Virus record (IMG/VR): IMGVR_UViG_3300000117_000059
Span: 1 to 42,973 of that record
DNA length: 42,973 bases
Origin: a virus
Reading direction: 5' to 3' (one strand)
This document shows, piece by piece, positions 1 through 42,973 of the stretch; within the stretch, counting starts at the first letter, position 1; each line of letters begins with the position of its first letter. The position numbers and the translations under genes were made by a program. The notes under the pieces were generated by a model. It saw only the letters and a program-made list of their open reading frames with translations, made no database searches and was not told the DNA's origin.

Positions 1-31
1 TAAATGAATCTATAGAACTTGGATAAGCCAT
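1..31 (-). CDS. Start of a fibre-like structural protein (partial)
   Basis: The last bases of the window read, on the minus strand, an ATG followed by nine sense codons (MAYPSSIDSF) running off the edge. It is preceded by an AGGTGG ribosome-binding sequence five bases from the ATG and lies 24 bases after the stop of the gp6-like gene. 'MA(Y/F)P(S/T)S(I/V)DSFTNP' is, from memory, a common opening of fibre or spike proteins in marine phages, and the position after the baseplate wedge genes fits. Only ten residues are visible, so the product is a guess; that a gene starts here is fairly secure. Confidence 0.55.
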   Translation of the reverse strand, partial: MAYPSSIDSF

Positions 32-55
32 CTAAACCACCTATACTCGACCGTA

Positions 56-1480
56 TTATTTTAAAATTTCTATAGATACGCTAGTTAAACTTGCGTACTC
101 ATTAGAGGCTATCACTACGTCGCTGGTAGGCTCAGTCAAAGTCACTGATGATACCCCATCTACATTTTGAATAGCAGTTATGATTTTTGATAAAGGCACA
201 TCTGTGCCCAACTTTATCGCGGAGTCATCCGTACCTGTCATATTGAATAGTGCATTCAATGATGTAATAGCTTGAGTCTGCACTACTACCGGGTCGTAAG
301 CATCGTAAACTTTAATCTTACCAATAACGGAAACGTCTTTTTTCTCAGGACTCTCCACAGTAAACAAAGTAGCGTTAACTTTACTTTTAAGGAGTTCTTC
401 CCGAACCTTAGTGTTTAAAGCATCCGAGGGTTGTCCGTTTTCGCCAACTACATAAACCTTAACATTGAAAAAAGACATACTACTGTCAGTGTTGTAATCG
501 ACAGCATAAGCCCTTAAGACCCCGCCTACATTTAGAGATAATGCCTCCCAGTCAGCGAGAGTGACCGCTCTCCGCAATGTTTTAAAAGTGCTGGGGTATC
601 GCCTTCTAGCTCTTTCAATGGTCTCGTAATCAGACCCGCCAGTAGAAGGCATCGCATTTGTAATACTTAGGGAAGCCACCTCACCATTCGCATCATTGAC
701 GGAATTTAGGCTAGTCAAAGTGTTAGCGTTTACATGACCACCGATACCTAGAGTCACTAAAAAGCTAACGAAAACCTTAGCTCCCACAGGAGGGATTTTA
801 CCTTCGACGCCGTCTCCAAACTCCACCAAGACACGCTTGTCCGAAGTATAAATTACCCGATAAACAAGGTCAGTGTTCGCGTGGCCTACAAAAGTATTAT
901 TTGTAGCTTGAGACCACATCACATTATCAACTAAAACTTCGACTTGACCATCCGCTATATACTGCCTTGGCAGCACTACAGCGTAGTAAGGTTGTCCATT
1001 TGCAGCTATTGATAGCTCTGACCAAGTCCCTTGGACTGCGGGTATGGTGACTGAGGTAGTTGTAGATGTAAAAACGGCAGATGAGCTAGTCGCAAAAGCA
1101 ATTTTCTCGCTAGCACTGCTATTAATTATCGTCTTTCTGGGGACTGTTATTTCAGTCGTGCTAGTGTCTGCCCTAGATATGGTTACATTTACTACTTCAG
1201 GTGTAGGGTTCTTAGGCTGGTACCCAATAAGTTTCAGCAGAGAGACCAAGCTGGCTCTCTCTTCCAAGGTGTCGATATAAGACTCAGCAGCAGTCCGGTC
1301 TAACGTAAAATTAGACATTTCAGCAACTGCGGCCCACTGATCCAGTAAAAATCGGCCTTCATTGCTCTCTAAAAAGTCATTTACATTTGGAAGAGACTCA
1401 GTAGCGTTCTGTAGATTTGTCCTGAGGTCCGCTAAAATAGTGGCAAACTCTCTACTAGTGTATGCAATAGAAGTAGCCAT
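56..1480 (-). CDS. Baseplate wedge protein, gp6 / baseplate J-like
   Basis: A 474-residue protein of the baseplate J / T4 gp6 family, which forms the wedge ring around the hub and transmits the signal for sheath contraction. Visible support: the N-terminal helical part (about 1-90) with 'YTSREFATILADL' and 'GRFLLDQWAAVAEM', typical of the family's opening; a central beta-rich part with 'VEFGDGVEGKIPPVGAKV' (about residue 220), the classic 'FGDG..G..P..G' motif of baseplate J proteins; then 'GGSDYETIERARRRYP' (about 285), the conserved helix of the family. T4 gp6 is longer (660 residues), so this is a compact version. It starts one base after gp25, the usual gp25-gp6 order. Confidence 0.87.
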   Translation of the reverse strand: MATSIAYTSREFATILADLRTNLQNATESLPNVNDFLESNEGRFLLDQWAAVAEMSNFTLDRTAAESYIDTLEERASLVSLLKLIGYQPKNPTPEVVNVTISRADTSTTEITVPRKTIINSSASEKIAFATSSSAVFTSTTTSVTIPAVQGTWSELSIAANGQPYYAVVLPRQYIADGQVEVLVDNVMWSQATNNTFVGHANTDLVYRVIYTSDKRVLVEFGDGVEGKIPPVGAKVFVSFLVTLGIGGHVNANTLTSLNSVNDANGEVASLSITNAMPSTGGSDYETIERARRRYPSTFKTLRRAVTLADWEALSLNVGGVLRAYAVDYNTDSSMSFFNVKVYVVGENGQPSDALNTKVREELLKSKVNATLFTVESPEKKDVSVIGKIKVYDAYDPVVVQTQAITSLNALFNMTGTDDSAIKLGTDVPLSKIITAIQNVDGVSSVTLTEPTSDVVIASNEYASLTSVSIEILK

Positions 1481-1481
1481 T

Positions 1482-1916
1482 TTAAGACCTACCTGCCCTT
1501 AGAAGAACAAAACTATTGGCGTCGATTTGCAGTTGCATGCCGACTTCTTCTCCGACAGTCATAATCATGTATTTAATATACATGTTTAACTGCGATTCTG
1601 ATATACCGCTACGGACATCTAGCACTTTAATTCGGGGTTCCCAAAGATTTAATGAGTCCCAGACGTACTGCTCAGCCATAGTCGCAGTGGCGTTATCTGC
1701 TGGCTGAAATAGAACCTTCCAAAGGTCGCTTCCGAAGGTAGGCGCAAACAGACGTTGACCCTTCTTAGTCAATAAAATAGTGATAATTGAATCAAAGATT
1801 AAGTCTTCTTCTAATTTTATCTTTGGGTATTTATAAGATGCTGTAGGAAGCCCAATACCCTTAAACGGGATCTGCTCTACGCCTGTCTCTGTTGTTTTTA
1901 ATTCAGCTGTTGGCAT
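1482..1916 (-). CDS. Baseplate wedge protein, gp25-like
   Basis: A 144-residue gp25-like protein (GPW/gp25 family), the wedge component that contacts sheath and gp6 and is conserved in all contractile injection systems. The hallmark stretch is visible: 'LLTKKGQRLFAPTFGSDLW' followed by 'DSLNLWEPRIKVLDVR', where the 'EPR' triplet is the family signature. Length matches the family (about 130 residues in T4). It lies 17 bases after the PAAR gene and one base before the gp6-like gene, giving the canonical spike tip - gp25 - gp6 order. Identification is secure. Confidence 0.94.
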   Translation of the reverse strand: MPTAELKTTETGVEQIPFKGIGLPTASYKYPKIKLEEDLIFDSIITILLTKKGQRLFAPTFGSDLWKVLFQPADNATATMAEQYVWDSLNLWEPRIKVLDVRSGISESQLNMYIKYMIMTVGEEVGMQLQIDANSFVLLRAGRS

Positions 1917-1933
1917 CTTAAATCTCTAGTAGT

Positions 1934-2236
1934 TCAGTCACCCGCAAAAACGGTATCGGAAGCGACTGTTATGACACCACCGTTGCCACATTTGTCACCA
2001 AGCCTTAAAACTTTTTTCTTTTCTCCGTGAGCAAAGACTGTCTCAGTAGAGACGATTATTTTAGTGCCGTCAGTAGAGCAGGTGTCTCCATCCACAGCTA
2101 TAATTCGTTTATCAATAAAAATATCTTCGGGGTTAACCGGCTTATTATTTTGGTCTCTTTCTCTTACTATAGAGCCTACAGATCCGCTTGGATGGACTAT
2201 AGTGTCGCCTTCTCGTGCAACTGCTTTTGAAGCCAT
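1934..2236 (-). CDS. PAAR-like spike tip protein
   Basis: A 100-residue protein of PAAR type, the sharp conical cap on the central spike. Visible signs are the three 'GD' turns characteristic of the fold ('AREGDTIVHPSG', 'AVDGDTCSTDG', 'LRLGDKCGNGGV') and short beta strands separated by Gly/Asp turns; the C-terminus ends 'ASDTVFAGD'. It follows the gp5-like spike gene and precedes gp25. The usual Zn-binding His/Cys set is not complete to my eye (one His near residue 16, another near 70, two Cys), so metal binding is uncertain. SD-like GAGGT lies upstream of the ATG. Confidence 0.85.
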   Translation of the reverse strand: MASKAVAREGDTIVHPSGSVGSIVRERDQNNKPVNPEDIFIDKRIIAVDGDTCSTDGTKIIVSTETVFAHGEKKKVLRLGDKCGNGGVITVASDTVFAGD

Positions 2237-2273
2237 TTTTACCTCGTCTTAACTCTACATGACGCTTTAATAG

Positions 2274-2287
2274 ATACTTATAAGTAT
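2274..2287. promoter_or_regulatory. 14-bp palindrome with TATAAG core in the spike-PAAR gap
   Basis: ATACTTATAAGTAT is a perfect 14-base palindrome in the 59-base gap between the spike stop and the PAAR start. Its TATAAGTA core differs by one base from the T4 late promoter TATAAATA, and it ends about 40 bases before the ATG. It could be a late promoter or an operator; it could also be chance in AT-rich DNA. Confidence 0.3.
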
Positions 2288-2295
2288 GGGTAAAA

Positions 2296-4650
2296 CTAAG
2301 GATTTAGATAGATTTTCTTACCCTCTAGTACTACTTTAGCACCACCAGCCGCCTCTAGTACGACAGTGCCATCTTTGATTTCCAAATGCGCTGCGGACTC
2401 ACCACCGCCCTCAGGGGTGGCTTCTTCAATGCGGACGGCCTTATTGTGTTGAGTGAAGGCACCAGACTTATCCTTTGCTTTTCTGCCATCGGTACCCCAT
2501 TTACTCTCATGCGCCTCTAGCTTCGCTACCCATGGTTGCTTATTTAGATATTTATAAGCCGCATAGATTTTCTCACCCTCGCCGGGTATCAACGGTATCC
2601 CAGTAGTGGGGTCTGGCGGTCCTTCCCACTTTAAAGCACCTATGGTGCCAGTAGTGTAATTGATTAAGCCGACACCATCCCCAGTCAAGTAACCCTTAGT
2701 CAAACTACTATCTTGAGATTTGTCTTTAACCCTTAAGGGAACCTTTATCTGGTATTGGTAGTTTGCGGTGATATAGGCACTTGGGCCGGGAGGAATGTCC
2801 CAGTCAGGTGGGTTTTTTATCTCCCCAGTCTCATAAACAACATACCCGCCAACTGGAGTCTTATTTTCGTTGTTACTTATGAATGCGTTCGATCCGTCAT
2901 CTATAAGACTAATGCTATTGGCTACTGCTTTGTATGTAGCAGTAATCTCTACTCCAGTGGGGATATCTTCAGACCAAACCGGCATCGACAAGATAGTACC
3001 GTCAGCATAACAGATCTTACCACCTGCGGTTTCTGTAGTAGAAGATTCCGTGTCCCCGCCTCCGGGCAGACTAAATGTCCCTTCACCATTATCTCCTACA
3101 GAGTCAAATAATCCGTAACACTTTACGGTACTCTTTAGTTCTCCATTATCTTCTACTTCTGTAGGAACTAAAGCTTTTAAAAATACCGAACCTTTAGATA
3201 TATTTAACTCGGAAAAGTTATTTAATTTTGGCTGATTAGTACCATCACCTACACCCAATACTTCGTCCTGAACTTCAATGCTCTCAGTCGCATTGATTAC
3301 TAAAGATCCGGGCACAATGTTACCAAAACTTAATTTCTTTTTAAGGGCAGGCTTACTTCTACCATCAGCGCCAAAATTTGGGTTGTTTAATGACTCACCC
3401 TCTATGCTGTTATCTCCCGCTATAGGAGCACTGATGGTCCAGATTTCCACACTACCCGGCACAATGGCACCTGAAGATACGCCCCCAGATGGCAAATCAG
3501 ATCCGCTGGCAGCGCCGCTGCCCTCGGCCACGCCGTGAGCTAAAAGTTCCAGCGGAGGCTGCTCCGTCCCATCGCCAATGCCTATTGTAATAGGTAAAGG
3601 TGGCCCTACGGCAACATCCCCCTCACCTAAAATGGAAAGCTTACCACCTACTCCGTCTATCTCAGCGGTACCCCCGTAGGTACCGTACTTGGGGGACATC
3701 GTGAACTTCTGATCCGAAAGACCTTGAAGTACGATGCCGACTTCGCCAACCGCGTACTCCTCTAAACCTTCGACCGAGTTCCCCCATTTTTGGTAGATAT
3801 TTTTAGCGCTTCCGGTATCTGGGAGAGGTTCTTCAATTCCTTCGTTTCTAAGAGTACCTAAAGTGCGTCTATTCCAGTTACCCTCGTTTTTGCTTTCGTT
3901 TACTGGGCATAAGAAGTGAAGCCCCTGTCCAAGCCTATCGACAATGGTCAATTCTTCTTCTTGAGCCTCATCAACTGCATAAATAGAATGACCCCTCGTA
4001 GTACTTGCGAAGACCCTGACAAGTGGTTCAGCTAACGACCTTTTATACCAAGACTCTGGCGGGGAGTCATTTCCATTAGGCTTAATGTAGGGCAGGCCAC
4101 TACTCTTCACAGAACCACCTAAAGTACCTTCACCAACACTTAAAGGGAATATTCGGTCACTACCAAAGTCGTCGTTGGTATTGGTAGCCACATCATCCTT
4201 CTCCATTTCCCTATATTGCCCACCATCTGACACTTTCTCTTGAAATTCGTAACCACCTCTAATATCTTTAGTGTCATGTGGGAGAACCCCATAAATCACC
4301 CCCAAGTAAATTGGGTACTCGGGGTCGCCCTGCCTAAACCCGATAATTACGGTGTCTCCTACCTCTGGCACGACAAAGGTACCCGGCATGGCACAAGGCC
4401 AAGCCCAAGGAAGAGAAGAAACAGGTGCTGCCCCCGTGCTATACTCTGTGTCTTTTAGTTCTATTCCGGTAAGATCGTTTTTTAATGGGATACGGACCTT
4501 TATTCGGCCAATGTTGAGAGGGTCAGCAGTGTAAGCAACTTTACCCTCGTACAGACCGTCAGATACTGAAGACCCAATACGACGCTTTATTTGACCTACG
4601 GTTACTGGAAGCTGCGCCCCAGCATTAGCGTCATTTCTATCTAACGGCAC
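2296..4650 (-). CDS. Central spike protein, gp5/VgrG-like with OB domain
   Basis: A 784-residue central spike protein. The N-terminal part (about 25-130) is the gp5-type OB fold: 'YEGKVAYTADPLNIGRIKVR', then 'SLPWAWPCAMPGTFVVPEVG' and 'DTVIIGFRQGDPEYPIYLG', the standard 'P..G..V...F..GD...P...G' signature. No lysozyme domain follows, unlike T4 gp5; the murein-degrading activity is instead in the hub protein upstream. The C-terminal 80 residues ('HNKAVRIEEATPEG', then 'LEIKDGTVVLEAAGGAKV') look like the trimeric beta-helix that carries the PAAR cap. The middle (about 330-700) is an unusually long insertion with repeated 'PGS..I' and 'GDGT.QP' elements and two copies of a beta module also present in the capsid protein. 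Confidence 0.9.
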   Translation of the reverse strand: MPLDRNDANAGAQLPVTVGQIKRRIGSSVSDGLYEGKVAYTADPLNIGRIKVRIPLKNDLTGIELKDTEYSTGAAPVSSLPWAWPCAMPGTFVVPEVGDTVIIGFRQGDPEYPIYLGVIYGVLPHDTKDIRGGYEFQEKVSDGGQYREMEKDDVATNTNDDFGSDRIFPLSVGEGTLGGSVKSSGLPYIKPNGNDSPPESWYKRSLAEPLVRVFASTTRGHSIYAVDEAQEEELTIVDRLGQGLHFLCPVNESKNEGNWNRRTLGTLRNEGIEEPLPDTGSAKNIYQKWGNSVEGLEEYAVGEVGIVLQGLSDQKFTMSPKYGTYGGTAEIDGVGGKLSILGEGDVAVGPPLPITIGIGDGTEQPPLELLAHGVAEGSGAASGSDLPSGGVSSGAIVPGSVEIWTISAPIAGDNSIEGESLNNPNFGADGRSKPALKKKLSFGNIVPGSLVINATESIEVQDEVLGVGDGTNQPKLNNFSELNISKGSVFLKALVPTEVEDNGELKSTVKCYGLFDSVGDNGEGTFSLPGGGDTESSTTETAGGKICYADGTILSMPVWSEDIPTGVEITATYKAVANSISLIDDGSNAFISNNENKTPVGGYVVYETGEIKNPPDWDIPPGPSAYITANYQYQIKVPLRVKDKSQDSSLTKGYLTGDGVGLINYTTGTIGALKWEGPPDPTTGIPLIPGEGEKIYAAYKYLNKQPWVAKLEAHESKWGTDGRKAKDKSGAFTQHNKAVRIEEATPEGGGESAAHLEIKDGTVVLEAAGGAKVVLEGKKIYLNP

Positions 4651-4659
4651 AATAAAACC

Positions 4660-5199
4660 TTACTTCCAGATGTCTGCAATAATTACGTCGCCAGTAGTTG
4701 GAGGTTGCCCAAAAGTTATTACAGCCCCAGAGATTGAGTACTCTCGAACCTCAGTAGTAGCTGAAGCTGATTGTTTGAACCTTAGGCCATTAACGTAAAC
4801 TGCTACTTTGTTTTCGGCAGGAACATGGCTTAACGTAAAGTTTGTCGTTGAGTTGTTAGGCGCAGGAGTTACTGTAGTGTTTAGGTAGACTACATTGATA
4901 TTGTCTTGATCAACAATAACGTCATTGTGTGAGACTGTTAAAGAACTGTCTATGACGGTATCGATCCTGATCCTGCCCGGTTCTGCATAAAACTGAACTT
5001 GACCATTGGTGTCAGTAACTAAAGGTTGTTGAATTAAGCTAGGACCACTTCCTGAAACACTAGTGTAGATAGCTTTTAAGTTACCGGAGCCTAATCCAGC
5101 ATCGCCAAGTTCGTAAACATACACATTTACGAAGCTTGCTGGAACTAAAGCCTGCTTAACATTTTTAGTTGCTACATAAGTGTAAGGATAAAAAGCCAT
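4660..5199 (-). CDS. Baseplate-associated fibre-like protein, unknown role
   Basis: A 179-residue protein between the hub and spike genes. The first half ('SFVNVYVYELGDAG', 'QPLVTDTNGQVQFYAEPGR') matches the pattern of small Ig-like domains in phage fibres, in which a 'V.VY' strand is followed by a 'TD.NG...FY..PG' turn. The second half has another beta pattern ('FTLSHVPAENKVAVYVNGLR', ending 'GDVIIADIWK'), resembling the C-terminal assembly domains of short fibres. It has no enzymatic motif. Spacing to its neighbours is 9 and 14 bases, so it is co-expressed with the hub. A baseplate or fibre-attachment role is inferred from position and fold-like pattern only. Confidence 0.6.
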   Translation of the reverse strand: MAFYPYTYVATKNVKQALVPASFVNVYVYELGDAGLGSGNLKAIYTSVSGSGPSLIQQPLVTDTNGQVQFYAEPGRIRIDTVIDSSLTVSHNDVIVDQDNINVVYLNTTVTPAPNNSTTNFTLSHVPAENKVAVYVNGLRFKQSASATTEVREYSISGAVITFGQPPTTGDVIIADIWK

Positions 5200-5213
5200 A
5201 TCAACCTCTGCTA

Positions 5214-7478
5214 CTACCTAGTGTTTAGATTATTGGAGACCTTTAAATTAGTTAAATCATCGGCCTCAGATTTGTTAAACCCAGTAAAGTTTGGGATTTG
5301 TAAGGTGTTACGTAACAATTCCAAGTAAGTTAAGTATTCACCACCTTGAATCACATGCCTAACTTCAGCAACCATCCACTTTCCTGAGGTATAGTGCAAG
5401 CCACGCTTAGCGTACAATTCCCTTGGCGTCGTAGGCCTATTGAGAAATATAGACCCTAGTATACCTTGAGTGGAATCTACTAAGTAGTCCCAACCCAGAG
5501 CATCTCTTGAACCAGCCGGATTAAATACTTCGATGGAGATGTCTACATTCATACCAGCGCGTACTTTAGGGTCTCCAAGAACCACCATTTGAGCCGTAAG
5601 CGCAGCTAAAGATCCAGATTGCCTGAAAGACTGTGCAGCACCTAATTGCTCTTCTTTATTTTTGTCAGGGCTGCTGTTTAAAGTAGTAGGGCTGACCGTT
5701 TTTGATAAAACCCCTTCAGGTCCGTCTTCTTGATAAGTTGTTTGGGTCGGTAACCCGCTACCGGGAAGAGAATTGCTATCTGAGTCCGTCGATTGAGACT
5801 TACTAGAAATAGGCTGTTTACTAACCATATCAGTCCCAGCAAGGACAGCTGAAACGCCGCCGAAGAGAGCAATCAACTGACCGTTAACGACAGGCTCAAA
5901 TCTTAATACCGTGCCTAAGCGACTCCTAGTGTAAGAGTAAGATCGGCCAGAAGGGGCATTTAATACGGGTGGGTGAAAGTGTAATGTAGATGGCTTTGTA
6001 GAACTGTCTAAATAAACAGTGTACGCACTTGAACCATCGGAATTTGCTGCGATAGGCGCAAGTTTTTCTCTTAGGAAAGTTATGTCATCCTTACCTGTCT
6101 GAGTTACAGGCCTGTCAGCTAGCTCATTGTTAACCGAAGAGTCATAAGAAAGTAAGGGTTTAGTCGCTTCCGTGCAGGCCAGCCAATTGTGCTCAGCGCA
6201 AATTGTCTCCACTATACCCAACTCTTGTATCGACATATCACCATCACCTACCATGGATTGGATAACTGGGACTGTATCAGCTGTTGTTCCGCTAGCGATA
6301 ACTCTACCTGTATTATCTTTATCTTTCACATGTGTTTTAGTCTTGCTCTCTAGTGCCGCCAGCGCGGAAGCGTCTGCAAAAACTAAATCTATCTCTACCC
6401 CGTAACCTAAAAATCTAGGTTGATAGTTTTGCAAATACATTTCCCTTCGAGGAGCTATAAATTCTTTCAATGGGTCTATTTTAATAGACTCGGAACCCAT
6501 GGACCCCGGAAATATTGTCCCAAATAGGCTGTCATCCTCAGCTATTTCAGCACTCGAAGGAGCATAGCCAAAGATAATTTTCACATTGTCGAGCGGGTCA
6601 AAGTCTGAAACAGCTAAACGGGTAGCGCTTTCCGAATCGTATTGAGGGTTCCCTACACTGTCTACCTCAGTACTGTTATCTCCACTAACTGCGTTAACTA
6701 TTACGTCCCCACCAGTATCGAAAAGCCTAGCTCTAGCAGTGGAAAGTCCCCCCAACCTTTCGTGTAGTTCAAAGTAAGTTAACCATCTAGGCCTGCCGCC
6801 GGGGTCGCCAGACGCTAAGTCAAAGGATGCCGTGCCTTTTTTGGGTGTGTACATAATTGATATGTACGGGGAATAAGGAGATCTAGGGATATAAGCTGTG
6901 GATGCCTTATTGCTGGACGTAGTCTCCCCGTTTGTAGCATTGTTTGTGATAATTGTGCAGGGATGGCTGCCTAGAGATGGAAAAGAGCTAGGGCTAGGTG
7001 GTGCGGGGGCCTCTTCTACATCTCCCCCCGATATTTCTACATACTTAGCCCAAACTTCATCTACGTAACTTTGATTTCTATAATTTCCGGTCTCAGGGTC
7101 GATACCAATAACATTGCCAGCGTTGTACGCAGCTAAAAGGCACTCGTAGTCACCATTTGAACAACCTACAACAATGCCCCTAGTAGCTAAGTAGGCTGTA
7201 CCGAACTTAATTGATAGTTCAGGAGTGGCGAGTGCCGGTGAGTAGTAAACCTCTCTAAGATCGTCTCGAACTAAGTCACTAGGAGAATAACCGACATCAG
7301 TTGCTGCATCTAGGCTAACCTGCATAGGGCCGTGAGCAAAATGGTTATTATCCCAATTAACTTGATACGGCTTGCCGCCTTCTTGAAGGAAAACAGCCTC
7401 TACAAAGTTTGGGTCTAATCCGTACTCGGACGCTTCCTTGAGAATTAAGGATTTAGAAAAAGCATCGGCTCTTACCAT
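5214..7478 (-). CDS. Baseplate hub protein with N-terminal lytic transglycosylase
   Basis: A 754-residue fusion. Residues about 1-150 form an SLT-type lytic transglycosylase that would cut the glycan strands of peptidoglycan during DNA injection: Glu33 in 'FLQEGGKPYQ' is the likely catalytic acid, followed by the family motifs 'HGPMQVS' (about 49-55) and 'LLAAYNAGN' (about 114-122). A Pro/Ser linker (about 155-170) leads to a long hub domain. The C-terminal 130 residues ('KVRAGMNVDISIEV', 'GKWMVAEVRHVIQGG') resemble hub proteins of the gp27/gpD type. It follows the LysM/gp53-like gene by 5 bases. T4 carries its lysozyme on gp5, so placement on the hub is a different architecture. Confidence 0.85.
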   Translation of the reverse strand: MVRADAFSKSLILKEASEYGLDPNFVEAVFLQEGGKPYQVNWDNNHFAHGPMQVSLDAATDVGYSPSDLVRDDLREVYYSPALATPELSIKFGTAYLATRGIVVGCSNGDYECLLAAYNAGNVIGIDPETGNYRNQSYVDEVWAKYVEISGGDVEEAPAPPSPSSFPSLGSHPCTIITNNATNGETTSSNKASTAYIPRSPYSPYISIMYTPKKGTASFDLASGDPGGRPRWLTYFELHERLGGLSTARARLFDTGGDVIVNAVSGDNSTEVDSVGNPQYDSESATRLAVSDFDPLDNVKIIFGYAPSSAEIAEDDSLFGTIFPGSMGSESIKIDPLKEFIAPRREMYLQNYQPRFLGYGVEIDLVFADASALAALESKTKTHVKDKDNTGRVIASGTTADTVPVIQSMVGDGDMSIQELGIVETICAEHNWLACTEATKPLLSYDSSVNNELADRPVTQTGKDDITFLREKLAPIAANSDGSSAYTVYLDSSTKPSTLHFHPPVLNAPSGRSYSYTRSRLGTVLRFEPVVNGQLIALFGGVSAVLAGTDMVSKQPISSKSQSTDSDSNSLPGSGLPTQTTYQEDGPEGVLSKTVSPTTLNSSPDKNKEEQLGAAQSFRQSGSLAALTAQMVVLGDPKVRAGMNVDISIEVFNPAGSRDALGWDYLVDSTQGILGSIFLNRPTTPRELYAKRGLHYTSGKWMVAEVRHVIQGGEYLTYLELLRNTLQIPNFTGFNKSEADDLTNLKVSNNLNTR

Positions 7479-7483
7479 GGCAC

Positions 7484-7831
7484 TTAAAACGCCCCACCAA
7501 CAATACTGTAAACCCTATTGAATGAAGGTATCCTTAACATCCTGCCCACTTCAGGGTCCATTATTGGGTTCTTTATTTCATTGGCCAAAGCAACTACCCA
7601 CCAGAGTAGTGGGCTTTGATATTTTTCTAACGCGATTAAGTCTAACCGATACTCTTGGCCTGCCGATACTTTGTGGAAAGTGTCGTCTTTGGAAGGTGCA
7701 AATGAATACTTATTGTAGGGAAATCTACCGTAAGCTGGACCTAAGTCTAGGTACAAAGAACTCCTTTGAAACCTAGAAGTTTTAGGTAGAGCTATATTAT
7801 TTACAGCAGAAGATTTTTCCTTGTCAGCCAT
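7484..7831 (-). CDS. Baseplate protein, gp53 / LysM-like
   Basis: A 115-residue protein with the pattern 'YRLDLIALEKYQSPLLWWVV' followed by 'ALANEIKNPIMDPEVGRML' and 'RIPSF'. This is the signature of small LysM-like baseplate proteins (T4 gp53 C-terminal domain; P2 gpX) in which 'LWW.IA.aN.I..P....G..LrIP' is conserved. In such particles the protein sits in the baseplate wedge or around the hub. Gene position directly before the hub and after the tube-initiator-like gene supports this. The N-terminal 50 residues are Tyr/Pro-rich and unassigned. Confidence 0.78.
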   Translation of the reverse strand: MADKEKSSAVNNIALPKTSRFQRSSLYLDLGPAYGRFPYNKYSFAPSKDDTFHKVSAGQEYRLDLIALEKYQSPLLWWVVALANEIKNPIMDPEVGRMLRIPSFNRVYSIVGGAF

Positions 7832-7844
7832 TTAATTTACCTAA

Positions 7845-8591
7845 CTAAAAAATTTCCCCTGCGTCGATATTACCTATACCTAGTAGACCCGCTTCAGACT
7901 TATCTAAGAATCTATCGTTACCATTCCTGACTTCTCTGGAACCCGGAGGACCGCTTCCTACATTTAAGTTTGTCTCTTGTAGAGAGACATCGACTTGCGC
8001 CCAAAACGGGTACATGGAGTCATTTAAAAGGTAAGACAACGGAACGTTAAACCCCGGAGGAATAAAGTCCAATAGTTCCGCAGGGTTTATAGATGCTTCA
8101 AACTCGATCCCAAAAAAAGATGCCGCTGCTGTAATGACAGGAAACTCTTGAGAAGAGGCCGGTGCCTTACCCCAAGGTCCGTGATATCGAACATCAACTC
8201 TAGTACACACGCAACGGCTGCTCAACCAAGAGCCTACCTGCAAGACTAAAGTAGGTGGGACTTTCGGAGTATCGACTTGCGCGTAGTCTGGATAGACCCA
8301 GCTTCTAACTTGACGGATCGGGTCAACAACATCAGTTTTGGGGTTGTTAGTAGCCGCAAATGTTAGAGGGAAATTAAAAATGCGAGGCCCTGAACCTGCG
8401 TAACCTAGAATAGGCTCTGACCTGCCAAGGATTGGGGTGTTCTGATAGTTAGCCGCCTTACTTTCAGTAAACATGGTCGGCATGTACTTAAAATTAATCC
8501 TGTCGCCCGTGGTGAGGTCAAGCAAGAATGCATCATCATTATCTTGAACTGAAAAACTTAACGGGCCAAAGGTTACAGATCTATCAGGCAT
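7845..8591 (-). CDS. Putative baseplate tube-initiator / hub cap protein
   Basis: A 248-residue protein immediately after the tape measure (TGATG overlap), the place where tailed phages encode the protein joining the baseplate to the tube (T4 gp48/gp54 role). Visible pattern: 'TGDRINFKYMPTMFTESKAA', 'PILGRSEPILGYAGSG', 'FPLTFAA', 'PPTLVLQVGSW' and 'FPVITAAASFFGIEFEAS', an alternation of beta strands similar to tube-like baseplate proteins. I recognise the pattern from large myoviruses but cannot tie it to one named T4 protein. No enzymatic motif. Confidence 0.6.
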   Translation of the reverse strand: MPDRSVTFGPLSFSVQDNDDAFLLDLTTGDRINFKYMPTMFTESKAANYQNTPILGRSEPILGYAGSGPRIFNFPLTFAATNNPKTDVVDPIRQVRSWVYPDYAQVDTPKVPPTLVLQVGSWLSSRCVCTRVDVRYHGPWGKAPASSQEFPVITAAASFFGIEFEASINPAELLDFIPPGFNVPLSYLLNDSMYPFWAQVDVSLQETNLNVGSGPPGSREVRNGNDRFLDKSEAGLLGIGNIDAGEIF

Positions 8592-11356
8592 CAGTTAGCT
8601 CCATTACCAATGTTATTTAATTGAGTCATCGAGGGGGATGGGTTCCCCCCAACTCTGGCGCTATTAGCCTGAGACACTGCAATCTGAGACATCGTCTGTG
8701 TCTGTTGTTCTTGACCTTGCGCGATCTTATCTAAAGCGGCCACTATAGCATCATTGTCGGGAGCCATGCTTTGGCCGTTTTCAGACGACCCTGAGCCTTG
8801 AGGTTCCGGCGCATTATTAGGCCTTGGGCTAGGAGGTGTACTTGGCATGCCCCTTCTCATTGGACCGCTACTACCGCTATCCGGCATGCCAAGTGCGCCA
8901 GCCCTTCGAGACGCAGGGGTTGGGGCAGGAGTGGGGGGGCTTTCAGGTGTGCCCTCATCGCTGCCTCCTGCAAAGAAGTCAATAACACTTCCAGCAGTTT
9001 CAACTACCGCCGAGGTTGCCGCCATTGCAGTCTCAAATCCGGGGATTTTTTGAATAGCTTCGACTAGCCAATCAACGACACTTTTAAAAGTGTTTTTTAT
9101 ACCTTCGCCAAGAGCATTAAAACCAACCTTAACTGGGTCTATAAATAAACTCTCAAAAACAGCATAGACGTTAGTTGCGACTTTTGACATAGACTCACCA
9201 AATTTACTAAAAGACTCTGAAACACCCTCAAACATTCCCTCCCAGTCTACACCAGCAGCCCACTCCCCTAGAGTTGAACCAAGGCTATCACCAAGAGTTG
9301 CACCTACTTGAGAGCCTATCATTGTGCCTATTGGTCCGAAGGCAGAACCTAACGCAGCGCCTGCGGCACCGCCGACAGCCATGCCAACACCACCACCAAC
9401 TGCGCTAAATTTATCTTCTCTGGTAGCGTCCGGGTCTTCAAAAGTACTTCTAATACTACCAGCCGCTTGAAGCGCCCCGACACCAGCACCAATAACTCCA
9501 CCCCTTATAGCGCCACCTCTGAGGTTCATCCCTACCTTCTCACGGAAAGTAGCACCCCTAGCTGGTGAAGTTCTGGAGACACCACTTTGAGGGTCTCTCA
9601 TGGTACCCCCAGATCCGGGCACAGTTTGTGCACCCATACCAAGGCTTTTAATGAGCGTACTAGCGCCCGGAATCATCTTTACGATATGTCCAAGCTTATC
9701 CGCGAACTGTGATATCAAACCCAAGCTAAGAGCAGCTGTTAGTGCAGCACCAACTCCTTGGAGAATACCCGGCAGTTCCTTAAATTTATCTACTAAAAAA
9801 CCAACACCTTCAAATGCAACATCAATGCCATTTAAAAAGTCTGTTAACGGCTCCCTAACAACATTAGAGATTTTTTCAAATAATCGAACAAATTTAGAGG
9901 AGATTTTACCTAAAGCACCACCTACGGTGTTACCCCACTCTCTCCAAACTTTGTCTAGTATCGCTCCTCTTTCTTTGGCCTCGGCCATTCTTTTATTGTA
10001 AGCTTCCATCTCTTTTGTGAGAGATGTGCCGCCCTCCTTCATCCGCTGGATACCGCCAATTAAAGCTTGTACGTCACTTACAGAACCACCGAATAACTCC
10101 TGAAGATAATTGGCTGGCATACTAAGTACTAGTTTTTGCGTACCTTCATCCAGCTGATCAAGCATCTTAACCATCCCTGTGGCGTCACCCTTAGCTAGAT
10201 TTTTTAAAGCTTCTTCTGCCGCCTTGCTATCGCCACCTACTTCGACAAGAATAGCTTTAAGTCGGTTAAACGACACACTCAACGGATCTACATTTATTTT
10301 TGCGAGAGAGTCCGTGAGACTTTGGGCCATGCCCTCTGACATGCCACCTACTTTTCTGAAGGTACTCTCTATAACGAGTAATTGCGCCCCTAGCTTTTGT
10401 ACCCCCGCCTCGGCCACCTCAGGGTCTTTTCCGAGTTTAATCATATTCTCTCGCATTTTAGAGAGAGCTTCTGAATTTCTAGAGAAAGATTCAGCCATTT
10501 GGTCAAAGCTAGTACCAAATTGCTGTCTAATAACTACAAAACTATCACCAAGAGACTTCGCTGACTCTTCAGTAGTTGCTAGACCTTTTTGCCTAAACGA
10601 TTCTAACGCGCTTTGAGCTTTCCTTGCTTCTACTCCAAAAACATCACCCATTTTCTTAGAAAGTTCCGCGAAGCTACTTGCTAGTTCTAAGTTGTTATTA
10701 CCCGCTTGCGCCGAAACTGCTAAAAGGTCGTTGATCGCGCTCGCTGTCGAGTTAACAGCTTCCGCAGACTTCATTGATGCAGCAAATATTACGTCTTTAG
10801 TTTTATTGAAGCTTTGCCCTACTTGAAAAAGTTGTTCGTCAAGCTCTACCGTTTTTTCAAATAAAGCCTCTATGCCAAAGGCGGCAGCTAGTCCCGCAAA
10901 CATGCCCTTTAATTTAGGGCCAAAGTCAACCATGTCGCCAAAGCTTTTGTTTGTATCTTCAACTTCTCTATCAAGTTTATCGACGGAGTTAGTAAGCAGG
11001 TTAGTTTCTTTGTTCAGGTCAGATAAACCTTGACGGGACTCAACGAAGCCCTCATTCATTTTCTTACGCTGCTTCTCTAACTCTTGATTAAGCTTCTGGG
11101 AAAACTTTACTGCGTCCTTAGATGCCGCTCCGGGTATGCCAACGCCCGGATTCTTGTCTAGCTCTTTTACTAGCTCCCCTAAGGAGTCAAAGGTCTTGTT
11201 GAAAGTCTTTTGAGTTAACCCTACAGATTTTTCAATCTCAGAGGCTAGGCCCTTCATGCTGGTTTGAAGTTCGCGCAACTGGCTCATTGCTTCAGAGCCA
11301 TCAATACTGACGAGGAATTGCATTCCCTTGTCAGTTACATTTACGCCGTTAGCCAT
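8591..11356 (-). CDS. Tail tape measure protein
   Basis: A 921-residue tape measure, which sets tail length and is ejected ahead of DNA. The first 150 residues are long charged helices ('LRELQTSMKGLASEIEKS', 'QKLNQELEKQRKKMNEG'); residues about 155-480 are helical with repeated 'SAQ..LESF..KG' type segments; hydrophobic stretches occur at about 530-560 ('GVGAALTAALSLGLISQFA') and a Gly/Ala-rich one at about 650-690 ('GGGVGMAVGGAAGAALGSAF'), as usual for membrane-inserting tape measures. The C-terminal 120 residues are Pro/Ser/Gln rich. If fully helical at 1.5 angstrom per residue the tail would be at most about 138 nm. It follows the chaperone ORF pair and overlaps the next gene by one base. 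Confidence 0.93.
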   Translation of the reverse strand: MANGVNVTDKGMQFLVSIDGSEAMSQLRELQTSMKGLASEIEKSVGLTQKTFNKTFDSLGELVKELDKNPGVGIPGAASKDAVKFSQKLNQELEKQRKKMNEGFVESRQGLSDLNKETNLLTNSVDKLDREVEDTNKSFGDMVDFGPKLKGMFAGLAAAFGIEALFEKTVELDEQLFQVGQSFNKTKDVIFAASMKSAEAVNSTASAINDLLAVSAQAGNNNLELASSFAELSKKMGDVFGVEARKAQSALESFRQKGLATTEESAKSLGDSFVVIRQQFGTSFDQMAESFSRNSEALSKMRENMIKLGKDPEVAEAGVQKLGAQLLVIESTFRKVGGMSEGMAQSLTDSLAKINVDPLSVSFNRLKAILVEVGGDSKAAEEALKNLAKGDATGMVKMLDQLDEGTQKLVLSMPANYLQELFGGSVSDVQALIGGIQRMKEGGTSLTKEMEAYNKRMAEAKERGAILDKVWREWGNTVGGALGKISSKFVRLFEKISNVVREPLTDFLNGIDVAFEGVGFLVDKFKELPGILQGVGAALTAALSLGLISQFADKLGHIVKMIPGASTLIKSLGMGAQTVPGSGGTMRDPQSGVSRTSPARGATFREKVGMNLRGGAIRGGVIGAGVGALQAAGSIRSTFEDPDATREDKFSAVGGGVGMAVGGAAGAALGSAFGPIGTMIGSQVGATLGDSLGSTLGEWAAGVDWEGMFEGVSESFSKFGESMSKVATNVYAVFESLFIDPVKVGFNALGEGIKNTFKSVVDWLVEAIQKIPGFETAMAATSAVVETAGSVIDFFAGGSDEGTPESPPTPAPTPASRRAGALGMPDSGSSGPMRRGMPSTPPSPRPNNAPEPQGSGSSENGQSMAPDNDAIVAALDKIAQGQEQQTQTMSQIAVSQANSARVGGNPSPSMTQLNNIGNGAN

Positions 11357-11379
11357 ATAAATTCACAGACCTTTACACA

Positions 11380-11385
11380 CTTATA
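11380..11385 (-). promoter_or_regulatory. TATAAG element before the tape measure gene
   Basis: In the 65-base gap before the tape measure, the minus strand reads GTTATTATAAGTGTG, with a TATAAG hexamer ending 23 bases before the ATG and no obvious -35 box. It resembles the T4-type late promoter core (TATAAATA). Weak evidence on its own; the same hexamer occurs in other gaps of this window. Confidence 0.25.
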
Positions 11386-11421
11386 ATAACAGTTAGTTAG
11401 ACCCTATAGTTGGATTTAAGA

Positions 11422-11793
11422 TTACCCTGAGCTTGTTTTTGGTGATGGGCCTTTACCCGGCCCCGGTACGAACTTCGCAGGCTGGCCCCCTCTTAGGCGT
11501 GCCGCTGGATCTTTGGACCCATAGGCCTCGCCTTCCATGGATGGCCGTAAGAGGTCATTTCTGCCTGATTTAAAGCCGTCTGAGGGTTTCCCAGAGGCAT
11601 CACCATTGGCTTCCTCCTGCTGCTCTTTTTCTAATTTTCTTTGTTTTAATAATAACTCTAAAAATGCCCGTCTTTCCCAAGGGGGCATGTCTTCAACGTC
11701 ACCATAAGTGATTCCGGGCACGTTGTAGACCAAGGCGAATTCTTCCTCATAAATAGCGGACGCCTCGGTTCCCGCCGGGACGAAAAAACTCAA
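11422..11793 (-). CDS. Second ORF of tape-measure chaperone (frameshift extension)
   Basis: A 123-codon reading frame overlapping the 3' end of the gp26-like gene by 47 bases in the +1 frame. It can only begin at a TTG with no ribosome-binding sequence, so independent initiation is unlikely. The protein pattern 'IYEEEFALVYNVPGITYGDV' followed by 'EDMPPWERRAFLELLLKQRK' is typical of the C-terminal extension of tape-measure chaperones (lambda gpGT, P2 E+E'). The remainder is Gly/Pro/Lys-rich and probably flexible. I infer that it is made mostly as a fusion with the upstream frame by ribosomal frameshifting, giving about 380 residues. The tape measure gene follows after 65 bases, as in all such arrangements. 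Confidence 0.75.
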   Translation of the reverse strand: MSFFVPAGTEASAIYEEEFALVYNVPGITYGDVEDMPPWERRAFLELLLKQRKLEKEQQEEANGDASGKPSDGFKSGRNDLLRPSMEGEAYGSKDPAARLRGGQPAKFVPGPGKGPSPKTSSG

Positions 11794-12565
11794 CTTGCAT
11801 TGGAAGCATCATAGTCCCAGTGTACCCGCACTTGGGACATCGGTACTCAATGTCAGTATCTACACCGCAGTCATTCTCAGAAAGCGCGTTTCGTATAGCC
11901 ACGCCATCTCTAGCAGGCAGCTTTTCGTACAAAGCACATATCTGCTTCATAGACTCAGCGTCTTCGTTAACAATCTCAGCCTCTTCATCCTCAGGATTAG
12001 GATTAATTGAGACAATTTGTTTTGCTATACGGTAGGTGTAAGAAGGGTCGCCTTGTTTTTCCGCGTTAATATTACGGTAGGCTCTCTCGGAGTACCTTGC
12101 GATGTCTTTTTCATCCGACCCTCTAAGTAGTCGAAGTTTCACGACCCATTTAGAGTAAGGTAACTCAACCGCAATAGGCTCTTCAAAACCATCCTTTAAA
12201 GAGATGACCGAAAGATCCTCTGGAATCTGCACTTCCTGTCGGGACTTCGTGTTGCAACTTTCGCATTGTAATGAGAACTCATAGTCCTCACCCAGCGACA
12301 CTGCGCGAATGGCCATAATCAAATAAGCGCGGTCACCAACAAGAAAGTCATCAGCTTTCATTGTGCCAGCGCCTTCTACGCAGCGATTGATCAGAGTGTC
12401 AATAATAGACATGCCAGCATTTGTGCCAGCCGAAGCTATCATTTTCTCTTCTCTGGTAGTCATTGGCATGATCTGAACTCGACCCCCAATGACCTGCCCA
12501 TCATAAAGTAACCCTTTAGATGGCAATGTAATATCAGAACCTAAACCTAAAATTTCTCTATCCAT
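11747..12565 (-). CDS. gp26-like baseplate/tape-measure chaperone
   Basis: A 272-residue protein resembling T4 gp26-type proteins. Opening 'LPSKGLLYDGQVIGGRVQIM' followed by 'PMTTREEKMIA' is the family signature (a 'LPS.G..Y' start and a 'MT..EE..L' helix). It holds a probable zinc ribbon built from 'CESC' (about residue 100) and 'CPKCGYTG' (about 243-250), the latter just before the terminal 'VEFFRPGG'. In T4-like phages this protein acts in hub/tail assembly; in other tailed phages the equivalent position encodes the tape-measure chaperone. Upstream is a strong terminator and a TATAAG element; the SD 'AAGGAG' lies 7 bases before the ATG. Its 3' end contains the putative frameshift site. Confidence 0.82.
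   Translation of the reverse strand: MDREILGLGSDITLPSKGLLYDGQVIGGRVQIMPMTTREEKMIASAGTNAGMSIIDTLINRCVEGAGTMKADDFLVGDRAYLIMAIRAVSLGEDYEFSLQCESCNTKSRQEVQIPEDLSVISLKDGFEEPIAVELPYSKWVVKLRLLRGSDEKDIARYSERAYRNINAEKQGDPSYTYRIAKQIVSINPNPEDEEAEIVNEDAESMKQICALYEKLPARDGVAIRNALSENDCGVDTDIEYRCPKCGYTGTMMLPMQVEFFRPGGNRGVRYL
11782..11788 (-). other. Putative ribosomal frameshift site UUUUUUC
   Basis: On the minus strand the gp26-like frame reads GAG TTT TTT CGT. A P-site tRNA-Phe on the second TTT can re-pair one base forward on TTC, moving ribosomes into the +1 frame of the overlapping chaperone ORF. A -2 slip on the T run would reach the same frame. A small GC-rich hairpin (TCCC-GGC-GGGA) lies directly downstream. 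Both frames encode Phe-Phe across the site. P2 uses a related T-rich site (TTTTTTG) for its -1 shift, so the site type is familiar but the direction differs. Confidence 0.55.
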
Positions 12566-12592
12566 AGTTATCTCCTTACTTCCATGGTTAAG

Positions 12593-12598
12593 CTTATA
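12593..12598 (-). promoter_or_regulatory. TATAAG element before gp26-like gene
   Basis: Minus strand CATATATAAGCTTAA directly follows the terminator hairpin and ends 27 bases before the ATG of the gp26-like gene. A promoter here would restart transcription for the tape measure and baseplate genes after the sheath/tube transcript is ended. The core resembles T4-type late promoters; there is no clear -35 box. Confidence 0.33.
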
Positions 12599-12604
12599 TA
12601 TGCG

Positions 12605-12636
12605 AAAAGGGCACTACGCTATTGTAGTGCCCTTTT
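12605..12636 (-). terminator. Rho-independent terminator after the tube gene
   Basis: A perfect 13-base stem (AAAAGGGCACTAC paired with GTAGTGCCCTTTT) with a 6-base loop lies 60 bases after the tube stop. On the minus strand the stem ends in a TTTT run; on the plus strand it is followed by CTTT, so it may work both ways. It separates the very highly needed sheath/tube from the low-copy tape measure and baseplate genes. Confidence 0.82.
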
Positions 12637-12695
12637 CTTTAGAGAATGTAAAAATAAATACTTACTCCTTTATCAAGGCAGCTAGTATCTATATT

Positions 12696-13250
12696 TTAGA
12701 ATACTGCTTCCGCTCTGTCGTAACGAACGGCTAACTCGATCATGACCTGTCCTGAAGAAGTCATGTCCAAGCCATTAGCTGCGGCGTTCACACGAATTGG
12801 CCAGCAGCCATGCAGAATCCACTGACGTTGGAACTCAGTAGAAGTTGCTCCAGCGGACTCATCGTAGTTTGGCGGGAAAAGAACAATACTAGCTTGCTTC
12901 TTGTACCCTGAAGCTAAGCCAATGGCTCCGGTAGCCGGATCATAGACCTGACGACGCCACTCTAGAAGTTGAGCAGCAACGTCCTGATCAATAAAATCTC
13001 GGCAAATTAAACCACCGGCTTCCCAAAGGGCACGACCAGCAACGTACACTACTTCGTTACCATATGGGATAGGGACTTCTTCGTTATAACCTGTAGGTAA
13101 AAACCCTTGAACAAGTGAAAGGGCGAGAACTTGTGAATCAGCATCCCCACCAATCCCACTAACCTCAAAAGACCAGTTATGTTGTCTTTGAGGCTCGAAC
13201 CCGCCAGCTTGCGTGGCTAAATGTTGAGTCGCTCTTGTATATAGTGGCAT
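12696..13250 (-). CDS. Tail tube protein, gp19-like
   Basis: A 184-residue major tube protein that stacks in rings inside the sheath. Pattern support: 'RQHNWSFEVSGIG' near the N-terminus, 'GYNEEVPIPYGNEVVYVAG' (about 54-72), the helix 'AAQLLEWRRQVYDP', and a closing beta region 'QVMIELAVRYDRAEA', all typical of gp19-like tubes (T4 gp19 is 163 residues). It follows the sheath gene by 27 bases, the invariant sheath-tube order. GGGGG lies 8 bases before the ATG as ribosome-binding sequence. A terminator follows. Confidence 0.93.
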   Translation of the reverse strand: MPLYTRATQHLATQAGGFEPQRQHNWSFEVSGIGGDADSQVLALSLVQGFLPTGYNEEVPIPYGNEVVYVAGRALWEAGGLICRDFIDQDVAAQLLEWRRQVYDPATGAIGLASGYKKQASIVLFPPNYDESAGATSTEFQRQWILHGCWPIRVNAAANGLDMTSSGQVMIELAVRYDRAEAVF

Positions 13251-13277
13251 GACTTATACCCCCGTAATTCCTTTGTA

Positions 13278-15887
13278 TTAAAGACTACCAGTAGTAGATG
13301 TCTCAGTGAACTCGCTAGACTGGGAAGTCACAATGAAGTTCAAGACAATAATTTCAGCAGTCTTGGTGGGCTTGATGAAGATATCACCGACAGCTTGGTT
13401 CTGCTCGATGACATCTGGAGTGTTTGTCGATTCATCCATAACTACTCGGTAGTCAACGATGCCCCGACGTGCTTGAACTCCATCAAGAACTGGGCTGACG
13501 ATATTAGTAAACTTACGCCACATGGACGAGTCGTTTTGCTCAAAGACAAGGCCAATTGCTGCTCGATCAATGACTTGGCGTAAGAAAATAAGTAGACGCC
13601 TTACATTAATTCGATCTAAAGCAGTTGGGAGTCGCTGAAGTGTACGCTGACCCCAAACAACAATCCCCGTACCACGGAAAGTAGCAATCGGATTGATTGC
13701 ATTACCTTGAGAGTAGAGAGCGTCACGCTCACCCAAAGTTGGACGGAATTGAGCTTGAAGCACGTTCTTAACAGCACCGCGATTAAGACCTGCTGGAGCG
13801 TACCACTGCTCACTAGAATAGTCACTCTGCGCGATAGTTTCCGCAGCAATAGCCGAAGGTGGCAGATATAGCTTTTGGGCGTTCAACCCGTCCATTACCT
13901 GCACCCAAGGCCAAAACATCGCTGCATAGCTTGAGTTAAGTGAAGTTGTAGGTGCGTCTACTAAACCAGATACACCGTTGTGCCATTTGATTACGCCATC
14001 AGCAGATTTAATGCCGCCAGTGCCTGCACCGTCAATACCACCCTTCGAGGGAGGGTCAACCAAAGCCAAGCAATCGCCCCGCTTTTCAGCAACGTCGATT
14101 AAAGCTGTTACAACCGATGCTGTTGACACAGCTGGCACTGCCAAAAGGTTCACATTGGTAACTTCTGCATCTCGGTAGATCTGCAACCCTGTGGCTTCTT
14201 GAACAGCGTCCTTAGGTTGTCCGACATATAAAGCGTCTTTTTCTGAGGTTGTGGCGGCGGCTGGAGGTAACCCGTCCAATCCACCGGTAAGTGTGTGGCC
14301 TGAAATACTAGCAGTATTAGCTGGAAGCTGCTTACCCGGTAAAGTAGTCAGTACCCAAGTAGGGTTAGCGCCAGTGTTTGACCACTGAGCAACTGGGATT
14401 GATTTAATCAAACGAAGGTCAGCAGTAGAAGCCCCCGTTTCAGTAGGAGAAACCGATTTACTTAAGTAAATATTAACATGGCTAGCGTTAGCAGAAGATA
14501 CTGCGCCACTACCTACTGTGACTGTGACTTGTCCATTGCCATCAACGTACACACCTTCGGTAGTCCAAAATGAGGTTAAACCGATTGCTGTGGTTGGCGA
14601 TACAACAGTGGTTTCACCGCCGTTAGCGCCAGTAAACGAAACTCCGCAGCGCACCCAACCGGGCTTTGAGGTAGAGCCATCCGTAGGCGCATCGCCATTA
14701 AAAAGCCCCAAACCGGGAGTTGCACTGACTGTAAATGTGTCTGAACCACCAATTTCCGGTTCGTCGCTGGTTGTAGTCGCATCACTTTTCTTAGCAGTGT
14801 TAGTAGCTGGACCACTTATTAGGTCAAAAGAGATAAACTCACTAGTGCTTCGAGTAATTCTCTTAAGAGCATCTTCACTCGTACCATCAGCAGACTTATC
14901 ATGAGGGTTAGATGCTACCCCATCAAAGACCTCAACCTGACTAACTATGGAAGTAGTTACAGGCGATATCAAGCTAACCGTGTACTTCTTGGTAGGCTTG
15001 TCAGCGGTTGTGTCGCCACCATCGGCAACCCCTACTTTTAATCGGTTACCAAGTGTGCCTTTGTACTTAGCAGAGACTTTGTAAACATTTGAAGACGTGT
15101 CGAACGGTAAAGTTGTAACGTCACGCGGCGCCTCCATATCATTTTTACTTTGATTTGAGGAAAGCAAACCATACGTGCCACCAGCAGTACGCATGTAAAT
15201 GTTTGCGGACGGCAGGTCAGCGCCGGTATGAGGATTCGTTGGCCAAGCTCCAGTGAAATCAAAAGTTAACTTGTGAACACTGCCGCCACCCGTCCCAGTT
15301 GCTTGCGATACTTCGGTAGTACCGATAGTGGTCTCACCACCGTTACCATCGTTAAAGCTAACAGCAAACTGGAAAGTAGTACTTTCAGGCAAGAAACCAC
15401 CCGAAGTGACTGTACCTGTAGTTATCGCCTGAGCGGTGGTAGGGTTGGGAATATTAACTGGGCTAGTAGTATTAGTGCTCGGGGGCGCGATATTGGTGGC
15501 TCTACCCTTAATAAAACCAGTGGATTTAGCAGCCGCGCTGGTAGGGTTAGTAGCTACATCTAAATCAGCCACCCGTACAATATAGCAACGACGGCCAGAC
15601 CTGAGGTACCGCGAAGCCGCATAAACCATTGGCTGTGCCGGGTACTGATCATTTGTCTCACTATAAGAAGAAACAGGCACACCAACGGCAGGGCCGAAAT
15701 TCTTGGACAATTGACCAGCATTAGTGACTAAACTAGGTGCCGTAACATTATCATCAGGGTCGCCCGCAATAGGCCCCCAAGTAGCAAAACCAACTACCCC
15801 AAAAGGCGTATCAGCGAGAGCAGGGACGAATAAAGATTCATCGATCTCTCTGATGTATAAGCCGGGGCTTACATAAGATGCTGGCAT
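13278..15887 (-). CDS. Contractile tail sheath protein, gp18-like, with inserted domains
   Basis: An 869-residue sheath protein. The N-terminus 'MPASYVSPGLYIREIDES' is the sheath handshake arm; 'TPFGVVGFATWGP' and 'YLRSGRRCYIVRVAD' belong to the first sheath domain; 'AKYKGTLGNRLKVGVADG' (about 275-292) is the conserved middle motif. The C-terminal third is classic: 'RLPTALDRINVRRLLIFLRQ', then 'FEQNDSSMWRKFTNIVSPVL' and 'ARRGIVDYRVVMDESTN'. T4 gp18 is 659 residues; the surplus lies in two similar beta modules (about 165-255 and 405-510), each with 'VSF...NGGETT' and a later 'NIY' strand. The SD 'AAGGAG' precedes the ATG. Confidence 0.97.
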   Translation of the reverse strand: MPASYVSPGLYIREIDESLFVPALADTPFGVVGFATWGPIAGDPDDNVTAPSLVTNAGQLSKNFGPAVGVPVSSYSETNDQYPAQPMVYAASRYLRSGRRCYIVRVADLDVATNPTSAAAKSTGFIKGRATNIAPPSTNTTSPVNIPNPTTAQAITTGTVTSGGFLPESTTFQFAVSFNDGNGGETTIGTTEVSQATGTGGGSVHKLTFDFTGAWPTNPHTGADLPSANIYMRTAGGTYGLLSSNQSKNDMEAPRDVTTLPFDTSSNVYKVSAKYKGTLGNRLKVGVADGGDTTADKPTKKYTVSLISPVTTSIVSQVEVFDGVASNPHDKSADGTSEDALKRITRSTSEFISFDLISGPATNTAKKSDATTTSDEPEIGGSDTFTVSATPGLGLFNGDAPTDGSTSKPGWVRCGVSFTGANGGETTVVSPTTAIGLTSFWTTEGVYVDGNGQVTVTVGSGAVSSANASHVNIYLSKSVSPTETGASTADLRLIKSIPVAQWSNTGANPTWVLTTLPGKQLPANTASISGHTLTGGLDGLPPAAATTSEKDALYVGQPKDAVQEATGLQIYRDAEVTNVNLLAVPAVSTASVVTALIDVAEKRGDCLALVDPPSKGGIDGAGTGGIKSADGVIKWHNGVSGLVDAPTTSLNSSYAAMFWPWVQVMDGLNAQKLYLPPSAIAAETIAQSDYSSEQWYAPAGLNRGAVKNVLQAQFRPTLGERDALYSQGNAINPIATFRGTGIVVWGQRTLQRLPTALDRINVRRLLIFLRQVIDRAAIGLVFEQNDSSMWRKFTNIVSPVLDGVQARRGIVDYRVVMDESTNTPDVIEQNQAVGDIFIKPTKTAEIIVLNFIVTSQSSEFTETSTTGSL

Positions 15888-15921
15888 TTTATGATCTCCT
15901 TTACTGTACTAGCAACGCACA

Positions 15922-16458
15922 TCAGCGTGAAAGACAGTCTTTGATTCTATTATCAAAATCTTTTATGAATCTTCTTTGCAGTTTCTCCGCAAACTCAGAG
16001 CGCCTATTTGCGAATTCTGCTCCTGTTGGCCCCCAGTGCGGCCTTGGGGGTATATTTCTAGAAACAGAACCTCTCTCTAAAACGACAGATAACCAGCCAT
16101 AGGTAAAATCAGCAGTATTTTGACCAATCACCGTCTTCTTGGAAGGCTCCACTATGTACGTTACTTTTTCACCATCTACGCGAGGCAAACGAACGCTAAT
16201 TTCCTCTAGGTACTTCCCAGTGGCAATTAACATCCTATTATCTAATCCTAGCTTTTCTTTTCTAGCCGCATAAGCCCGATTAAGAGGTTTCCATTCAGCA
16301 AAACCTCCCCCACCTTCTTTATATTTCTGCGCTTTTACGTTTTTTACTAAGGTTGACTTATAACCCTCGGCAATAAATCGCCCCTCCCAAGCGGCAGCAT
16401 CTAAAAATGACCGCTTAAAAGCCGTGTTCATACACTTAAAAAAAGATTCGAGTTCCAT
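15922..16458 (-). CDS. Tail completion protein, gpG/gp10-like virion morphogenesis family
   Basis: A 178-residue protein with the recognisable series 'FAEWKPLNRAYAARKEKLGL', 'RMLIATGKYLEEISV', 'YGWLSVVLERGSVSRNIPPR' and 'PHWGP'. The pattern 'W.PL...Y...K......L..TG.L..SI' followed by 'E.G....IP.RP' is that of the virion morphogenesis / HK97 gp10-like tail completion family, which acts at the head-tail joint. It lies between the tail-terminator-like gene (3 bases) and the sheath gene (34 bases), consistent with a tail-neck role. Confidence 0.78.
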   Translation of the reverse strand: MELESFFKCMNTAFKRSFLDAAAWEGRFIAEGYKSTLVKNVKAQKYKEGGGGFAEWKPLNRAYAARKEKLGLDNRMLIATGKYLEEISVRLPRVDGEKVTYIVEPSKKTVIGQNTADFTYGWLSVVLERGSVSRNIPPRPHWGPTGAEFANRRSEFAEKLQRRFIKDFDNRIKDCLSR

Positions 16459-16461
16459 ATT

Positions 16462-17214
16462 TCAGGTCCACGTGCCTTTAGGCGTTAAGGTTGGGGGAGG
16501 AGTATCTACAGTATACGTAGCCAAGACCGCGTTCGTTGAGGTATCGATTACCCTTATTTTATTAGTGTGCACCACACGATCTCTCGTCGTGAAGTTATCT
16601 GGATAGATACCCCCGTGAGGGATATCCGAAGGCCTCTCGAAAGCCTCGAACATAAAGGCCTCAACTACACACGGTATCGTATAACGGTAATACCTAAGAC
16701 CCTCGCCAGCCTCTATATCGGAGTTATCTTCGATACGACTAAACTTCAGGGTCACAAAACGCTTCCCCCAAGGGTACTGGAAGTCAATTTTAATCAGCCT
16801 TACCGGGTCAGTGTAATACAAAAACCACTGAATGGCGCTTTGTATATCATTCCGAAGTCGAGCAACAATATCTATCTGGTAGTTAAGGTTCCAAGGACGA
16901 GGATACTTGCTTCGTATCGACATCTTTTTCTCTTCATCCCACCAAGCCACACCTCTAACAGTGTTAGTGTTATTACGAGCCATGTCTATATCCATGTTAG
17001 TGCGGATTAAAGACACTTGAGGCGTCATAAGCATGTTAACAGCACGCTTCGTATCAATAGTGCCGTCATCGGGGTTAGTAGGTATCTCAAACCCAAATGG
17101 GCGTTCAGGCGTGGCTACGTGATACCCTAAGGTATGACCATCAACAACAATCTTCTTCTTAATCCAGTTGAAGAGAGCCTTGTCGTAAATTTTTAGTATT
17201 TCTTGACGCGCCAT
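16462..17214 (-). CDS. Putative tail terminator / sheath stabiliser (gp15-like)
   Basis: A 250-residue protein immediately upstream of tail completion, sheath and tube. Readable pattern: 'MARQEILKIYDKALFNWIKK', 'NYQIDIVARLRNDIQSAIQW', 'FLYYTDPVRLIKIDFQY', and 'LRYYRYTIPCVVEAFMF'. An alpha-beta pattern in which a 'YQ.D......' strand is followed by a helix and then a beta hairpin before a 'YR...p...V.a' strand is that of tail terminators and of T4 gp15-type sheath stabilisers. The assignment rests on this and on gene order, not on a strong motif. Confidence 0.6.
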   Translation of the reverse strand: MARQEILKIYDKALFNWIKKKIVVDGHTLGYHVATPERPFGFEIPTNPDDGTIDTKRAVNMLMTPQVSLIRTNMDIDMARNNTNTVRGVAWWDEEKKMSIRSKYPRPWNLNYQIDIVARLRNDIQSAIQWFLYYTDPVRLIKIDFQYPWGKRFVTLKFSRIEDNSDIEAGEGLRYYRYTIPCVVEAFMFEAFERPSDIPHGGIYPDNFTTRDRVVHTNKIRVIDTSTNAVLATYTVDTPPPTLTPKGTWT

Positions 17215-17251
17215 ACAGACTTACCCGCTCGCCTGTTAAAGGGAAATGATA

Positions 17252-17309
17252 CTATCCTCCATAGGATAGCTTTATTTTAGCGCGTCCAGATAGGCAATGT
17301 GTGACACAT
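17252..17309. promoter_or_regulatory. Hairpin and dyad in the gap before the tail module
   Basis: The 96-base gap before the tail-terminator-like gene holds two inverted repeats. CTATCCT-CCAT-AGGATAG (17252-17269) is a 7-base stem followed on the minus strand by a T-rich tail (TATCATTTCCC), a possible weak terminator or attenuator. ATGTGT-G-ACACAT (17297-17309) is a dyad; shifted by a few bases it also reads TGTGA-N6-TCACC, one base off a CRP-type site. Function unknown. Confidence 0.3.
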
Positions 17310-17310
17310 A

Positions 17311-17895
17311 TCACCTAAATGGTGGGCGCTTGTCTGGGAGACCTACAGGCATATGGCTGTTGTGAAAGCGGGGGCCTTCATAACCAGAGTATTGTCGATT
17401 AACTGTGGTTAGGACTTTGTCTGAAGTACCTGTGGGTTTTTCTGAATTTTTCCAACGTTTGACCACGGAAACATAAAGGTCATCAGCTAAAAGATTATTG
17501 CTGTCTTTACCGTAGTTGTAACCTCTCCAAGAGTCACTCGCCTCATCGTGACCAATAAGTACCGGGTACTTTGCGTCAGGCGCATAAACCTTATACTGAG
17601 AAAGATTTCCTTTACTTGGAGTGTGCTCAATACGGTAAACTGCTTCTTTGGGGGCACCCTCTTGTAAAAAAGAGCTTAAAGCATCAACGCCTACCCCAAC
17701 ATCAGTAGGCTTTGAGTCCCCCTCACCGAAGCGCTCCCAGATAACCCTTTGAAGGCTATTTGAGTACGATACCTTGACGCGACCACCGTCTGAGTGACCG
17801 TACCAAACAGCTTCGCTAGACTCGCCAAGATCACGAATGTAACCGTACGCAAGTAAAGGCTTCGAGGCCTTAGCCGCAAGCTCAGAACGCTTCAC
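17311..17895 (-). CDS. Hypothetical protein
   Basis: I do not recognise this protein of about 194 residues. I place the start at a GTG preceded by the AGGGTGGG purine stretch; a GTG 12 bases further upstream is also open but has no ribosome-binding sequence. Readable features are 'AVWYGHSDGGRVKVSYSNSL' followed by 'QRVIWERFG' (beta hairpin-like) and a Pro/Arg-rich end 'HMPVGLPDKRPPFR'. It overlaps the upstream gene by 14 bases and is followed by the 96-base gap before the tail module. It could belong to the head-tail neck or be an accessory protein; nothing in the sequence decides this. Confidence 0.7.
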   Translation of the reverse strand: MKRSELAAKASKPLLAYGYIRDLGESSEAVWYGHSDGGRVKVSYSNSLQRVIWERFGEGDSKPTDVGVGVDALSSFLQEGAPKEAVYRIEHTPSKGNLSQYKVYAPDAKYPVLIGHDEASDSWRGYNYGKDSNNLLADDLYVSVVKRWKNSEKPTGTSDKVLTTVNRQYSGYEGPRFHNSHMPVGLPDKRPPFR

Positions 17896-18925
17896 TTTTG
17901 TACCCACCCTCGTTCATCACGTAGGCTGTATTCTCGGAAGGATCTATGACTAAACTTTCACCTGTTTTACTGCGGTGCCAAAGCCATTCTAAGATCTTAG
18001 GCATCCTGTCATTAAAGGTGCGGCCATAAGATGACAGGCGGTGCTTCACTGCTTGCGCCAAAAGGGGCCTATCGTGGACCGTAGAGGCCCCACCAGCGCT
18101 TATTTCGACGGAGTCTGGGGTCAGGCACTTAAACGATATACAGCCCTGCTCGCTGACGCTTACAGGGCCACCCGGCACCCGCACATAACCCATCTGAGTC
18201 TTCGACCCTACCCCGTTAGAACCACCGATCTCCGTCTCATAAGGCGTAGGATTGCTTTTACTTAAACGCTTAGCGACTTCTTGGGCGGCTTTTTTCTCTA
18301 ACTCCCGCTTCGGGTCTTTCTTATAAGTGACAGTTTTAGGCTCGATGTTGTAGTCAGGGCTAGCTGACAGAGGAGAACCACCGCCAACACCGCCACCGCG
18401 ACCGTCAGCGTCAGGGGCAAACCCTAAACCCTCGCGAATTAACTTACCTTGAGCGGTGGTTAACTTGGAAGGCTTCTTAGGGGTAATCGTCTGCCTAGCC
18501 GATAGGCCAGTACTTGTAGTGGCCGTACTGGGTGTCTTAAGTTGACCGCTTTTAAAGCTAGTACCAGAAGAACTAATCCTTCTAGAACTGGCTTTGACAG
18601 TCTTGGGTAATTTCCCCTTTTTGGGGGATTTAATTCCTCGTGTAACAATCCTAGTAAAAAATTTAACGGCAAAGTCCGCAAAGAAGTGATCTAAGTCAGA
18701 AAGGGTAGACTCTACTCGCGTAGCTACTGGCTCTATATGGTACTGCGACTTTAAAAGAGCACGCAATTCTGCAACGTTTTCAGCCGAAAGCTTACGTGCA
18801 CGAACGAAATCTGGGAAAGCCAGCGTACCTGCCCTAGTCCCAAATTTATCCGAGTACTCTTTTGCGAGGCTAGACATCCCCAAAGGGGCCATCAAACCTA
18901 TGCCGACTGAAGTAGAGCCTGTCAT
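17882..18925 (-). CDS. Hypothetical protein with basic linker
   Basis: An unrecognised 347-residue protein. N-terminal 110 residues are helical ('SAENVAELRALLKSQYH', 'LDHFFADFAVKFFTRIVTRG'); residues about 95-165 form a basic Ser/Thr/Lys/Pro linker ('KSPKKGKLPKTVKASSRR'); then a Gly-rich hinge (about 172-180) and a C-terminal domain with 'QGCISFKCLTPDSVEISAGG' and 'RMPKILEWLWHRS'. GAGG lies 5 bases before the ATG. It is 7 bases after the small coiled-coil membrane gene. The basic, flexible middle is compatible with a DNA-contacting or virion-internal protein, but that is only inference. Confidence 0.7.
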   Translation of the reverse strand: MTGSTSVGIGLMAPLGMSSLAKEYSDKFGTRAGTLAFPDFVRARKLSAENVAELRALLKSQYHIEPVATRVESTLSDLDHFFADFAVKFFTRIVTRGIKSPKKGKLPKTVKASSRRISSSGTSFKSGQLKTPSTATTSTGLSARQTITPKKPSKLTTAQGKLIREGLGFAPDADGRGGGVGGGSPLSASPDYNIEPKTVTYKKDPKRELEKKAAQEVAKRLSKSNPTPYETEIGGSNGVGSKTQMGYVRVPGGPVSVSEQGCISFKCLTPDSVEISAGGASTVHDRPLLAQAVKHRLSSYGRTFNDRMPKILEWLWHRSKTGESLVIDPSENTAYVMNEGGYKSEAF

Positions 18926-18932
18926 TTACGCC

Positions 18933-19157
18933 TCAAAAAACTACCGACTTTAAAACTGCCCCTAAGAACCCAGCTAAAGTCGCAGCTGCTACCATTATAC
19001 TTGTTAAGGAACTTGACTTCTGTTTCAAAAGAACAAATTCTTGAGCTAGATTGTGGTACTTTTCATTTAGTTCTTTTACTTCTCTAGAATGCCTTTGAAG
19101 CTCCTGAAGAACTAACTTTTCGTACTCGTCCCAACGTGTCTGCGCGTCACTTCCCAT
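18933..19157 (-). CDS. Small coiled-coil membrane protein (XhlA/holin-like topology)
   Basis: A 74-residue protein with a charged heptad-type helix (about 8-48, 'YEKLVLQELQRHSREVKEL', 'NEKYHNLAQEFVLLKQK') and one C-terminal transmembrane segment (about 52-72, 'IMVAAATLAGFLGAVLKSVV'). This topology is that of XhlA-like holin partners, in which a cytoplasmic coil precedes a single membrane helix. It follows the PAS-domain gene by 28 bases and precedes the 347-residue gene by 7. A lysis role is plausible from topology; no endolysin gene is in the window to confirm it. Confidence 0.65.
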   Translation of the reverse strand: MGSDAQTRWDEYEKLVLQELQRHSREVKELNEKYHNLAQEFVLLKQKSSSLTSIMVAAATLAGFLGAVLKSVVF

Positions 19158-19185
19158 ACTGATACAAGGTTAGCATATAATGCCG

Positions 19186-19650
19186 TCAAGATGTGCTTAC
19201 CGAAGAGGGCTTACTACCCGAAACTCCGTAAGTATTGCCGATGCCAGCTAAACCGTCTTTAGGTGAGTCAGTAAGCCTCCAATTAACTTGAAGGTACATC
19301 CTCCTTAGAGAACCGTCACCACACTTAACATCAACTAGAAGAGGCCTTGAAGATCCGTTTTGGTTTTCTGGCGCACGGACTTTTTTCAAGGCCTCTGGAT
19401 CTAGTATGAAATCTGCCAAGGGCTTACCCACAAACTGTTCCTTTGTGTACCCAAAGACATTTAACTCATATTGGCTTGCCCAGAGAACTACACCGTCCTC
19501 ATTCACTGAGTGGAAAATAACTTCTAAACTATCAAGAAAGTCTTCCATTTCCATGAGACGACGGAAATCTGACCTAACTTTGCGCCCAAGAGACCTTACG
19601 CGCTCTATCTTGTCTTCCCCTATTCGGGTGTATTGTTCTCTAGCAAGCAT
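19186..19650 (-). CDS. Stand-alone PAS-domain protein
   Basis: A 154-residue protein with an N-terminal charged helix (about 5-40, 'KIERVRSLGRKVRSDFRRLM') leading into a PAS fold (about 40-140). The PAS landmarks are clear: 'LEVIFHSVNEDGVVLWAS' (strands A-B with the 'DG' turn), 'YELNVFGYTKEQFVGKPLAD' (the 'GY..EE..G' signature), then 'PLLVDVKCGDGSLRRMYLQV' (strands G-H). There is no kinase, cyclase or DNA-binding domain, so it would act by binding a ligand or a partner. The gene sits between two small membrane-protein genes (7 bases after the 89-residue one, 28 before the 74-residue one). The C-terminal 20 residues are Ser/Gly-rich. PAS assignment is good; role unknown. Confidence 0.82.
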   Translation of the reverse strand: MLAREQYTRIGEDKIERVRSLGRKVRSDFRRLMEMEDFLDSLEVIFHSVNEDGVVLWASQYELNVFGYTKEQFVGKPLADFILDPEALKKVRAPENQNGSSRPLLVDVKCGDGSLRRMYLQVNWRLTDSPKDGLAGIGNTYGVSGSKPSSVSTS

Positions 19651-19657
19651 GGCAACA

Positions 19658-19927
19658 TCAGGCTTTTGTCTTCGTTACGTTTTGATTTACAATCTCACGT
19701 ACGCCGACGCCAGCACTACCAAGAATAGCGCCAGTGGTAGCACTATCAATACCAAAACCCTCAGCAATACCCGTGATCAACATACCGATAACTGGTGCGA
19801 GAATTGGCAGGTATTGTGCCGGGATCTGCTCTACGAACCTTTTTAGTAAAGAAATTACAATCGGAGTGAGTACTGGAACAATCGCAACTACTAAACCCTG
19901 AGCCAAACTAAGATCTATATCTTCCAT
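19658..19927 (-). CDS. Small membrane protein, holin-like
   Basis: An 89-residue protein with two strong hydrophobic helices (about 9-28, 'GLVVAIVPVLTPIVISLL', and about 41-60, 'LPILAPVIGMLITGIAEGF') separated by a short charged loop ('KRFVEQIPAQY'), then a Gly-rich weaker helix and a polar Lys-containing tail. Size and topology fit a class II-type holin or a similar membrane pore, but other small membrane proteins look the same. A strong SD (AAAGGAG) lies 9 bases before the ATG, unlike the weak signals of its two downstream neighbours, suggesting those are translated by coupling. Confidence 0.68.
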   Translation of the reverse strand: MEDIDLSLAQGLVVAIVPVLTPIVISLLKRFVEQIPAQYLPILAPVIGMLITGIAEGFGIDSATTGAILGSAGVGVREIVNQNVTKTKA

Positions 19928-19939
19928 AATAATTCTCCT

Positions 19940-20299
19940 TTAAGAAAACTTCACTATTTCAGCGAATGCTTTTTCACGCGCCCCATCAATATTCTTATTT
20001 AAGTACTCAAGAAGTCGGCCCTCATCGCCAACTTGAGCCGCGTGTTCACGTGCTTCTGTATTATAATCTTCGCCTTCGCTGAATCTGGAAATACGTTCAG
20101 CTTTATCAGCCGTACGTTCTGACAGCGTATAAGCCGCTACAGCTAATGAACCCCAGCGAAGGGAAGACTCAAACTCTATCTGAGCTTTTGTTTTCTGTTG
20201 TAGCTCAATAATAGCGGCAGGGACATCAAGACCAACAGGCTGTTTCTTTTTTGAAACGGCTTTGCGAAACTGTGAGGCTGTGTCTAACTGCTTAGGCAT
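19940..20299 (-). CDS. Hypothetical helical protein
   Basis: An unrecognised 119-residue protein, mostly helical and charged. The start is basic ('FRKAVSKKKQPVG'), the middle has 'LRWGSLAVAAYTLSERTADK' and the end 'GRLLEYLNKNIDGAREKAFA'. No transmembrane segment or catalytic motif is visible. It lies 25 bases after the 224-residue gene and 12 before the holin-like gene. The ribosome-binding signal is weak. Confidence 0.7.
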   Translation of the reverse strand: MPKQLDTASQFRKAVSKKKQPVGLDVPAAIIELQQKTKAQIEFESSLRWGSLAVAAYTLSERTADKAERISRFSEGEDYNTEAREHAAQVGDEGRLLEYLNKNIDGAREKAFAEIVKFS

Positions 20300-20324
20300 T
20301 TCTTACGCTTACTTTCAATTAACT

Positions 20325-20999
20325 TTACTTTTCCATGTCAGGACCGCCCGGAGGAGTCCCTCTATCATCAAACTTTCCATTTAGAGCGGATTGAAGGTTT
20401 ATATCGTACCGGAGTCCGTGGATACCTTGCCCATAGGCATTAGGGTGTACGCTGTATGCCTCACCCCTCTCTTTATTTATAACTACCGGCTCGTTGCCAA
20501 TAAACTGTCCATCCGATTTTCTGAAATTCTTAATATTTTTTACTTCACCGCCATGGATAATTGCTGGGTGGGATATGCGGGCTAGGTTTAAATTTGATGC
20601 CGCTTTACGGGAGATAGCATGTTCTGGGTGTAGCACACGAATACCAACCCTCGATTCAGCTAATTTAGGCTTAGAACTTTTTTGAGATCTGGCGTGATAG
20701 TGTTTAAGAGTGAACTTAGCCATGTGGCTAGCAGAGTCGTGGTCATCCTCAAAGCCGTCACTATCCTCACCATAGTGATTACCATTAGGGTCAAAATACT
20801 TAACCCTATACTCATTGTAATCTAAGTCTTTATAAACCTTTGCCGTGTGACCGCCTTCGCCAGCATGCTTTGAAACTAGACGAAGCCTTGGCTTATCGAT
20901 TATGGTGCTGGAGCCACCCATGCCGCCCTCTGCAACTACTTCAGCAGGGGCTGCACCGGCAACAACTTGCTCGATCATATCTTTCCAATAACGTGCCAT
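20325..20999 (-). CDS. Hypothetical protein with putative head-targeting N-terminus
   Basis: A 224-residue protein that I cannot assign. Its first 24 residues ('YWKDMIEQVVAGAAPAEVV') share a pattern with the starts of two other small proteins in this window and recall the capsid-targeting sequence of T4 internal proteins. A basic/aromatic domain follows with 'YNEYRVKYFDPNGNHYGED' and 'AKFTLKHYHARSQK', then 'KPKLAESRVG', which fits the LxE prohead-protease cleavage rule. The C-terminal part has 'VLHPEHAISRKAA' and many His/Asn. It overlaps the preceding gene as TAATG. An internal head protein is my working hypothesis. Confidence 0.72.
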   Translation of the reverse strand: MARYWKDMIEQVVAGAAPAEVVAEGGMGGSSTIIDKPRLRLVSKHAGEGGHTAKVYKDLDYNEYRVKYFDPNGNHYGEDSDGFEDDHDSASHMAKFTLKHYHARSQKSSKPKLAESRVGIRVLHPEHAISRKAASNLNLARISHPAIIHGGEVKNIKNFRKSDGQFIGNEPVVINKERGEAYSVHPNAYGQGIHGLRYDINLQSALNGKFDDRGTPPGGPDMEK

Positions 21000-21241
21000 T
21001 AGTAAGACTCTTTCTTAATACTTCTCTTACTTCTATAGTCGTAATGACCTTTTTTTGCGTAAGCATTCAAAGCATCAGGACCAGTTTCTGGGTGATCGAC
21101 TCGACTTCGATCTATACCCTTGCCTTTGTCAATTACTGGGGGCTTACTTCTATAGTCGTAATGACCTTTTTTTGCGTAAGTACTTAAAGTACTAGTTTCA
21201 GCGAGTCGTTGAGTAATTAGTTCGTCGGCTTTCATTTTCAA
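20999..21241 (-). CDS. Small repeat protein with AYAKKGHYDYRSK units
   Basis: An 80-residue basic protein made largely of a duplicated 12-residue unit 'YAKKGHYDYRSK' (about 22-33 and 61-72) separated by a Gly/Asp/Arg linker. It begins 'ADELITQRLAET', one of five occurrences in the window of a (R/K)LxE motif preceded by an amphipathic 'LI' helix. The ATG overlaps the stop of the upstream gene (ATGA). Its basic, Tyr-rich repeats would suit nucleic-acid contact or packing inside the head, but no function can be read from it. Confidence 0.68.
   Translation of the reverse strand: MKMKADELITQRLAETSTLSTYAKKGHYDYRSKPPVIDKGKGIDRSRVDHPETGPDALNAYAKKGHYDYRSKRSIKKESY
21026..21180 (-). repeat. Direct repeat pair, 38 bp
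   Basis: Two identical 38-base copies lie at 21026-21063 and 21143-21180, 117 bases (39 codons) apart, encoding the duplicated 'YAKKGHYDYRSK' unit. Identity at every third position, including a T7/A7 run, suggests recent duplication or ongoing recombination between the copies. Confidence 0.9.
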
Positions 21242-22119
21242 CCATCCTCAGGGGCGATGTCGGAATCGACCGGCTCAATCTCAGCCCCAGTAAAGTCACG
21301 GCGACCGAAACCTTGTAAAAGAATACGATAAACAGGCTCAGTCACGCCAGTTGGGTAGTAAGCGAACTCGACTACTCCAACCTGCCCAACAATGTTCTCC
21401 TGAGAACCAGCGGGGATGCCTCTGGCGCGTACGGAGTTGGACTGAGGGTCGATGCCGACAATGCGGACCATCTTACCCGCACAGCAAGGGTTGTCTTCAC
21501 CAGCTAATGGCGCGTCTTCAGCAAGCTTGCTCAGGTTTTTCTTATCGAGTACGCGAATGACGCCACTCTCGCTGAACAACTTAAAGCGACGACCAAAAAC
21601 ATCGGCCTGCTCTACAGCGTACTGAGTCCCTTCACCGTCAGCGACACGGTCACCAATACGGATCGAGTCGCCAGCAGTTAAGGAACCTTCAATTGTCTTA
21701 CGAAGGATGTCGCGGGTGCCGGTTACCGGACGAGCAACAAATGACTCCTCAGCAACTTCTTTATTGATCGCGACTTTGCCACCCTTAGCGCCAAAATCGA
21801 TCACGTAAGAATCGTCGTGCACTTCCGAAACTGTACCTTTAACGCCAGCACGGATGTAACCGCTAGCTAATGTAATAGTATTAGCCGCTTCGACATTCTC
21901 ACTTACTTTGAAAGTGTTTTCTTCCTTAACACCGCCAAACATTTTCTTGTTCATTCCAACAATATCCTTGAGTCGCTGCGCTCTGTAATCCATAGAAGTC
22001 TCCTTTGCACTAACTCCCTTTGAAGAGTTTAGCGAGTTTTTACCGTGTGCGTAACGGTCATTAAAGTAATTATAGTAAATAGCTCCAAAACCTTCATCAA
22101 TCTTATCCCAATAACTCAT
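21238..22119 (-). CDS. Hypothetical protein with SH3-like barrel pattern
   Basis: A 293-residue protein, start chosen at the ATG 8 bases after GGAGG. The N-terminal 42 residues are aromatic-rich ('SYWDKIDEGFGAIYYNYF'). From about 90 on it is beta-rich with KOW/SH3-like stretches ('AGVKGTVSEVHDDSYVIDFG', 'AGDSIRIGDRVADGEG', 'AGKMVRIVGIDPQSNSVRA'), suggesting two or three small barrels. A second in-frame ATG at 21993 has its own AAGGA signal at 7-base spacing and would give a 251-residue form lacking the aromatic segment. No known family is recognised. It ends with an ATGA overlap onto the repeat protein. Confidence 0.75.
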   Translation of the reverse strand: MSYWDKIDEGFGAIYYNYFNDRYAHGKNSLNSSKGVSAKETSMDYRAQRLKDIVGMNKKMFGGVKEENTFKVSENVEAANTITLASGYIRAGVKGTVSEVHDDSYVIDFGAKGGKVAINKEVAEESFVARPVTGTRDILRKTIEGSLTAGDSIRIGDRVADGEGTQYAVEQADVFGRRFKLFSESGVIRVLDKKNLSKLAEDAPLAGEDNPCCAGKMVRIVGIDPQSNSVRARGIPAGSQENIVGQVGVVEFAYYPTGVTEPVYRILLQGFGRRDFTGAEIEPVDSDIAPEDG

Positions 22120-22123
22120 AGTC

Positions 22124-22474
22124 TCACCCTCCAACTATCAGTCTGGCGTTTACGGCGTTGGAGCCAGATGGGTTTGTCACCTGAACGCTACTTAAAGTAA
22201 CGCCCCTCAGCATAGTAAGCTTGTTACAGGCAATGGTGTAAGCACCCCCACCTGCATTAATGATTAAATTAACAGTAGAACCACCAACAGGGATTAAAGT
22301 GAGTTCGGATATTGAGGTGATTCCGGCAACAGTATAAGTTCCCCCTGATGCCAATTTTAATTCTAAGTCTTGTAGTTGGTTCAGACTAGAAAAAGTGTCA
22401 AAGGAGGTAACATAATCAAGCTCATGTGTATCTGAGCGCTCTATCTTACCGGATGTACGCAAACTATAAGACAT
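22124..22474 (-). CDS. Beta-rich protein, paralogue 2 of a tandem pair
   Basis: A 116-residue protein related to the gene just upstream: both begin 'SG.(V/I)(Q/E)RSDT' and end 'N(V/A)RL(V/I)(M/V)GG', with similar beta-strand spacing between. This copy has 'GGTYTVAGITSISELTLIPV' and 'NAGGGAYTIACNKLTM'. The sequence is Thr/Ser/Gly/Val-rich with no enzymatic motif, as in capsid decoration or fibre-base proteins. Its ATG overlaps the upstream stop (TAATG), so the pair is translationally coupled. A virion surface role is inferred, not shown. Confidence 0.72.
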   Translation of the reverse strand: MSYSLRTSGKIERSDTHELDYVTSFDTFSSLNQLQDLELKLASGGTYTVAGITSISELTLIPVGGSTVNLIINAGGGAYTIACNKLTMLRGVTLSSVQVTNPSGSNAVNARLIVGG

Positions 22475-22833
22475 TACGCCCCTCCCATAACCAAACGAAC
22501 ATTAGCAGCAGCTGAAGTGCTAGCGTTAGAGATAACTAATCCAGTTAAATTAGTTTCACAAAACACAAACTGCTTACCTGTAATCGCAGGAGCATCTCCA
22601 CCTGCGGTAGTAAACACTATAGACAACTTCTGGTCCGAAGAAATAATAAGTATAGTTGCCGTAGTAAATGGGAGATTCGGAATATGCTCATAGCCAGTGT
22701 CGGGACTTTTAGCTAGAGCTATTGTCTCTACGCTATCCTCGGTAACCGCTAACGAGGGCGCAAGTGTAAATAAATCGACTATATTAGCAGTGTCCGAACG
22801 TTGTACGGCACCTGAAAAAGCTATTGTTGGCAT
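22474..22833 (-). CDS. Beta-rich protein, paralogue 1 of a tandem pair
   Basis: A 119-residue protein, first of two adjacent paralogues (shared 'RSDT' start and 'RL.(M/V)GG' end). It carries 'TATILIISSDQKLSIVFTTA' and 'GKQFVFCETNLTGLVISNAS', again alternating beta strands. It lies 15 bases after the 130-residue gene and one base overlaps its partner. The divergence between the copies (about a quarter to a third identity by eye) means the duplication is old. Possible capsid decoration; family not recognised. Confidence 0.72.
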   Translation of the reverse strand: MPTIAFSGAVQRSDTANIVDLFTLAPSLAVTEDSVETIALAKSPDTGYEHIPNLPFTTATILIISSDQKLSIVFTTAGGDAPAITGKQFVFCETNLTGLVISNASTSAAANVRLVMGGA

Positions 22834-22848
22834 TCAGCTGTTTCCCGA

Positions 22849-23241
22849 TTAACTACGGTTAATCATTTCCCAAGCAATTTGTTCTTGCGGAGACCGCCTT
22901 TGCTCCAAATTAGGGCGGCTTTGAATTGAAGCACCCTCGGAGCCTTCGGGCTTTGTCATATCCCCAGCATCCCAAAATGCTAAGAGTTGTTTTATAAATA
23001 CGGCTAATAAATTAGGAGAATTTAAAGCACTTCTAACGGAGACGTAAGCATCCGAAATAGCACGATGCTCTTGAAACCAAGACTTAATTTCTTCTATTTT
23101 TTCTTCGGAAACTTCTTCCGCTTCCAAATCTTTTAAGTACCCGCCTAATATAGGCCTAAACTGTGCTTGTTCACGAGCATCTGGGATTCGAGCCGAAAGC
23201 CCGATCATCTCACGAAGGTTTATATTCATTACCTTCTTCAT
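22849..23241 (-). CDS. Hypothetical helical protein
   Basis: An unrecognised 130-residue protein, largely alpha-helical and acidic in the middle ('LEAEEVSEEKIEEIKSWFQE'), with a hydrophobic amphipathic helix ('NLLAVFIKQLLAFWDAGD') and a Gln/Arg/Pro C-terminus ('NLEQRRSPQEQIAWEMI'). GAGGG lies 10 bases before the chosen ATG; a second ATG four codons in is preceded by GAAGG but too closely. It lies between the secreted Cys-rich protein (28 bases) and the paralogue pair. Confidence 0.7.
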   Translation of the reverse strand: MKKVMNINLREMIGLSARIPDAREQAQFRPILGGYLKDLEAEEVSEEKIEEIKSWFQEHRAISDAYVSVRSALNSPNLLAVFIKQLLAFWDAGDMTKPEGSEGASIQSRPNLEQRRSPQEQIAWEMINRS

Positions 23242-23269
23242 ATTATTTTTTCCCTCTCATGTGTACGAG

Positions 23270-23944
23270 TTAGTCGTTTACAGCTGAGCGTTCGGTAACA
23301 ACTATAATGTCAGCAGTGGATGTACCGAAACAACAAATGTCAGCACCACCTTCAAATTTAAATCCTGTCTGACCACAGGTTCCGGCTGTCCCTGCTATCT
23401 TGATACCATTATCAGCGGTAGCTGGACATGTATAACCACACGCAACAATTTGGTCACTACAATTACCAATAAACACAGACTTCCTATTCGAGTAATTGCC
23501 CGGAGAGATAAGAATAGACGCAGCACCTATATTCGACTTGATTTCAGAAGTACTAAACGGGGACACGGTAGAATAGACAAAAGTAAAGCTCGCACCCCCA
23601 CCAGCCTCGACACCTGCGAGGAGACCTGCTGGACTCACACACCACAATGGCAGTGTGCTCTGTAGGGTAGTGGCAGCAGCTGAATTAAGCCTAATCTGAC
23701 CAGTGACGACATTAGAATCTACCTGAGAACAGGTAACGGTCGTCGCAGGCGTAGTTGCCACAAGCTGTGCAGTAGCCTCGTAGCGATTTGGGTTAGCGGG
23801 AACAATTAAACTAGGTATTCGGGTGACCGTTTTTGTCTCCGTGATGGCGATAGCCTCAGGAGCCAACATGCCTAATAAAATTGCCGTTAAGGCAAATGTC
23901 TTTATTAAAGTCCCAGCAAATAAGCGGTTTTTACCTTGAGTCAC
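23270..23944 (-). CDS. Secreted cysteine-rich protein
   Basis: A 224-residue protein starting at a GTG six bases after GGAGGA (an upstream in-frame ATG lies inside the previous gene and has no ribosome-binding signal). The N-terminus is a textbook Sec signal peptide: basic 'KNRLFAGTLIK', hydrophobic 'TFALTAILLGMLA', and an 'AIA' cleavage site near residue 33. There is no lipobox. The mature part holds eight Cys ('TVTCSQ', 'LWCVS', 'GNC', 'VACGYTC', 'GTCG', 'DICCFG'), an even number suited to disulfides in the periplasm or outside the cell. Family not recognised. An exported protein inside a structural operon is unusual for a phage. Confidence 0.78.
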   Translation of the reverse strand: MTQGKNRLFAGTLIKTFALTAILLGMLAPEAIAITETKTVTRIPSLIVPANPNRYEATAQLVATTPATTVTCSQVDSNVVTGQIRLNSAAATTLQSTLPLWCVSPAGLLAGVEAGGGASFTFVYSTVSPFSTSEIKSNIGAASILISPGNYSNRKSVFIGNCSDQIVACGYTCPATADNGIKIAGTAGTCGQTGFKFEGGADICCFGTSTADIIVVTERSAVND

Positions 23945-23960
23945 AACTCTCCTCCAAAAA

Positions 23961-24155
23961 TCAACCCTGACTAGGGTACGGTCTAGGATTAATACTATCA
24001 TGAACTGGATTGCCTTGAGGGTCTACAGCGTACAGTCTACGGTTATCGAAACCGCTTTCCCAAGGCTTCGCCGCTATTTTCATGTTATCTACAGACACCC
24101 TTAACGCTATAGCTGGGTTGCTGCTGGAATAAAGAACTCCGGGGCCACCGCTCAC
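23961..24155 (-). CDS. Small hypothetical protein
   Basis: A 64-residue protein starting at a GTG eight bases after AAGGGG and overlapping the upstream stop by four bases. It begins with a Gly/Ser segment ('SGGPGVLYSSSNPAI') and includes 'RRLYAVDPQGNPVHDSI'. No motif is recognised. The tidy overlap and ribosome-binding sequence support it as a real gene. Confidence 0.6.
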   Translation of the reverse strand: MSGGPGVLYSSSNPAIALRVSVDNMKIAAKPWESGFDNRRLYAVDPQGNPVHDSINPRPYPSQG

Positions 24156-24337
24156 GAGAAAATCCCCTTATAAAAACTCTTTACCGCCTTAACGACCGGC
24201 AAAGAAACTACCCAGTTGCCAGCACTGCGAGCACCTTCAATTAACGGGACATAGATCGCAGTGCCCGACTCTTCGTGACTTTTGATAGCGTCTTTAATGG
24301 ATTCAGGTAGTGGGGTTTTGTCTAAAAGATCGTTCAT
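24152..24337 (-). CDS. Small hypothetical protein
   Basis: A 61-residue protein beginning 'MNDLLDKTPLPESIKDAIKS' and ending in an amphipathic to hydrophobic segment ('GNWVVSLPVVKAVKSFYKGI') that might touch a membrane but is not a clear transmembrane helix. Its ATG overlaps the upstream stop by four bases and its stop overlaps the next start. Function unknown. Confidence 0.62.
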   Translation of the reverse strand: MNDLLDKTPLPESIKDAIKSHEESGTAIYVPLIEGARSAGNWVVSLPVVKAVKSFYKGIFS

Positions 24338-24987
24338 ACTAGTCTTCCGTGATGACCCATTTTGATCCTAGAGGTTACATAATTGTGGAGACGTTTAATT
24401 TGAGTATGGTTATCGTAGTCATCTTTGTCATCTTCCGGGTAACTACTTGGATTTTTTGAAACATCATTTAGCAAAGAGCTAACTTCTTGTTCAGTAGAAC
24501 TGTCAACATGCCCGGTGGATGCAAGTGCGTAGAGAGATGATCGTTGACCATCGTGCCACTGACTGGCTATTTCAGCGGCGTCCATGTGGTGGATCTCTCC
24601 ACCCAAGCCATCGTCATAGTACCCAGAGTGGGCGTCTGGTATATTAGCCAAACCCTTGTTGCTATGACGACTGACCCTCGCAGCATCCCTAGATTTTACG
24701 TATTTAGGGTAATTACTTACATGGCCAACGACTTTACTCTCGCTCAATCGTGCCTTAATCAGGTCATCCGCTGGCGTGTACGACTCACCACCACCGCCAC
24801 CATCACCACCGCCACCGTCGCCGCCCATGTCACCACCGGCATCCATACCACCCTCGTCGCCGTCGTCATCACGGTCGTCTTGGTCATTGGAGCGATCACG
24901 CCAGAAGCCAGCCCAAGGACCACGTCCACGAATCGGCAGCTTCTTGGGGTCCATAGCCCCTATCATTACTTTCTTTTCATTAATCAA
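24334..24987 (-). CDS. Hypothetical Gly/Asp-rich protein with LxE motif
   Basis: A protein of about 217 residues; the best start is a TTG six bases after TTGGAG, though ATG codons 21 and 33 bases downstream are possible. A basic opening ('PKKLPIRGRGPWAGFWRD') is followed by an acidic/Gly-rich linker (about residues 35-70), then 'ADDLIKARLSESKVVG', one of the five LxE motifs of this window. The C-terminal domain has 'EIASQWHDGQRSSLYALAS', a string I remember from proteins of marine phages (cyanophages, pelagiphages), where its function is also unknown. If the LxE site is cut, the last 130 residues would be released as the mature form. Confidence 0.7.
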   Translation of the reverse strand: MINEKKVMIGAMDPKKLPIRGRGPWAGFWRDRSNDQDDRDDDGDEGGMDAGGDMGGDGGGGDGGGGGESYTPADDLIKARLSESKVVGHVSNYPKYVKSRDAARVSRHSNKGLANIPDAHSGYYDDGLGGEIHHMDAAEIASQWHDGQRSSLYALASTGHVDSSTEQEVSSLLNDVSKNPSSYPEDDKDDYDNHTQIKRLHNYVTSRIKMGHHGRLV

Positions 24988-25000
24988 TTTTAACTCCAAC

Positions 25001-25480
25001 CTAACGAAGACTGCTCTGCTTCATTGTAGCTATTAAATTCAAAGGAACTTGAGTATTAGTTATATAATCAGTGAACTTAACCGTAAGTATCTCATAATCA
25101 ATTCCGAGATACTCGATTAGATCCCCCGTGCTTGGCTCAACCCCAACCTCGGCGTTAACCCTGTTACTAAATACACAAGCGGCCTCGTGTTCTTCTTCTA
25201 TGCCGTACCTTTTTAATAACTTCTTTTGGTCGCCATAGATAATCAATGTAGGCACTAAAATAGCCGTCTCATGCACCGGGAATCCTACAGATTCATTATA
25301 AAGGTCGTCTACTTTAGTATTCGTCCTGTCTAATTTCCGGTAATTAACCGCAGGATAAAGCAACCTGAACTGCTCAGCGTTCATCTTTAGAAGAACTTCG
25401 ACATCCCGCTGTGATGTACCAATAGGAGTAATAACAAAATTGGTTTGCGGAGTGTCCTGTATGAACTCACCCGTCGCCAT
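25001..25480 (-). CDS. Putative head closure / neck protein
   Basis: A 159-residue protein with the head-closure-like pattern 'EPSTGDLIEYLGIDYEILTV', in which a 'GD.I...G..Y.I' beta turn is followed by a strand and 'VPLNLIATMK'. Earlier it has 'TAILVPTLIIYGDQKKLLKR'. This fits proteins that plug the connector after packaging. Its place in the connector-type gene group between the capsid and tail modules agrees. The AGGT ribosome-binding sequence lies about 10 bases upstream. I rate the assignment moderate; no T4 counterpart is certain. Confidence 0.55.
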   Translation of the reverse strand: MATGEFIQDTPQTNFVITPIGTSQRDVEVLLKMNAEQFRLLYPAVNYRKLDRTNTKVDDLYNESVGFPVHETAILVPTLIIYGDQKKLLKRYGIEEEHEAACVFSNRVNAEVGVEPSTGDLIEYLGIDYEILTVKFTDYITNTQVPLNLIATMKQSSLR

Positions 25481-25810
25481 TTATTTATTACCTACCGTAT
25501 GAATAGAAGCTAAAGCGTCGTCTAAAGACCTAACTCCGATACCTTTTTGAAAAATCGATCTGCGACCCTTTTCAGGCGATTGATAGTGGTGCCATCGCAT
25601 CCCATACTTGGGATCACTGTAAGTAAACACAGAATGACCTTTGTCATGAACGTACCACCCGTCGCTCCTCTGAACCTTCTGCTTCTCTTCATCAGGCATG
25701 TAGTGGTAGCGCAAAAGAATGCCCTCTAGGGCGTCTTTTAATTTCACTTCATCAAGGCGACCGTGAAGCTTATCAGCAATAAGAAGTTCTATTATTTCTT
25801 TATTATCCAC
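25481..25810 (-). CDS. Hypothetical protein
   Basis: A 109-residue protein with a GTG start overlapping the upstream stop. The N-terminal half is helical ('EIIELLIADKLHGRLDEV'), the second half aromatic and His-rich ('SDPKYGMRWHHYQSPEKG'). No family is recognised. It sits between the 331-residue protein and the neck-like protein, separated from the latter by no gap. Possible small neck or internal protein. Confidence 0.66.
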   Translation of the reverse strand: MDNKEIIELLIADKLHGRLDEVKLKDALEGILLRYHYMPDEEKQKVQRSDGWYVHDKGHSVFTYSDPKYGMRWHHYQSPEKGRRSIFQKGIGVRSLDDALASIHTVGNK

Positions 25811-26798
25811 GACCGTGCCCTACCTCGCGTAACCCAATAGCTATGCCCACATTGAGTTCTTTGTAAAACCCAGAACCGTGGTGTAAGTCACTTGGGCGAG
25901 AATCTACCGTTCTAGCGATGTTTCCTATGCCCGTAGCTAATAACTCCCCAAACCCAGAAGGATCTGAACCCGCCGTACCATGCTCATGCGCGTCATGTGA
26001 ACGTATGTCAGTATTCGTAAAAGAGAGCATAAAGTTACGGTGGTTGGGGCCTTCAACGTATCGCATTTTTTTAGTCACGGGGTGCAGACCAGCCTTACTG
26101 ATAATACCGTTTTTTAAAGCTTTACGTATTAAAATATCTCGGGCCTTGTCGGCCCAGAATTCTTTATGCCCTTCCATGTTATGGGATCTTAGGGAGGCCA
26201 TCTTTCCAGAAAAGGTACTGCCGCTGTCTTTGGCGCTAGCGATTGCTGCTGCTGAAGCCTCTTTTGCCTTTGGGTGTTCGCTATGATTGCCCCAGAATAG
26301 TTTATGGTTCAACAGATGCTGTGAGTTCCAAGGCATGTGCTTAGTTGGAGGTGTCCAAGAAGCATCTCCCGGCACTCTACCCTTAGAAATTGAGTCCATA
26401 TTGAGAATATTAGACAACGACGGCCTTACGGAATCTCCAAACCTAGTAGTAACCTTTTGAGCAATAACGTCTGAACTTCTGGACGCTAGAGCCTTACTAC
26501 CTAAACGCCTAGTAAGCTTAGGGTTTCTGGGAGGCCTGCCCATTCTCTCGGCATCGTCACTGTATGGGTCAGACTTCAAATCGCTAGGAACGAAGCTAGG
26601 GTTAGTTCTACCTTCACCTAACTTAGACCGAATCAACTTCTCTGCCCCGGTATATAAATCTTCGTCAGGGTCACTCCCGTCATCATTCGTGTAGTCGGCT
26701 TCACGAGGCAAATCACTCCATGATGTCAAAAACTTGACACTAGGCCCCGTAAAAGACCCCTTCATTCTGGGGATAGCTGGTAAACGCTTACGCTTCAT
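25803..26798 (-). CDS. Hypothetical basic protein with LxE motif
   Basis: A 331-residue basic protein not assigned to a family. After a Lys/Arg-rich start ('MKRKRLPAIPRMKG') and an acidic stretch it shows 'AEKLIRSKLGEGRTNP', the LxE motif. The middle is Arg/Pro-rich; about 160-225 contains two related 'H.L..HK.FW' units ('QHLLNHKLFWGNHS', 'HNMEGHKEFWADKA'). The C-terminus is His/Gly-rich ('SHDAHEHGTAGSDPSG'). No nuclease motif is convincing. It follows the neck-like gene by five bases. If cut at LGE (about residue 60) it would lose an acidic propeptide and leave a basic protein, as expected for DNA-associated internal head proteins. Confidence 0.7.
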   Translation of the reverse strand: MKRKRLPAIPRMKGSFTGPSVKFLTSWSDLPREADYTNDDGSDPDEDLYTGAEKLIRSKLGEGRTNPSFVPSDLKSDPYSDDAERMGRPPRNPKLTRRLGSKALASRSSDVIAQKVTTRFGDSVRPSLSNILNMDSISKGRVPGDASWTPPTKHMPWNSQHLLNHKLFWGNHSEHPKAKEASAAAIASAKDSGSTFSGKMASLRSHNMEGHKEFWADKARDILIRKALKNGIISKAGLHPVTKKMRYVEGPNHRNFMLSFTNTDIRSHDAHEHGTAGSDPSGFGELLATGIGNIARTVDSRPSDLHHGSGFYKELNVGIAIGLREVGHGRG

Positions 26799-26803
26799 TC
26801 GAC

Positions 26804-27535
26804 TTACCTGAATATAGGCAGGGGTGGCGTCCTTAAACGCAGTTCCTGTTCTGCTGTGGCTAAGCGCCTCTCCCCTTCCATGACTAGCTCTCTACCGTCT
26901 AGAGTCTGTTCGGACTGAGCACCCGGCACACTGAACTTCCTCCGAACACGCCCTACAGCGATCTCTGCCTGCGCTAAAACGTGCATACGGACCCAATCAA
27001 CGTCATCCTTAGGGATGGAGTGAAGGTCGCGAGGGAAAGCCGAAGCGTACGTAAGCGTGAAAGCCTCGTCTGGCTTAGGATAAATGCGTAGAGCGCCATC
27101 CTGCCACTCCCAATCAAACTCACTGGAGAGAATCTTAGTGGCCTCTTGGAAATAGGTGTAATCAACCATCAACTCAGAGATATCTCTGTATGGATAACTG
27201 TACCTGTAACCAAAGATATCAAGGCGGGGGCCAGAGCTAAGCATTAGAGGGGCAATTGGGTCGATTCTAGGTATCATGACCTCAACAATACCGTAGCCAA
27301 TCGTGTCTCTTTGAGGATTGTACTGTTGAACACCAGCGTGCGCTGGAAGTGAAAACCATCGGATCTTTGGGATAACCCTAGAGTAAGTCTCAAGGCTCTG
27401 CTCTAGGAAGTAATGCAGCATGTCGTCGGTGATCTCAACCTCGACAACAGGCCAACCGAACATTGACTTGACGTACTGAAATACAGCGAGGTGGTCTACC
27501 TCCTCTGGCTGCACTAGTGGGGTTTGGTCGGCCAT
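26804..27535 (-). CDS. Putative head-tail connector / neck protein
   Basis: A 243-residue protein located after the capsid gene and its 51-codon neighbour. The pattern 'FQYVKSMFGWPVVEVEITDD' followed by 'MLHYFLEQSLETYSRVIPK' resembles connector/adaptor proteins in which a 'V.VEI.D..L...L..AL..Y' helix packs on the portal. A middle Tyr-rich part ('LDIFGYRYSYPYRDISELM') and a helical C-terminus with 'HVLAQAEIAVGRVRRKF' follow. I recognise the pattern as a virion neck protein of large myoviruses, without a firm T4 name. It has clear spacing of five bases to the next gene. Confidence 0.65.
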   Translation of the reverse strand: MADQTPLVQPEEVDHLAVFQYVKSMFGWPVVEVEITDDMLHYFLEQSLETYSRVIPKIRWFSLPAHAGVQQYNPQRDTIGYGIVEVMIPRIDPIAPLMLSSGPRLDIFGYRYSYPYRDISELMVDYTYFQEATKILSSEFDWEWQDGALRIYPKPDEAFTLTYASAFPRDLHSIPKDDVDWVRMHVLAQAEIAVGRVRRKFSVPGAQSEQTLDGRELVMEGERRLATAEQELRLRTPPLPIFR

Positions 27536-27553
27536 TAATAGATACCTCTAAAC

Positions 27554-27709
27554 TTACTTAGACTCGCGTTTAAAAGAGTCTAAATTATTACTTTGTTTAG
27601 GAGCTTGTTTAGTCTCTTGATCTTGGGTCTTCTTCTTATTTTTGGCGAAAACCTCTTCAATAGGCCTGCCAGCTAAGACCTGATCGAGAGCGTCTTTAAT
27701 ACTGTCCAA
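27554..27709 (-). CDS. Small protein with TTG start and targeting-like motif
   Basis: A 51-codon gene in the gap between capsid and neck genes. It starts at TTG with a strong SD (AAGGAG, 8-base spacing). The protein begins 'DSIKDALDQVLAGRPIEEVF', sharing the 'KD...(E/Q)V.(A/T)G..P..V' pattern seen at the N-termini of two other proteins here, and ends in a Lys/Gln-rich tail. It is preceded by the terminator following the capsid gene. Small size, position and motif would fit a prohead core or internal protein; this is inference. Confidence 0.7.
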   Translation of the reverse strand: MDSIKDALDQVLAGRPIEEVFAKNKKKTQDQETKQAPKQSNNLDSFKRESK

Positions 27710-27750
27710 TTTAAATACTCCTTCTCAGAGTACTGGACCTGAAAAGAAAA

Positions 27751-27780
27751 AGGGGGCAGAGGCAAGTGCCCCTGCCCCCT
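27751..27780 (-). terminator. Rho-independent terminator after the capsid gene
   Basis: On the minus strand a 13-base stem (AGGGGGCAGGGGC with GCCTCTGCCCCCT, one G-T pair) with a four-base loop is followed by TTTTTCTTTTC. It starts 24 bases after the capsid stop. This is the strongest terminator in the window and would cap the abundant capsid transcript; genes downstream need read-through or their own promoter. Confidence 0.92.
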
Positions 27781-27804
27781 TCTGGGTCAGCACCCTATCG
27801 GGAA

Positions 27805-29343
27805 CTATGCGCCGAAGACGCCACGACCGTCAGCGATTCCATTGATATCTGTTGCGGAACCGAAGTTGTCGTTGGTGAAGGCATCGGTAGGCTTGCCAGC
27901 CTTGGCAGCAAGCTGTGCCAAGTTACCAATCTGACCGGTGACATAGAAGAGGCTATTGATAGCTTTCTTGCCGTACTGCGTGGCCAGACCCTTACGGGCG
28001 ACGAAGTCATCGAGGACGACTGTCGGGGTGGTGTAGAGAGGAATGTAAGGAGCATACACGTAACCAGCCTCTAAGAAGCTAGCACCCTTGTATCCCATCA
28101 GGAAGTAATCGTCCTGATAGAATGGGTCTTTGTAGATGTCCCACATGCCGTTAAGGCGACCACAGCGGTACGCACCCTTGGTAAGCCCAGTCGGGATACC
28201 GGGGTTTGCAACGAAGCCGGGAAGAGTCTCAACAACCGTAGCAACCTTCTCGCCACAGACGATCCAGTTGGCACGTCCCCGACCAGTTGCCTTGTGGATC
28301 AGGTTCGATCCGGTTACGAAGGCATCAACAATCGAGAGCTTGTGCTCGGTGTAGCTGTAGTAATTGCTACCAGTACCACCGCCGGGATCAGTGTTCCAGT
28401 AAACGGAACCTGCACCGGACATACGCTGGAGATCGGTGATGATCTCACGGTCAACCTCGAACCGAATATCGGCTGCAACTGCTGCCGTCAGTTCGACCTC
28501 AGCCTCAAGCCCGTGCAACGAGCGGAGGTTGAAGGCTGCTTCAAGCGACCAGTTCGTCCGCAACTTGCGAGGACGGGCCGAAATAGGCGAGTGGTTGAGG
28601 ACCAGATCCATCTGAGGGATATTGGAGTTGGCCTCTGTGTTGTACTGGTAGGTACATGTTACTGCAACACCAGCTGCAACTGGGGCTGTAAACTGAATGT
28701 TACCAGCACACTGACCATTATTGTAGTTAATGGTCTGGGCACCGTTAATGTCACCAACAAGGTTACCATTACCGTCATCAGTGATGACCTGAGTACCGTC
28801 CGTGAACTGAACAGTTCCGGGGACGACTGGCAGATATGAAAGGCTTGGAGTGCCAGCACCACCGGCATTACCCGTACCAACGCCAACCTGCTCCGAATCA
28901 ACGGTAGGCGACGAGTAGTCGGGGTTGTTCGCGCCACGGGCGACCGACGAAAATGCGGTATCTCCACGACGTACATTACCCTTATTGGAACCGTAGACCA
29001 TGTCCATATAGAACACGAGGCTGACGGGGCCAAGCATAGGCTGTACCGAAACGAGTTCGTTGGCAATCAACTCAGGGTAGATTGCGCGAACGAGGGGCAT
29101 GGCGTACTTCTGGAAATCGCCAACTGCGACGGCCCGTGTCGTTTCGTCTAGATTTTCAATGTAACGCTCGGTGTTTTCGAGCATGACGGCCAACCCATAA
29201 CGGGTGTCGTCATTCTCGATTGGGGCCGAAACGTCTTCACAAAGGTCACGCCACTTCGTCTCCGAAAGATGACGCCCGACGCTAAGGAAGTTGTCATGGA
29301 CCCCTGACGAGTTCATGTCTTCCACGAGTGCATTAATGCTCAT
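27805..29343 (-). CDS. Major capsid protein, gp23-like
   Basis: A 512-residue T4 gp23-type capsid protein. Clear family stretches are 'YAMPLVRAIYPELIANELVS' with 'VQPMLGPVSLVFYMDMVYG' (about 80-120), 'SPISARPRKLRTNWSLEAAF' and 'NLRSLHGLEAEVELTAAVAA' (about 240-280), and 'DIRFEVDREIITDLQRM'. A beta module (about 160-225, 'PGTVQFTDGTQVITDDGNG' to 'AVTCTYQYNTEAN') is inserted relative to T4 and recurs in other proteins of this window. Like T4, an N-terminal propeptide is likely; LxE candidates are LSE at 26-28, LCE at 34-36 and an LDE near residue 66. SD AAGGAG is 7 bases before the ATG. The gene looks more GC-rich by eye than its accessory neighbours. Confidence 0.97.
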   Translation of the reverse strand: MSINALVEDMNSSGVHDNFLSVGRHLSETKWRDLCEDVSAPIENDDTRYGLAVMLENTERYIENLDETTRAVAVGDFQKYAMPLVRAIYPELIANELVSVQPMLGPVSLVFYMDMVYGSNKGNVRRGDTAFSSVARGANNPDYSSPTVDSEQVGVGTGNAGGAGTPSLSYLPVVPGTVQFTDGTQVITDDGNGNLVGDINGAQTINYNNGQCAGNIQFTAPVAAGVAVTCTYQYNTEANSNIPQMDLVLNHSPISARPRKLRTNWSLEAAFNLRSLHGLEAEVELTAAVAADIRFEVDREIITDLQRMSGAGSVYWNTDPGGGTGSNYYSYTEHKLSIVDAFVTGSNLIHKATGRGRANWIVCGEKVATVVETLPGFVANPGIPTGLTKGAYRCGRLNGMWDIYKDPFYQDDYFLMGYKGASFLEAGYVYAPYIPLYTTPTVVLDDFVARKGLATQYGKKAINSLFYVTGQIGNLAQLAAKAGKPTDAFTNDNFGSATDINGIADGRGVFGA

Positions 29344-29370
29344 TTAATAACTCCTTTTAGAGTATGTCTC

Positions 29371-30132
29371 TCATGCACCAAGGGTGCGGCGCAAAATGCG
29401 TCGGGAGAGATCTTGATTTACAGTGTTAGCTCCTTCTGCGATTGCAAAAGCAGCATCCCCAGCAAGCGACTGCTCGCTAATTTCAGTTACGGCAGTCGGG
29501 AGACTTCCGTCCGACTTGACTTCAACGGCCTCTTCGACAGCTGGAGCCTGAGGAGCGGAAACTTCCTCATTGACGAGACCCTTCAAGGTCTCAAATCGCT
29601 GAGAAACTTCTTCAACCGAACGGCACTCAGCGAGTAAGGGACGAAGACGCTTGGAAAGCTCCTCGGACTCATTCGCAAGAATGTTGTCGATCTTCTCAAC
29701 GGTTCCACGGCGACGTACACGCTCAATGGTCTCGGCAAGCAGCGCTTCAGCAGCCTCAGCACGCTCAACGGACTCGTTGGCGAACTCAAGACGCTGTAGA
29801 AGCTCTTCAATTACTTCCTTAGAAGCATCGAAGGCCTGCTCAAGCGTGTGGTCTTCATCATACATCTCAGGTCCAGTTGGAGTCATCTCGAAACCTTCCT
29901 CAGCCTTGAACGCTTCCAGATGGAAACGGGCATTCTTAAGCTGAGAAACAAGCTCTTCACCGACTTTGTCAGCTGCGACGATCTTTTCGTCAGCCTCTGA
30001 ATTCTCGGCACGGAGCTTGTCGATTTGGGCTACCGCCTCAGCGAGGCGATTCTCCAACTCTTCCCGAACCTTTTCGACTTCCCGACGTACCAGAGTCTGG
30101 ACTTCGGGGTGTTCAAGAGAGAGTTCCTGCAT
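29371..30132 (-). CDS. Nested in-frame scaffold protein (internal start)
   Basis: Within the protease-scaffold gene, GGAGG at 30141-30145 precedes an in-frame ATG at 30132 with an optimal 8-base gap. The product would be 253 residues beginning 'MQELSLEHPEVQTLV', i.e. the complete coiled-coil scaffold without the protease or linker. Lambda (C and Nu3) and related phages make their scaffold in the same nested way, giving many scaffold copies per protease. Heptad-rich charged helices run almost throughout ('REELENRLAEAVAQIDKL', 'EELLQRLEFANESVERAE'). The start signal is seen in the sequence; use in vivo is inferred. Confidence 0.72.
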   Translation of the reverse strand: MQELSLEHPEVQTLVRREVEKVREELENRLAEAVAQIDKLRAENSEADEKIVAADKVGEELVSQLKNARFHLEAFKAEEGFEMTPTGPEMYDEDHTLEQAFDASKEVIEELLQRLEFANESVERAEAAEALLAETIERVRRRGTVEKIDNILANESEELSKRLRPLLAECRSVEEVSQRFETLKGLVNEEVSAPQAPAVEEAVEVKSDGSLPTAVTEISEQSLAGDAAFAIAEGANTVNQDLSRRILRRTLGA

Positions 30133-31020
30133 CTTTTTATCCTCCGCAACCTCATCGTCGGAACGAAGAGGAGTGTTTGTTGTTACATCATCAGGTGTTG
30201 ATACCGACACCGCACTCGCAGGTACTAAGACCATTGGAGTGCTTGTCGAAGTTTCCCCAATTATGGGTATGTTGGAAACTGGGAAAATCTTTGGGCTATC
30301 GCCAGAAGCAATGCGAACATCAATAGTTTCAATCATACTATCAATGCTCGATTGGCTATCTATGCTCTCCCCAGTACGCACCTCGGCTAAAATCTTACGA
30401 TACCCCTGAAGCTCTGCTGCACTGCAAGCTGGCTCGACCAGTCGCTCTACAGCATTAATTACACTTTCAGAGATTACTTTGGGGTACGCCCCCGGAGTGC
30501 TCGGGTCGAGAACATGATCAAAAGTCTCTAAACGAAAATCGTCAGAAACCAACTGCTCCTCGTTCCCACCACGAACACTTCCCTGACCTCTTGAAGAAAC
30601 ACCTAACTGAACACCAGCACGATAAAGTTCTTGAAGAATTTTACCCTCGGGCGTGTTAAGTGCCTCCTCCTCGGCCATGACATGCGTATGCGGACCACCG
30701 TTTGCCTTGCAGACCGCACACTCAGGCTTATAACCTTCCTCCATCCAAACCTTGGTAATAAGGTGAGAGACGTTGGAAAGTCGAGTCTTACCGTCCGTGG
30801 GGTGCCCAAGCTCACCTAATACCAAGCGTGAACCAAGCCTACGGTTAAAATCACCGTTGTTGGACAAAACTTTTTCCCACAGACCGCGAGGGTAGACTCT
30901 TCGGTTACGGTTCTTCGTATCCGATAGCTGATAAATACCCCTTAGACGAAGGCGACTTCCATCACCCGCATCTTCAATGATCTCGTAAGGAAAGACATCA
31001 GACTCGACTAGATTCTCCAT
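29371..31020 (-). CDS. Prohead protease (gp21-like) fused to scaffold
   Basis: A 549-residue fusion. Residues 1-190 are a T4 gp21-type prohead serine protease: His73 in 'VLGELGHPTDG' and Ser142/143 in 'VQLGVSSRGQGS' are the likely catalytic residues, with a nearby acidic cluster ('SDDFRLETFDHVLDP'). An insertion 'CAVCKANGGPHTH' (101-113) with a CxxC and HxH could bind zinc. A Ser/Thr/Pro linker (about 215-290) leads to a long acidic coiled-coil scaffold (297-549), equivalent to T4 gp22. It directly precedes the capsid gene. It would process the scaffold, itself and other head proteins after LxE-type sites. An internal start at residue 297 is described separately. Confidence 0.93.
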   Translation of the reverse strand: MENLVESDVFPYEIIEDAGDGSRLRLRGIYQLSDTKNRNRRVYPRGLWEKVLSNNGDFNRRLGSRLVLGELGHPTDGKTRLSNVSHLITKVWMEEGYKPECAVCKANGGPHTHVMAEEEALNTPEGKILQELYRAGVQLGVSSRGQGSVRGGNEEQLVSDDFRLETFDHVLDPSTPGAYPKVISESVINAVERLVEPACSAAELQGYRKILAEVRTGESIDSQSSIDSMIETIDVRIASGDSPKIFPVSNIPIIGETSTSTPMVLVPASAVSVSTPDDVTTNTPLRSDDEVAEDKKMQELSLEHPEVQTLVRREVEKVREELENRLAEAVAQIDKLRAENSEADEKIVAADKVGEELVSQLKNARFHLEAFKAEEGFEMTPTGPEMYDEDHTLEQAFDASKEVIEELLQRLEFANESVERAEAAEALLAETIERVRRRGTVEKIDNILANESEELSKRLRPLLAECRSVEEVSQRFETLKGLVNEEVSAPQAPAVEEAVEVKSDGSLPTAVTEISEQSLAGDAAFAIAEGANTVNQDLSRRILRRTLGA

Positions 31021-31035
31021 TATAAGAACCTATAC

Positions 31036-31308
31036 TTATGGGACCGTCACGGCGATAATAGCGCCGATAACGTCTACATGGGCCACACGAGCACTAGCGT
31101 CCCAATGGATAACTTTACCAGCGCCGTCATGAGGAGTATCGAGCATTTGCCCGATCTTTACATCAGCAACAACTGGCGCAGGTTCAGGAGTAGGTTCAGG
31201 AGTAGGTTCAGGAGTAGGTTCAGGAGCGACTTCAACCACTACCTCTTCTACTTCTTCTACAGACTCAACCTTAGCTCGGGCTTCCTTTTCTTTTTTAGCT
31301 CTAGGCAT
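31036..31308 (-). CDS. Small acidic/PEPT-repeat protein, possible prohead core
   Basis: A 90-residue protein starting at the ATG that overlaps the upstream stop (TGATG). A charged start ('PRAKKEKEARAKVES') and a Val/Glu stretch lead to four tandem 'PEPT'-type units, then a small beta domain ('GAGKVIHWDASARVAHVDVI') resembling an SH3-like barrel. Its position just before the protease-scaffold gene is that of T4 gp67/gp68, prohead core proteins that are also short and acidic; equivalence is inferred from position and composition only. Confidence 0.65.
   Translation of the reverse strand: MPRAKKEKEARAKVESVEEVEEVVVEVAPEPTPEPTPEPTPEPAPVVADVKIGQMLDTPHDGAGKVIHWDASARVAHVDVIGAIIAVTVP
31181..31228 (-). 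repeat. 12-bp tandem repeat, four units
   Basis: GGTTCAGGAGTA (plus strand) is repeated three times exactly with a fourth copy differing in the last two bases. It encodes the 'PEPT' units of the small acidic protein and could expand or shrink by slippage without breaking frame. Confidence 0.95.
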
Positions 31309-32045
31309 CAGGAAGCCTCCCGTGAACCAATTACACCACGCAGCGCCGTAATTGCACCCATCATGGTCTTGGGCTGGCCAGCGCCTACGAGCTTGGACCA
31401 ATCAACTCGGAACTGCTCAGGCAACCAACGAGGAGGCTTAGCAGCTAAGCTACCTTCTGGACCCCAAGCTACATGAGCGGCCAAGTCTTTGATTTGAGTC
31501 TCATCAAGCTGACGAGCAAGGTCTACGTAGAATGTGGCCTCTTCAAGAGCCGACATTGTTTCCGGCTGCTTGAAAGACTCAACCTTCCGACGAGACTTGT
31601 CGAGAAGAAGCTTTTTCTCGTCTTCTTCACCTTCAGCGTCATCGCCCTCGGCGTCGTCGCCCTCTTTATCTTCTTCGTCGTCGCCTTCTTTTTCCTTGTC
31701 GTCTTCTTGCTCTTGCTCACCAAGAGGTAACGCACAACGTAAACACGTTTCGTCCTCTTCACTCACAGTAACGCCACAAAAGCCACAATAAGGGTCTTCT
31801 GCTTCGACTTCAGGGATGGTGCCTTCGGCAGTAACTCCTGCCTCCGACTCGGCAACGGCGACTGGTTCATCAACAGCAATTCCCTCTCCGGGGAGAGGCA
31901 ATAATGCTTGAAGTTCTTCCTTAGTCATGCCGTTTCCTTCCTGTGGGACAGGAGCAGCACACACTTCGCATTTATTATCAAAAGCAGGAACACCTACGTG
32001 ATGACAACTTTTACATGCGGTTTTATGTGCTGCCCCATCCGACAT
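31308..32045 (-). CDS. Acidic protein with two zinc ribbons
   Basis: A 245-residue protein with two Cys4 knuckles: 'CKSCHHVGVPAFDNKCEVC' (about 11-29) and 'CGFCGVTVSEEDETCLRC' (about 87-104). Between and after them lie acidic segments, the longest a run of Glu/Asp/Lys with repeated 'GDD(A/E)E' units (about 110-145). The C-terminal 90 residues are helical with 'ATFYVDLARQLDETQIKDLA' and 'WLPEQFRVDWSKLVGAG'. No known family is recognised. Located before the prohead protease, it may be a prohead core component or an assembly factor. Confidence 0.7.
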   Translation of the reverse strand: MSDGAAHKTACKSCHHVGVPAFDNKCEVCAAPVPQEGNGMTKEELQALLPLPGEGIAVDEPVAVAESEAGVTAEGTIPEVEAEDPYCGFCGVTVSEEDETCLRCALPLGEQEQEDDKEKEGDDEEDKEGDDAEGDDAEGEEDEKKLLLDKSRRKVESFKQPETMSALEEATFYVDLARQLDETQIKDLAAHVAWGPEGSLAAKPPRWLPEQFRVDWSKLVGAGQPKTMMGAITALRGVIGSREAS

Positions 32046-32072
32046 TTGTTTTTACCTATCTATCAGAATAGA

Positions 32073-32996
32073 TTAGTTAGAACCACCGTTGGCGTTAGTA
32101 ACACTGAAGAAAGCTACGTCAATGACACCCTTGTCATCAATGCGTTCTGTTGCAGAGCTAACAGTGTCAGTGGCGGTGCTAGAACGTCCAGCACGAATAC
32201 GCATCTCAGCAGGAAGGCCGCTCTGGAAAGTAACGATCTTTGAACCGTAACCACCAAGCTTGGCGGAAGCAGAAGGGGTACCCTCAAACTGAACAGCGCT
32301 TCTTGACTTAGCAGTCTCGACGAACACGCCAATCTCATCAGAACCAAGGTTAGAGATAACTGCGCCGGTTGGTAGGTCTGCACGACCGTTGCTCATGCGG
32401 GCGAAGTTCTTGAAGAAGTTCTTTCCGCTAGAAAGCTCATCTGGGCTATCAGCCATCTTGTCGCCTTCAATCTCAACGGGTTGAGTGTCAGTTACAGCAG
32501 TACTAGTGGTAATGGTTACAGCGCCTAAAGCGTAGTCAATCGTGCCAGTAGTTCCATCCTGCACGCCCGACTCATTAACTGCACCGTCGCCATCTGCGTC
32601 AATGGCAACCCCGGCAGCATTGTTGATTGAAAGTTTGACTGAACCGGGGCGAAGTGCGCCATTTTTACGTACAACGCGAGTACCAATAGCGTGAGCGCTC
32701 TTCGTTGCGGTAAGCGTAACCGCAAGAGGACCGGCACCAACTTCTGGTGTAACAGAAGACGCAGTCACCTCTTCCTCTTTCGAGGTTCCGGGGGCTAAAA
32801 TATAAGTACCGTCAATAAATCCGTTGCGTTGGCTGATAGTGATATTCCCGGTATGCTCAGCGGGGATTGCCGCTGTTAAAACAGCGTCACCGGTCGAATG
32901 AACTTTGGTTGCAGAGCTATCGCCTGCGTTCATTGCGAAATCTGAAAACGATGTACACTGTGGTGCTGAGACCTGTGCTTTTCCATTATTAGTCAT
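32073..32996 (-). CDS. Beta-rich virion protein, possibly capsid decoration
   Basis: A 307-residue protein, Ala/Thr/Ser/Val-rich, no catalytic motif. About 115-185 contains 'RPGSVKLSINNAAGVAIDAD' leading to 'GTIDYALGAVTITTSTAV', a copy of the beta module also inserted in the capsid protein and spike. The C-terminal part ('NLGSDEIGVFVETAKSRSAV', 'GSKIVTFQSGLPAEMRIRAG') is beta-rich too. GGAGG lies 7 bases before the ATG, so it is likely well translated. Its position at the head of the capsid gene group suggests a capsid surface or vertex protein. Not a recognised family. Confidence 0.7.
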   Translation of the reverse strand: MTNNGKAQVSAPQCTSFSDFAMNAGDSSATKVHSTGDAVLTAAIPAEHTGNITISQRNGFIDGTYILAPGTSKEEEVTASSVTPEVGAGPLAVTLTATKSAHAIGTRVVRKNGALRPGSVKLSINNAAGVAIDADGDGAVNESGVQDGTTGTIDYALGAVTITTSTAVTDTQPVEIEGDKMADSPDELSSGKNFFKNFARMSNGRADLPTGAVISNLGSDEIGVFVETAKSRSAVQFEGTPSASAKLGGYGSKIVTFQSGLPAEMRIRAGRSSTATDTVSSATERIDDKGVIDVAFFSVTNANGGSN

Positions 32997-33046
32997 TGAA
33001 TTTCCTCCCTCTCCTAATTAGAAGAGAATTTCCGCTATAAGCGGTA

Positions 33047-33268
33047 TTAGATTACGTGATCTAAGTCCCTTTTTAGGGCCTCGGCTAGATCTCGAATTGT
33101 CCTTGCCTTGTCTTCAAAGGGCTTCAACGCTTCATGGTCAGTGCTCAAAATTAATCTAACAACTGCTTCCATGTTTGTTATCGCTTCAGCTATCAATGAT
33201 TTGACCTTTTTTACATCTGAGTTTGCAAAATAGGGGTGATCTGGACCAAGCTCGGTTTCCCAAAACAC
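33047..33268 (-). CDS. Small helical hypothetical protein
   Basis: A 73-residue protein read from a GTG. After a short polar start ('FWETELGPDHPYFANSD') the whole chain is one or two amphipathic helices ('KKVKSLIAEAITNMEAVVRL', 'KARTIRDLAEALKRDLD'). The ribosome-binding sequence is weak (GGTAGG). Family not recognised. A hairpin (CCGCT-TAT-AGCGG) lies in the gap after it. Confidence 0.55.
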   Translation of the reverse strand: MFWETELGPDHPYFANSDVKKVKSLIAEAITNMEAVVRLILSTDHEALKPFEDKARTIRDLAEALKRDLDHVI

Positions 33269-33345
33269 CTAAACCTACCCCATTCTCTCAGAAATATTGG
33301 TACTCTTGTAAGCCCTTGAAAGTATTTACTTACTATAAAAAATGA

Positions 33346-33723
33346 TTAGCAGCTTGAAGGAAGCTGCTCAGTGCGACATGCAAGCAATCCACGAAGGATG
33401 TTGTCCCACATATCCCACGACCCCTGAGAGTCGATTCGAGCCGTCCCCTCATACTGTGAGCGGTTATCTTGCGCCATCTTGACCAGATCATTCATGCCCT
33501 GAGGGTCTGAACCACGGACTTGGTCAGCGATATGCGAGATCCAGTCTGGACCAACGTAACCATTATACGAACCAATTTGACCAGCAATCTGCCGGAAAGC
33601 GGCCTCTTTGGCAGCATCGGAGTCAAAATCGTCTTGACGTTCTTGACCTAAATTATCCTCAACAACAGTCAAAGGGTGTGCACCAGTTGCAACCTCGTTA
33701 ACCATATCTTTAAAAGTACTCAT
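33346..33723 (-). CDS. Hypothetical protein with putative head-targeting N-terminus
   Basis: A 125-residue protein whose start 'STFKDMVNEVATGAHPLTVV' matches the shared N-terminal pattern of two other small proteins in this window and resembles the T4 internal-protein targeting sequence in layout. The rest is polar with 'AAFRQIAGQIGSYNGYVGPD' and 'SWDMWDNILRGLLACRTEQL'. AGGAG lies nine bases before the ATG in a small GGAGAATCTCC palindrome that could mask it. No family is recognised. It lies in the accessory block upstream of the head genes. Confidence 0.68.
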   Translation of the reverse strand: MSTFKDMVNEVATGAHPLTVVEDNLGQERQDDFDSDAAKEAAFRQIAGQIGSYNGYVGPDWISHIADQVRGSDPQGMNDLVKMAQDNRSQYEGTARIDSQGSWDMWDNILRGLLACRTEQLPSSC

Positions 33724-33779
33724 TGGAGATTCTCCTGTTTTAGCTAGCTAGCAGAGAAAAGGCGATTTACTTAGTTATA

Positions 33780-34184
33780 TCAGATTTGACTCTTGATATA
33801 CGAAGCAATTCCCCTACCCATAGAATTATCACGTGGTGGCACTACCTTGTAAGACACGCGATCATTCAAGTCGATATTCGCGATGCGAAAGTTAGCCATC
33901 AAAGAAAGGCCACGATCAGCCAGTGCCTCGGCGTCGTAGTGTATTGCCCCTGCGGCTTTAGGACCATCATTATCCAGCATATGGTCTTTGATTATACGCA
34001 ATACTGAATTGCGTAGTGGGTCATAATTGTCAAATTCTTCAACTCTGTCTGGGAACATGTACAAATAGTACTCGAAGTCATCTACTCGCTGTACTTGAAT
34101 TACATCAGGCACAGTCGGTCGAACCTTATCTTCAGGGGTCGCGATGGAATCGGGGGTAGGATCCCAGAGTAATATATCACTCAT
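33780..34184 (-). CDS. Hypothetical protein
   Basis: A 134-residue protein; the start is set at the ATG overlapping the upstream stop by eight bases (a start 24 bases earlier is open but deep inside the neighbour). It reads 'SDILLWDPTPDSIATPEDK', then 'DDFEYYLYMFPDRVEEFDNY' and 'DRVSYKVVPPRDNSMGRGI'. Acidic, Tyr-rich, without membrane segments or known motifs. Followed by a 56-base gap containing a TATAAC element. Confidence 0.66.
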   Translation of the reverse strand: MSDILLWDPTPDSIATPEDKVRPTVPDVIQVQRVDDFEYYLYMFPDRVEEFDNYDPLRNSVLRIIKDHMLDNDGPKAAGAIHYDAEALADRGLSLMANFRIANIDLNDRVSYKVVPPRDNSMGRGIASYIKSQI

Positions 34185-34515
34185 TTCGGAAGTCACCCAA
34201 CCAAGCACCTAGTGCCCCTGAGAGTTGACCGGCAGTACCACCACATGCGGCAACTCCCTGATCAGCGGGGTCACGAAGCTCCCAACCCACACGACCATTT
34301 GCGGCAAAATAGTGTAAAACCACTTTCAAACCACCACGCATAAACGTGTAGGTGGCGAAATTGGTGACCACTGAATTAGAGTTGATATAACGAAATCCAT
34401 TTTTATTTAGTAAGTTTACAAGCGGGATTACTGGAGTAACACTCAAGTACTCATGATGAGCATCAGGCTCACTACGAGTAAATATTGAAACAACAGAATT
34501 AGATCCATGTGACAA
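34177..34515 (-). CDS. Hypothetical protein, uncertain start
   Basis: A 112-residue reading frame that can only begin at TTG (an in-frame stop lies just upstream), with no good ribosome-binding sequence. A second TTG lies 26 codons in. The C-terminal half looks like a compact alpha-beta domain ('FATYTFMRGGLKVVLHYFAA', 'NGRVGWELRDPADQGVAACG'). The overlap with the next gene is eight bases. Family unknown; the gene is probably real but its start is open. Confidence 0.55.
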   Translation of the reverse strand: MSHGSNSVVSIFTRSEPDAHHEYLSVTPVIPLVNLLNKNGFRYINSNSVVTNFATYTFMRGGLKVVLHYFAANGRVGWELRDPADQGVAACGGTAGQLSGALGAWLGDFRNE

Positions 34516-34533
34516 AACAACAACCGCTTAAAC

Positions 34534-34616
34534 CTTATATGGCTACTATAACACATTAACTTTAATTACAGCGACAGCTGAGGTAATTAATTATAACGGT
34601 TTAAGTGCAATTACAA
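34534..34616 (-). promoter_or_regulatory. Candidate promoters in the gap after the lipase gene
   Basis: This 101-base gap is AT-rich. On the minus strand TTGTAA (34611-34616), 15 bases, then TATAAT (34590-34595) could be a sigma70-like promoter with a short spacer. Further down CATATAAGG (TATAAG at 34534-34539) matches the late-type element seen in other gaps and ends 18 bases before the TTG start of the next gene. Neither is proven. Confidence 0.3.
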
Positions 34617-35771
34617 CTAAACCCCCACCGCATATCTCCATTTAGGTAAAGATCTCGGTAGTATATCAGGCCCCTTAACTCCACTTAAAAATCTGCCAAT
34701 AATTGTATGGACTTCATCTATCGCGGGCAGCGCAGCGTGGAGGGAAGTGAACATGGCTAAAGTAAAATAAGGAACTGCCGCACGATCTAACCAAACATAG
34801 TCAACTTCAGGCAAATGTGAAGAATTTAGTAGAACGACATCGTCCCCAATACTCTTATCTGCATCGTCGAAGTCTAACCAACCTTGACCACCCGCTGAAT
34901 CATTTAGATGCCCACTGTCTTTTACGTATCTTAAGCTATTGAAAGTAGAGGCTTTTTCGGTACCCACGATACTTAGGCATTGGCTAGGGTCTAGGTAATC
35001 CACCCCAACTGGCATTGGGGCTGCGGATAAGGATTCTTTCGCATTATCTAAGTAAAACTGTTCAATAGAGTAACGCTTTTTAGAAGCAGTAGTATTTCGT
35101 TGCCAAGAGTCTACCGAAAAAACATCTAGATCGGATCCACTAATCGACTTAAGGGCACCCTCGTATGTGGGTAATAACTCGTAGACTGAAGGAAAGGTGC
35201 GAGCAAGCTTACGCATCTCCTTCCTACCGCCAAAAGCTGGCGAGTGCCCACGAACTAGAGCATCTACCGCGTCTATAGAACCTCTGTGAGGAACTCCGAT
35301 AAAAACAACTTTATTAACTAACCCGTCAATTTCACCGAAAACTTTGTCCAAAAGCCCTCGAAATACTAGCCCGCCGAAGGAATGACAAACAAAGTTAAAC
35401 TTACCATCCCAATCACTGGAAGAGTTACTTAGCTTACGAGTCAAACGTTTTAAAAAATAATGCAACTCCTGTGCACTATCTACTAAAGACAGACGCCAGT
35501 CATAAGAGAATGAATAAACTTTAGCACCTAACTTACCCCGCAATGCAGACATCAGAGGCGAATAAGGAAAGCCAAATATAGACTCAGCGTAATTTAAAGT
35601 AGTCAGTGATGCATCCTCACCACTTTGACTTAAACCTACTGTGTCAAAATCTACGGCAGTAAGCTGCTGCTCTATAAGAGACTTCATCGACCAAGAAGTC
35701 TCTGTAGGTACTGGGTATTTATTTTGTAGAGAAGAACCCTGTAGGCCCGGAATAACTACAGTCGGGGTCAT
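34617..35771 (-). CDS. LCAT/PGAP1-type alpha/beta hydrolase (lipase-like)
   Basis: A 384-residue alpha/beta hydrolase of the lecithin:cholesterol acyltransferase/lipase group. Landmarks: the oxyanion-loop motif 'VVIPGLQGSSL' (5-15), 'KVYSFSYDWRLSLVDSAQEL' (84-103; the 'YDWR' motif is typical of LCAT-like enzymes), the nucleophile elbow 'FNFVCHSFGGLVFRGLL' with Ser131, 'VFIGVPHRGSIDAV' after it, Asp310 in 'SIGDDVVLLNSS' matching the 'GDGTV' acid site, and His345 in 'SLHAALPAIDEVHTII'. The triad therefore looks complete. No signal peptide, so it would act in the cytoplasm or on the virion. It overlaps the previous stop by four bases. Lipases are rare in phages; substrate unknown. Confidence 0.83.
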   Translation of the reverse strand: MTPTVVIPGLQGSSLQNKYPVPTETSWSMKSLIEQQLTAVDFDTVGLSQSGEDASLTTLNYAESIFGFPYSPLMSALRGKLGAKVYSFSYDWRLSLVDSAQELHYFLKRLTRKLSNSSSDWDGKFNFVCHSFGGLVFRGLLDKVFGEIDGLVNKVVFIGVPHRGSIDAVDALVRGHSPAFGGRKEMRKLARTFPSVYELLPTYEGALKSISGSDLDVFSVDSWQRNTTASKKRYSIEQFYLDNAKESLSAAPMPVGVDYLDPSQCLSIVGTEKASTFNSLRYVKDSGHLNDSAGGQGWLDFDDADKSIGDDVVLLNSSHLPEVDYVWLDRAAVPYFTLAMFTSLHAALPAIDEVHTIIGRFLSGVKGPDILPRSLPKWRYAVGV

Positions 35772-36943
35772 ATTGTTTCTTTTTCAGTTTCGGGGTGGTC
35801 ATCTCTTGTGAGTACAACAATCTTATCACTCGACTCTTTGTCAGAAATAAACTTAGGTTTAGGTTTACTAGCACTGACATCAGGCTTTGGCACTTCTAAA
35901 TCCTCAGGCTTTTTGTAGGATTTCTCCCTAGCACGCTTATCCAAATTATGTTTAACCGTAGGGTGCAGCATGCTCATTTTTCTAGGTAAAGAAGACTGCC
36001 TACGTTTTTTTGGAAAAGGTGTAGGGAGCGCTTCACTTAAAAACACATCAGGACTGGTACCGTCCAAGACCGCATCTATAGAGAGTATAGCGGTACTTGC
36101 GTAGTCAGAGTTAAAAGAGTCGTCAATTTTATTAGAAACATGGACGGGTTTTTTCCCCTTACCACGCCTATCCGCTACGGGGTCTTTTTTACGCTTCCTT
36201 TTGACGGCAGCAGCTATCTCTTTCTTGCTCATTTTAGCTGCCTTTTCTCTAGACAGGCACTTCGGCTTGGACTCGCCTTCTTCACGCGCACACTTACCGA
36301 CACGCTCGCCTTTAGTGTTGTACCTGTCCCAACCACCACCGCCATGACCGCCTTTTTTCCCTTTTCCGAACCACTTGCGGAGGTCTTCATGCACTAACCC
36401 CAATGCGGTACCTTGGCCACCGCAATTCCAACACTCCGTGGCACCTTCTAAGCTGTTTAAAGTCTCCCACTCGTGAGGGCAATTATTACAGGAGTACTCC
36501 GTCAGCCGATTGTAGTTCAGGACATCTTTATGGTCCTCACTGACATGAGACTCTGTTTTAGCACTTTTCCATTTACCGCCTTTGGACTTATACCACTTAG
36601 CAGCCCAGCCGTTCGCATACGCCGAAGGGTAGACATCGAACTTCTGTTTAGCCAAAGATTTAGCCCTAGACCAAAGCTTTGGGTTATTAGGCTTATTCTC
36701 CTCTAACTTAGAGAGAACCAAGTCATCGGATGTTGCCTCGTAGGCAGGCTCGTTAGGACGGCGCTTTTCGTCCTTCTTCTTCTTTTTCTTAGGATCTTCT
36801 TCCCTAGTCATAGAAGCAAGCCACTCAGGTGCGACTTTACCGCTCTCAGCGCCACCGTGTATAGGCGCAGAGTAGCCGGGGCCTAATCGGTCATCAGTCC
36901 GACTAGAACCATTTGGGTAAACTTCATCAATCTTGGGGGCCAT
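35768..36943 (-). CDS. DUF5872-like protein with zinc ribbon
   Basis: A 391-residue basic protein, start at the ATG 7 bases after GGAG. In order: an acidic/Lys region; 'ATSDDLVLSKLEENKPNN' (LxE motif); 'AKSLAKQKFDVYPSAYANGW' and 'AAKWYKSKGGKWK' (about 90-125), the DUF5872 signature known from marine phages; a zinc ribbon 'CNNCPHEWETL' to 'ECWNCGG' (about 150-175); then 'GWDRYNTKGERVGKCAREE' and a strongly basic 'MSKKEIAAAVKRKRKKDP' region; and a Lys/Pro-rich tail. No enzyme motif. DUF5872 proteins are of unknown function; the basic character and possible LxE cleavage would suit an internal head protein. Confidence 0.75.
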   Translation of the reverse strand: MAPKIDEVYPNGSSRTDDRLGPGYSAPIHGGAESGKVAPEWLASMTREEDPKKKKKKDEKRRPNEPAYEATSDDLVLSKLEENKPNNPKLWSRAKSLAKQKFDVYPSAYANGWAAKWYKSKGGKWKSAKTESHVSEDHKDVLNYNRLTEYSCNNCPHEWETLNSLEGATECWNCGGQGTALGLVHEDLRKWFGKGKKGGHGGGGWDRYNTKGERVGKCAREEGESKPKCLSREKAAKMSKKEIAAAVKRKRKKDPVADRRGKGKKPVHVSNKIDDSFNSDYASTAILSIDAVLDGTSPDVFLSEALPTPFPKKRRQSSLPRKMSMLHPTVKHNLDKRAREKSYKKPEDLEVPKPDVSASKPKPKFISDKESSDKIVVLTRDDHPETEKETI

Positions 36944-37280
36944 CACCACGCTCCAACCTCAATAATAGCATTAGTATCTCACGCTGGTCGCGACTTAATT
37001 GGTCTACTTTATCAGAAAGTCGTTCGTGATACTGACGGAACTCTTCCCTCGACTGATTGCTTGCCTCACCTTTAGCCGTAAGCTGGTCTTTTATCTCAGC
37101 AACTGACTCTGCCGTCTGCTCTACATGGCGATCAACTGTACGTTCTGCTGCGTCTACGGTATAGAAATGCCCCGTAAGCATCCACGCAACGAGTCCCCCT
37201 ATAGCGACCCAAGACCCCCTAGCTACAACTTGGTTGTGCTTTAAGGAAATAGCTAGGGAGTCTATTGAAGGGTCGCCCAT
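36927..37280 (-). CDS. Membrane-anchored coiled-coil protein
   Basis: A 117-residue protein with one N-terminal transmembrane helix (about 22-41, 'GSWVAIGGLVAWMLTGHFY') and a long charged coiled coil after it ('VEQTAESVAEIKDQLTAK', 'FRQYHERLSDKVDQLSRDQR', ending 'EILMLLLRLERG'). This topology matches inner-membrane spanins or similar anchored coils, but no partner outer-membrane lipoprotein is visible. It precedes the DUF5872-like gene with a 17-base overlap and follows the small signal-anchored protein by 4 bases. Confidence 0.65.
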   Translation of the reverse strand: MGDPSIDSLAISLKHNQVVARGSWVAIGGLVAWMLTGHFYTVDAAERTVDRHVEQTAESVAEIKDQLTAKGEASNQSREEFRQYHERLSDKVDQLSRDQREILMLLLRLERGDGPQD

Positions 37281-37284
37281 TTTT

Positions 37285-37605
37285 CTACTCGCCCGAAGCG
37301 GCCTCTGCTGCCTTGGACTTGGCTGCTTCGATTTCTTCTTCCGTAGCCAACATATTCTTAAAAGGAAGCTCGCCGCGATCCTGAAGGATCATCATTGCAA
37401 TCTGCTCTTGAATGACCAGCAGGCGACTCGAACGTGCAAGCATTTCTAGCTCATATTTAGAGAACTCGGGAGCTTCTTCGGTAGAAGCCTGAGCTTCAGC
37501 TACAGCGACTTCTTTTAAGACCTTTTGTTTAGAAAGATAATCACCCATTCCAAATCCAGCGATAAATGTTGCTGCAATTAAAAGAGGGAAAATACGCATA
37601 CTCAT
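37285..37605 (-). CDS. Small signal-anchored protein
   Basis: A 106-residue protein; the start is set by AAGGAG followed after 6 bases by the ATG at 37605 (an in-frame ATG 60 bases upstream lies inside the fibre gene). The N-terminus 'MSMRIFPLLIAATFIAGFGM' is a signal anchor or signal peptide without a clear cleavage site; then 'DYLSKQKVLKEVAVAEAQAS' and a helical acidic/Ala-rich tail. It may be tethered in the inner membrane facing the periplasm. Possible lysis accessory or superinfection factor; no family recognised. Confidence 0.66.
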   Translation of the reverse strand: MSMRIFPLLIAATFIAGFGMGDYLSKQKVLKEVAVAEAQASTEEAPEFSKYELEMLARSSRLLVIQEQIAMMILQDRGELPFKNMLATEEEIEAAKSKAAEAASGE

Positions 37606-37628
37606 AATAATCTCCTTGTTATGCTTAG

Positions 37629-40600
37629 TTACCATGTATCGCTGCTCATAGCGATACGTTTCCACTTCTGACTAGCAGAAGAGCCATCTACACAGAAGTA
37701 TGTATAGGTTGCATCAAATTTAACTTCACCCGTAGTACATGCCGTGTCGTCACTGCTGACAGTACCGAAGCTAATACGGTCGGCTACGATGGAGCCACCA
37801 TTATACGCTTTAAAATCTCCGTCAAACTCAAGCTCGACTCCGGGGCCACGTCCAGTGTTACCGCTCTGGTAGTTTTGATTTGGGTTAGCACCTGCTGTCC
37901 ACAGACCGGAAGGGGCATCACCTGTCGCCCAGTTACTACTAAAAAGCTCAAACCTAGTTTGGCTCACCTGCTGCTTGATTAGAGCAAAGGCCATATTAGC
38001 GCCAGCCTCAGATCCAGTACAGTACTCCCCTCCTACTTGGCTATAGTTAGGACACTCGGAATCGACCATGCATTTAGTAGCAGTGGTAACGCTACAGTTT
38101 CCAATACTCCACCTATTTTTAACTCTCGCATTGATGTTAGCTGCCGTTAACAAGTACTTGTTATTCGCAGTCGTATTGAAAGCCTGCCCCTGATAAACCA
38201 GCTTACCTAAGTTCTGTTCATCACGAGTCGGTATGCAGTCCCCATCTACAACACAAGAGAGGCCAGCATTCTGACCTGCTGAACAGATCTTACTACCTAC
38301 AGAACCTGTACAGCTTACTGTTGTAGAATCGACAGCCCGCATACCGACGAACGGTAGGTTAGCATTAGGGTTAACCTCAAAGTCGTTAGTAGTGTAGGTA
38401 GCTCCCCCTTCGTAGGCTGCGAAAGCTGAGCCTAAATTCTCTCCGTTACGGACATTAAAGTAAGCTTCCTCGGTGGTATCATCTAAATCTAAAACAAATA
38501 TCACACCATCATTGGTGAGAACCTGAAATGCTCCGTTGTTCGCCCTTATCTCAGGTGAAGCATCGTCAAGATATATGGTATCCGCATCAATTTTTACGTC
38601 GCCATCGCCGTTAGGTATAATACTTATATCTGCGTTAGTAGACGTAGTGGCGATAGTAACGTCACCGTCAGTGAAATTTAACGTATCAGTCTTAATACCA
38701 ACATTACCTGTCCCATGTGGAGTAATGCTAATGTCCGCGTTACTAGCGGTGGTTTCAATAGTAACTGCTGTAGCTTTAGATACTTTGTCGGCAACAATAG
38801 AACCAGCATTCAACCTAGACAACACTCCAGCAGAGGTCATGGTGACACCGTTGGTCTTGTCGGGGCGTATCGTCATCCCTGCAACATGACCTATAGAGAA
38901 TATCTCCTCGGCTGTGTTGCCATTATCATCTGCTGAGCCGGGAGTCTGCCCACCGTCATAAATAACGAACTCGTCGCCATTTGCATTGTTATTGTTATCT
39001 AGAAGCACAAGGAAATCGTTAGCTGTGGAGAGATTTACTGACGTACCAGCACTAGGCCACTGGAGTCCAAAGTTCGGGTTAGAACCTATGTAGCCACCTG
39101 CGCCTACAGTTAAACCGTAAGTACCGCTAACATCGGTGGCTTCAATCCTACCACCAGCAGTCCTTCTCGTCAGCCTGCCATTGGCATCCATTTGCACTCC
39201 AACGTTACCATTCGTGGTCCATTCTGAAGTACCGTCGCCTAATAGCTTAAACCTACTCGACTGAGTGTTTGTCCCTGTCCTAGTCGTCTGAATATCAAAA
39301 TCACTGCCAGTAGCTGTAGTCGCATAGTTATCGGTAGCGGTTACTAAAATTCTGGCGCTCTCTTCATAAGCATCTGTAGTTTTATCAGCCCAGCCGTAAA
39401 AAATTAACTTACCTAGCTGATCGCCAGTATCAATGAAACCATCGCCAGCAGTCTTCTGCCTAAAGCGAATAAACGAAGCAGAGGCGTCTGCTGCATTTTG
39501 CGTCTCTAAGCTTAACATTACAGGAGATCCAGCAGCTTTTGTTATGTTAACGTCATTAGTAATAAACGTGTCACCACTGCCGTGAGGTACGATATTAATA
39601 TTTCCGTTATTTAGAGTAGTCTCGATAGTTAAAGTGTTATTTTTAGAGACTTTGTCCGCAATAATGCTGCCAGTACCCCTCTTCTGGAGGTAACCGTCAA
39701 CCGTCATCTCAACACCTTTACCAGCGGAGTCAGAAGTCCAGTAACTTGTACCACCAGCAAAGACACCAATGCGGTTTTGTAGAGAAGTACTTCCATTAGG
39801 GACAACTTTTAAGAAGAAGTTGGAGCGATGGTCGGAAGATGTCCACTCATCACTAGGAATCACACCCAGCTGCACCCCAGTATCAAAAGTAGTTCCGTTG
39901 TCGTCACTACCTCTAAAGTCTACAGTACCTAAAATGTCAGTTTCGTTTACTTGACGGCCAGTTGCACCTGCTAAACTAAGCAGTAGCCTGCCGCCGTATT
40001 CACCAGTTAAAGCATTCGTAGACAGGTGCCGCATATCAAAGTACGCAGGGTCAGCAGTCTTACTGTATACTATGTCACCAGTATTGTTTGGCTTTAGAAG
40101 AATACCGCCGTTACTACCTGTAGATTCTATAATCACATCGCCCAAAGCGTTAGTGACTTTATCAGCAACGATAGAACCACTGTTCTTACGTGCCATCGAA
40201 CCACTGGAGTTCATTTGAACGCCGTTGCCTGAACCCGCAGCTGCGGGAGTCTGAAAGACGAATGACCCGTCTTCATTTAGCGCCATTACAACATTATTAG
40301 TAATGGTCGCTGAAGGGCCACCAGCCATAACTCTGAAGGTGCCGTACTCAGGCCCATTATTGGTGCGGTCAATTAATATGGAATGGTCTCCAAAAGATTC
40401 AATACGAGTACCTACATCGGAAGGTCCGCTAACAATACTTGCAAGACTGTCAGCAATTACCTTTCCTGCACCTCTCTTCTGAAGGTAGCCGTCTGTGGTC
40501 ATCTCTACGCCGTTAACACCGCTATCTTTGGTGAGGTAACTACTACCATCACCTAATATCTTAAAGCGTGTCTCTAACGTGTTAGCACCGTCCCCAGTAA

Positions 40601-42973
40601 GGCCTAGAACAAAGTTACTACCTGCCTGAGAATCATTAAATGCCTGATTCGCGTCGAAACCTATAGTACCAGCTATTTTATTAGCCGCTGTACCCACATT
40701 CTCATAACCGTAAGAAGTAATGCGGCTCAACTGCTCTCCAGCAACTACTGAAGTGGTTCCATTCCTCTTCAGCATATTAAGAGTTGAAGGCGTGGTGGTA
40801 CCTGCCAAATTACTAGTTAAAGCTAGCTGTACTGAAGTAGTGTCGTCATCAGTTACAACCATTGTGCCAGAGGCACCTACTTGACCAGTCGGGGTGGCTC
40901 CGTAAACTATAACTTGCCCTGTACCGTGAGGCGTAAGCTTAATGTCACCGTTACTGGCCGTAGTCTCGATGGTCAGTGCGCCGTTATTAGAAGCCTTATC
41001 CGCTACGATGGAGCCTGTACCTGCCTTGGCAAGTAAACCTGCACCAGTCATCGAAACACCATTAGTGCCGTCAGGCTTAATGGCAGCTAGATTTTGCCCG
41101 AAAGAAGCAATCAGCTTACTGTCACCCCCTGAAATCGCGTCAGCTTTGACATTAAAAGAGTGGGTGACCCCTCCACCACTATTATTAGAATCTACAAGGA
41201 CATCCACATTGGTCGTTGACTGAAGAACCGGGGAATATGAAGTAGACTGGTTGAAAAGAAGTCCGTGGGAATCATCACGACCAATCCAGTGGGTAGCTGC
41301 TGATGGTGTGGTGTGAATAGTTTTTAGACCAACCGAGTTTACTATGACTGTACCTGTACCATTTGGATCAATGGTGAAGTTAGAGTTGGTCCCGGTAGCC
41401 ACACTAACTGCGCCATCGGCTGTGACTGAAGAGTTCAGCTTATCAGCTTGAATGCTACCAGCGTTGTATGGAACTAACCTACCGTCTTGACGAAGGGCAA
41501 CACCGGGACCGGGGTCTCCACCTGCCGGTTGTACTTGCTGGGTAGAAGAGCCTGCTGTCCAAATACCTGAATTAGAGGTAGCCGAACCTTCAAACCCGTA
41601 TAAGACAAATCGAGTCTGCATATGCTGCTCTTTAGTAGTACGGATATAAAAATCCGTGCCTACTGAAGAGTTGGCGCAGTATTCACCAGACGGGCACTGA
41701 ATATCGATAGTACACTTAGTTGCAGTGGTGGAACTACATGTACCTATAGTCCAATCCTCAGTAGCCTGAAACCCTATGAGACCGGTGTTAATAGAGGTCT
41801 TATCCCCAGCGCTTGTAGTACCCTGCCCATAAGCAGCAAGCTTCATTAAGTGCTGATTATCATCCGTCATACGACAGTCGGCAACAACGGTACAAGAGTC
41901 TCCTGCCCTCACCCCGTTTACACAACTACCACTAGTGCAAGCCACACCGGCAGTCGTGTCTTGGAACCTCGTTAGGAACAGCGGGTAGTTAGAGCTAGTA
42001 CCGCCTTCTGCGAAGTCGCTAATCAAATACTGCGTACCGTTCTCATAAACAGCAGATATCGTACTATCTGTATCAGAACCTACAATAACGAAAGAAGCAG
42101 TTGAAGTATCATCGGTATCTAAATAAACAACGACTTGGTCCTTCGCTTTGAGCTTAAGATCGGCACCACTACCAGTAGCCTCCACGATGGTCTCCACGCC
42201 GTCACCAGAGACTTTATCGGCTACAACAGACCCGGTACCTCTCTTCTGAAGGATACCAGCGGTGGTCATTTCTACACCGTTGACATTATTGTCTATAGAC
42301 CAAGTGCTCGACCTGTCACCATTTATAACAAAACGAGACTGCGTCGTGTTACTACCATTTGGATTTACTAGGAGGTGAAGGTCTGTACCGCCAACGGTCG
42401 AGGACCAAGTCTGTGAAGCTTGCGCCCATATTGCGGCCCCCGCATCGGCACCACTATTAGAAGTAGCTCCCGTAAAACTAATTAAGCCTAAATAATCATC
42501 GTTATCTGTAGCGGCAGTACGAGCACCTAAAGCAGATCCGACGAATGTGCCAATTTCTAGCTTTGCAATAGCAGCGTTAGCAGTAGTGCTAGGGTCAGGG
42601 GCTACGTGGTTCAGAGCTAAAGAGCCATTAGTACCTGAGTTAAGGTCAGTACTAATAGTTGTTTTATACCCTCTGTAGTTATCACCAATCTGTATCTGCT
42701 CTTTATTTGCTTGCGATAATTTAAATACGGACCCTGTACCGTCAGCATTACTTGTACCACCAATAGTTAAGTCACTACCAGCAGCCGTTCCCCCGTAAAT
42801 AGCAGTAGCGCCTGAAACACTGCCAGATAAAGCGTCGGCTACGATAGAACCACTGTTCTGCTTCGTCAGGATTCCAGCATTGCTCATCACAATGCCGTTG
42901 CCGCCAGTAGATGAAGAATTTGGCACTTGAGCAGTAAAACGGCCATCAGTAGCAACCGTAAGGACATAATCCT
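37629..42973 (-). CDS. Giant repeat-built tail fibre-like protein (5' partial)
   Basis: At least 1,780 residues, open to the window edge: the frame continues upstream of the first available start (GTG at 42926) as 'DYVLTVATDGRFTAQV', which itself matches the repeat pattern, so the true start is outside. It consists of ten copies of a unit of the form 'GV.M...G.L.K...GSIVADKVS', alternating with beta modules of the form 'IET..SN.DI...P.GTG.V'. Two cysteine-rich inserts ('CVNGVRAGDSCTVVADC' and 'CSAGQNAGLSCVVDGDC') and two 'GNCS..TATKC..D.(Q/E)CP' inserts interrupt the series. The C-terminus has 'CTTGEVKFDATYTYFCVDGS' and ends 'DTW', an ending I recall from fibre-like proteins of marine phages. 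Likely adsorption structure. Confidence 0.85.
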   Translation of the reverse strand, partial: DYVLTVATDGRFTAQVPNSSSTGGNGIVMSNAGILTKQNSGSIVADALSGSVSGATAIYGGTAAGSDLTIGGTSNADGTGSVFKLSQANKEQIQIGDNYRGYKTTISTDLNSGTNGSLALNHVAPDPSTTANAAIAKLEIGTFVGSALGARTAATDNDDYLGLISFTGATSNSGADAGAAIWAQASQTWSSTVGGTDLHLLVNPNGSNTTQSRFVINGDRSSTWSIDNNVNGVEMTTAGILQKRGTGSVVADKVSGDGVETIVEATGSGADLKLKAKDQVVVYLDTDDTSTASFVIVGSDTDSTISAVYENGTQYLISDFAEGGTSSNYPLFLTRFQDTTAGVACTSGSCVNGVRAGDSCTVVADCRMTDDNQHLMKLAAYGQGTTSAGDKTSINTGLIGFQATEDWTIGTCSSTTATKCTIDIQCPSGEYCANSSVGTDFYIRTTKEQHMQTRFVLYGFEGSATSNSGIWTAGSSTQQVQPAGGDPGPGVALRQDGRLVPYNAGSIQADKLNSSVTADGAVSVATGTNSNFTIDPNGTGTVIVNSVGLKTIHTTPSAATHWIGRDDSHGLLFNQSTSYSPVLQSTTNVDVLVDSNNSGGGVTHSFNVKADAISGGDSKLIASFGQNLAAIKPDGTNGVSMTGAGLLAKAGTGSIVADKASNNGALTIETTASNGDIKLTPHGTGQVIVYGATPTGQVGASGTMVVTDDDTTSVQLALTSNLAGTTTPSTLNMLKRNGTTSVVAGEQLSRITSYGYENVGTAANKIAGTIGFDANQAFNDSQAGSNFVLGLTGDGANTLETRFKILGDGSSYLTKDSGVNGVEMTTDGYLQKRGAGKVIADSLASIVSGPSDVGTRIESFGDHSILIDRTNNGPEYGTFRVMAGGPSATITNNVVMALNEDGSFVFQTPAAAGSGNGVQMNSSGSMARKNSGSIVADKVTNALGDVIIESTGSNGGILLKPNNTGDIVYSKTADPAYFDMRHLSTNALTGEYGGRLLLSLAGATGRQVNETDILGTVDFRGSDDNGTTFDTGVQLGVIPSDEWTSSDHRSNFFLKVVPNGSTSLQNRIGVFAGGTSYWTSDSAGKGVEMTVDGYLQKRGTGSIIADKVSKNNTLTIETTLNNGNINIVPHGSGDTFITNDVNITKAAGSPVMLSLETQNAADASASFIRFRQKTAGDGFIDTGDQLGKLIFYGWADKTTDAYEESARILVTATDNYATTATGSDFDIQTTRTGTNTQSSRFKLLGDGTSEWTTNGNVGVQMDANGRLTRRTAGGRIEATDVSGTYGLTVGAGGYIGSNPNFGLQWPSAGTSVNLSTANDFLVLLDNNNNANGDEFVIYDGGQTPGSADDNGNTAEEIFSIGHVAGMTIRPDKTNGVTMTSAGVLSRLNAGSIVADKVSKATAVTIETTASNADISITPHGTGNVGIKTDTLNFTDGDVTIATTSTNADISIIPNGDGDVKIDADTIYLDDASPEIRANNGAFQVLTNDGVIFVLDLDDTTEEAYFNVRNGENLGSAFAAYEGGATYTTNDFEVNPNANLPFVGMRAVDSTTVSCTGSVGSKICSAGQNAGLSCVVDGDCIPTRDEQNLGKLVYQGQAFNTTANNKYLLTAANINARVKNRWSIGNCSVTTATKCMVDSECPNYSQVGGEYCTGSEAGANMAFALIKQQVSQTRFELFSSNWATGDAPSGLWTAGANPNQNYQSGNTGRGPGVELEFDGDFKAYNGGSIVADRISFGTVSSDDTACTTGEVKFDATYTYFCVDGSSASQKWKRIAMSSDTW
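37760..42900 (-). repeat. Ten-copy degenerate repeat in the fibre gene
   Basis: Ten copies of a unit of about 25 codons occur near 37795, 38820, 39170, 39680, 40190, 40480, 41040, 41470, 42245 and 42870. Spacing is irregular (about 300-1,030 bases), so the units are domain boundaries rather than a tandem array. Copies differ at many synonymous and non-synonymous sites, so they are old, yet 'GSIVADK' is held almost unchanged. Confidence 0.85.

Follow-up and report, generated by a model that had tools for sequence, protein, structure and literature searches.

A short segment shared by unrelated proteins in a clade of gp23/gp21-type phages, a probable capsid-targeting tag

In phage T4, N-terminal targeting propeptides of 10–19 residues direct proteins to the core and are removed afterwards, gp21 cutting C-terminal to Glu after L/I-x-E (PMC9026906). 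In phage P1, the first 30 residues of DarB, an injected anti-restriction protein, suffice for the packaging of a reporter (PMC9024508). Propeptides of 20 and 24 residues are known for gp45 and gp225 of SPN3US, and the first 15 residues of its gp53 and gp54 are identical (PMC5694885, PMC10052503). The InPase domain is described from injected multi-domain polyvalent proteins of phages (PMC5512222).

Here we describe a short segment carried by otherwise unrelated proteins of one phage clade, which we read, with a probability of about 0.74, as a detachable capsid-targeting tag that would be removed by a gp21-like protease, its cargo being injected. As with IPI, IPII, IPIII and Alt of T4, a short segment on unrelated proteins occurs together with a gp21-type protease and a gp23-type capsid, and, as in the T4 targeting sequences, a hydrophobic-x-Glu site stands at its end (PMC9026906). 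The clade tag differs from the T4 sequences in its length (about 20 residues vs 10–19), its invariant Gly, a frequent Pro and a sometimes internal position, and its cargo set is larger and more varied. The likeness to T4, which had been pointed out in the earlier note on this DNA, stands for the layout, the protease and the cut motif but not for a sequence match to the T4 proteins tested: against the tag profile, gp20–24, gp67, gp68, alt.-1 and alt.-2 reach no more than 2.9 bits. The tag would thus act as a T4 targeting sequence does, whether or not the two are homologous.

On our reading, the clade tag would resemble the N-terminal packaging signal of the injected P1 protein DarB; however, the Dar N-termini have no BLAST consensus according to the P1 authors (PMC9024508), whereas the clade tag has a consensus across many proteins. 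The propeptides of the SPN3US and phiKZ ejection proteins are removed by the prohead protease, as we propose for the clade tag, but they are mostly 111–254 residues long, are cut at A-x-E or S/A-x-E, belong to another capsid lineage, and their sharing is shown for paralogues (PMC5694885, PMC10052503). Phage polyvalent proteins are, as we predict for part of the clade cargo, multi-domain injected effectors that combine InPase with other domains, although the available part of their description mentions no shared short packaging tag (PMC5512222). Capsid-targeting tags as such are already known; new in the clade tag are its length, its occasional internal position and its own consensus.

The window, i.e., the whole stretch of DNA analysed, is the entire IMG/VR record IMGVR_UViG_3300000117_000059 (42,973 bases; 50 genes called) and, judged by its coding content, is a fragment of a gp23/gp21-type phage. 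It encodes both a major capsid protein of the gp23 family (27805..29343, minus strand; PF07068, 1.3e-64) and an S77 prohead protease of the gp21 type (29371..31020, minus strand; Peptidase_S77, PF03420; PHROG 207 head maturation protease, E 1e-36), the latter with a long C-terminal extension that is presumed to be a scaffold part. The presence of a gp21-like protease, claimed previously, is confirmed by the Peptidase_S77 match (E 1.1e-15) and by His73 and Ser142, which are invariant in an alignment across the clade. The nearest capsid proteins among known phages are those of Bacillus SP-15, Listeria LIS04 and the uncultured LR756511, with merely 34–39% identity. Uncultivated contigs are closer: L002 (94%), L007 (64%), G001 (IMGVR_UViG_3300007352_000001; 62%), L009 (59%) and G013 (IMGVR_UViG_3300000311_000002; 59%). 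The clade capsid was searched for among bacterial genome contigs, and none was found there.

Three proteins of the window, all on the minus strand, share an N-terminal motif of 19 residues; their sequences and starts are as given in the earlier note, and the starts are plausible: ATG at 20999 (224 aa), ATG at 33723 (125 aa) and TTG at 27709 (51 aa). The first tag, MARYWKDMIEQVVAGAAPAEVVAE (20928..20999), ends in the candidate cut site V-A-E|G and scores 18.6 bits in the leave-one-out test described below, against 8.6 for the best control; the protein (20325..20999) consists, according to PHROG 7884 and a structure model, of the tag, a linker, a small folded cargo domain (residues 39–105; 20685..20885, minus strand) and a poorly predicted remainder. 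The second tag, MSTFKDMVNEVATGAHPLTVVE (33658..33723), with the candidate cut V-V-E|D, is kept in three orthologues (L009, G001 and L222; 43–50% identity) of a protein (33346..33723) composed of the tag and a conserved domain of unknown function. A search of IMG/VR with peptide patterns returned only two orthologues, and neither this protein nor the 30-residue tag had a tblastn match among 50,697 phage records. The third tag, (M)DSIKDALDQVLAGRPIEEVF (27647..27709), is followed by no cleavage motif and belongs to a lysine-rich protein (27554..27709) whose gene immediately follows that of the major capsid protein; its TTG start has a AGAAGGAG site upstream and is kept as TTG in L002, the 94%-identical relative. 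The word “unlinked”, which had been applied to the three genes, is loose, as all of them lie within one late head/tail gene block. A weak internal tag-like copy, IDAVLDGTSPDVFLSEA (36029..36079, minus strand), in the reading frame 35768–36949 scores 8.6 bits, and controls reach 8.9.

When the N-termini of the 50 genes of the window are compared pairwise without gaps over 18 residues, 20325/33346 ranks first with a score of 47 and 20325/27554 second with 40; the next pair reaches 32. The best pair per set in 30 shuffled sets scores 30–42; therefore, 47 is beyond chance and 40 alone is borderline. The latter score would suit a chance similarity of amphipathic helices, and the decisive evidence for a shared motif is its recurrence in relatives. 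The distribution is observed directly: tags stand on unrelated proteins in five related contigs, namely the window (3), L002 (2, one of them on the 27554 orthologue), G001 (7), G013 (9) and L009 (1), with 21 distinct tags overall, bearing out the claim that the proteins are otherwise unrelated. The additional tagged protein of L002, with MEKFKEMVEAKLNGESAKDLVSGIKIAE before T, occupies a slot that has no tagged protein in the window.

A profile built from seven N-termini was run over 15 whole records and matched three clade members only, at six sites in G001, three in the contig of L002 and one in L009, with no match in the 12 others. With a 13-row profile, its own members score at least 19 bits and everything else at most 8.9 (about 0.85 Mb searched). 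Nine more tags, with a shifted consensus (e.g. LDAIIESVLNGESVESVIDRT), were found by reading the gene list of G013. In the combined profile, all 21 distinct tags reach at least 12.3 bits and controls at most 8.9, with none of 39,192 control reading frames coming up to a tag. These scores are circular where seeds are included, as the relatives' tags were partly picked by eye before profiling; the non-circular results are those of the first profile and of leave-one-out, which was run because many tags were profile seeds. In the latter, with 39,192 control reading frames (2.68 million residues) and the 33346 orthologues withheld together, 11 of the 21 tags score above all control frames and 10 are not above every control alone; for 17/21, at most 7 control frames score above the tag. 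Outside phages, the profile reached a maximum of 8.9 bits in E. coli K-12 (200 kb).

The tag was also sought more widely among gp23 phages, in LR756511, SP-15, LIS04 and further long IMG/VR contigs, and was detected in none; within the records searched it is confined to one phage clade, and the other long phage records without it are mostly of the gp23/gp21 type too. This confinement and the separation from 2.68 million control residues in leave-one-out speak against chance similarity, which the profile searches refute and to which we assign a negligible probability. The N-terminus of the capsid protein itself, suggested by eye as tag-like, scored 0.1 bits, not above shuffles, and was discarded.

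The element has a common layout of a predicted helix, an invariant Gly, often a Pro, a second predicted helix and Val-Val-Glu, with hydrophobic residues at positions 4, 7, 8, 16 and 17, Gly at 10 and Glu at 18 or 19 of some 20 residues. Gly 10 is present in all 21 tags, a hydrophobic residue at position 16 in 20 and Pro 13 in nine. Low-confidence models place a helix at residues 4–13 of the 20325 protein and helices at 4–12 and 17–24 of the 33346 protein, whose structure prediction is of low confidence as a whole. Glu at position 18/19 occurs in 16/21 tags as compared with 13% following hydrophobic pairs, an enrichment that is partly a product of tag selection, even in the leave-one-out and first-profile results. 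The motif [LIVFM]-x-E lies within 16 residues from position 14 in 19/21 tags and in 21% of 16-mers from real window proteins; these 19 tags finish at or close to a sequence that matches the gp21-type cleavage motif. The earlier note described the tag as N-terminal; 16/21 lie no more than 15 residues from a possible start, and the other five are internal, sitting between domains.

The modularity of the tagged proteins can be seen directly from their relatives. The cargo domain of the 20325 protein (PHROG 7884 at residues 45–95, E 7.9e-6) is homologous to free-standing proteins of 67–76 aa in Pseudomonas phage Achelous and Limnohabitans phage DC31 (alignment score 90 vs a shuffle maximum of 52), and the Achelous gene, which lies toward the left end of its genome, starts precisely where the match does (residue 39). 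The model of this domain has four strands and a helix (pLDDT about 75–83), with structure matches among viral proteins of 64–73 aa; a PDB fold search with the 20325 protein gave no significant match. A second, adjacent DC31 gene was considered as a homologue of the remainder and rejected (score 28, not above shuffles). In L002, an untagged copy of the cargo domain closes another reading frame, which is interrupted there. Similarly, a tagged protein of G013 contains a GP88 domain (PF17338, 3e-24) with homologues in 16 phages, which, among the matches listed, align only from residues 89–106 of the tagged protein (L222). The untagged occurrence of these two cargo domains in other phages supports the view that the tag would be an add-on.

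In G001, the tag is inside a large multi-domain protein with an InPase domain (PF18823, 8.6e-51), which by its domain content is an inorganic-pyrophosphatase polyvalent protein; an ArfA-like domain and small phage proteins are also among the tagged. One might suppose that the tagged genes are ancient paralogues whose bodies diverged until the N-terminus alone could be recognised. Tandem duplication is indeed common among neighbouring phage genes, and the N-terminal comparison within each of 85 loci revealed mainly tandem paralogues (several cases) and a few tag-like pairs. However, the tagged bodies fall into distinct known families that have tagless relatives elsewhere, and paralogy leaves the internal tag copies unexplained; we consider it highly improbable.

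The genomic position of the tags was observed in G001 (241 kb), which is complete and circular, its ends carrying a direct repeat of about 99 bp. Its tags are at 21.5, 27.1, 32.0, 42.5, 239.4, 240.4 and 240.9 kb, so that 7/7 fall in one 44-kb arc across the origin (239.4 to 42.6 kb) and none in the other 197 kb; the protease (near 34.7–36.2 kb) and, closely following it, the capsid gene are both inside this arc. A docking domain that has nothing to do with the head, but serves another shared partner (e.g. in late transcription, at the membrane or in a compartment) and has spread through domain shuffling, would recur on unrelated proteins too and would suit the partly internal position of the tag, but all copies in this complete genome are in the head-gene arc and the terminal Glu motif matches the co-encoded protease, which makes such docking improbable. 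Since the tag recurs, clusters by the head genes and ends in a gp21-type motif, capsid targeting is the best explanation, in agreement with the earlier note, and we infer it from the protease, the recurrence, the cut motif and the untagged homologues of the cargo.

We propose that the tag would fold into a pair of short helices and bind the core of the assembling prohead, probably through the protease protein's long C-terminal extension or some other scaffold, and that tag-bearing proteins would thereby be incorporated into the prohead. Next, the gp21-like protease may cut after the terminal Glu, releasing the cargo, which would stay with the DNA and be injected at infection. Packaging, cleavage, the binding partner and injection are what we infer here, and the mechanism is plausible because of the T4 propeptide and P1 DarB precedents. 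Judging by the internal tag copies and additional LxE sites, some cargo may be made as multi-domain chains and cut apart inside the head. A more general scheme, which we put forward tentatively, is that this clade of large phages has a modular address-and-cut tag, placed both at the beginning and in the interior of multi-domain proteins, which loads strings of host-takeover effectors into the head as polyproteins to be separated there, each lineage having drifted to its own consensus and other tag types being used alongside.

Proteins with no cut site, such as 27554, would remain bound or serve as core components. Neither this protein nor its L002 orthologue has the cut-site motif. Between the two, the tag is identical in 18/21 residues and the tail in 8 of 32 columns, and the tag codons show 10 synonymous and 3 non-synonymous changes; since the tag is conserved, with mostly synonymous changes, while the tail drifts, selection maintains it. 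In L222, the slot between the capsid and neck genes is occupied by a tagged basic protein of 96 aa. The 27554 protein itself may be a core component: it is small, lysine-rich and adjoins the capsid gene, and in T4, gp67 and gp68, both core proteins, are likewise small and encoded among the head genes. Extended to all tagged proteins, this would make the tag a structural core-binding element of scaffold or core parts that are consumed in assembly and not injected. We regard this as unlikely, if somewhat less so than docking elsewhere, as enzyme and host-interaction domains (InPase, GP88, ArfA-like) would be senseless on a scaffold.

Head-packed or injected proteins of large phages are normally known only via virion proteomics of cultured phages. 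If the tag is a capsid-targeting signal, as we prefer to read it, a sequence search for it lists candidate injected proteins: seven in G001, most of them of unknown function, and about nine in G013. It also makes the co-evolution of tag and scaffold testable and could be adopted as a new means of bringing foreign proteins into phage heads. Our data suggest that lineage-specific targeting tags may be general in gp23/gp21 phages.

A second motif, ADELIxxRLxE[S/T/G], is found in L002 and on four unrelated proteins of the window, all on the minus strand, and was found in neither G001 nor G009. In the window it reads KADELITQRLAE before TST (21188..21232; N-terminal, reading frame 20999–21241), PADDLIKARLSE before SKV (24730..24774; 24334–24999), GAEKLIRSKLGE before GRT (26604..26648; 25803–26798) and TSDDLVLSKLEE before NKP (36689..36733; 35768–36949). 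A single match in G004 (13 bits) looks like chance. N-termini of a T4-like kind, e.g. MKSFAEWLVEN and MKTFQEYLLEN (L017), occur in other gp23 phages of the set. In G013, M[N/D]INTTFxxL[L/I]E is present on three nearby unrelated proteins, one of which has a J-domain.

In L222 (a locus of the related contig IMGVR_UViG_3300000311_000002), three unrelated and closely spaced proteins (15520-16251, 16264-16671, and 17826-18113), the first of which contains a DnaJ domain (PF00226, 2.2e-4), start with M[N/D]INTT[F/Y]xxL[L/I]E, a pattern closely similar to a T4 targeting sequence. A likeness to this sequence is also seen in L017, another gp23 phage of the comparison set, where several genes (15800, 16417, and others) encoding otherwise different proteins have MKxFxEWLxEN-like starts.

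Within the window, four unrelated proteins (20999-21241, 24334-24999, 25803-26798, and 35768-36949) share a second motif, ADELIxxRLxE[S/T/G], which is internal in three of them and itself contains a predicted gp21-type cut site. Separately, the genes at 22124-22474 and 22474-22833 are tandem paralogues with a common N-terminal RSDT motif (ERSDTHELDYV and QRSDTANIVDL). Directly upstream of the head genes, 34617-35771 encodes a 384-aa protein that looks lipase-like by eye (GVPHRGS and HSFGG motifs) and has no match in PHROG or NCBIfam.

Different genes of two further loci, L054 (351-767 and 7939-8220) and L070 (1822-2436 and 3469-4095), share the N-terminal motif IAxLITEDPD(V/I)F, a candidate for another lineage-specific tag. 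Two neighbouring proteins of the related contig L009 (4458-5093 and 5113-5754) have the N-terminal pattern IS(E/D)xVDxLIE...DEFLxDIxR in common.

The C-terminus of a tagged 96-aa protein of L222 (12311-12601) matches the ribosome-rescue factor ArfA (PF03889, 1.4e-4, below the cut-off), and the protein is possibly an injected ribosome-binding peptide. The neck-protein gene (12614-15118) and a protease-like gene (19393-21348) of this locus appear to carry intein-like insertions.
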